A stretch of 32,324 bases of DNA from Candidatus Dormiibacterota bacterium (GTDB lineage: Bacteria > Chloroflexota > Dormibacteria > Aeolococcales > Aeolococcaceae), in contig PLWW01000020.1 in the NCBI GenBank assembly GCA_003153125.1, positions 1 through 32,324 on the forward strand, given 5' to 3'. Below, one piece after another: positions 1-32,324 of this stretch; the first letter of the stretch is position 1, and every line of letters begins with the position of its first letter. The translations under genes were made by a program, and so were the position numbers. The notes beneath the pieces were generated by a model that made no database searches, was not told where the DNA came from, and saw only the letters and a list, made by a program, of their open reading frames with translations.

Positions 1-180
1 GTCATGGTTTCTCCGGTGGCGTGGTGACGGGCACGAGCAGGAGCCGCCTGCGGCGGCACACCCGTGTTCGCCGAGAGAGTTCTATCAGGATGGAGCGGCC
101 GCTCGCGCCACAGCCGCAGCGTCGCCACGATGGGCGCCCTTGACGGGGCCGCACCGGCCATGAGACGCGCCGCTTGGCCC
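1..180. other. Left edge without a supported gene
   Basis: No convincing coding frame was found. Plus-strand frames close at 27, 162 or near 140 and have no recognisable motif, so at most the last few codons of an upstream gene could lie here. A GC-rich hairpin, GCCGCC-TGC-GGCGGC (43-57), without T-tract is present. Confidence 0.4.
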
Positions 181-186
181 TAGAAT
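181..186 (+). promoter_or_regulatory. Probable -10 box TAGAAT (leaderless-type spacing)
   Basis: TAGAAT is followed by exactly 9 nt and then ATG at 196. The same arrangement precedes four other genes here. No convincing -35 element is visible. It would drive the leader ORF and the membrane protein gene. Confidence 0.5.
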
Positions 187-195
187 CCCGGGCAG

Positions 196-255
196 ATGAT
201 GGCGGACAGGCAGCACCGTCGCCGACCGGCGACGATCGTGGCCCGACCACCATGA
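196..255 (+). CDS. Possible 19-codon leader ORF coupled to the membrane protein gene
   Basis: An ATG-ATG pair at 196-201 opens a 19-codon frame that stops at TGA 253-255, overlapping the ATG at 252 as ATGA. It lies 9 nt behind a TAGAAT box, the same spacing seen before four full genes in this window, so the transcript probably begins at or just before this ATG. The peptide is rich in Arg and Pro and resembles nothing I know. It may be a short leader that delivers ribosomes to the downstream start. It may equally be chance, because short ORFs are common. Confidence 0.35.
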   Translation: MMADRQHRRRPATIVARPP

Positions 256-1544
256 GCAGCGGCGCCCCGGGATCGAAGTCTGCCGCGGCCGCGGACCGGT
301 CGAGGTTGTGGACCGCGGCATCCATCGTGGCCATGCTCATCGCCGGCGCGGGCCTGGTCATCGGGCGCCGACCCGACGCTGTCACCAACCCGCAGTTCTG
401 GGCGGAGGACGGCAGGTACTGGTTCGCTGACGCCTACAACCTCGGCATCCGCGCCGTTCTCAAGAGCGACGAGGGGTACCTGCTGACGCTGCCACGGCTC
501 GTCGCGGCCCCCGTGGCGGGCTTGAGCCTCAGCCATGCGGCGCTCGTCTTCAACGTGGTCGGTATCGCCGTGCAGGTTGCGCCCGCCGCGTTCTTCATGT
601 CCCGCCGCTTCGAACGCGTCGCCCCCCGGGCGTGGGTGCGGGCGTTGGTGGGCCTCGGGTACCTGCTCATCCCCAGCTTCGAGTTGAACGTGACCCTGAC
701 CAACGCGCAGTGGCACCTGGCGCTCCTCGCGGTGATGGTTCTCAGTGCCCGACCGCCGCGAACGGCGGCCGGTCGCGGGTTCGACCTGGCAGTCCTCGTG
801 CTCTCGGGCCTGACGGGGCCCTTCGCCCTCGTCTTGCTGCCGGCGGCGGTTGCTCGCGCTGCCATCGACCGATCGCGCCGTCGCTGGTTCGGGACTCTCA
901 GCGTGGTGCTGCTGGCCACTCTCGTGACCCAAGCGGTGGCGGTGGCGTTGGGCCATCGTGATCCGGTGGCCCCCCTTGGCATCTCCTTCTCCAACCTGGT
1001 GACCATCGTCGCCGACCGCGTGGTCCTGCCCAGCACCTTCGCAGAGGAGGGCCACGCGCACGTGTTCACGGTGGGCTCGACGCACGGGGTGGCCATCGCA
1101 ACGCTCATCACCCTGGTGGCACTGATCGTCATCGTCTTCGCACTCCTGCGCGGCGGTGCTCCGTTGCGCATCTTCCTGATCAGCTGCGCCGCACTGACCG
1201 GGTTGTGCCTGGTCGCCCCAATCGCGACGCAACCGAAGCTGAGCGCATGGACCTCCCTGGCGACCTCGGATGGCGGCGAGCGCTACTTCCTGATCGCCGA
1301 GGTGGCGTGGTTTGTCTGCGTCGTCTGGGTGATCTCACGCCTCCCCTTGCCGGGTCTCCTTCCGCTGGCCTGCCTGGCGCTGGGGGTGACCTTCGCCAGC
1401 GGGCTCCTGGCCTCGTGGTCGTATGCGCCGTACACCGACTTTCAGCCCGCTCGGTACACGCAGCTGCTCCGTCAGGCCAGCCCCGGGACCACCATCGTCG
1501 TGCCCATCAATCCCGGCTGGCAGATGAGGTTGACCCGGCATTGA
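252..1544 (+). CDS. Polytopic membrane protein, possible GT-C glycosyltransferase
   Basis: The protein is 430 residues from the ATG at 252, with about ten hydrophobic segments. After the first segment comes an acidic motif (FWAEDGRYWFADAY), the kind of D/E-rich first extracytoplasmic loop found in GT-C glycosyltransferases that use polyprenyl-phosphate sugars. No family was recognised with certainty, so the GT-C call is inference from topology, motif and polysaccharide neighbours. The start is ambiguous. A TTG at 174 would add 26 polar residues, but it lies upstream of the probable -10 box at 181-186. I prefer 252 because a short ORF (196-255) ends in an ATGA overlap with it. The next gene starts 89 bases downstream on the same strand behind its own -10 box. 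Confidence 0.72.
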   Translation: MSSGAPGSKSAAAADRSRLWTAASIVAMLIAGAGLVIGRRPDAVTNPQFWAEDGRYWFADAYNLGIRAVLKSDEGYLLTLPRLVAAPVAGLSLSHAALVFNVVGIAVQVAPAAFFMSRRFERVAPRAWVRALVGLGYLLIPSFELNVTLTNAQWHLALLAVMVLSARPPRTAAGRGFDLAVLVLSGLTGPFALVLLPAAVARAAIDRSRRRWFGTLSVVLLATLVTQAVAVALGHRDPVAPLGISFSNLVTIVADRVVLPSTFAEEGHAHVFTVGSTHGVAIATLITLVALIVIVFALLRGGAPLRIFLISCAALTGLCLVAPIATQPKLSAWTSLATSDGGERYFLIAEVAWFVCVVWVISRLPLPGLLPLACLALGVTFASGLLASWSYAPYTDFQPARYTQLLRQASPGTTIVVPINPGWQMRLTRH

Positions 1545-1618
1545 GCGCGCTTGGCGCAGCCGGCACGGCGCCCCGGGCGCACGGCGAGCAGGCGGCCACA
1601 CCGGCCTCCGCACACTGG

Positions 1619-1624
1619 TAGGCT
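1619..1624 (+). promoter_or_regulatory. Probable -10 box TAGGCT (leaderless-type spacing)
   Basis: TAGGCT lies 9 nt before the ATG at 1634, and no Shine-Dalgarno sequence lies between them. This points to a leaderless or nearly leaderless transcript for the methyltransferase gene. No clear -35 box was seen. Confidence 0.45.
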
Positions 1625-1633
1625 GCGCGGCGA

Positions 1634-2410
1634 ATGTCGGACGAGGGCACAGCACAGCGACGGACAGGCCGCGCCAGCGTGCATGTCGAGGGCCCGGTGG
1701 AGGTCGGGGTGGGCGGCCTCCCTGTCGAGCCGCACCAGCAGGTCCCGCGCGGCGACCTCGACCGCATCTACGAGAGCCGCTTCAGCCGCGACGATGCGGC
1801 TTCCAAGGACACCGTCTGGGTTGAGGTCTGCGCGTACCTGCAGCGATTCGTCGACGCCGGTGCCCCTGTCCTGGACGTTGCCACCGACCGCGGCCACTTC
1901 ATCCGTAACATCCGCGCCCGCGAGCGCTGGGCGACCGACATCAGGGACGTCCGCGAGCACCTGACGCCGGGCATACGTTTCGTGCAGGTCAGTGGCACCG
2001 GGATGAGCAGCGTTCTGCCCAACGACCACTTCGGCACGGTCTTCATGAGCAATTACCTCGAACATCTCGGCGACTCGGATGTCGTCGTCGAACAGTTGCG
2101 CCAGGCGTTCGCGGTCTGCCGCCCCGGCGGCCGCGTGGTGATCCTTCAACCCAACATCCGTCTCGTCGGCGGCGCGTATTGGGACTTCCTCGACCACAAG
2201 ACGGCCCTGACGGAGAAGAGCCTGCGCGAGGCGGCGGAGCTGGTCGGGTTCACCACCCGTCACCTGGTGACGCGGTTTCTGCCCTTCACCACAAAGACCC
2301 GCCTCCCCCAGACGGCGGGACTGGTGAGGATGTACCTTCGCTTCCCGCCGGCCTGGCTGCTGCTTGGCAAGCAGAGTCTCTACGTGGGTGAACGCGTCCG
2401 CGGACGATGA
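1634..2410 (+). CDS. Class I SAM-dependent methyltransferase
   Basis: The protein is 258 residues. It has a Rossmann methyltransferase core: motif I region VLDVATDRGHF (79-89), an acidic strand near 101-104, an NYLEHL segment (140-145) and the post-core CRPGGRVVI strand (162-170). Motif I is unusual because the normal glycine-rich D-x-G-x-G-x-G is replaced by D-V-A-T-D-R-G, so cofactor binding may differ. Family members in such loci methylate sugars or lipid carriers. Here the substrate is unknown, and a role in polysaccharide modification is inferred from neighbours. The first 40 residues look disordered, so a later start is possible, but ATG 1634 is supported by the -10 box 9 nt upstream. 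The gene ends 19 bases from the convergent apt gene. Confidence 0.85.
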   Translation: MSDEGTAQRRTGRASVHVEGPVEVGVGGLPVEPHQQVPRGDLDRIYESRFSRDDAASKDTVWVEVCAYLQRFVDAGAPVLDVATDRGHFIRNIRARERWATDIRDVREHLTPGIRFVQVSGTGMSSVLPNDHFGTVFMSNYLEHLGDSDVVVEQLRQAFAVCRPGGRVVILQPNIRLVGGAYWDFLDHKTALTEKSLREAAELVGFTTRHLVTRFLPFTTKTRLPQTAGLVRMYLRFPPAWLLLGKQSLYVGERVRGR

Positions 2411-2429
2411 CGGGCCCTGGCCGGCCGGG

Positions 2430-2996
2430 TCAGAGCGTAATGATCGACGTGTGCGGGCGACCGCCGAGACGGTCCGCGCCGCCCAGGCCGCTCAGTTCGA
2501 CGAGAAAGACCAGCCGCGAGACCGTGGCGCCCATCCGCTCCACGAGGTCAACAGTGGCGGACGCGGTGCCGCCGGTGGCGAGCAGGTCGTCGACGATGAG
2601 CACGCGATGGCCGGCTGACAGAGCGTCCGTGTGCATCTCCAGGATCGCCTCCCCGTACTCCAGGGAGTAGGCGACGGACTCCACGGCGGCGGGCAGCCGT
2701 CCCTGCTTGCGCACCGGTACGAAGCCCGCTCCCAGGACGTAGGCCAGCGCTCCGCCGAGGAGGAAGCCGCGAGCCTCGATGCCCACGATGGTGTCGACCG
2801 GTCCCGGGCGGCACGCGTTGGCAAGTTCGTCGACCGCCTCGTGGAAGAGGACAGGGTCACCGACGAGCGTGGTGATGTCGCGGAAGAGGATCCCCGGGCG
2901 CGGGAAGTCGGGCACGACGCGAAGGGCGGCAGCGAGTCGCGCCACCACGGCCTCGCGCTCAGCGTCGGTTGGAGAGTCGGCCGGAGGCAGTGGCAT
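2430..2996 (-). CDS. apt: Adenine phosphoribosyltransferase
   Basis: This cytosolic purine-salvage enzyme converts adenine and PRPP to AMP and pyrophosphate. The 188-residue product has the family's N-terminal FPRPGILFRDITTL stretch (32-45), the VGIEARGF strand (71-78) and the PRPP-binding loop VLIVDDLLATGGT (132-144). Length is slightly above the usual 170-185 residues because of about ten extra N-terminal residues. The ATG at 2996 lies 9 nt after a TAGAAT box on the same strand, with no ribosome binding site, which suggests a leaderless mRNA. It is a single-gene unit, convergent with the methyltransferase gene and divergent from the large fusion gene. It is the only clear housekeeping gene here and has no obvious functional link to its neighbours. 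Confidence 0.97.
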   Translation of the reverse strand: MPLPPADSPTDAEREAVVARLAAALRVVPDFPRPGILFRDITTLVGDPVLFHEAVDELANACRPGPVDTIVGIEARGFLLGGALAYVLGAGFVPVRKQGRLPAAVESVAYSLEYGEAILEMHTDALSAGHRVLIVDDLLATGGTASATVDLVERMGATVSRLVFLVELSGLGGADRLGGRPHTSIITL

Positions 2997-3005
2997 CGCT
3001 GACGG

Positions 3006-3011
3006 ATTCTA
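3006..3011 (-). promoter_or_regulatory. Probable -10 box TAGAAT for apt
   Basis: On the minus strand TAGAAT (3011 to 3006) is followed by 9 nt and the apt ATG at 2996. Sequence and spacing match the unit at 181-196. No ribosome binding site intervenes. Confidence 0.5.
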
Positions 3012-3103
3012 CCCGTGCCAATGCACGATTCCATTGTCGCCACCAGAACATGCTCTGCCAATGACGGAGCCACTGGGCGGGCGCGGGCGGCCCTGACTTG
3101 GCA

Positions 3104-3109
3104 TACTCT
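3104..3109 (+). promoter_or_regulatory. Candidate -10 box TACTCT for the fusion gene
   Basis: TACTCT sits inside GGCATACTCT (3100-3109), which recurs with one change (GGCATACACT) at 15256-15265 before another plus-strand gene. A start site about 7 nt downstream would fall in the inverted repeat at 3111-3134 and give a leader of about 50 nt. No -35 box was recognised. Confidence 0.35.
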
Positions 3110-3110
3110 T

Positions 3111-3134
3111 GCGGCAGCGGCAAGCCGCTGCCGC
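3111..3134. repeat. Perfect 11-bp inverted repeat in the leader
   Basis: GCGGCAGCGGC (3111-3121) and GCCGCTGCCGC (3124-3134) are exact reverse complements separated by AA. In RNA this would be a very stable hairpin, although a 2-nt loop would probably open one or two pairs. It lies between the candidate -10 box and the ATG at 3165. It has no T-tract, so it is unlikely to be a simple terminator. It could be a 5' stabilising hairpin or an operator. Confidence 0.6.
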
Positions 3135-3164
3135 CGCACGCAATGCTGCCTCACATGAGACCTG

Positions 3165-5858
3165 ATGCCCAAGACCGAGAGTGATCTCCCCGTGCCCGGC
3201 GTCTCGCTGGCGACGTCGCCGATCGCGGAGTACGGAGCCGAGTATTTCGCCAGCCACTGCGGAATCGCGTACGAACGCAACGAGCACTGGCTGAGGTTCT
3301 TCGGCGGCGTCGCCGAGCACATCGCACGCGACATCGCTCCAGGTTCGTCTCTCGACGTCGGTTGTGCGATGGGCTTCCTGGTCGAGGCGCTCGCCGATCG
3401 CGGCATCGACGCCCACGGCATCGACATCTCCGAGTATGCCATCAGCCAGGTCCGTCCGGACATGCGCGATCGCTGTCACGTGGGCTCGGCGTTGGAGCCC
3501 TTCGGACGGCGCTTCGACCTGATCACGTGCATCGAAGTCATCGAGCACATGTCCCCCGCCGACGCCGAGGGCGTGGTGCAGAACATGTGCGCCCACACCG
3601 ACGACATCGTCTTTGCGTCAACGCCCATCGACTACCGGGAGGAGACGCACATCAATGTCAATCCTCCCGAGCACTGGGCGGAGCTCTTTGCCCGCTTCGG
3701 TTTTCAGCGTGACCTCACCTACGACGTGGGTTACCTGGCGCCCTGGGCAATGCGCGTCCGGCGCTCTCGGGACCCGCTGCCGCGACTGGTTCGCGAGTAC
3801 GAGCGCGAGCTCTGGCGGCTCCGCGACGAGACGCAGCAACGCAATGCCGTGGTCATCACCCAGCAGGCACGCATCGAAGAGCTCGGCCGCGCCGCTCCCG
3901 AGACACTGGTGTACGAGCGTGACGGCCTCCTCGCCGAGAACGAGAGGCTGTCCTCGGACCTGGGGATCACTCAGCGCCTGCTCATGGCGACAAGCGCAGA
4001 CCTGAACAACCTCCGCGGCAGCGGCGCAGGCAGGGTTGTCGCTGCCGTGCAGCGCAGCGCGCAGGTGATGGCGCCACCCGGGACCCGCCGCCAGCGCTCC
4101 CTTCACCGCCTCGTCCGCGCCGCCATCCTTCTTCGCGAGGACGGCCCTGCCGGGCTTCGACGGGCGGTGCGCGAGAGGAACCGTGGCCAGGCAGGCACAG
4201 TGCAGGAGCAATACGACGAGTGGCGCGCCCGCCACGAGCCCACGTGGATAGACCTCAACCGCATGCGCCACGAGAACGTCCTCTGGACGGCGCGGCCGAT
4301 GGTGAGCATCATCATGCCGACGTACAACCCCCGCCGTGACTGGCTCGAACCGGCGATCGATTCCGTCCTGGGGCAGGTGTACGAGAACTGGGAGCTCTGC
4401 ATCGCCGACGACGCCTCGACGGCGCCACACGTGGCGGACATCCTGGAGCGATATGCCGCCTCCGATCCGCGCATCAGGTTCGTCAGGCGTGACACCAACG
4501 GCGGCATCGCCGCGGCGTCGGCAAGCGGGCTAGAGATGGCCACGGGCGAATTCGTGGCGCTCCTCGACCATGATGACCTGCTTCGGCCGCACGCGCTTCA
4601 CCGCGTCATCGAGCTGTTGCAGACCAAGCCCGATCTCGACGTCGTGTACTCGGACGAGGACATGCTGCAGCCCGACGGCACGTTCGGCAAGCCGCACTTC
4701 AAGCCTGACTGGTCGCCGGATCTCCTTCTCTCGGTCAACTACATCACACATTTCCTGGTCATTCGTCGCCGCCTCGTCGAACAGGTCGGAGGGTTCCGCG
4801 CTGGTTTCGACGGCGCCCAGGACCACGATCTCGTGCTGCGCGCCACGGAGAAGGCCCGGGGTGTCGGCCACGTCCCTGACGTTCTCTACACGTGGCGGCA
4901 GGTGCCCGGTTCGGTCGCGCTGGCCGGTGACGCCAAGATGTACGCGTACGATGCCGGTGTGCTCGCGGTCGAGGACGCCCTGGTGCGCCGCGGCCTGTCC
5001 GGCCACGTGACGCGCGCCGAGGACCTGGGCAGGTACCACGTTCGGCTCGACATCGTCGGCCAGCCCCACGTTGCCATCGTCATTCCGACGCGCGACCGGG
5101 TGGAACTGCTGCGTGAGTGCATCGACAGCATCGAGAGTCTGTCGACGTATGCCAACTGGTCGATCACCATCGTCGACAACGACAGCGTCGACCCCGAGAC
5201 ACTCGCCTACCTCGACAACACGCGCCACCACGTGGTGCGCCGGGCTGGTCACTTCAACTACTCGCGCCTTGTCAACGTGGGCCGCAGCCACATCGACGCG
5301 CCGTACATGCTGACGGTCAACAACGACGTGACTGTGATCAGCCCCGATTGGATCGAAGCTCTCCTCGAGCAGGTTCAGCGACCCGAGGTCGGCGTCGCGG
5401 GCGGCCGTCTCCTCTACCCGGACGGGCGCGTACAGCACGAGGGGATCGGCGTCGGCAACGTCCGGGGGGGGTACATCGCGGCGAATCTCGACGCGTGGTG
5501 GATGGGACGAGTGATCCGCGACGTCAGCGCCGTCACGGGGGCGTGTCAGATGATCAAGGTGTCTGCCTTCGACGAGGTCGGTGGGTACGACGAGACCCTG
5601 CAGGTGGGATTCAACGACGTCGATTTCTGCCTGCGCGTGCACGAGGCCGGCTACCTCGTCGTGTACACGCCCCACGCTGAGTTGTATCACCCGGAGAGCG
5701 CGTCACGCGGCCGGGCGCTCGACCCGGTGGCCGACTACGACCTGTTCTGGAAGCGATGGGGCGTCGAAGGCGGCATCCACGACCCCTATCTGAGCCCCCA
5801 CATCCGTGATCTCAACCCTCTGCAACTGCGTCTCGACCGCATCCCCATCGACCGCTGA
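3165..5858 (+). CDS. Methyltransferase / coiled-coil / GT2 / GT2 fusion protein
   Basis: The 897-residue multidomain protein probably builds and methylates a surface glycan at the cytoplasmic face of the membrane. Domain 1 (about 25-205) is a class I SAM methyltransferase with LDVGCAMGF (63-71) and an EVIEHM segment (124-129). Residues about 210-285 are charged and heptad-like, a probable coiled coil that may act as a spacer or molecular ruler. A first GT2 (GT-A) domain begins near 379 (VSIIMPTYNP) with DDAST and an LLDHDDLL metal-binding region. A second begins near 636 (VAIVIPTRDR) with VDNDS, VNNDV and a C-terminal NDVDFCLR motif. There is no signal peptide or membrane segment. The methyltransferase could cap the chain made by the GT2 domains, as in O-antigen terminators, but sugar and linkage cannot be read from the sequence. 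Confidence 0.93.
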   Translation: MPKTESDLPVPGVSLATSPIAEYGAEYFASHCGIAYERNEHWLRFFGGVAEHIARDIAPGSSLDVGCAMGFLVEALADRGIDAHGIDISEYAISQVRPDMRDRCHVGSALEPFGRRFDLITCIEVIEHMSPADAEGVVQNMCAHTDDIVFASTPIDYREETHINVNPPEHWAELFARFGFQRDLTYDVGYLAPWAMRVRRSRDPLPRLVREYERELWRLRDETQQRNAVVITQQARIEELGRAAPETLVYERDGLLAENERLSSDLGITQRLLMATSADLNNLRGSGAGRVVAAVQRSAQVMAPPGTRRQRSLHRLVRAAILLREDGPAGLRRAVRERNRGQAGTVQEQYDEWRARHEPTWIDLNRMRHENVLWTARPMVSIIMPTYNPRRDWLEPAIDSVLGQVYENWELCIADDASTAPHVADILERYAASDPRIRFVRRDTNGGIAAASASGLEMATGEFVALLDHDDLLRPHALHRVIELLQTKPDLDVVYSDEDMLQPDGTFGKPHFKPDWSPDLLLSVNYITHFLVIRRRLVEQVGGFRAGFDGAQDHDLVLRATEKARGVGHVPDVLYTWRQVPGSVALAGDAKMYAYDAGVLAVEDALVRRGLSGHVTRAEDLGRYHVRLDIVGQPHVAIVIPTRDRVELLRECIDSIESLSTYANWSITIVDNDSVDPETLAYLDNTRHHVVRRAGHFNYSRLVNVGRSHIDAPYMLTVNNDVTVISPDWIEALLEQVQRPEVGVAGGRLLYPDGRVQHEGIGVGNVRGGYIAANLDAWWMGRVIRDVSAVTGACQMIKVSAFDEVGGYDETLQVGFNDVDFCLRVHEAGYLVVYTPHAELYHPESASRGRALDPVADYDLFWKRWGVEGGIHDPYLSPHIRDLNPLQLRLDRIPIDR

Positions 5859-5879
5859 CACGGTCCTGCCGAGCGCCCC

Positions 5880-7259
5880 TCAGCCCACCGCGGGCGAAGG
5901 CAGCAGCGCACTCGCGTTGCGCCGGCGCAGGGACTTCTTGCCGGGTCGGCGTCCGACCGGCACATACGTGAAGCCAAGGTCAGCGAGGACGTGCTCGTCG
6001 AGGAGGTTGCGGCCGTCCACGATGATGCGACGGCGAACGAGGCCGGCGATGCGACGCCAGTCGAGTGTGATGAACTCGGGCCACTCTGTGACCACCAGCA
6101 CCGCGTCGGCCCCGCGCACACACTCGTAGGCGTCCGCGCAGATGGTGACGTTGGGGATGATCTCCGCCGCCTTGGGACCGGCCACGGCGTCGTAGGCGGC
6201 GACGTGCGCGCCGAAGTCGACCAGCTGGCGGATGACGTCGATGGACGGCGCCTGACGGAGGTCGTCAGTGCCGGCCTTGAAGGCGAGCCCGAGGACAGCC
6301 ATCCTCTTCCCGCTGAGCGATCCGCCGACCGCCTCCTGGACCTTGACGACGAAACGCCGTCTCTGTTGGAGATTGACCTCGGTGGCCGCCTTGAGAAGCC
6401 AGAAGTAATGACCATGGAGACCGGCGGTCTCGTCGAGCGCGGCGACATCCTTGGGGAAACAGGAGCCACCGAAACCGAGACCGGCGTTGAGGAACGCGCG
6501 CCCGATGCGAGGGTCCGTGCCGAGACCGTCGGCGACCACGTCGATGTTGCCGCCTATCAACTCGCAGAGGCGTGCCATCTCGTTGATGAACGAGATCTTC
6601 AGCGCCAGGAAGGCGTTGGAGCCGTACTTGATCATCTCCGCGGAGGTGGCGTCCGTCTGCATGACAACGGTGTTGAGTTCTTCGAAGAGAGCCGCCACGC
6701 GCGCCTGGGCGCTCTCGTCGTCACCGCCGATGACGACTCGCGACGGGTGGCGGCAGTCGTGGAGGGCACTTCCCTCGCGGAGGAACTCGGGGCAGGTGAG
6801 CACCGGAGCCTTGAGACGATCACGACGCGACGACTCGATGAGCGCCTGGGTCGTGCCCGGCGGGACCGTGCTCTTGATGACCACGACGGTGGTGGCACCG
6901 ACATGCTTCTTCAGCTGCCCGAGTGCGGCGCGCACCTGGCGCAGGTCGGCTCCTCCGTCGGGGAGGGGCGGTGTTCCCACAGCGATGAAGACGATCCCCG
7001 CGCCGCGCACCGCATCGGCAATGTCATCGGTGACCGACAACCGTCCGTCATCCATGACCGCGGTCAGGAGCTCCTGGAGGCCGCTCTCGTGAATCGGCGC
7101 GATGCCTCGTCGCAACTGATCGAGGCGCTCCGGGGCCTCCTCGACGACGCGGACGTGCCGACCGGTTTCAGCCAGCCATGCGGCCGTGACTAGCCCGACG
7201 TAGCCGGCGCCGATGACGGCAATCGTGCCATCATCCATGGCCGTATCGGCGCTGGTCAT
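5880..7259 (-). CDS. ugd: UDP-glucose 6-dehydrogenase
   Basis: This enzyme oxidises UDP-glucose to UDP-glucuronate with two NAD+ in the cytoplasm. The 459-residue length is normal for bacterial UGDs. Visible are the NAD-binding GAGYVG (17-22), the TVPPGTT segment (131-137), the central helix containing K221 (ALKISFINE) and the catalytic cysteine C267 in GFGGSCFPKD. The C-terminal UDP-binding domain includes the LGLAFKAGTDDLR region. An internal ATG at 7238 would remove seven residues, but ATG 7259 is favoured because TATGAT lies 9 nt upstream. The gene is divergent from the UDP-glucuronate decarboxylase gene with a 56-bp gap, so substrate and product enzymes share one regulatory region. UDP-GlcA could be used directly in the glycan or passed to UDP-xylose. 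Confidence 0.96.
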   Translation of the reverse strand: MTSADTAMDDGTIAVIGAGYVGLVTAAWLAETGRHVRVVEEAPERLDQLRRGIAPIHESGLQELLTAVMDDGRLSVTDDIADAVRGAGIVFIAVGTPPLPDGGADLRQVRAALGQLKKHVGATTVVVIKSTVPPGTTQALIESSRRDRLKAPVLTCPEFLREGSALHDCRHPSRVVIGGDDESAQARVAALFEELNTVVMQTDATSAEMIKYGSNAFLALKISFINEMARLCELIGGNIDVVADGLGTDPRIGRAFLNAGLGFGGSCFPKDVAALDETAGLHGHYFWLLKAATEVNLQQRRRFVVKVQEAVGGSLSGKRMAVLGLAFKAGTDDLRQAPSIDVIRQLVDFGAHVAAYDAVAGPKAAEIIPNVTICADAYECVRGADAVLVVTEWPEFITLDWRRIAGLVRRRIIVDGRNLLDEHVLADLGFTYVPVGRRPGKKSLRRRNASALLPSPAVG

Positions 7260-7268
7260 CGGCCGCGA

Positions 7269-7274
7269 ATCATA
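7269..7274 (-). promoter_or_regulatory. Probable -10 box TATGAT for ugd
   Basis: On the minus strand TATGAT (7274 to 7269) is followed by 9 nt and the ugd ATG at 7259. This is the closest match to the TATAAT consensus in the leaderless-type group. A short palindrome, CCGCCG-CGT-CGGCGG (7282-7296), lies just upstream in the shared ugd/decarboxylase gap. Confidence 0.5.
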
Positions 7275-7315
7275 CCGACACCCGCCGCGTCGGCGGTTCG
7301 AGGCAGGAGGAATGT

Positions 7316-8254
7316 GTGGGCCGCGTCGTGGTCACCGGAGGGGCGGGCTTCCTGGGATCGCACCTCTGCGAGCGGTTGCTCGCGCGCGGCGACGAGGTGA
7401 TCGCGGTGGACAGCCTGATAACCGGTCGGCGCGAGAACGTCGAGCACCTCCTCGGCACTGGCGGTTTCATACTTCGCGAAGCCGATATCACGCAGCCGTG
7501 GGACGTCGAAGGAGCTGTTGACGGGGTCATGAACTTCGCGTCCCCTGCGTCGCCGATCGACTATGCCCGCCTGCCCATGGAGACGCTGCTCACGGGAACT
7601 GTGGGGACCCTCAACGCGCTCGACTTGGCGCGTCGAAAGAGCGCCCGCTTCATGCAGGCCTCCACTTCCGAGATCTACGGCGACCCGCTCGTTCACCCAC
7701 AGACGGAGGACTACTGGGGCAACGTCAACACTATCGGACCACGCGCGATCTACGACGAGGCCAAGCGTGTGAGCGAAACGTTCGCCACGGCGTTCCAGCG
7801 GCGCCATGGATTCGACGTGCGCATCGTCCGTATCTTCAACACGTATGGACCGCGGATGCGCCGCAATGACGGGCGAGCGGTGCCCGCCTTCCTCACCCAG
7901 GCGTTGGCGGGTCAGCCTCTCACCGTCTTCGGAGACGGTTCGCAGACACGGTCGTTGTGCTATGTCGATGACCTCATCACGGGCATCCTGCAACTGTGGG
8001 ACAGCGAGTATGCGCTCCCCATGAACATGGGCAACCCCGAGGAGGTCACCATGCTGCAGCTTGCCGAACTGGTGCGGTCCATCACCGGGAGCACGAGCGA
8101 CATCGAGTTCCTGCCGCTGCCCCAGGACGACCCATCGCGGCGCCGCCCTGATATCGCCAGAGCGCGGGATATCCTCGGTTGGGCGCCGACCATCGACCTG
8201 CGTGTGGGGCTCACCATGACAGCCGCATGGTGGCGCGACACCGCCGAGGTCTAG
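7316..8254 (+). CDS. uxs: UDP-glucuronate decarboxylase (UDP-xylose synthase)
   Basis: This extended short-chain dehydrogenase turns UDP-glucuronate into UDP-xylose using bound NAD+. The 312-residue product has the Rossmann GGAGFLG (8-14), the [10 protein letters not shown] loop typical of UXS (74-83), STSE (116-119), the [17 protein letters not shown] block (135-151) with catalytic Y146 and K150, and FNTYGPRM followed by DGR. These blocks separate UXS from the related rmlB and gmd products in this window. The GTG at 7316 is chosen because AGGAGG (7305-7310) stands 5 nt before it and the Rossmann motif starts at once. The gene is divergent from ugd, whose product it uses. Its stop overlaps the convergent GT2 gene through a shared CTAG at 8251-8254. 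Confidence 0.92.
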
Positions 8255-8958
8255 CGTGTGCCGCGCGCCGTCCAGGTGCGGTAGCGCAACAGCGTCACCA
8301 GCGCCTTCATCCCGTCCGCCGCGGTGAGCTTCTTGCCCTCCGCCCTCGAGCGCGCCGCGTAGGAGATGGGAACCTCGTAGATGCGCTCGCCGAGTCGGAG
8401 CAGCTTGCTGGTGATCTCCGGTTCGATCTCGAAGCCGCGCGCCTTCAGGTCTAGAGATAGCGCGACCTGGCGTGGCATGACCTTGTAACAGGTCTCCATG
8501 TCGCTGAGGTAGCAGTTGTAGAGGATATTGGTGGCCAGCGTGACCACGCGGTTGCCGATGACGTACCAGAAGCTGAATGACGCGTGGCTGGAGAAGGAGC
8601 GGGTGCCGTAGACGACGCGCGCGCGGCCTTCACGAATGGGTTTGAGCAGCAGAGGATACTCCGAGGGCGAGTACTCGAGGTCGGCGTCCTGGATGATCAC
8701 GACCTCGCCACTCGCCTGCTCGAGGCCGGTGCGCACGGCCGCGCCCTTGCCGCGGTTTCGCTCGTGGCGAAAGGCGCGAACCCGCGCGTCGGCGGTGGCC
8801 GCTTCCATGACCGCCCACGTGTTGTCCGTCGAGCCGTCGTCGATGAGGATGACCTCCATCTGCTCGTCGACGTGGAGGACCTCGTCGAGCACCTCCTGCA
8901 GCGTGGAACCCTCGTTCAGCGCGGGGATCAGGACGGACAGATAGGGTGGCTTGCTCAC
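8251..8958 (-). CDS. GT2 glycosyltransferase, polyprenyl-phosphate sugar synthase-like
   Basis: This GT-A enzyme resembles dolichyl-phosphate mannose/glucose synthases, which move a sugar from an NDP donor to a polyprenyl phosphate. From the GTG at 8958 the product is 235 residues, the size of the soluble catalytic domain. It shows SVLIPALNEG near the start, ILIDDGSTDN, the metal-binding IIQDADLEY and the NRGKGAAVRTG segment. No C-terminal membrane anchor is visible. The frame is open up to 9045, but that extension would overlap the upstream YfhO-like gene and is basic, low-complexity sequence; with GTG 8958 the gap is 14 nt. As the last gene of a minus-strand operon with two large membrane proteins, it may supply their lipid-linked sugar donor (inference). 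Confidence 0.87.
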   Translation of the reverse strand: MSKPPYLSVLIPALNEGSTLQEVLDEVLHVDEQMEVILIDDGSTDNTWAVMEAATADARVRAFRHERNRGKGAAVRTGLEQASGEVVIIQDADLEYSPSEYPLLLKPIREGRARVVYGTRSFSSHASFSFWYVIGNRVVTLATNILYNCYLSDMETCYKVMPRQVALSLDLKARGFEIEPEITSKLLRLGERIYEVPISYAARSRAEGKKLTAADGMKALVTLLRYRTWTARGTR

Positions 8959-8972
8959 GGCGTCCGACCCTA

Positions 8973-11342
8973 TCAGGTTGCCGCGGCGGCGCCGGGTGAC
9001 CCCGGGCGACGGGGACGGCGGCCAAGAGCGGCCGGGATGAGCCACAGCGCACCGATGCCGACGACGCCGAGTGCGCTGGTGGCCAGGCCCGCGGACACGC
9101 TGGCCGGGTGATAGCGCAGGCTGACCACGTGGTGCCCGGCCGGAACTGAGACGCTCTGGAACAGCACGTCCGCGGGGCGCAGGGTCGTGGTCGAGCCGTC
9201 AACCGTGGCGGCCCAATCCGGCGAGTACGACTGCAGAACCACGACCGTTGCCGGAGCCGCCGCCGTGACCTCCAGGTCCACCGCCCCGGGATCCTGCCGG
9301 GTGACCGCGACGGTCGCCGCACCGCTGGGTAGCGAGGGTGCGCCGGTCTCGATGACGACCGGGCCGAGCGGGTCCGTCGCCAGCTTGGCGACAGCGTCGT
9401 TCTCGCCAATGACAGCGGTCACCGAGGAGGCCGCGAACGTGAATGGCCGTGCTCCCTCCACCTGGCTGATGACGAAGCCCGGAGCCTGGTACACCGGTGA
9501 GGCACCGGCCGGGACGGCGCCCGGCGGCGACAGGTAGTAGCGCACCCCGGCGGCTGCGAGCCAAGCCGGGCGCGGATTGGCGAGTTGTGTGTAGTCGGTC
9601 GAGTCGTTGTAGCCGGGGTCAGCGTGGCTCCAGAACAGGCGAACACGGGGGTCGATGGTGACGTCGTAGCCGCGCACGTCGCGTACCCCGTACATGGTGG
9701 TGAGGTTCGGGATGAGCGCGAGGGCCGGGGCGGCCACGGCGCCGTCGCCCGCGTGGGTCTGCAGCCAGGCCATCGCCGGGCTGGGCGGCGGGACGTCGGC
9801 GAGCGGTACCCGCGGCTGGAAGGGACCGGCGAAGATGGCCGCCTCGGCGAGCACCAGGCAAGCCAGTCCGCTGGCCGCCCCGGACCGGCCCCTGCCCATG
9901 GCGGCCGCACCGAGAAAGCAGACTGCCGCCAGCAGGCTGATGGCGGCCAGCAGGATCCAGAACCCGATCCTCCCATGCCAGCTGGGGAGCAGGCTGTCCA
10001 CTCCACTGCCCTGGGCGGCGAGAACAATGCCCATGGCGACCACGCCGGCCAGCGCCGCCGCGCCGACGCCCAGCAGTGCCGGCGCCGCGCTCGTCGACCA
10101 GCGCGGTGACCACCGAGTGCGCATGTCGACGACTGCCTGGAAACCGAGCCCGGCAAGAGCGGACATGCCCAGGCAGATGATCGCCAGCATGCGCGGGCTG
10201 CTGCTGGAGGAGAGCAGTGGGAGACGGCCTGCGATCGGCGCCAGCGGCCCGTAGACAACGCCTGCGGCGAGGACCACGGGAACGCCAAGTGCCACCGCGA
10301 CCGAGCGTTTCTTCAGCCACGCCGCCGCCGCCCCCAGGAACCCCAGGAGCAGCGCCGCCACACCGACGAAACCCGTCGCCTCCAGGTAGTTGGGAAGCGG
10401 GCCGCCTACACGGTCGATCCCGGGGTTGCCGAACGCGTTGGGGATGATCCAGCTCATCGCCTCACGGACCTGGAGGTGGGCAAAGCCGGCACCGCTGGCG
10501 GCACGGTCGCTCACCAGGGTCGAGTTGCGAAGCTCGGCGAGGAAGGGCAGCAGTTGCACGCCGGCAAGGACGGTCCCGAGTGCCGCGGCCACGGCGAGGC
10601 CGATCGTCGCCTCCCAGCGCGCCCGCTCCTGGGCGACGGCGCGAACCACCGCGTAGAAGGCGAGCATCAAGCCGAGGTGCAAGGTGGTCTCCGCGTGGCC
10701 CGCGAAGAACTGCAGTGCCACGGCGACCGCCAGGCCCGCCAGCGCTGTCCTCCTTCGCGTGCGCAGCCACAATTCCACGCAGGCAAACGCCCAGGGGAAG
10801 ATGGACGCCACCGCCGACTGCGGGTGGCCGAGCCAGTCGACCATGAAGGAGCTGCATGCGTAGGCGATGCCGGCGACGATGGCGGCGCTGAAGCCGACTC
10901 GCAGCTGTCGGAGGAAGGCGCCCATCCCCACACCGGCCACAACCAGCTTGAGGAGCATTGCCAGGCTGTAACCGTGAGCCGGCGAGAACGGCAGCGCCAG
11001 GAGCGTGAAGGGTGAGAACACCGCCGACTGGTCGTTGGCGAGAAGAGGCGCTCCCGCCAGTGCGTTGGGGTTCCACAGGGGGATGTGACCGGAAAGCCAC
11101 TGCGCACGAACGGTGGTGAGCCAGGGCACGAACTGGGTGACGGGGTCGGCGACGAGCGCGTTGCGAGGAGGCTGGGGCGGTCCGCCGCCGCTCCACGGCG
11201 GAATGTTCTTGAGGATGTCGCCGCCGACCAGGCCGTCCTGGCCGGCGAGCACGGTGCGCCAGAGCACGACGAACACGACGGCGACGCCGAACAGGTACAG
11301 CGCCGGCCACGTCCTCGCTCGGCGGATTCTCTCAGGGATCAA
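8973..11342 (-). CDS. YfhO-family membrane protein
   Basis: This is a 789-residue polytopic membrane protein. The N-terminal part has the family's arrangement: one membrane segment, an acidic extracytoplasmic loop (GGDILKNIPPW), then TQFVPWLTTVRAQWLSGHIP with a PLWNP stretch, followed by many membrane helices. A C-terminal extracytoplasmic region of about 250 residues precedes a final membrane segment. Bacillus YfhO is needed for glycosylation of lipoteichoic acid and is thought to have a GT-C fold, so transfer of a lipid-linked sugar to a surface polymer is the inferred role. The start is TTG 11342, whose TTGA overlaps the stop of the upstream gene. The frame stays open to 11930, but that part is antisense-free overlap with the upstream gene in another frame and is not counted as coding. 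Confidence 0.82.
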   Translation of the reverse strand: MIPERIRRARTWPALYLFGVAVVFVVLWRTVLAGQDGLVGGDILKNIPPWSGGGPPQPPRNALVADPVTQFVPWLTTVRAQWLSGHIPLWNPNALAGAPLLANDQSAVFSPFTLLALPFSPAHGYSLAMLLKLVVAGVGMGAFLRQLRVGFSAAIVAGIAYACSSFMVDWLGHPQSAVASIFPWAFACVELWLRTRRRTALAGLAVAVALQFFAGHAETTLHLGLMLAFYAVVRAVAQERARWEATIGLAVAAALGTVLAGVQLLPFLAELRNSTLVSDRAASGAGFAHLQVREAMSWIIPNAFGNPGIDRVGGPLPNYLEATGFVGVAALLLGFLGAAAAWLKKRSVAVALGVPVVLAAGVVYGPLAPIAGRLPLLSSSSSPRMLAIICLGMSALAGLGFQAVVDMRTRWSPRWSTSAAPALLGVGAAALAGVVAMGIVLAAQGSGVDSLLPSWHGRIGFWILLAAISLLAAVCFLGAAAMGRGRSGAASGLACLVLAEAAIFAGPFQPRVPLADVPPPSPAMAWLQTHAGDGAVAAPALALIPNLTTMYGVRDVRGYDVTIDPRVRLFWSHADPGYNDSTDYTQLANPRPAWLAAAGVRYYLSPPGAVPAGASPVYQAPGFVISQVEGARPFTFAASSVTAVIGENDAVAKLATDPLGPVVIETGAPSLPSGAATVAVTRQDPGAVDLEVTAAAPATVVVLQSYSPDWAATVDGSTTTLRPADVLFQSVSVPAGHHVVSLRYHPASVSAGLATSALGVVGIGALWLIPAALGRRPRRPGSPGAAAAT

Positions 11343-13339
11343 GGGCTCTGACCTCCGTCTACCGGCGTGGTGGTGAAGGTCACGCAATAGCTTGAAGACC
11401 AGGCTCCGGTGTTGCCGCTCACTGTCAACGAGGTGATGGGCACGCCGCCGGAGCCGGTGATGGCCGCGCCGATGTCCGGGCTCGACGTCAGGTAGTCGGA
11501 GAGGTACAGGCCGTCGGCGGCGACCGCGGGCACGAGCCGTCGGTTGAACGAGCCAGCGATGGTGTTGAGAATCACCCGCAGGCCGGGCGACTTGGCCAGG
11601 AGGTTCAGGGCGCTTCCCACCAGGGTCCGCGACACGGCGACCCGTGCGTATGTGCGCACACCACTGCGCTGTGGAACGATGACCGGCGAACCGAGCTTGA
11701 CGCAGGTGGTGCTCTCGACCGATTCTGGCGACGGGCTGACCGAGACGCGCTGGAGCAGAACCGCCGACGTCCCGAGGACGCCGACCATGCGGTAGTTGTC
11801 GAGGAGGGCTCGGAACGTTGCCGGCTCGTCGAACGCCGCGTATCGATCGTCGATGGTCAGGTAGCTGTAGATGATGTACTCGGGTGCGCCGGGGCCGAGC
11901 AGAAAATCGGCGTCCTGCTGGTCGAGCCACGGTGTGTACGCCGTGTATGACTGCAGCAGTGGCCGCGGGTCCCAGTGCAGGTTGGCCTGCTCATAGAAGA
12001 TCCCGATGTCCCAGGGCATCACGTCGATCGTGGATCCCCTGGCGGCGGCCGGGAGGGCACTGATGGTGCCCTGGTAGTAGTCGTGTGCGCTGCTCAGCGG
12101 TGCTGCCTCCAATCCCTGCCTGACGCTGCTGCTGAAGACGGCGTTCAGCGCAGTGCGATAACCGGCGAGCCGGTCGCCCGCGCCTGTGAAGCCGGAGAGG
12201 TCGGTGGAACGCCAGCCCACCCCAAGGGCCATGCAGGCCAACAGCACTGCGACTGGGACCGCCTGGCGACGCGACATCCAGGCCCGGACGCCTGGCGCAA
12301 CTACCACGAGGCTCAGCGCGGCCAGCAAGCCCGCCACCCCGAAGAAGATGTCATCCCTGATTGGTCCGTCGCGTACGAAGCTGTCCTTGTACAGCGGAAA
12401 GAGTGCAACGCAGACAAGGAGGATCCATAGCGCGTCGAGAGCTCGGCGGCGCGCGGCCAGCCCCAGCGCGAGCAGAACGAGCACCCCGATCAGGGCCGTT
12501 CCCAGGACGATCGCGGTGGTCAGCCCCATGACGTACATGGCCGCGCTGTAACCCGAACCGAGGTCGAGGGCTGCGTGCAGGTAGCGGCCGGCGTCGCCGA
12601 GACCGAGCCCGGCGGTGAACCACAACGCCGCGCCGACGACGACGAGGGCCGCGACAAGCGCACCAGCGGCGCGTCCATGCCGTCGCAGCAGCAGACCCCC
12701 AACCGCGAGGACGAGGACGCCGGCGGCCAGCGGCAGGGCGGTGGCCTTGATCAGCAGAAGCAGGGCCAGGGTCGCGCCGCAGAGAGCAGCTGCCGCGGTT
12801 CGCCCGCGGCGGCTCTCGGTGTTGACGGCGAGGTAGGCCAGCACGACGGCCACCAACTGGCCTTCGGTGTCGGGAGCGGCAAAGGACGGCAGGCCGATGA
12901 GCACGGCCACGGTGACCACGACCCACAGGACCGGGCTCACACGCCGTTGGACAAGCAGCAGGCAGATCAGCACAACCAGGGCCACGTGCACGAGCAGGCT
13001 GACGGCCACTCCCTGCAACCACTGTGGGACAAAGAAGGGGATGGTCACGCTGAGGTAGCCGTACGGACCGTATGGAAAGAGCAGCCGCGAGCCCAGCGGT
13101 AGGCCGACCCGGTGGGAGAGAAACAAGGCCACCTGCCACGAGCCGTCGAGCCAGCCCCCGACGCCGCCCACCGGGGAGGGCGCGGTCAGAGCGGCAGCCA
13201 GCACGGTCCAGACGCCGCTCCCCACGATGGTCAGGCGGCGCGGGGTCAGCCGGTCGCGGAACCCTGCGGGAAGGCTCGACGTCGCACCGTCGGCGACCAT
13301 CGTCGCCCGCTCAGCCATTCTGCAGAGGGCGTCCGCCAT
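11339..13339 (-). CDS. Large polytopic membrane protein of unknown function
   Basis: From ATG 13339 the protein is 666 residues. About eleven hydrophobic segments fill the first two thirds, and a C-terminal region of roughly 270 residues is largely polar and probably outside the membrane. I do not recognise the family. The topology (helical bundle plus extracytoplasmic tail) and coupling to a YfhO-like gene suggest another GT-C-type or polymer-modifying membrane protein, which is inference. Several in-frame starts exist: 13420 would overlap the upstream gene by 35 bases, while 13339, 13318 and 13300 are all possible and none has a good ribosome binding site. The stop overlaps the next gene's start as TTGA, pointing to translational coupling. 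Confidence 0.72.
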   Translation of the reverse strand: MADALCRMAERATMVADGATSSLPAGFRDRLTPRRLTIVGSGVWTVLAAALTAPSPVGGVGGWLDGSWQVALFLSHRVGLPLGSRLLFPYGPYGYLSVTIPFFVPQWLQGVAVSLLVHVALVVLICLLLVQRRVSPVLWVVVTVAVLIGLPSFAAPDTEGQLVAVVLAYLAVNTESRRGRTAAAALCGATLALLLLIKATALPLAAGVLVLAVGGLLLRRHGRAAGALVAALVVVGAALWFTAGLGLGDAGRYLHAALDLGSGYSAAMYVMGLTTAIVLGTALIGVLVLLALGLAARRRALDALWILLVCVALFPLYKDSFVRDGPIRDDIFFGVAGLLAALSLVVVAPGVRAWMSRRQAVPVAVLLACMALGVGWRSTDLSGFTGAGDRLAGYRTALNAVFSSSVRQGLEAAPLSSAHDYYQGTISALPAAARGSTIDVMPWDIGIFYEQANLHWDPRPLLQSYTAYTPWLDQQDADFLLGPGAPEYIIYSYLTIDDRYAAFDEPATFRALLDNYRMVGVLGTSAVLLQRVSVSPSPESVESTTCVKLGSPVIVPQRSGVRTYARVAVSRTLVGSALNLLAKSPGLRVILNTIAGSFNRRLVPAVAADGLYLSDYLTSSPDIGAAITGSGGVPITSLTVSGNTGAWSSSYCVTFTTTPVDGGQSP

Positions 13340-13385
13340 CCGGGGGGATGCTAGCGAAAACCCTCTGACCGCGCCGGCCGGACGG

Positions 13386-15059
13386 CTAGGGCAGCGCGGA
13401 GAACGCGGTGTCTCCGCCACCGATGGCGAGCGGTCCGTACCAGGTGGTACCGATCCGCCAGAAGAAGTTGAGCGCCGCCCCAGGGCCCTCGGTCGCGACG
13501 TCGAGGTTGCCGTTCGCCTCGGCCGCGATGGATGGCGCGGAGTACGTGGAACCGGCGCCTCCGATCATCACGGGCGCGCTCCATGCACCGTGACCTGTGT
13601 ACACATCGAGGCTGTGCGACGGCCCCTGCACCGCAGCATAGGTGTCCCCCCCGGAGACGGTCACCGCCGGCGCAGAGTACGCGGTCCCCGAGGCGGCGAC
13701 TTGGCTGGTCGAGCCGCCCCCCGCGGAGGCTTCGAGCGTGGCCCCACTTCCCTGGTAGAGGGTCGCCGTGGCCGAGCTCGACGCGCCTGAGTAATCGGCG
13801 TACGCGCTCGACCAGGCCACGGGACCGGACCAGGACCCGTCGCCGTGCTGCAGGTAGGCGTACAGGGCGGCGTTGCCACCTTGGACGACCGTCTGGAGAA
13901 TCGGTGCTCCGCTGCCCACCAGCGAGAGATCCGGCGCCGAGTACGTCGTGTTGGGTGCGCTCAGACCATAGGGGCCGCTCCATGTGCCGCCAACACACCA
14001 GAACAGGTACGTGCCATTCCCGGGGCTCTGCACGGCCACGGTGACGTGCTGGTTCTTGTCGACCACGATGGACGGCGTGGAGTACACCATGCCGGTGCCG
14101 CCCACTCCGAGCGGGCCGTACCACCTGCCCGAGATGTCCCAGTACATGTACAGGCTGTGGTCGGGACCCTCGACTGCGATGTCGAGGTTGCCGTCGCTCT
14201 GGGCCACGATCGCGGGTGCGGAGTAAGCGGCGTCGATGGAGCCGAGGCCCAGCGGCCCGTACCACCGGCCGGCAACGTTCCAGTAGAAGTGCAACGAGTG
14301 GTCGGAGCCTTGAACGGCGACGTTGACGCTGCCGTTGGTCGGCGAGATCGCTTCCGCGACGGACGTTCCGCTCGTGCTCACCACGACCGCGTCACCGTGG
14401 AATGCCGCGAACCGGGCCTCGAAGAGAGCCATCGGATACACATGGATCCTGCCGTCCAGCGGGTCGGCGAGGGTCACAGTCCCGTTGACCTGGTCGAAGC
14501 CGGCGAGCACCTGGGCGTGGTCGCTGTGCGAGTACCACACCTGGCGGCCGTCCCACGCCGTCCACATGCCGACCGACGCCGCGGCAAGGAGGTGGGGCAC
14601 CAGGACCACGACGGGGTCGCCCGCGGCTACGGCAGCGTAGAGCTGGGCGGGCTGCCAGCCCTCCTCGCCGTCGGCGGCTGCCCCCTCGGCGATGGCGGCG
14701 CTGGCGATCGGCGGGTAGTACACGCCGTACCCGGTGACCACGAAGTTGCCGTTGACGTGGCCGACAAAGCTCTGGTACGGGTCACCCCAGCGGACGGGGT
14801 TGCCGCCCGACATGACCGGCGGCCGGAGGTCGGCCCCGAACTGCTGGAGGAGCTGGTCCTGGGTGACGCTGATACCGACGGCGGAGAGTGCCATCTGAAG
14901 CGCCGCCGCCTCGCAGTCCAGGCTGTACTTCTGCACCACGGGGACGATGGGGATGTTCGCTGAGGTGGCCGCATGAACCGGGGTGGGGGCGCGCAGCAAC
15001 ACTGCGGGGGCGAGCACCAGGAGGATTGCGGCGGGCACGCGTCGGCGGGCGGCGATCAT
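13386..15059 (-). CDS. Secreted C39-like domain protein with seven-repeat propeller
   Basis: This is a 557-residue exported protein. Residues 1-30 form a signal peptide (basic start, hydrophobic core, likely cut near VHA-A). Residues about 36-225 resemble the Peptidase_C39_2 papain-like fold: candidate catalytic C49 in QKYSLDCEAAA, H181 in HSDHAQVLAGF and D199 in LADP. Residues about 233-557 hold seven repeats of about 46 residues, each with a V-QG-x-(D/N)-x-SL-x-x-(Y/F)W core, a W(Y/S)GP turn and a YSAP edge, like PLL/tectonin seven-bladed propellers. The last repeat ends at the stop codon. The start has GGAGG 11 nt upstream. No C39-bearing ABC transporter is present, so this is probably a stand-alone secreted hydrolase or inactive binding domain. 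It heads the minus-strand operon and is divergent from three other propeller genes. Confidence 0.85.
   Translation of the reverse strand: MIAARRRVPAAILLVLAPAVLLRAPTPVHAATSANIPIVPVVQKYSLDCEAAALQMALSAVGISVTQDQLLQQFGADLRPPVMSGGNPVRWGDPYQSFVGHVNGNFVVTGYGVYYPPIASAAIAEGAAADGEEGWQPAQLYAAVAAGDPVVVLVPHLLAAASVGMWTAWDGRQVWYSHSDHAQVLAGFDQVNGTVTLADPLDGRIHVYPMALFEARFAAFHGDAVVVSTSGTSVAEAISPTNGSVNVAVQGSDHSLHFYWNVAGRWYGPLGLGSIDAAYSAPAIVAQSDGNLDIAVEGPDHSLYMYWDISGRWYGPLGVGGTGMVYSTPSIVVDKNQHVTVAVQSPGNGTYLFWCVGGTWSGPYGLSAPNTTYSAPDLSLVGSGAPILQTVVQGGNAALYAYLQHGDGSWSGPVAWSSAYADYSGASSSATATLYQGSGATLEASAGGGSTSQVAASGTAYSAPAVTVSGGDTYAAVQGPSHSLDVYTGHGAWSAPVMIGGAGSTYSAPSIAAEANGNLDVATEGPGAALNFFWRIGTTWYGPLAIGGGDTAFSALP
13389..14360 (-). 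repeat. Seven tandem propeller repeats in the C39-like protein
   Basis: Seven degenerate repeats of about 46 codons are visible in translation. Repeats 1, 2 and 7 keep the full pattern (for example GRWYGPLG). Repeats 4 and 5 are most diverged and lack several aromatics. The count fits a closed seven-bladed propeller, unlike the six repeats of the three plus-strand paralogs. Confidence 0.7.
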
Positions 15060-15340
15060 GGGGCGGCGGTCCTCCGCAACCGGTGGCGGAATGCCGGTGG
15101 ATTCGAGTAGACCACGGAAATTCAGCCTGCGCGCACACGCCGAGAAATCGTGACCGTCCCTGGCTGGACGCAGGGCGGGAGGTGTCAGGGGATCTGACGG
15201 TGTCCTCGCTGGGGCGGGTCAGGGGCGGGCCATACGACGCTCCGCCCGGTCGCTCGGCATACACTGGCTGCGCCGACTTGGGCCACGCTTGGTTCTGCCC
15301 GGCTGGCTGCTGGACGTGCTGGGCGCTGTGGGGAGGTGGC
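15060..15340. promoter_or_regulatory. Divergent intergenic region between propeller operons
   Basis: This 281-base gap separates the minus-strand C39-like gene from the plus-strand HELAE-motif gene. On the plus strand GGCATACACT (15256-15265) contains a possible -10 TACACT and matches GGCATACTCT at 3100-3109. On the minus strand CTACTC near 15105-15110 is a weak -10 candidate. Two small palindromes occur: CGTCC-6-GGACG (15155-15170) and GTCAG-GGGAT-CTGAC (15184-15198). GTCAGGGG is directly repeated at 15184-15191 and 15218-15225, 34 bases apart, so a protein-binding site is possible. I see no gene in it. A plus-strand frame is open across it but has no coding character. Confidence 0.45.
15331..15336 (+). 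promoter_or_regulatory. Ribosome binding site GGGAGG that decides the start
   Basis: GGGAGG stands 4 nt before ATG 15341. The frame is open for another 453 bases upstream, so this site together with the signal peptide that follows fixes the start. Confidence 0.7.
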
Positions 15341-17323
15341 ATGGCCCGTGTGAAGGGGGTTCGGGTGGTTGCCCTCCTCGTCGTGCTGGCCGCCTCCGGC
15401 ATTAGCGCACGTGGTGGCGCGGTCACGGCCAGTGCCGCCGCCGCGTTGACTGCCGCGCCCAGCCCGGCCGCCACCCCGGCGACCCGCTTGCGGCCGGGGG
15501 TGATGCCGCTTGTGGGCGCTGGCTTGGGATCGGCCCCAGCCACGGGCGCGGCAGGTGTGCTGCCCCCGCCCACCGCTCACCTCAGCTATCTGGGTGGCCG
15601 GGTGATCTCGACGATCAGCGTCGTCCAGGTGCTGTACGGCAGCGGACTGGCCACCACGTTGACCTGGGAGAGCCAGGTCAAGAACGCCACGCCGTCGCCG
15701 AGCGTGGCGAGCTTCTACGGTGAGCTCACCAATTCGCCGTACCTCGACTGGATGTCCGAGTACAACACCCTCGGCAGCCCGCAGGGAATCGCCGGCACCA
15801 ACCAGACCATCGCCCGCGGCGGCTTCTTCGCACAGGTATCAATCACGCCGTCGGCCGCAAATGATCCATTCGCGGTGTCGCCAGCGCTGATCGACGATGG
15901 CCAGATCCAGGACGAACTGACCGCGCAGATCGCGGCGGGAAATATCCCGGCCCCGAAGAGGGATGCAAACAACAACATCCGGACGCTGTACGCCATCTAC
16001 TTCCCACACGCCGTGACCATCACCATCCACAACACTGACGGCACGATCGCCAGCTCCGGAACGGACTTCTGCGCGTACCACGGGACGACATCGCGAACAG
16101 TACCGTCACGGGAGACGTACTACAGCGTCCTCCCCGACTTCACCACCAACGGCATGAGAACGAATTGCGGTTCGGGCAGCGAGTTCCAGAACGTCACGGC
16201 CGTCTCCTCACATGAGCTGGCCGAGGCGATCACCGACCCCGAGGTGGGGTTGGCCACGGCGGACACACCGGGGCCCCCACTCGCCTGGTACGACGTGCAG
16301 AACAACGGTGAGGCGGCCGACCTCTGCAACGGCATCGACGGCACGGTCACCGGCGAGGACGGGTTCACCTATACGGTCCAGAAGGCCTGGAGCAACGCCC
16401 AGCGTGCGTGTGTGCTCGCCCCCGGTCCACACGTCTTCTCGCCCCAGGGCGTCGGGGCGCCGCAGGTCTCCGCGACCCCCGACGGCAGCACCCAGCTGGT
16501 CTTCTGGAAGGACGCCACCACTGACCAGCTCGCCGAGGCTTGGTACACGGGCTCCTGGAACGGCCCCGTCGGCTTCTCGCAGCTAGGCACTATCACCTCC
16601 AACCCGGCGGTCGCGGTCACCAAGGACGGCAGTACCCAGCTCGTCTTCTGGGAGGGGCCGAATGGCCACCTCTTGGAGGCCTGGTACACCGGCACATGGA
16701 ACGGGCCCCTCGATATCACGGCCACGTATCTCGGCGGCCACTCCATCCTCGCTTCCGCGCCCTCAGTGGCGACCACCATGGACGGCTCCCAGCTGGTCTT
16801 CTGGCGCGGCACCGACGGACATCTCGCCGAAGCCTGGTACTCCAACGGCTGGCACGGCCCCGCCGACTTCACGACCCTTGGCTCCATGGCCTCAGCGCCG
16901 AGCGCCGCCGTGACACCCGACGGCTCGACGCAGCTGGTCTTCTTCCAGGGCACCGACAACCACCTCACCGAGGACTGGTTCACGGGCGCATGGAACGGGC
17001 CCACCGACTGGACCACCCTCGGCACCGTCGGCTCCTCGCCGACCGTCACCGTCACCCCCGACAACTCCACCCAGCTCGTCTTCTCCAAAACGCCCGCCGG
17101 GCACCTCCAGGAATCGTGGTACACCGGGGGTGCCTGGCACGGCCCCGTGGACTGGACGAACTCTGCCTTCGCCGGCGACGGCGTTCTGACCTCCTCGCCC
17201 AGTGCCACCGTCACCGTGGACGGATCCACCCAGCTTGTCTTCTGGCAAGGCGCCGGATCCACGCTCTGGGAGGGCTGGTACGCCGGCGGTGCCTGGCACG
17301 GCCCAGTCGACTGGAGCGGTTGA
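15341..17323 (+). CDS. Secreted HELAE-motif domain protein with six-repeat propeller
   Basis: This is a 660-residue exported protein. Residues 1-34 form a signal peptide (MARVKG, then a long Val/Leu/Ala core). After an Ala/Pro-rich linker, residues about 70-355 form a domain with FCAYHGTTS, a VSSHELAEAITDP motif (H291, E292, E295, D299), AWYD and an EAADLC segment. This order resembles the EXORDIUM/phosphate-induced-protein family (PF04674) and its bacterial relatives. The H-E-x-x-E arrangement could bind a metal, but no canonical HExxH is present, so protease activity is unproven. Residues about 370-660 are six repeats of about 48 residues (DGSTQLVFW, then L-x-E-x-WYTG-x-WNGPVD), ending DWSG at the stop. 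Such repeats resemble six-bladed lectin propellers, so the protein may bind glycans outside the cell. Confidence 0.86.
   Translation: MARVKGVRVVALLVVLAASGISARGGAVTASAAAALTAAPSPAATPATRLRPGVMPLVGAGLGSAPATGAAGVLPPPTAHLSYLGGRVISTISVVQVLYGSGLATTLTWESQVKNATPSPSVASFYGELTNSPYLDWMSEYNTLGSPQGIAGTNQTIARGGFFAQVSITPSAANDPFAVSPALIDDGQIQDELTAQIAAGNIPAPKRDANNNIRTLYAIYFPHAVTITIHNTDGTIASSGTDFCAYHGTTSRTVPSRETYYSVLPDFTTNGMRTNCGSGSEFQNVTAVSSHELAEAITDPEVGLATADTPGPPLAWYDVQNNGEAADLCNGIDGTVTGEDGFTYTVQKAWSNAQRACVLAPGPHVFSPQGVGAPQVSATPDGSTQLVFWKDATTDQLAEAWYTGSWNGPVGFSQLGTITSNPAVAVTKDGSTQLVFWEGPNGHLLEAWYTGTWNGPLDITATYLGGHSILASAPSVATTMDGSQLVFWRGTDGHLAEAWYSNGWHGPADFTTLGSMASAPSAAVTPDGSTQLVFFQGTDNHLTEDWFTGAWNGPTDWTTLGTVGSSPTVTVTPDNSTQLVFSKTPAGHLQESWYTGGAWHGPVDWTNSAFAGDGVLTSSPSATVTVDGSTQLVFWQGAGSTLWEGWYAGGAWHGPVDWSG
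16440..17320 (+). repeat. Six tandem propeller repeats, copy A
   Basis: Six repeats of about 48 codons carry the cores PDGSTQLVFWK, KDGSTQLVFWE, MDGSQLVFWR, PDGSTQLVFFQ, PDNSTQLVFSK and VDGSTQLVFWQ. Each blade is most like the same-numbered blade of copy B (18186-19058), including the one-residue deletion in blade 3 and the FFQ...EDWF variant in blade 4. This shows that the whole propeller was duplicated, not single blades. Confidence 0.85.
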
Positions 17324-17395
17324 CCGCACGGGCTCCTGTCTGGGAGGGGTCCGCTCCGCCGACCTTAAGTTCGCACCTGACGAGTACCCTTGCCG

Positions 17396-17401
17396 TACGC
17401 T
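17396..17401 (+). promoter_or_regulatory. Candidate -10 box TACGCT
   Basis: TACGCT precedes the IPT-propeller gene. A start site near 17408 would give a leader of about 34 nt holding the AAGGTGAGG ribosome binding site (17425-17433) before ATG 17442. TACCCT at 17385-17390 is an alternative. Confidence 0.3.
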
Positions 17402-17441
17402 AATGCCGTCCGAACACGTCAGGCAAGGTGAGGTTTCGCTG

Positions 17442-19061
17442 ATGAGGTCGTCGCGTCGCTCCGTGCTGCTGGGCAGCGTCCTCGCCCTGGTGCTTTCCGG
17501 TGGCTTCGTGACCGTCGCTCACGCTACGGTTCCCGCGATCACGTCACTGTCGGTAGCGCCGGGAGGGACGTGGACCACCGAAGGTGGCCAACAACTGATC
17601 ATCTACGGGACCGGCCTGACCGGCGCGACCTCGATCCAGTTCGGTCTCACCTCGAACGCAACTGTCGTGCTGAGCACCTTCGCCTGCCCGACCGGAACGG
17701 GGTCGGCGGGCTGCTTCACCGTCAACAGCGACCTACAGATCACGGTGTTGACCCCCGGCCACCCGCAATCGACGGCCGACGTCACGGTCACGACCCCCGG
17801 CGGGACCAGTTCCACGAGCAGCGCGGACCAGATGATGTGGGTCGCGTCCCCACCGAAAGCGGTCAGCCTCTCGGTACATTCCGGCTCGCCCGGCTCGCGC
17901 ATCACCGTCGCTCCCGCCGACGGACAACAGGAACTGTCGGCCTACGACTTCACGACCAGGGTCGACTTCGTTCCGGCGTCTGGACCCACCATCTCAGTCA
18001 GCACCCATCCCTGTCCCAGCCCGGCCCCCGCCGCGGGCTGTTATCAGGAGAGTGCCGACCTCGACATCTTGACGGCTCCGACCACGGGGTTCACGTTCGG
18101 CACGATCTATGACGTGAAGGTGACGACAGCCGGTGGCACCAGCCCCGTCAACCCCTCCACTGACCAATTCACCTTCGTCACGAGCTTTTCACCGCAGAGC
18201 GTGGGGGCGCCCCAGGTCGCGGTGACCCCCGACGGCTCCACCCAGCTCGTGTTCTGGAAGAGCACCGCCACCAACCAGCTCGCCGAGGCCTGGTACACCG
18301 GCTACTGGAACGGGCCGGTCGGGTTCCCCCAGCTGGGCGCCCTCTCCTCCACCCCCGGCGTTGCCGTGACCAAGGATGGCAGCACCCAGCTGGTCTTCTG
18401 GCAAGGCCCCTCGGGCCACCTCATGGAGGCCTGGTACACGGGCGTCTGGAACGGGCCCCTCGACATCACCAACACCTACCTCGGCGGCCACGGCATCCTC
18501 GGCTCCGCTCCCTCGGTGACCACAACCAAGGACGGCACCCAGCTGGTCTTCTGGCGTGGCACCGACGGCCACCTCGCCGAAGCCTGGTTCTCGGGCACCT
18601 GGCACGGCCCGGTTGACTTCACCACCCTCGGCTCCCTGACCTCGGCGCCAAGCTCCACGATCACCGCCGACGGATCCACCCAGCTGGTCTTCTTCCAGGG
18701 CAGCGACGGCCGCCTCACCGAGGACTGGTTCACCGGTGTCTGGAACGGGCCGGCACGATTCGGTGCGGTCAGTTCGCAGCCCAGCGTCGCCGTCACCCCG
18801 GACGGCTCCACCCAGCTCGTCTTCTACAAGAGCGCCGCCGGGCACCTCCTCGAGTCCTGGTACACGGGAACATGGAACGGCCCCGTGGACTTCACGACCA
18901 CCGCCTTCGGCGGCACCGGCCTGCTGACATCGTCACCCAGCGCCACCGTCACCGTCGACGGCTCCACCCAGATCGTCTTCTGGCAGGGCTCCGGCAACAC
19001 CCTCTGGGAGGGCTGGTACGCGGGCGGCGCCTGGCACGGACCGGTCAATTACAGCGGCTGA
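17442..19061 (+). CDS. Secreted IPT/TIG-domain protein with six-repeat propeller
   Basis: This is a 539-residue exported protein. Residues 1-29 form a signal peptide (MRSSRRS, hydrophobic core, VAHA cut). Residues about 31-235 look like two Ig-like IPT/TIG domains. The first has the typical GGQQLIIYGTGLTGATSIQFG strand pattern and ends VTVTTPGGTS. The second is more diverged and ends VKVTTAGGTS. Each has a pair of cysteines (FACPTGTGSAGC and HPCPSPAPAAGC) that could form a disulfide. Residues about 250-539 are six propeller repeats closely matching the upstream gene. No catalytic domain is visible, so it is probably an adhesin or binding protein. An in-frame ATG at 17403 exists, but 17442 has AAGGTGAGG 8 nt upstream and opens directly into the signal peptide. 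Confidence 0.86.
   Translation: MRSSRRSVLLGSVLALVLSGGFVTVAHATVPAITSLSVAPGGTWTTEGGQQLIIYGTGLTGATSIQFGLTSNATVVLSTFACPTGTGSAGCFTVNSDLQITVLTPGHPQSTADVTVTTPGGTSSTSSADQMMWVASPPKAVSLSVHSGSPGSRITVAPADGQQELSAYDFTTRVDFVPASGPTISVSTHPCPSPAPAAGCYQESADLDILTAPTTGFTFGTIYDVKVTTAGGTSPVNPSTDQFTFVTSFSPQSVGAPQVAVTPDGSTQLVFWKSTATNQLAEAWYTGYWNGPVGFPQLGALSSTPGVAVTKDGSTQLVFWQGPSGHLMEAWYTGVWNGPLDITNTYLGGHGILGSAPSVTTTKDGTQLVFWRGTDGHLAEAWFSGTWHGPVDFTTLGSLTSAPSSTITADGSTQLVFFQGSDGRLTEDWFTGVWNGPARFGAVSSQPSVAVTPDGSTQLVFYKSAAGHLLESWYTGTWNGPVDFTTTAFGGTGLLTSSPSATVTVDGSTQIVFWQGSGNTLWEGWYAGGAWHGPVNYSG
18186..19058 (+). repeat. Six tandem propeller repeats, copy B
   Basis: Six repeats are colinear with copy A and very similar at DNA level (for example the CCGACGG/ACC-CAGCT-GTCTTCTGG core of each blade). 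Blade 4 differs: its distal part (GPARFGAVSSQPSV) is about three residues shorter than in copy A, a small deletion after duplication. The array closes at NYSG and the stop. Confidence 0.85.
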
Positions 19062-19125
19062 ACCCGGCTCTGAAGCAGCCGCGTTCCGACCCGGCGACGG
19101 AGCGGTTCCCTTCGGGTAGCGTGGC

Positions 19126-19131
19126 TATCCT
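19126..19131 (+). promoter_or_regulatory. Probable -10 box TATCCT (leaderless-type spacing)
   Basis: TATCCT is followed by 9 nt and ATG 19141 with no ribosome binding site. This is the same geometry as at 181, 1619, 3011(-) and 7274(-). The GH18 gene therefore probably has its own promoter and does not rely on readthrough from the gene 79 bases upstream. Confidence 0.5.
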
Positions 19132-19140
19132 CCCGGTTCC

Positions 19141-21438
19141 ATGGACCTGAAGGGGCCGCTCCGGCTCGTGGCCGCCGTTCTGGGGATGTGCCTCGTGAGC
19201 ACGGGCTTAGGTCCCGTGTCGATGGCCACCGCGGCGGCGTCCGGCGCGGCCGTCATGCCGTTCCGCGCGCACGTGTTCTTCGACGACACCATGGGCCCAC
19301 CACCAGCGGGTCTTGTCCGCGGAGCGGTCGCAAGCGTGTTGACCGACCCCAAGGTGCCCGTGGTGCGCGCGGCATCCACGTCAAGCACAGCCGCCGCGGC
19401 GGGTCAGACCGCCTCGATCCCTCCCCCGGACCCCGAGATCCTCGGCTTCGCACAGTCCGGAGAGGTGGCCTCGGGGGCATGGATCGCGGACCTCCGCTTC
19501 AACCTGCTCTCGACGATCGCCTACTTCGGCATCAACCTCAACCTGGACGGGACCCTGGTCACCAGCGACACCGGGTACCTGACCTGGTGGAGCAGTCAGG
19601 AGACCAACCTGATCGACGCGGCGCACGTCGCCGGCGACCGCGTCGTGCTGACCGTCAAGGCTTTCAACGACCCGCTGATCGCCGCGGTCACCGGCACCGA
19701 ACAGGCCCGTCAGACCCTGATCACCAGCATCATCGACCAGGTCGTGACGCGCCCGGCGGACGGGGTCAACATCGACTTCGAAGGAGTCAGTGCGGGCCTG
19801 TCCGCCAACTTCACCACGTTCATCAGCGAGTTGCAGGGCGCCCTCCTGGCGCGGGCAGCGGGACGCTCCTACCTGACCGTGGACACATACGCCAGCGCCG
19901 GGCTGGGCGGGAGCATGTATGACCTCGCGGCGCTCTGGCACCACGTCGACGCTCTCGACCTCATGGGCTACGGCTTCGCGCCGTGCGTGGCGGGGCATTC
20001 CGGACCGACTGCCCCGATGGGCGGTTGCTGGTACAGCGTCACCCAGTCGGTCACCGACTACATGACCAGGTTCGGAGTCCCGGCCAGCGAATTGCTCCTC
20101 GGGGTGCCGTACTACGGCTACAAGTGGAGCGTGAGCGGCGTCGGCGCCGCCGGGCAGGACGCGGCCGTTCCGGGCAGCACCGACAGCGCCGACACCTACG
20201 CCGGCGCACTCTCCGACTTCAGCTGCGCGCTGAAGCTCCAGCAGCACTGGGACGCGACGTTCCAGGAGCCGTGGGCTTCCTGGTACAGCCCGGCGACGGG
20301 TGACCCGTGCGGGGGCAACCACAACTCCTACCGTGAGCTGTACTACGACAACGCCCAGTCACTCGGCCTCAAGTACGACCTGGTCAACAACCGCGGCTTG
20401 CGCGGCATCGCCATCTGGGCGCTCGGTTACGACAGCGGCAGCAACGACCTGTGGAACGAGATCGCCGCCAAGTTCAGCGTCGCCAAGTTCCCGCCATTCC
20501 AGCCCAAGTCCGTGGGCGCGCCGGCGGCGGCCGTGCTGCCCGACGGCTCCCAGCAACTGGTCTTCTGGCGAAGCGCCGCCGACAACCACCTCGTCGAGGG
20601 CTGGTACTCCGGCGGGTACTGGCGCGGTCCCCTGGACCTCACCACCCTCCTCGGCCCCAACGCCGTCCTCCAATCGGCTCCGAGCGTCGCCGTGACCCCT
20701 GACGGGTCGACCCAGACCGTGTTCTGGCAGGGGCCCGGCAACCACCTGTACGAGGCGTGGTGGGCAGGCGGGCGCTGGAACGGGCCGCTGGATGTCACCA
20801 GCGCAGCGGGCGACCCCACGGCTGTGCTGGCGTCGGCGCCCAGTGCCGCGGTCACACCTGACGGATCGACCCAGACGGTGTTCTGGAGATCGTCGAGCGG
20901 GCACCTCGACGAGGCGTGGTGGGCGGGGGCACGCTGGAACGGGCCGGTGGACTGGTCCCGCAGAGCCTTCGCGGATGCCGCCGCGCTGGCGTCCGCCCCG
21001 AGCGCGGCGATCATGCCGGACGGCTCCCAGCAGCTGGTCTTCTGGCAGGGACCGGGCGGACACCTGTACGAGGCGTGGTGGGCGGCGGCGCGGTGGAACG
21101 GACCGGTCGACATCACGGGCGGATCCCTGCGGGGCGCCGGCCTGCTCGCATCGGCGCCGAGCGCCACGATCTTCGCCGACGGTTCGCAGCAACTCGTCTT
21201 CTGGACGGGTGCGGGCGGACACCTCGTGCAGGCCTGGTTTGCAGGCGGCCGGTGGTACGGGCCTGCCGACTGGACCGGGACCACCTTCGGCGGTGTTGGC
21301 ACGCTGGCCTCGGCGCCGAGTGCCACAGTTCTCCCCGACGGCTCACAGCAGCTGGTCTTCTGGCAGGGCTCCGGCTCCACTCTTTGGGAGGCATGGTTCG
21401 CCGGTCGCTGGTATGGGCCGATGAACCTCAGCGGCTAG
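19141..21438 (+). CDS. Secreted GH18 (YaaH/SleL-like) hydrolase with six-repeat propeller
   Basis: This is a 765-residue exported protein. Residues 1-35 form a signal peptide. Residues about 95-445 form a glycoside hydrolase family 18 barrel: DGVNIDFE (207-214) is the DxxDxDxE motif with Asn at the second position, as in spore cortex hydrolases of the YaaH/SleL type, and E214 is the expected acid. LDLMGYGF, LLLGVPYYGYKW and GIAIWALGYDSG match the later strands. GH18 enzymes act on N-acetylglucosamine-containing chains (chitin, peptidoglycan) with substrate-assisted catalysis. Residues about 455-765 are six propeller repeats (PDGS-Q-QLVFWQG, HLYEAWWAG, RWNGPVD) ending NLSG. These repeats are richer in EAWW than in the two upstream paralogs, so this propeller is an older relative. 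The stop shares CTAG with the convergent wzt. Confidence 0.9.
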   Translation: MDLKGPLRLVAAVLGMCLVSTGLGPVSMATAAASGAAVMPFRAHVFFDDTMGPPPAGLVRGAVASVLTDPKVPVVRAASTSSTAAAAGQTASIPPPDPEILGFAQSGEVASGAWIADLRFNLLSTIAYFGINLNLDGTLVTSDTGYLTWWSSQETNLIDAAHVAGDRVVLTVKAFNDPLIAAVTGTEQARQTLITSIIDQVVTRPADGVNIDFEGVSAGLSANFTTFISELQGALLARAAGRSYLTVDTYASAGLGGSMYDLAALWHHVDALDLMGYGFAPCVAGHSGPTAPMGGCWYSVTQSVTDYMTRFGVPASELLLGVPYYGYKWSVSGVGAAGQDAAVPGSTDSADTYAGALSDFSCALKLQQHWDATFQEPWASWYSPATGDPCGGNHNSYRELYYDNAQSLGLKYDLVNNRGLRGIAIWALGYDSGSNDLWNEIAAKFSVAKFPPFQPKSVGAPAAAVLPDGSQQLVFWRSAADNHLVEGWYSGGYWRGPLDLTTLLGPNAVLQSAPSVAVTPDGSTQTVFWQGPGNHLYEAWWAGGRWNGPLDVTSAAGDPTAVLASAPSAAVTPDGSTQTVFWRSSSGHLDEAWWAGARWNGPVDWSRRAFADAAALASAPSAAIMPDGSQQLVFWQGPGGHLYEAWWAAARWNGPVDITGGSLRGAGLLASAPSATIFADGSQQLVFWTGAGGHLVQAWFAGGRWYGPADWTGTTFGGVGTLASAPSATVLPDGSQQLVFWQGSGSTLWEAWFAGRWYGPMNLSG
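20500..21435 (+). repeat. Six tandem propeller repeats, copy C
   Basis: Six repeats of about 51 codons have cores PDGSQQLVFWR, PDGSTQTVFWQ (blades 2-3), PDGSQQLVFWQ and ADGSQQLVFWT. Blades 2-5 resemble one another more than do the blades of copies A and B, suggesting later internal homogenisation. The final blade keeps the STLWE signature found in blade 6 of A and B. Confidence 0.85.
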
Positions 21439-22691
21439 GCTCCCTCGAAACGCCCCGGCCCGCTGCCATTGCGCGACTGCTGCCAGGTGCCGTCGAGGTC
21501 GACCATCCCCAACCTGCCCTGCTCGTCGACCACCCGGAAGGACAGGACGTCCTCGATGTGGTCGAACGGATGGTTGAGGACGCTGTCGTACACCGCCGCG
21601 GTGAGGACGTACCTGGCCCCGAGAAGGCCGACGTGGGGGATGGTGTAGGTGATCGTGCCTCGCGTCCCTGGCCCGGATGAGCTCACCCGGCAGTTGGCGG
21701 TCCGGGTGTTGGGGCCGGAGATGTTGATCCCGTCGCTGCGCTTGAAGGCGAGGCCGAAGACGAAGTCGCTGACGTCGGCGTGGACGGCATAGTCGATCGC
21801 CACGGTGAGGCCGCCACCCGTGGCAAACGAGGAGTGCTCGCTGCCCGCGTCGTCGAGCAATCGCACCGCAGTGATCTCGACGTCCCGCGTCCCCCAGCGA
21901 TTCTCCGTGGCCATGGCCGCGCCGGCGTGGTGGTCCTTGTCGTCGGCCTCCGCCATCACCCCCACGAGCCGGCGGTACTGGGCGGTGACGTCGGCCGCCG
22001 GCCCGTCGGACACGAGGTGGCCCTTCTGGAAAAGGATGACCCGGTCGCAGTAGAGGTTCAGGGAGCTGAGGTCGTGACTGACGAGGATGATGGTGCGGCC
22101 ATGGCGCTTGTAGTCGGAGAAGACGTCGAAGCACTTCTCCTGGAATCGAGCGTCACCGACCGCAAGGACCTCGTCCATCAGCAGGATGTCGGCGTCTGCC
22201 TGGATGGCGACGGTGAACGCCAGGCGCACCGCCATGCCCGACGAGAAGTTCTTGACCTTCTGGTCGGCGAACTCCGTGAGCTCCGAGAAATCGAGGATGC
22301 CGTGGACGCGGTCGGCAAGTTCCCGGCGGGTCAAACCCAGGACGGCGCCGCCGAGGAAGATGTTCTCGCGCGCTGACAGCTCCGGGTTGAAGCCGACCCC
22401 GAGCTCGAGGAACGGGGCCACGCGCCCGGCAATGCGGACCCTCCCGGAGTCGGGGGAGTAGATCCGCGACAGGATCTTCAACAACGTGCTCTTGCCACAC
22501 CCGTTCGGCCCCGTAATGCCTAGGAACTCGCCGGCGCCGACGTTGAAGCTGACGTCGTCCAGCGCCAGGAGATCGCGGTAGCGCGCGGCGCTGCGCAGGT
22601 GCGTGATGCGGTGCTTGAGCGTGAAGCTGCGATCCAGCGGGATCCGGAAGTGCTTGGTGACCGATTCAACCCGGACTGCCGGGTCGCTCAC
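21435..22691 (-). CDS. wzt: Polysaccharide ABC transporter ATP-binding protein, Wzt type
   Basis: This 418-residue ATPase powers export of a lipid-linked polysaccharide across the inner membrane with the upstream permease. It shows Walker A GPNGCGKS (61-68), a Q-loop region at FLELGVGFNPELSARENI, ABC signature NFSSGM (148-153), Walker B ADILLMDE (167-174) and H-loop H206. Residues about 250-418 form a beta-rich C-terminal domain like the Wzt carbohydrate-binding domain, which in E. coli O8/O9a recognises the finished, capped chain end. Its presence suggests that the exported glycan carries a recognised terminal group, possibly the methyl group added by one of the local methyltransferases. The GTG start overlaps the permease stop as GTGA. 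Confidence 0.94.
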   Translation of the reverse strand: MSDPAVRVESVTKHFRIPLDRSFTLKHRITHLRSAARYRDLLALDDVSFNVGAGEFLGITGPNGCGKSTLLKILSRIYSPDSGRVRIAGRVAPFLELGVGFNPELSARENIFLGGAVLGLTRRELADRVHGILDFSELTEFADQKVKNFSSGMAVRLAFTVAIQADADILLMDEVLAVGDARFQEKCFDVFSDYKRHGRTIILVSHDLSSLNLYCDRVILFQKGHLVSDGPAADVTAQYRRLVGVMAEADDKDHHAGAAMATENRWGTRDVEITAVRLLDDAGSEHSSFATGGGLTVAIDYAVHADVSDFVFGLAFKRSDGINISGPNTRTANCRVSSSGPGTRGTITYTIPHVGLLGARYVLTAAVYDSVLNHPFDHIEDVLSFRVVDEQGRLGMVDLDGTWQQSRNGSGPGRFEGA

Positions 22692-23542
22692 AGGGCTTCA
22701 CCGAATTTGGGGCTGAGCCTGTTGAACACGAGGAGACCCACAAGGAAGACGAGGCACACCGCCGCACAGGGCACGATCAGCAGCGACCCGAGGATGTCGG
22801 ACGACCACGGAATCACGGGCGTGATCAGGGCACGGCGTGTGTCCTCGAGCATCTGGGCGAGGGGATTGAAGGCGATGAGCAGCCGGAATCGGCCGGGAAT
22901 CAGAGAGAACGGGAAGACGATCGCGCTCGCGTAGAAGAGCAGCTGCAGCGTGATCTCCCAGACGTGACCGAGGTCGCGATAGAAGACAAACAACGACGAG
23001 AGGAGCAGCCCGATGCCCGCCACCAGGATGTACAGCTCCACGAAGAGAAGGGGCAGCAGCAGGGCCTGCAGCCCCACATGGAACCAGCCGAGGGGAAAGC
23101 CGATTACGAGCACCAGCGCGAGGTTCACCGCGAAGGTCATGCTCGCGCTGAGCGTCGAGGCGAGCACCAGGATCCAGCGGGGGAAATACGCCTTACGCAC
23201 GATGTGCGCGTTGCCCACGATGGCGCCCACAGCCGACTGGGTGGCGTCGGCGAAGAACGTCCAGATCACAATCCCCACAAGCAGTTCCACGGGGAAGTTC
23301 TCCCCCGCCTTGGTGCGGCCGCGCAGCAGGAAGACTGCGAACACCAGGTAGGTCGTGCCGAAGATGAGCAGCGGCTTGACCAACGACCATGCGTAGCCGA
23401 GGACCGAGCCGGTGTACTTCAGCTTGAACGCGGTCACAGCGAGTTCGCGCGTGAGGTTGAGATGAATACGGAACGCCGACGGGCGGGGGCCGACCTCACG
23501 CGTCGTGACCGGGCGCTCGGAGAGTGCGGGGTCAGAGATCAT
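22688..23542 (-). CDS. wzm: Polysaccharide ABC transporter permease, Wzm type
   Basis: This 284-residue ABC-2 type membrane protein has six predicted membrane helices after a cytosolic N-terminal region of about 50 residues. The YTGSVLGYAWSLVKPLL segment and the later FYRDLGHVWEITLQLLFYAS and FNPLAQMLEDTR blocks are characteristic of TagG/Wzm permeases. It forms the channel through which undecaprenyl-linked polysaccharide is moved, with two Wzt subunits. It is the first gene of a two-gene unit and its stop overlaps wzt. The ATG at 23542 has no clear ribosome binding site. The nearest -10 candidate (TACAAT, 23637-23632) would give a leader of about 80 nt containing a hairpin. Confidence 0.94.
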   Translation of the reverse strand: MISDPALSERPVTTREVGPRPSAFRIHLNLTRELAVTAFKLKYTGSVLGYAWSLVKPLLIFGTTYLVFAVFLLRGRTKAGENFPVELLVGIVIWTFFADATQSAVGAIVGNAHIVRKAYFPRWILVLASTLSASMTFAVNLALVLVIGFPLGWFHVGLQALLLPLLFVELYILVAGIGLLLSSLFVFYRDLGHVWEITLQLLFYASAIVFPFSLIPGRFRLLIAFNPLAQMLEDTRRALITPVIPWSSDILGSLLIVPCAAVCLVFLVGLLVFNRLSPKFGEAL

Positions 23543-23578
23543 GTTCTGGGGATGTGAAAGCGTTTGTCCCGGGCGATC

Positions 23579-23606
23579 CGCGTGCGCCCTCGTTTGGGCG
23601 TGCGCG
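23579..23606. repeat. Hairpin between the GT2 gene and wzm
   Basis: CGCGTGCGCCC (23579-23589) and GGGCGTGCGCG (23596-23606) can form an 11-bp RNA stem with two G-U pairs and a 6-nt loop. On the minus strand it lies about 80 nt after the GT2 stop and 37 nt before wzm. No U-tract follows, so it is more likely a leader structure or weak terminator than a strong intrinsic terminator. Confidence 0.4.
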
Positions 23607-23631
23607 ACGGCTCAGGCATCAAAACGCCTCA

Positions 23632-23637
23632 ATTGTA
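23632..23637 (-). promoter_or_regulatory. Candidate -10 box TACAAT for wzm-wzt
   Basis: TACAAT on the minus strand (23637 to 23632) is one of the best -10 matches in the 143-base gap upstream of wzm. No -35 box was recognised at normal spacing. Confidence 0.35.
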
Positions 23638-23685
23638 GTCGTGGTGACGAGATCCCGAGCCGCTGCGTGGTGGGACATGTGATGG

Positions 23686-24894
23686 CTATTCGCGGTCGCC
23701 GAGGCGCGACCTGAGCCGTTCGACAGCCCGAGCGACGCCTGGACGGCGTCGTACCTGCACGCCGAGCGCACGCCGCAATGAGACGTACCTCTTGCGCAGC
23801 AGTGCGGCAGTTCCGTATGCCTCCAGCTGAGCCGCGAGGTTGGTCGCGTACTCGTTCTTCAACGCGACATCGGCAGCGAGGTGACGCGCCTCCAGGGCCA
23901 GCCTGTCAGCCTCAGCCGGTGGGGATCCGGCGCGATTGCGGGGCTTGCGTCGTGCGCGCGAGATGGGCGTGGCGGCGTCCGGTGCGTGCTCGTGCATCCC
24001 GGCGGCTGCCACCGCCTGGACGGGAGTGTGCGCTGCTGCCTGCATGACCGCGGCCGGCGTCACGTGTTTCGGCCGTTCGTCGTACTCGGCGAGCGTCGAT
24101 CTCCATTTGGCGACGAACAGTCCCTGGTTGCGCGCGCTCAGAAAATGCCGCAACGCCACCGGGGTGCTTGCGCCCTCATCATGGAGGACCACCGAGGCGG
24201 GTTCGCACACGACACGCCAGCCGAGGGCCCGCGCCGAGAGGCACAGATCGGCGTCCTCGTAGTAGGCGGGAAAGTACCTCTCGTCGAATCCGCCCACCTG
24301 GACCCATGTTTCACGGCGGATCATGGCCGAGCAGAACGACACGTAGTCGACGTCACGTCGAGCGAGCAGGGGCTGCTGATCTGCCGGGAGTCCCCTGCCG
24401 ATATGCGACGTGCTTCCGTCCCGCCACACCACGTTTCCCGCCTCCTGGAGGCGTCCGCTCTCGAGCAGAACCCGTCCTCCGACCACTCCGACACGGGCAT
24501 CCTCGCTCATGGCGCTGTCGAGAGCTGCGAGCCAGCCGGCGTCGGCCACGGCGTCGTCGTTGATGAACACCAGGCGGGCTCCGCAGGCGAACCGAGCGGC
24601 CCAGTTGCAACCCCCGCCGAACCCATGGTTGACGGCGGAGCGAATCAGCACGATGTCGTCACGCCCGGCGATGGGCTTCAGTGCCTCCGGCGCCGTCCCG
24701 TTGGCCAGCACAATGATCTCTGCGACTGGCCCGCCTTCCACGCCGGCCTCCATCGACGCCAGGCATCGCTGGAGGCGGTCCGTGCTCGTGGTCACGAGCA
24801 CGATGATCGAGACGGACGGCGCATCCGGCACCCGCGCGCCGCGCTGCACGCGTGGACCCTCGGGTTCGGTGGCCTGCGCCGGCGCAATGGTCAT
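23686..24894 (-). CDS. GT2 glycosyltransferase (rhamnosyltransferase-like)
   Basis: This 402-residue enzyme has a GT-A domain in its first 270 residues: SVSIIVLVTTSTDR, then IIVLANGT, NHGFGGGCNWAAR, the metal-binding LVFINDDAV and a C-terminal YYEDADLCLSARALGW block. That arrangement is shared with WbbL-type rhamnosyltransferases and other O-chain GT2 enzymes, so a dTDP-rhamnose donor is plausible given the adjacent rml genes, though the donor cannot be assigned from sequence. The last 130 residues are charged, with a helical stretch (EADRLALEARHLAADVALKNE) and no catalytic motif, and may mediate binding to partners or membrane. It follows the methyltransferase gene by 13 bases and probably shares its transcript. 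Confidence 0.88.
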   Translation of the reverse strand: MTIAPAQATEPEGPRVQRGARVPDAPSVSIIVLVTTSTDRLQRCLASMEAGVEGGPVAEIIVLANGTAPEALKPIAGRDDIVLIRSAVNHGFGGGCNWAARFACGARLVFINDDAVADAGWLAALDSAMSEDARVGVVGGRVLLESGRLQEAGNVVWRDGSTSHIGRGLPADQQPLLARRDVDYVSFCSAMIRRETWVQVGGFDERYFPAYYEDADLCLSARALGWRVVCEPASVVLHDEGASTPVALRHFLSARNQGLFVAKWRSTLAEYDERPKHVTPAAVMQAAAHTPVQAVAAAGMHEHAPDAATPISRARRKPRNRAGSPPAEADRLALEARHLAADVALKNEYATNLAAQLEAYGTAALLRKRYVSLRRALGVQVRRRPGVARAVERLRSRLGDRE

Positions 24895-24907
24895 CTCGTG
24901 CTGGCGC

Positions 24908-25807
24908 TCACGAAGCGTGCGGAGGCCGGCGCAGGCGGCGCCGGATGGCGGCAGACAGAGCCCCAGCAGCGACCCCGGCGGCGCGGCCTGCGTCGCGCAA
25001 CGCCTGGCGGGCGCCCGGGGGTCGAGCGGCGGGCGCCTCAGGTTCAGCGACCACCGGTACCGCGTAGGTGGAGGGGGCGGGCGCGGTCACCGGCAACGGC
25101 GCCACGCCCTTGCGCAGAATGAATATGAACTCGTCGTCAACGCCGGGCTGGCATCCGGCGAAGGCCAGGGTCTCGAAGATGAGCCCATATTCGCGGCGAA
25201 CCGCGCCGAGATAGTCGAGGAACGTGTCCGGCCGCCACACGTGGTAGTGGATGCTGTAGTCCATGTCGAGGAGAAGCCGGACGCGCTCCTGCGGGTCAGG
25301 TTCTTCGGTGAGCCACCACGGTTGGTGGCGCTCGACGTTGTCGACCCAGTCGACAAAGTGATCCCTGCGCGAGGTCCGTCCTGCGGGATGGTCGTGCATG
25401 AGGTGCTCCACCGAGGTCATCTCACGTTCTCGGTCGAAGGTGACGCGCGGTTCCGGCAGCGCGCAGAAGAAGATGCCGCCCTCGCGAAGCACGCGGTGGA
25501 TCTCGTTGAGGCCTCGCGTCGGGTCCTCGAGATGTTCGAGCACGTGGCAGGCGACCACGAAGTCGACCGATTCATCCGCGATGGCAACGAGATCTTCAGC
25601 ACTGCCGATGTGAGTGACGGGCACGAGGTCGGCCTGCGCCAGCTCCGGATACTGCAGACGAAGGTCGTCAACGCTGAGCCGGTCGACATAGTTCACGCGA
25701 ACACCGGCAGGAACAGGCAGCGGCTGGTGGAGTGCACCGAGTTCGATGCCCTCACCACCAAGCCAGCGGGCCAGCTCAGAACGCTTTGCCGACGACAAGG
25801 ATCTCAC
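24908..25807 (-). CDS. SAM-dependent methyltransferase of polysaccharide clusters
   Basis: The product is about 299 residues. The core begins with GIELGALHQPLPVP, a motif I variant (LEIGALxxPL) seen in a methyltransferase group common in surface-glycan loci, followed by VNYVDRLSVDDLR, SVDFVVACHVLEHLEDP and LREGGIFFCALPEPR. The C-terminal 60 residues are Ala/Pro/Arg-rich and probably flexible. It likely methylates a sugar in the exported glycan (inference). The start is uncertain because no ATG lies between 25933 and the core. GTG 25807 is used here. TTG 25798, three codons later, has GAGGTGA 5 nt upstream and is equally possible. The gene is divergent from rmlA with about 69 bases between start codons. 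Confidence 0.82.
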   Translation of the reverse strand: MRSLSSAKRSELARWLGGEGIELGALHQPLPVPAGVRVNYVDRLSVDDLRLQYPELAQADLVPVTHIGSAEDLVAIADESVDFVVACHVLEHLEDPTRGLNEIHRVLREGGIFFCALPEPRVTFDREREMTSVEHLMHDHPAGRTSRRDHFVDWVDNVERHQPWWLTEEPDPQERVRLLLDMDYSIHYHVWRPDTFLDYLGAVRREYGLIFETLAFAGCQPGVDDEFIFILRKGVAPLPVTAPAPSTYAVPVVAEPEAPAARPPGARQALRDAGRAAGVAAGALSAAIRRRLRRPPHAS

Positions 25808-25834
25808 CTCGAAAACAACCGTTGGCGTACGAAC

Positions 25835-25840
25835 ATGGTA
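25835..25840 (-). promoter_or_regulatory. Candidate -10 box TACCAT, minus-strand operon
   Basis: TACCAT on the minus strand (25840 to 25835) lies upstream of the methyltransferase gene. It mirrors the TACCAT at 25864-25869 on the plus strand, so the two divergent operons may use back-to-back promoters with identical -10 hexamers. Confidence 0.35.
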
Positions 25841-25863
25841 GCCGCGATCTCGACGGCGCCGTG

Positions 25864-25869
25864 TACCAT
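25864..25869 (+). promoter_or_regulatory. Candidate -10 box TACCAT for the rml operon
   Basis: TACCAT is followed by 7 nt and the GTG start of rmlA at 25877, with no ribosome binding site. The transcript would begin at or next to the start codon. Spacing is 2 nt shorter than in the five TANNNT-N9-ATG units. Confidence 0.4.
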
Positions 25870-25876
25870 TGCGCGG

Positions 25877-26962
25877 GTGAAGGGTCTGATCCTGAGCGGA
25901 GGGAAGGGTACCCGCCTCCGTCCGATCACGCACACCTCGGCAAAGCAGCTCGTACCCATTGCCAACAAGCCGATCCTCTTCTATGCGATCGAAGCGGTCG
26001 TCGCCGCCGGCATCACCGATATCGGCATCATCACAGGCGAGACGGGTGCCGAGGTGGAGGCCGCCGCGGGCGACGGGTCACGGTTTGGCGCGCACCTCAC
26101 CTATATCCCGCAGGCAGCGCCCCTTGGCCTCGCCCACGCGGTCCTCAGTGCGAGGGCCTTCCTCGGTGCCGATTCATTCGTGATGTACCTGGGCGACAAC
26201 CTCATCCGCCACGGCATCGTGCCGATCGTCGAGAGCTTCAAGGAGACCACTCCGGACGCACTGATCCTGCTTGCCCGCGTCCCTGAACCGCAGCATTTCG
26301 GCGTGGCCGAGTTGAGCGACGGCAAGGTGGTGCGCCTGGTTGAAAAGCCGGCGCATCCCGTCAGCGACCTCGCCCTGGTGGGCGTCTACCTGTTCAACCA
26401 CACTGTGTTCGACGCCATCGATTCCATCGAGTATTCGGCGCGCGGCGAGCTCGAGATCACCGACGCGATCCAGAAGATGATCGACGGAGGTCGCCGCGTC
26501 CAATCCCACCTCATCACCGAGCCACACGAGGCCATGGTCGCGACGTGGAAGGACACCGGCCGCCTCGAGGACATGCTCGAGGCCAACCGCATCGTGCTCG
26601 ACGACCTGCCCGCCCACATCGACGGCACCGTCGGTGACGATGTTCGCCTCCACGGCAAGGTCATCGTCCAATCGGGCGCGACCCTGCGCAACTGCACGGT
26701 GCGCGGGCCGGCAATCATCGGTGAGAACACGGTGATCGATGATGCTTACATCGGCCCCTACACGTCGATCTACTATGGCTGCACAGTGCGCAGGGCAGAG
26801 ATCGAGCACAGCATCGTCTTGGAGAACAGCGTGATCGACGACGTTGACGGCCGCATCGAATCCTCGCTGATCGGTAAGGAGTGCCGGATCGGACGGTCGC
26901 CGCTGCGGCCGCGCACGATCAAGCTGATGGTGGGCGACCACAGCCGCGTGGAGCTGCGCTGA
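25877..26962 (+). CDS. rmlA: Glucose-1-phosphate thymidylyltransferase (long form)
   Basis: This is the first enzyme of dTDP-L-rhamnose synthesis (glucose-1-phosphate + dTTP to dTDP-glucose). The 361-residue product begins with the nucleotidyltransferase motif LSGGKGTRLRPIT (6-18), has K23 in SAKQLVPIANKP, D107 in YLGDNL and EKP at 156-158. Residues about 245-361 are hexapeptide-like repeats (left-handed beta helix: TVRGPAIIGENTVIDDAYIG). This makes it the long RmlA type found with StrD-like enzymes, not the 290-residue enterobacterial form. The frame is open far upstream (to 24410), but homology starts exactly at GTG 25877, the chosen start. It overlaps the next gene by one base (TGATG), so the four rml genes form one operon. 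Confidence 0.94.
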   Translation: MKGLILSGGKGTRLRPITHTSAKQLVPIANKPILFYAIEAVVAAGITDIGIITGETGAEVEAAAGDGSRFGAHLTYIPQAAPLGLAHAVLSARAFLGADSFVMYLGDNLIRHGIVPIVESFKETTPDALILLARVPEPQHFGVAELSDGKVVRLVEKPAHPVSDLALVGVYLFNHTVFDAIDSIEYSARGELEITDAIQKMIDGGRRVQSHLITEPHEAMVATWKDTGRLEDMLEANRIVLDDLPAHIDGTVGDDVRLHGKVIVQSGATLRNCTVRGPAIIGENTVIDDAYIGPYTSIYYGCTVRRAEIEHSIVLENSVIDDVDGRIESSLIGKECRIGRSPLRPRTIKLMVGDHSRVELR

Positions 26963-27540
26963 TGGCCTGGATGGCGCTGACCCCGGAGATCGAGACGGCG
27001 CTGGAAGACATGGGCAACCGCCCCGCCTCGCAGCGTGTGGGCCGCATCCGTGACGTCCAGGTCAAGACCTTTGTGAAGCACGCCGACCAGCGAGGCTTTT
27101 TCATCGAGCAACTCAAGCGCGGAGACGTCGATGATGACGGACGCCCCTTCATGGATGAACGCCCCTTTGCGCAGATGTCGCGAAGCCTCGTGTATGCACG
27201 CGGCGGCAACCCACCGGAGTTGATCAAGGCATTCCATTGGCACAAGAAGCAGTGGGACTACTGGGATATCGTGGTCGGCAACGCCCGCGTGGTGCTGGTT
27301 GACCTGCGCCCGGCCTCCCCCACCGCCGGCACGATCCAGACCGTGATCCTCGGCGAGAACAGCCCGCGCATGGTGGCCATTCCACCACTGGTCGCCCACG
27401 GGTACCAGTGTCTCGGCATGGACAACGTGCATCTCGTGTACTACGTCACCGAACCGTACGACCCCGCCGACCCGGACGAGGGCCGGATCGCGTGGAATGA
27501 TCCGCGCATCAGCTTCGACTGGCGCATCGAGAACATCTGA
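26962..27540 (+). CDS. rmlC: dTDP-4-dehydrorhamnose 3,5-epimerase-like protein
   Basis: This 192-residue cupin sits where RmlC is expected and matches it in size. It would epimerise dTDP-4-dehydro-6-deoxy-D-glucose at C3 and C5. Seen are QRGFFIEQ (43-50), the histidine-containing AFHWHKKQWDYWDIV strand (90-104, H92 and H94), VVLVDLRPASP (110-120) and VAHGYQCLG (144-152). The classic GVLRGLHYQ motif is absent and replaced by PELIKAFHWHKKQ, so it belongs to a divergent RmlC-like branch. In related proteins the active-site His lies in this strand. An alternative is a different 3- or 5-epimerase or isomerase acting on the same intermediate, although the rml context favours RmlC. The start ATG overlaps the rmlA TGA. 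Confidence 0.82.
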   Translation: MAWMALTPEIETALEDMGNRPASQRVGRIRDVQVKTFVKHADQRGFFIEQLKRGDVDDDGRPFMDERPFAQMSRSLVYARGGNPPELIKAFHWHKKQWDYWDIVVGNARVVLVDLRPASPTAGTIQTVILGENSPRMVAIPPLVAHGYQCLGMDNVHLVYYVTEPYDPADPDEGRIAWNDPRISFDWRIENI

Positions 27541-27565
27541 TGCACAGGCAGGGAAGTACAGCCGG

Positions 27566-28588
27566 ATGAGGCTGCTCGTGTCCGGCGGAGCGGGGTTCAT
27601 CGGCAGCGAGTTCGTGAGGCAGACGATCGCCAGCCATCCCGAGGACTCCGTGATCGTGCTCGACAAGCTCACCTACGCGGGCAACGTGCACAACCTCGAC
27701 CCGGTCGCAGAGGTGCCGTCGTTTCGGTTCGTCCATGGCGACATCTGCGACATGGAACTCGTCGACACGTTGATCAGCGACGTTGATGTCGTCGTCAACT
27801 TCGCCGCCGAGTCGCACGTGGACCGCTCGCTCGAGGCGCCAGGACAGTTCATCCAGACAGACGTGTTCGGCACCTTCGTCCTCCTCGAGGCGGCGCGCCG
27901 CGCGGGGCACGACCGCTTCTTGCAGGTGTCCACCGACGAGGTGTACGGGGACATCGAGCTCGGCACCAGCTCCGAAGGCGATCCACTCCGGCCGCGCAGC
28001 CCGTACTCGGCGAGCAAGGCGGGCGCCGAGTTGATGGTGTGGGCGTACCGCGCCTCCTACGGCATGCCCGTCATCACGACCAGGGGCTCAAATACCTACG
28101 GGCCATACCAATACCCCGAGAAGATCATCCCCCTGTTCATCACCAACGCCATCGACGACCAGCCGCTGCCCATCTACGGCGACGGCAGCGCCGTGCGCGA
28201 CTACCTCCACGTCGCAGACCACGCACGCGGCATTGACACGGCGCTGCGCACAGGTACGCCGGGTGAGGACTACAACGTGGGCTTCGGTGGCGCCACCAAC
28301 GGGCGCGAGATCGCGGACCTCGTCCTCGCTGCCCTCGACAAACCGGATTCGCTGAAGCAGCACGTCCGCGACCGCCTCGGGCACGACCGTCGCTACGCCG
28401 TTGACACCGCGAAGCTGCGCTCCCTCGGCTGGAGGCCTGAGGTTCCCTTGGAACGCGGCCTCCGCGAGACGGTTGCCTGGTACCGCGCCAACGAAGCGTG
28501 GTGGCGCCCGCTCAAGTCAGGCGAGTTCTGGGACTTCTACCGGCGCAACTACAAGCCGCTGGACGCGGGAGCGGCGCGACCGTCGTGA
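27566..28588 (+). CDS. rmlB: dTDP-glucose 4,6-dehydratase
   Basis: This enzyme converts dTDP-glucose to dTDP-4-dehydro-6-deoxyglucose, the second step to dTDP-rhamnose. The 340-residue product has GGAGFIG (7-13), LDKLTYAGN (32-40), NFAAESHVDRS (78-88), the catalytic STDEVYGD block with T123-D124-E125, Y147-x3-K151 and the NTYGPYQYPEKIIPLF region typical of RmlB. ATG 27566 is used because the Rossmann strand follows at once. The frame opens further upstream at 27497, but that part overlaps rmlC. A weak GGGAAG (27551-27556) lies upstream. The stop overlaps the rmlD start as GTGA. Confidence 0.96.
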   Translation: MRLLVSGGAGFIGSEFVRQTIASHPEDSVIVLDKLTYAGNVHNLDPVAEVPSFRFVHGDICDMELVDTLISDVDVVVNFAAESHVDRSLEAPGQFIQTDVFGTFVLLEAARRAGHDRFLQVSTDEVYGDIELGTSSEGDPLRPRSPYSASKAGAELMVWAYRASYGMPVITTRGSNTYGPYQYPEKIIPLFITNAIDDQPLPIYGDGSAVRDYLHVADHARGIDTALRTGTPGEDYNVGFGGATNGREIADLVLAALDKPDSLKQHVRDRLGHDRRYAVDTAKLRSLGWRPEVPLERGLRETVAWYRANEAWWRPLKSGEFWDFYRRNYKPLDAGAARPS

Positions 28589-29481
28589 GGATCCTCCTCA
28601 CGGGCGGGGCCGGTCAGCTCGGCCGGGAGTTGCTCGACACGGCCACGGCGGAAGGGCACGAGGTGCGCTCCACCACGCGCGCCGAGTGCGACATCACCAG
28701 CCCGGCGCAGGTACGAGCGGTCCTCGACGACGCACGCCCCGAGGTGGTCATCAACTGCGCCGCGTGGACGAAGGTCGACGCCGCCGAGTCCGAGAGTGAT
28801 GCCGCCTTCCTCATCAACGCCATCGGCCCCCGCGTCCTGGCCGGGGCGTGTGCCGCCCGCGACGTCCTGCTCGTGCAGATCAGCACCGACTACGTGTTCG
28901 ACGGCACTGCCACCTCGCCCATCGACGAGTGGCAGCGCCCCCACCCCCGGTCCGTCTATGGCGCCAGCAAGCTCGCCGGGGAGTACGAGGTGCGCGCCCT
29001 CGCCAAGCGTCACCTGGTGATCCGCACGTCCTGGTTGTACGGACGCGACGGGCCCAACTTCGTGCTCACCATGCTTCGCGCGGCGGCAGCGCGGCCCGAG
29101 CTGCGGGTGGTGTCCGACCAGGTCGGCAGCCCCACCTGGACGGGCCACCTCGCGCCGATCGTGCTCCGGGCGATCGCACGCGACGTGCCCGGCACCCTCC
29201 ATCTCACCAACTCGGGCGTGGTCAGCTGGCACGGGTTCGCGGAAGCAATCGTGGCCGCCGCGGGCAGGTCCACGCCGGTGATCCCCATCACCACCGCCGA
29301 GTACCCCACGGCGGCGCCGCGACCGAGCTACTCGGTGCTCGACAACCGCGCCTGGCGCCTCCTCGGGGAGGATCCGCTCCCGGACTGGCGTGAGGGGTTG
29401 ACCTCGTACCTCGCCAACCTGCCCGCCACCGGTGTCCCGGGGCATAGTGCCGCCGGGCGCGTCGCCCATGACCTCCCCTGA
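28585..29481 (+). CDS. rmlD: dTDP-4-dehydrorhamnose reductase
   Basis: This NAD(P)H-dependent reductase completes dTDP-L-rhamnose. The 298-residue protein has GGAGQLG (7-13), INCAAWTKVDAAE (56-68), ISTDYVFDG (99-107), Y125-x3-K129 in YGASKLAGE, RTSWLYG (147-153) and a VSDQVGSPTW sugar-binding segment. All are RmlD signatures. The GTG at 28585 overlaps the rmlB stop (GTGA), showing translational coupling. A longer frame begins at 28498 but would run inside rmlB. The next gene starts 14 bases before the rmlD stop. Confidence 0.95.
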   Translation: MRILLTGGAGQLGRELLDTATAEGHEVRSTTRAECDITSPAQVRAVLDDARPEVVINCAAWTKVDAAESESDAAFLINAIGPRVLAGACAARDVLLVQISTDYVFDGTATSPIDEWQRPHPRSVYGASKLAGEYEVRALAKRHLVIRTSWLYGRDGPNFVLTMLRAAAARPELRVVSDQVGSPTWTGHLAPIVLRAIARDVPGTLHLTNSGVVSWHGFAEAIVAAAGRSTPVIPITTAEYPTAAPRPSYSVLDNRAWRLLGEDPLPDWREGLTSYLANLPATGVPGHSAAGRVAHDLP

Positions 29482-30715
29482 CATCACTGCCGACGGCTTC
29501 GATCAACGTCGGCAGGACCGGCTGCGAATCGTGGTCCCGCGCTACGGGGCGTCGGTGGTGGGCGGGGCGGAGAGCGCCATGCGCCAGCTGGGCCACGCTC
29601 TCGCGTCGCGGGGCTGGCGTGTGCAGGTGTGGACGACCACCGCCGCTGACGAGGCGACCTGGAGCAACGGCTTCCCGTCCGGTGTCGAGCGCGACGGCGC
29701 CATCGAGGTGCGCCGATTTCCCGTGTTGACGCGCCGCCACCCGTGGCTGTTCCGGCAGCAGTCGCACGCGGCGTATCACCTTCCCCGCCGCCTCCGTGCC
29801 GAGCATTTGTGGGCGATCGGGCAGGGACCCTGGGCCCCGGGGCTGATCCGCGCGCTGCGCCGCGCCGACCCCATACCCACGCTCTTCTCGCCGTACCTGT
29901 TCTACCCGACACTCTTCGGGCTGCCGGCGGCGCCGCACCCGCGCATCCTCTGCCCCGCCGCCCACGACGAGCCCGCCCTGCGCCTCGACGTGGTCCGCCG
30001 CGCCGTGCTCGCCGCCGACGCGCTGTGGTTCCACAGCCCGGAGGAGCGCGAGCTGCTGTTGACCACCCACCGGGCAGCGGGGCGGCTGCCGTCGGAATGT
30101 GGCGTGGTCGGCGTGGAGGCTCCGGCGGGCGTCGACCCCGCTGCGTTCGCCGCCCGCCGCGGCATCGCCGGACCGTACCTGTACTACGGCGGCCGTAGCA
30201 GCGGCGGCAAGGGCCTCTCCGACCTTCTCGCCGCCGCGGAGTTGCTCCACGGTCGCGACCCCACGGCGACGCTGGTGCTCAGCGGCGAGGCGGGCGACGT
30301 GCCACGCGCGCCGTGGATCCACAGCGTTGGGCGCCTCGACGAGCGCGAGCGCTGGGAGGCGATCGCCGGCGCAGCGGCGGTCGTGGTCCCGGGATCGCTG
30401 GAATCGCTGTCGCTGCTGGCGCTGGAGGCGTGGGCCACGGGACGGCCCTGCCTGCTCAACGCGGCGTCGCCGGTCCTGGTCGGCCAGGGTGCGCGCAGCG
30501 GCGGCGGCGTGACCTTCGCCGACGCCGAGGAACTGGCCGCGCAGGCGGCGCGCCTGGTCGCCGACCCGGGGTTGGCCGCCACGATGGGCGCTGCCGGGCG
30601 CGCTTGGGTCGCCGCGACGTACGGATGGGACCTGGCCGAGACGCGCCTGCGTGCGCTGCTCGCGGCGGCCACACCGATAGGGTGGGTGCCTCTCGCCGAG
30701 GATCGACGCCTGTGA
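29468..30715 (+). CDS. GT4-type glycosyltransferase
   Basis: This 415-residue GT-B enzyme has an N-terminal Rossmann domain starting RIVVPRYGASVVGGAES, the acceptor-side glycine loop of GT4 enzymes. Its C-terminal donor domain has YYGGRSSGGKGLSDLL, then VGRLDERERW and the retaining-transferase E-x7-E motif in SLESLSLLALEAWATG. The product is cytosolic or membrane-associated and would add a sugar from an NDP donor to the growing lipid-linked chain. Genetic coupling to rmlD suggests dTDP-rhamnose but does not prove it. ATG 29468 overlaps the rmlD end by 14 bases. A GTG at 29432 would lengthen it by 12 residues and overlap more. Confidence 0.88.
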   Translation: MTSPDITADGFDQRRQDRLRIVVPRYGASVVGGAESAMRQLGHALASRGWRVQVWTTTAADEATWSNGFPSGVERDGAIEVRRFPVLTRRHPWLFRQQSHAAYHLPRRLRAEHLWAIGQGPWAPGLIRALRRADPIPTLFSPYLFYPTLFGLPAAPHPRILCPAAHDEPALRLDVVRRAVLAADALWFHSPEERELLLTTHRAAGRLPSECGVVGVEAPAGVDPAAFAARRGIAGPYLYYGGRSSGGKGLSDLLAAAELLHGRDPTATLVLSGEAGDVPRAPWIHSVGRLDERERWEAIAGAAAVVVPGSLESLSLLALEAWATGRPCLLNAASPVLVGQGARSGGGVTFADAEELAAQAARLVADPGLAATMGAAGRAWVAATYGWDLAETRLRALLAAATPIGWVPLAEDRRL

Positions 30716-31836
30716 TCCGCTTCCTCCTCGACGGCAGGCCGCTGCGGGACGCCTCGTCTGTTCGAGGCATCGGTACCTACCTCCGTGGGCTGCTCGGTGG
30801 TTTCGAGGCACTCGGAGTGAGCGGCGAGGTGGGCCTCCTTCTCGAGCGAGGCGCGAGCGCGCCGCCCGACGTGACGGCGACAGGAGTCACGATCCACCGC
30901 TCGCGGCTGCGACCGCTCAATCGCCACCTTCGCCCGACGCTCGACCCGTTCCAGCTGCGCCGCGCCCTCAGCGTCGATCCGCCCGCGCTCTACCACGCCA
31001 TCGAGTACGCCCAGCCGGTCTTCCCGCCAGTTCCGGTCGTGGTCACCGTGCACGACCTCATCCCGTTCGTGATGCCCGGGCAGTACCCCTGGATGCGCAG
31101 AGAGCGAGCGCTGGCAATGCGTCAGATCCGCCACGCCGATGCCGTGATCGCGGTGTCGCGGTCCACCGCGGCCGACCTCGAGCGCATCGCCGCTGTCGAC
31201 CCTCGCCGGATCACCGTCATCGCCGAGGGGGTGAACCCACCCCGGCACATCGCCGATGCCGACCTCGCCGAGCTGCGCGTGCGCCTCGGGCTCCCGGCGC
31301 GTTTCGTCTTGGCCGTGGGCACGTTTGACCCGCGCAAGCGCGTCGAACTGGTCGCCGAGGTGTCGCGGAGGCTGCGCGCCGACCATGACGTGGGGCTGGT
31401 AATCGCCGGGTTCCAGGGAAACTTCGCCGGCGACGTCGAGCGCGCCCTGCACGACTCGGGCATCAGTGACCACACCCGCGTCCTCGGCCACGTCACCGGT
31501 GAGGACCTGGCCGGCCTCTACTCGCTGACCGACTGCCTCCTGTTTGCCTCGGCGTACGAGGGCTTCGGCCTGCCTCCGCTGGAGGCGATGGCCGCCGGCG
31601 CGCCGGTCGCCGTCTTCGACAACTCCTCGCTGCGCGAGGTGGTGGGTGAGGCCGGTCTGGTCATCGCAGACGGGGACGGGGCGGCCATGGCGGGCGCCGT
31701 GAGCGCGCTTCTTGGAGATCCCGCCGACCGTGCGCGCCGCGCCCGCCTCGGCCGCGAGCTCGCTGCTTCGTTCACCTGGGAGGCAGCGGCAGCGGCCACG
31801 CTGCGCGTCTACGCGACCGCGCTCGAACGCCGCTGA
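30712..31836 (+). CDS. GT4-type glycosyltransferase
   Basis: This is a 374-residue GT-B enzyme. The N terminus RFLLDGRPLRDASSVRGIGTYLRGLL carries the GIGTY loop seen in mannosyl/rhamnosyl GT4 enzymes. The middle has VVVTVHDLIPFVMP and a VSRSTAADL helix. The donor domain has VLAVGTFDPRKRVELV, a LGHVTGEDLAGLYSLTDCLLFASAYEGFGLPPLEAMAAG block with the E-x7-E motif, and SSLREVVGEAG. It is the last gene of the coupled rml run, overlapping the preceding stop as GTGA. It is similar in design to the neighbouring GT4 but not a close copy. Donor and acceptor cannot be told from the sequence. A longer frame from 30313 is excluded because it lies inside the preceding gene. Confidence 0.9.
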   Translation: MIRFLLDGRPLRDASSVRGIGTYLRGLLGGFEALGVSGEVGLLLERGASAPPDVTATGVTIHRSRLRPLNRHLRPTLDPFQLRRALSVDPPALYHAIEYAQPVFPPVPVVVTVHDLIPFVMPGQYPWMRRERALAMRQIRHADAVIAVSRSTAADLERIAAVDPRRITVIAEGVNPPRHIADADLAELRVRLGLPARFVLAVGTFDPRKRVELVAEVSRRLRADHDVGLVIAGFQGNFAGDVERALHDSGISDHTRVLGHVTGEDLAGLYSLTDCLLFASAYEGFGLPPLEAMAAGAPVAVFDNSSLREVVGEAGLVIADGDGAAMAGAVSALLGDPADRARRARLGRELAASFTWEAAAAATLRVYATALERR

Positions 31837-31862
31837 CCACCGGGCCTGGGGCTGGCCCGCGA

Positions 31863-31868
31863 TATCAT
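31863..31868 (+). promoter_or_regulatory. Candidate -10 box TATCAT for gmd
   Basis: TATCAT in the 110-base gap before gmd would give a leader of about 70 nt. That leader holds a small hairpin, GCACCC (31894-31899) with GGGTGC (31910-31915), and the TGAGGAG ribosome binding site (31935-31941). Confidence 0.35.
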
Positions 31869-31946
31869 GGCCGGACCGCCGAGGGCTGCACATGCACCCC
31901 GCCTGAGGTGGGTGCGGCGCACCACGACCCAACCTGAGGAGCACGC

Positions 31947-32324
31947 GTGCCGGGAACAGCGTTGATCACCGGGATCACGGGGCAGGACGGCACCTACCTC
32001 GCCCAACTCCTTCTGTCCAAGGGTTACAACGTCTACGGGCTGGTGCGCGGCCAGAACAATCCCCGCCTCGACATGGTGGGCCGCCTCTGCCCTGGCATCG
32101 AATTCATCGAGGGTGACCTCCTCGATCACTCCTCGCTGGTGGCTGCTCTCGAAGGATGCCAGCCCACCGAGGTCTACAACCTGGGCGCCATCAGCTTTGT
32201 GGGGCTGAGCTTCAAGCAGGCGCTGCTGACCGGCGAGGTCACCGGGCTGGGCGTGGTCCGGATGCTTGAGGCAGTCCGTGCCGTCAACCCCGAGATCCAC
32301 TTCTACCAGGCGTCGAGCAGCGAG
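31947..32324 (+). CDS. gmd: GDP-mannose 4,6-dehydratase (5' part, cut by window end)
   Basis: Only the first 126 codons are present and no stop is reached. The start is GTG 31947, with TGAGGAG 5 nt upstream. The product begins PGTALITGITGQDGTYLAQL, the distinctive GMD Rossmann motif (TGxTGQDGxYL), and continues with GLVRGQNNPR, IEFIEGDLLD, EVYNLGAISFVG and FYQASSSE, where the catalytic S/T-S-E block begins. GMD converts GDP-mannose to GDP-4-dehydro-6-deoxy-D-mannose, precursor of GDP-L-fucose, GDP-D-rhamnose or GDP-perosamine. Which one depends on genes beyond the window. It adds a third NDP-sugar route to this locus. Confidence 0.93.
   Translation, partial: MPGTALITGITGQDGTYLAQLLLSKGYNVYGLVRGQNNPRLDMVGRLCPGIEFIEGDLLDHSSLVAALEGCQPTEVYNLGAISFVGLSFKQALLTGEVTGLGVVRMLEAVRAVNPEIHFYQASSSE

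What the first reader, a model, noticed from the sequence alone, without database searches (positions are those of the whole stretch)
13386..21438. Four secreted proteins with different N-terminal modules on beta-propeller tails, side by side
Seen: one minus-strand and three adjacent plus-strand genes each encode a signal peptide, a distinct N-terminal part (C39-like; HELAE/EXORDIUM-like; two IPT/TIG-like; GH18) and a C-terminal tandem repeat array. The three plus-strand arrays have exactly six repeats ending at the stop codon, and the minus-strand one has seven. Known: six- and seven-bladed propellers of the AAL/PLL/tectonin kind often bind glycans. Inference: this is a modular secreted set in which one glycan-binding chassis carries different effector heads, embedded in a polysaccharide locus. 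I know of no named system with this composition.
Basis: partly seen in the sequence, partly recalled or inferred. Interest (0 to 1): 0.65.

Follow-up and report, generated by a model that had tools for sequence, protein, structure and literature searches.

The report
Lectin-propeller tails shared by secreted hydrolases
An uncultured soil bacterium (Candidatus Aeolococcus) has at least a dozen secreted proteins that carry the same probable sugar-binding propeller on unrelated working ends (enzymes and other domains), four of them side by side in the locus that makes a surface polysaccharide, which suggests a sugar-based way of holding exoenzymes at the cell surface.

Summary
Four secreted proteins sit at 13386-21438: C39 peptidase + 7 repeats (minus strand), then HELAE/EXORDIUM-like, double TIG-like and GH18 heads, each + 6 repeats ending at the stop codon. 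The repeats are homologous to Photorhabdus PLL lectins. A high-confidence model of gene B's tail fits six-bladed AAL lectins best; a moderate model of gene A fits seven-bladed PLL lectins best. The window lies in a Candidatus Aeolococcus MAG (Dormibacterota) with about 14 such genes on at least eight contigs, with further heads (phosphoesterase, CHAP + 12 repeats = 2x6). Relatives add GH25, CAP, A4, M23, Amidase_2 and kinase heads. In Ca. A. gillhamiae the B and D orthologs sit together in the same Wzm/Wzt polysaccharide locus without A and C; a congener has the locus without propellers. Most other copies lie elsewhere. PLL's fucose-site Trp survives in only one blade of each plus-strand tail, so the ligand cannot be inferred. 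Best reading: chimerolectins whose propeller holds lytic or adhesive heads on glycan, perhaps the rhamnose-containing polymer made next door, functionally like C. difficile CWB2 or pneumococcal choline-binding proteins. Architecture is well supported; ligand and function are inferred. New variant of a known kind.

The parts
13386..15059 (-). Gene A: signal peptide (aa 1-30) + C39-like cysteine peptidase (Cys49, His181, Asp199 aligned with 3erv) + seven-bladed propeller
   Evidence: Pfam C39_2 3e-14; 3erv 1e-13 with the aligned C, H and D; NCBIfam beta_propeller_lectin 1.6e-14, below its cutoff; Foldseek to seven-bladed PLL, TMt 0.75-0.78
13389..14336 (-). Gene A propeller, seven repeats of about 45 aa; blade 5 degenerate
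   Evidence: unit HMM finds four clear and two or three weak units; seven blades by eye and in the AF2 strand list at moderate pLDDT
15341..17323 (+). Gene B: signal peptide + HELAE/EXORDIUM-like head + six-bladed propeller (likely ATG 15341, not GTG 14888)
15485..16432 (+). Gene B head: HELAExxTDP...WYD...NGExxDxC family; a distant family member (L103) matches Pfam Phi_1 PF04674 at 2.4e-4
   Evidence: fold not determined (pLDDT mostly below 50)
16436..17320 (+). Gene B propeller, six repeats
   Evidence: AF2 pLDDT about 88-96; Foldseek to AAL-type and PLL lectins
17442..19061 (+). Gene C: signal peptide (SRRSVLLG, Tat-like by eye) + two TIG-like domains + six-bladed propeller
   Evidence: TIG sub-threshold 0.87; six units
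18186..19058 (+). Gene C propeller, six repeats
   Evidence: PLL2 9.7e-16, PHL 3e-15 by phmmer
19141..21438 (+). Gene D: signal peptide + GH18 (DGVNIDFE motif, Glu214) + six-bladed propeller
   Evidence: Pfam GH18 1e-26; GH18 structures incl. YdhD and YaaH; 70% identical ortholog in Ca. A. gillhamiae
20497..21435 (+). Gene D propeller, six repeats of 53 aa
3165..5858 (+). Methyltransferase + two GT2 domains: conserved marker gene of the polysaccharide locus
   Evidence: 80% identical in Ca. A. gillhamiae; family survey
21435..23542 (-). Wzt (with Wzt_C) and Wzm-type ABC polysaccharide exporter
25880..29481 (+). dTDP-rhamnose-type genes rmlA-, rmlB- and rmlD-like
   Evidence: NTP_transferase, GDP_Man_Dehyd/Epimerase and RmlD_sub_bind (7e-102)

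Best explanation
The four genes belong to an expanded family of secreted chimerolectins in Candidatus Aeolococcus. Each is exported by a signal peptide and has one PLL/AAL-type beta-propeller, used as a multivalent glycan-binding module, fused to a different head: mostly cell-wall or extracellular hydrolases (C39, GH18, CHAP, phosphoesterase; GH25, M23, amidase, A4 and CAP in relatives), plus adhesion-type or unknown domains. Shown: architecture, homology, blade number for A and B, reuse of one tail type on unrelated heads, and conserved placement of part of the set in a Wzm/Wzt polysaccharide locus. Inferred: the propeller keeps the heads non-covalently on the cell's own exported polysaccharide (probably rhamnose-containing, possibly O-methylated), so hydrolases work at the surface, functionally like CWB2/PSII or choline-binding-protein anchoring.
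For: Own genome: about 14 propeller genes on at least eight contigs, many heads. Homology and fold. Peptidoglycan-hydrolase heads recur across relatives. Tails within one genome are alike despite unrelated heads: 78-80% (B/C/SIWN) and 90-91% (Ca. A. gillhamiae trio) versus 68% between B orthologs; synonymous distances 0.54-0.66 and 0.28-0.45 versus 1.04. Synteny: B and D orthologs together between YfhO/GT2 and Wzt/Wzm in Ca. A. gillhamiae; four propeller proteins among MT-GT2, rmlB, rmlD and GT2 in G023; MT-GT2 directly beside Wzt with no propeller in G002. Enrichment near GT2 genes: 7 of 28 clusters, 2.0 expected, P 0.003 (post hoc, not phylogenetically independent). PLL-family lectins have been crystallised with L-rhamnose (6rgr) and with an O-methylated PGL-1 disaccharide (6rgg); PHL binds an O-methylated Glc-Rha disaccharide (PMC5584973).
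Against: No binding data. The fucose-site Trp of PLL (LW of each blade) is kept only in the last blade of B, C and D, and the Arg/Glu of the polar site are replaced, so the ligand may differ or some pockets may be dead. 28 of 41 propeller genes are not near a GT2 gene, and tight MT-GT2 co-location is seen in only 4 genomes of 2 genera. C sits beside B and D only in this MAG. Some within-genome synonymous distances overlap the between-species ones, so the timing of tail sharing is uncertain.
Confidence: 0.45

Rival explanations
1. The propellers aim secreted lytic enzymes at other organisms or their remains (cell walls, fungal or algal surface glycans): scavenging or predation, not self-anchoring.
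For: Heads are largely wall- and chitin-lytic (GH18, GH25, CHAP, M23, amidase, A4, phosphoesterase); Photorhabdus PLLs bind foreign glycans (PMC6943638, PMC5584973); most copies are not in polysaccharide loci.
Against: Conserved placement of B/D-type genes inside a polysaccharide synthesis and export locus in two genera; several heads have no recognised catalytic domain (TIG, Big-like, propeller alone).
Confidence: 0.3
2. The propellers are generic structural or adhesive domains without specific glycan binding; the clusters come from tandem duplication and recombination between similar tails.
For: Loss of canonical PLL ligand residues in many blades; tails recombine or duplicate readily; several contigs end inside tails.
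Against: Aromatic residues are strongly conserved in nearly every blade (VFW..., AWY...); reuse on many lytic heads; lectin homology of the whole fold.
Confidence: 0.2
3. A polymorphic-toxin-like contest system in which heads are toxins.
For: Constant module plus variable module, clustered paralogs.
Against: The variable part is N-terminal after a signal peptide, not C-terminal; heads are hydrolases, not known toxin folds; no small immunity-like genes in the A-D cluster (gaps of about 80-280 bp).
Confidence: 0.05

Closest known systems
Photorhabdus PLL/PHL lectins (Pfam DUF346 PF03984; PropLec7A; NCBIfam NF052348 beta propeller lectin, NF052349 BP39L)
   Same: Homologous repeats: phmmer 1e-15, profile A5 2.5e-74; A seven-bladed like PLL.
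   Different: PLL/PHL structures are the propeller alone; here propellers are tails of secreted multidomain proteins. B, C and D have six repeats. Ligand residues only partly kept. A is below the NCBIfam cutoff and the four proteins do not match Pfam DUF346.
AAL-type six-bladed fucose lectins (Fungal_lectin PF07938; AAL, AFL, SapL1)
   Same: B's model fits AAL and related lectins (TMt 0.68-0.74); profile A5 hits AAL at about 1e-19; a GH25-propeller relative hits PF07938 at 7e-5, below cutoff.
   Different: Sequence is much closer to PLL than to AAL.
C. difficile CWB2 cell-wall proteins bound to PSII (PMC4973711)
   Same: One repeat-based anchor on many secreted proteins; the anchor binds a wall polymer; a polymer locus was proposed.
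   Different: No homology: CWB2 repeats are not propellers; here self-binding is only inferred.
Pneumococcal choline-binding proteins (e.g. PMC5137146)
   Same: From general knowledge: a shared repeat module carries amidase, lysozyme, CHAP and esterase heads, a head list much like this one.
   Different: Choline-binding repeats bind phosphocholine on teichoic acid; no fold or sequence relation.

Membership tests
PLL / DUF346 beta-propeller lectins | Significant sequence homology of the repeats | tested here: met
   PLL2 9.7e-16, PHL 3e-15; profile A5 2.5e-74 to 8q83
PLL / DUF346 beta-propeller lectins | Seven blades | tested here: inconclusive
   A: seven (moderate-confidence model), TMt 0.75-0.78 to PLL. 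B-D: six repeats, and B's model fits AAL-type better
PLL / DUF346 beta-propeller lectins | Above the curated Pfam or NCBIfam cutoff | tested here: not met
   No DUF346 hit in the four proteins; A hits NF052348 at 53.7 bits, cutoff 200. Phylum relatives do pass DUF346
PLL / DUF346 beta-propeller lectins | Inter-blade ligand residues (Thr and two Trp of the fucose site; Arg, Glu, Trp of the polar site; PMC5584973) | tested here: not met
   Trp after the conserved Leu kept only in blade 6 of B, C and D; Arg/Glu replaced; Trp of the AWY motif kept
PLL / DUF346 beta-propeller lectins | Glycan binding | not testable with these tools
   needs glycan array, SPR or ITC
AAL-type six-bladed lectins | Six-bladed closed propeller | tested here: met
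   B model: 24 strands, pLDDT about 88-96; TMt 0.68-0.74 to AAL-type lectins. Closure inferred from the match to closed templates; tails of C and D not modelled
AAL-type six-bladed lectins | AAL fucose-site Arg/Glu/Trp set | not tested
   no residue-level superposition was available
CWB2 / choline-binding anchor systems | Homologous anchor repeat | tested here: not met
   no CWB2 or choline-binding repeat in Pfam scans; analogy only
CWB2 / choline-binding anchor systems | Anchor binds own wall polymer | not testable with these tools
   inferred from locus context
Glycoside hydrolase family 18 (head of D) | GH18 homology and catalytic Glu of the DxxDxDxE-type motif | tested here: met
   Pfam 1e-26; DGVNIDFE with Glu214 present, Asn at one motif Asp
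C39-like peptidases (head of A) | Cys, His, Asp catalytic residues | tested here: met
   Cys49, His181, Asp199 align with 3erv
EXORDIUM / Phi_1 (head of B) | Match to PF04674 | tested here: inconclusive
   no direct hit; distant family member L103 hits at 2.4e-4, below cutoff

The most novel reading that the evidence does not exclude
A lectin-propeller-based surface display system: one PLL-type propeller, shuffled onto dozens of secreted heads, recognises the methylated rhamnose polymer made and exported by the same locus, a glycan-receptor counterpart of CWB2, SLH or choline-binding anchoring in an uncultured phylum.
Probability: 0.25. Interest if true: 0.7.

Novelty: new variant of a known kind. 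Interest (0 to 1): 0.5.

Why it matters
PLL-type propellers have been characterised mostly as stand-alone lectins of Photorhabdus and related bacteria. Here the same fold is the recurrent tail of a large secreted hydrolase repertoire in an uncultured soil lineage. If the tail binds the cell's own polysaccharide, it would be a protein-anchoring route for a group whose surface biology is almost unknown, and a head-swappable, six- or seven-bladed lectin scaffold. The keyword searches run in the open-access library found no paper describing it.

Tried and rejected
Genome-contig scan recovered only Ca. A. gillhamiae (its peptide patterns were narrow). Plasmid search: one weak Streptomyces hit. Viral contigs: no relative, so no sign of phage origin. 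Alignment A2 misaligned heads to tails and was discarded. First propeller identity tables and tree used mis-cut tails; one search replaces them. The propeller tree is mostly unresolved (5 of 8 inner branches open), so tail sharing rests on identities and synonymous distances. The head of B has no PDB relative and no confident model. Considered and rejected: polymorphic toxins; chance repeats (each unit of B-D scores 57-81 bits).

Full report
What is there. The window is contig C15 of a 3.02 Mb MAG. The nearest named genome with the same tails is Candidatus Aeolococcus gillhamiae (contig lengths of G003 equal those of QHBU01), placed by the tool in the same genus. Four secreted proteins occupy 13386-21438: A (C39 peptidase, minus strand), B (HELAE head), C (two TIG-like domains), D (GH18). 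B, C and D end in exactly six repeats and the last repeat ends at the stop codon; A has seven. B, C and D run in one direction with gaps of about 120 and 80 bases; A and B are divergent with about 280 bases between the starts.

What the tails are. By sequence they are relatives of Photorhabdus PLL lectins, much more clearly with a profile (2.5e-74), and more distantly of AAL. Blade number fits: the model of B (pLDDT about 88-96 in the tail) matches six-bladed AAL-type lectins best, the moderate model of A matches seven-bladed PLL best. A 12-repeat CHAP protein in both Aeolococcus genomes is a natural 2 x 6. C and D tails were not modelled separately. Ligand residues known from PHL (PMC5584973) are only partly kept: the stacking Trp after the conserved Leu remains only in blade 6 of B, C and D, while the AWY Trp is kept in nearly all blades of these three and an extra Trp (VFW) appears in most. 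Relatives in other genera keep the LWH motif in many blades. So lectin homology is solid, the sugar is not predictable.

How far it extends. The same tail is on C41, C68, C62, C130, C31, C51 and C86 of this genome with other heads: SIWN domain, phosphoesterase + CarboxypepD_reg, CHAP, a tail preceded only by a signal peptide, and tails followed by other modules. In the family: GH25, CAP, A4, PQQ, FG-GAP, TIG-propeller-C39 in swapped order. In the wider phylum sample 100 of 400 genomes have a relative, with M23, amidase, GH18, arylsulfotransferase and protein-kinase heads. Sequence similarity between tails of one genome is high in spite of unrelated heads: 78-80% for B, C and SIWN, 90-91% for three Ca. 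A. gillhamiae proteins, against 68% between B orthologs. Synonymous distances point the same way but overlap in part. This indicates that tails were duplicated, captured or converted among heads.

Genomic context. The window locus has rmlA/B/D-like genes, glycosyltransferases, methyltransferases and a Wzt/Wzm exporter. In Ca. A. gillhamiae the order MT-GT2, GT2, YfhO, B, D, Wzt, Wzm, GT2, MT is kept, without A and C. In G023 (another genus) GH18, propeller-C39, CAP and FG-GAP proteins, all with propellers, are interleaved with MT-GT2, rmlD, rmlB and GT2. In the congener G002 MT-GT2 abuts Wzt and there is no propeller; its HELAE head is fused to FG-GAP-like repeats instead. Over eight genomes 7 of 28 propeller clusters lie within 10 kb of a GT2 gene against 2.0 expected; this was a post hoc count on related genomes, and most clusters lie elsewhere.

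How it probably works. Secretion by signal peptide, binding of the propeller to a glycan, and action of the head near that glycan follow from the architecture. That the glycan is the polysaccharide of the same locus is inference from placement, from PLL-family complexes with L-rhamnose and with an O-methylated rhamnose-containing disaccharide (entries named; PMC5584973), and from the analogy with CWB2/PSII anchoring (PMC4973711). The main rival is targeting of foreign cell walls, which the lytic heads would also fit.

Verdict. Observation confirmed; interpretation right about modularity and fold, unproven about glycan binding, and too narrow in scope. New variant of a known kind.

Noticed in passing
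L126-L132, L135, L138, L139, L141-L143 (f19 genomes): Large genomes of one family carry similar long proteins with a C-terminal PLL-type propeller; in L138 the N-terminal part is a Ser/Thr protein kinase (Pkinase 4.5e-44), which looks like a sugar-sensing kinase. Only L138 was scanned with Pfam; L142 shows kinase-like sequence by eye.
   Followed up: partly
L088:331-2868 (G002): A congener without PLL propellers has the HELAE head of gene B fused to FG-GAP-like repeats: same head on a different repeat tail.
   Followed up: partly
L033, L034, L035, L038 (contigs C68, C62, C130, C86): Contig ends fall inside propeller sequence and L034 holds runs of unresolved bases, so copy number is a lower bound and some propeller genes may be adjacent in the real genome.
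   Followed up: no
L082:5506-7314 and L084:2285-4204: Module order is permuted: (TIG-)propeller-C39, with the peptidase at the C-terminus, whereas window gene A has it at the N-terminus.
   Followed up: partly
L032:4766-6733 and L035:1-1530: An unnamed 'SIWN(T/Q)P(I/V)G' domain without a Pfam match occurs before the propeller in one protein and after it in another.
   Followed up: no
L059:1018-2634 and L038:1-576: Propeller followed by two copies of a repeat with 'GTY...CYW(E/A)RLSGFGGT' of unknown function.
   Followed up: no
window 11339-13420 (-): 693-aa membrane protein with no Pfam match beside gene A; probably part of the polysaccharide locus.
   Followed up: no
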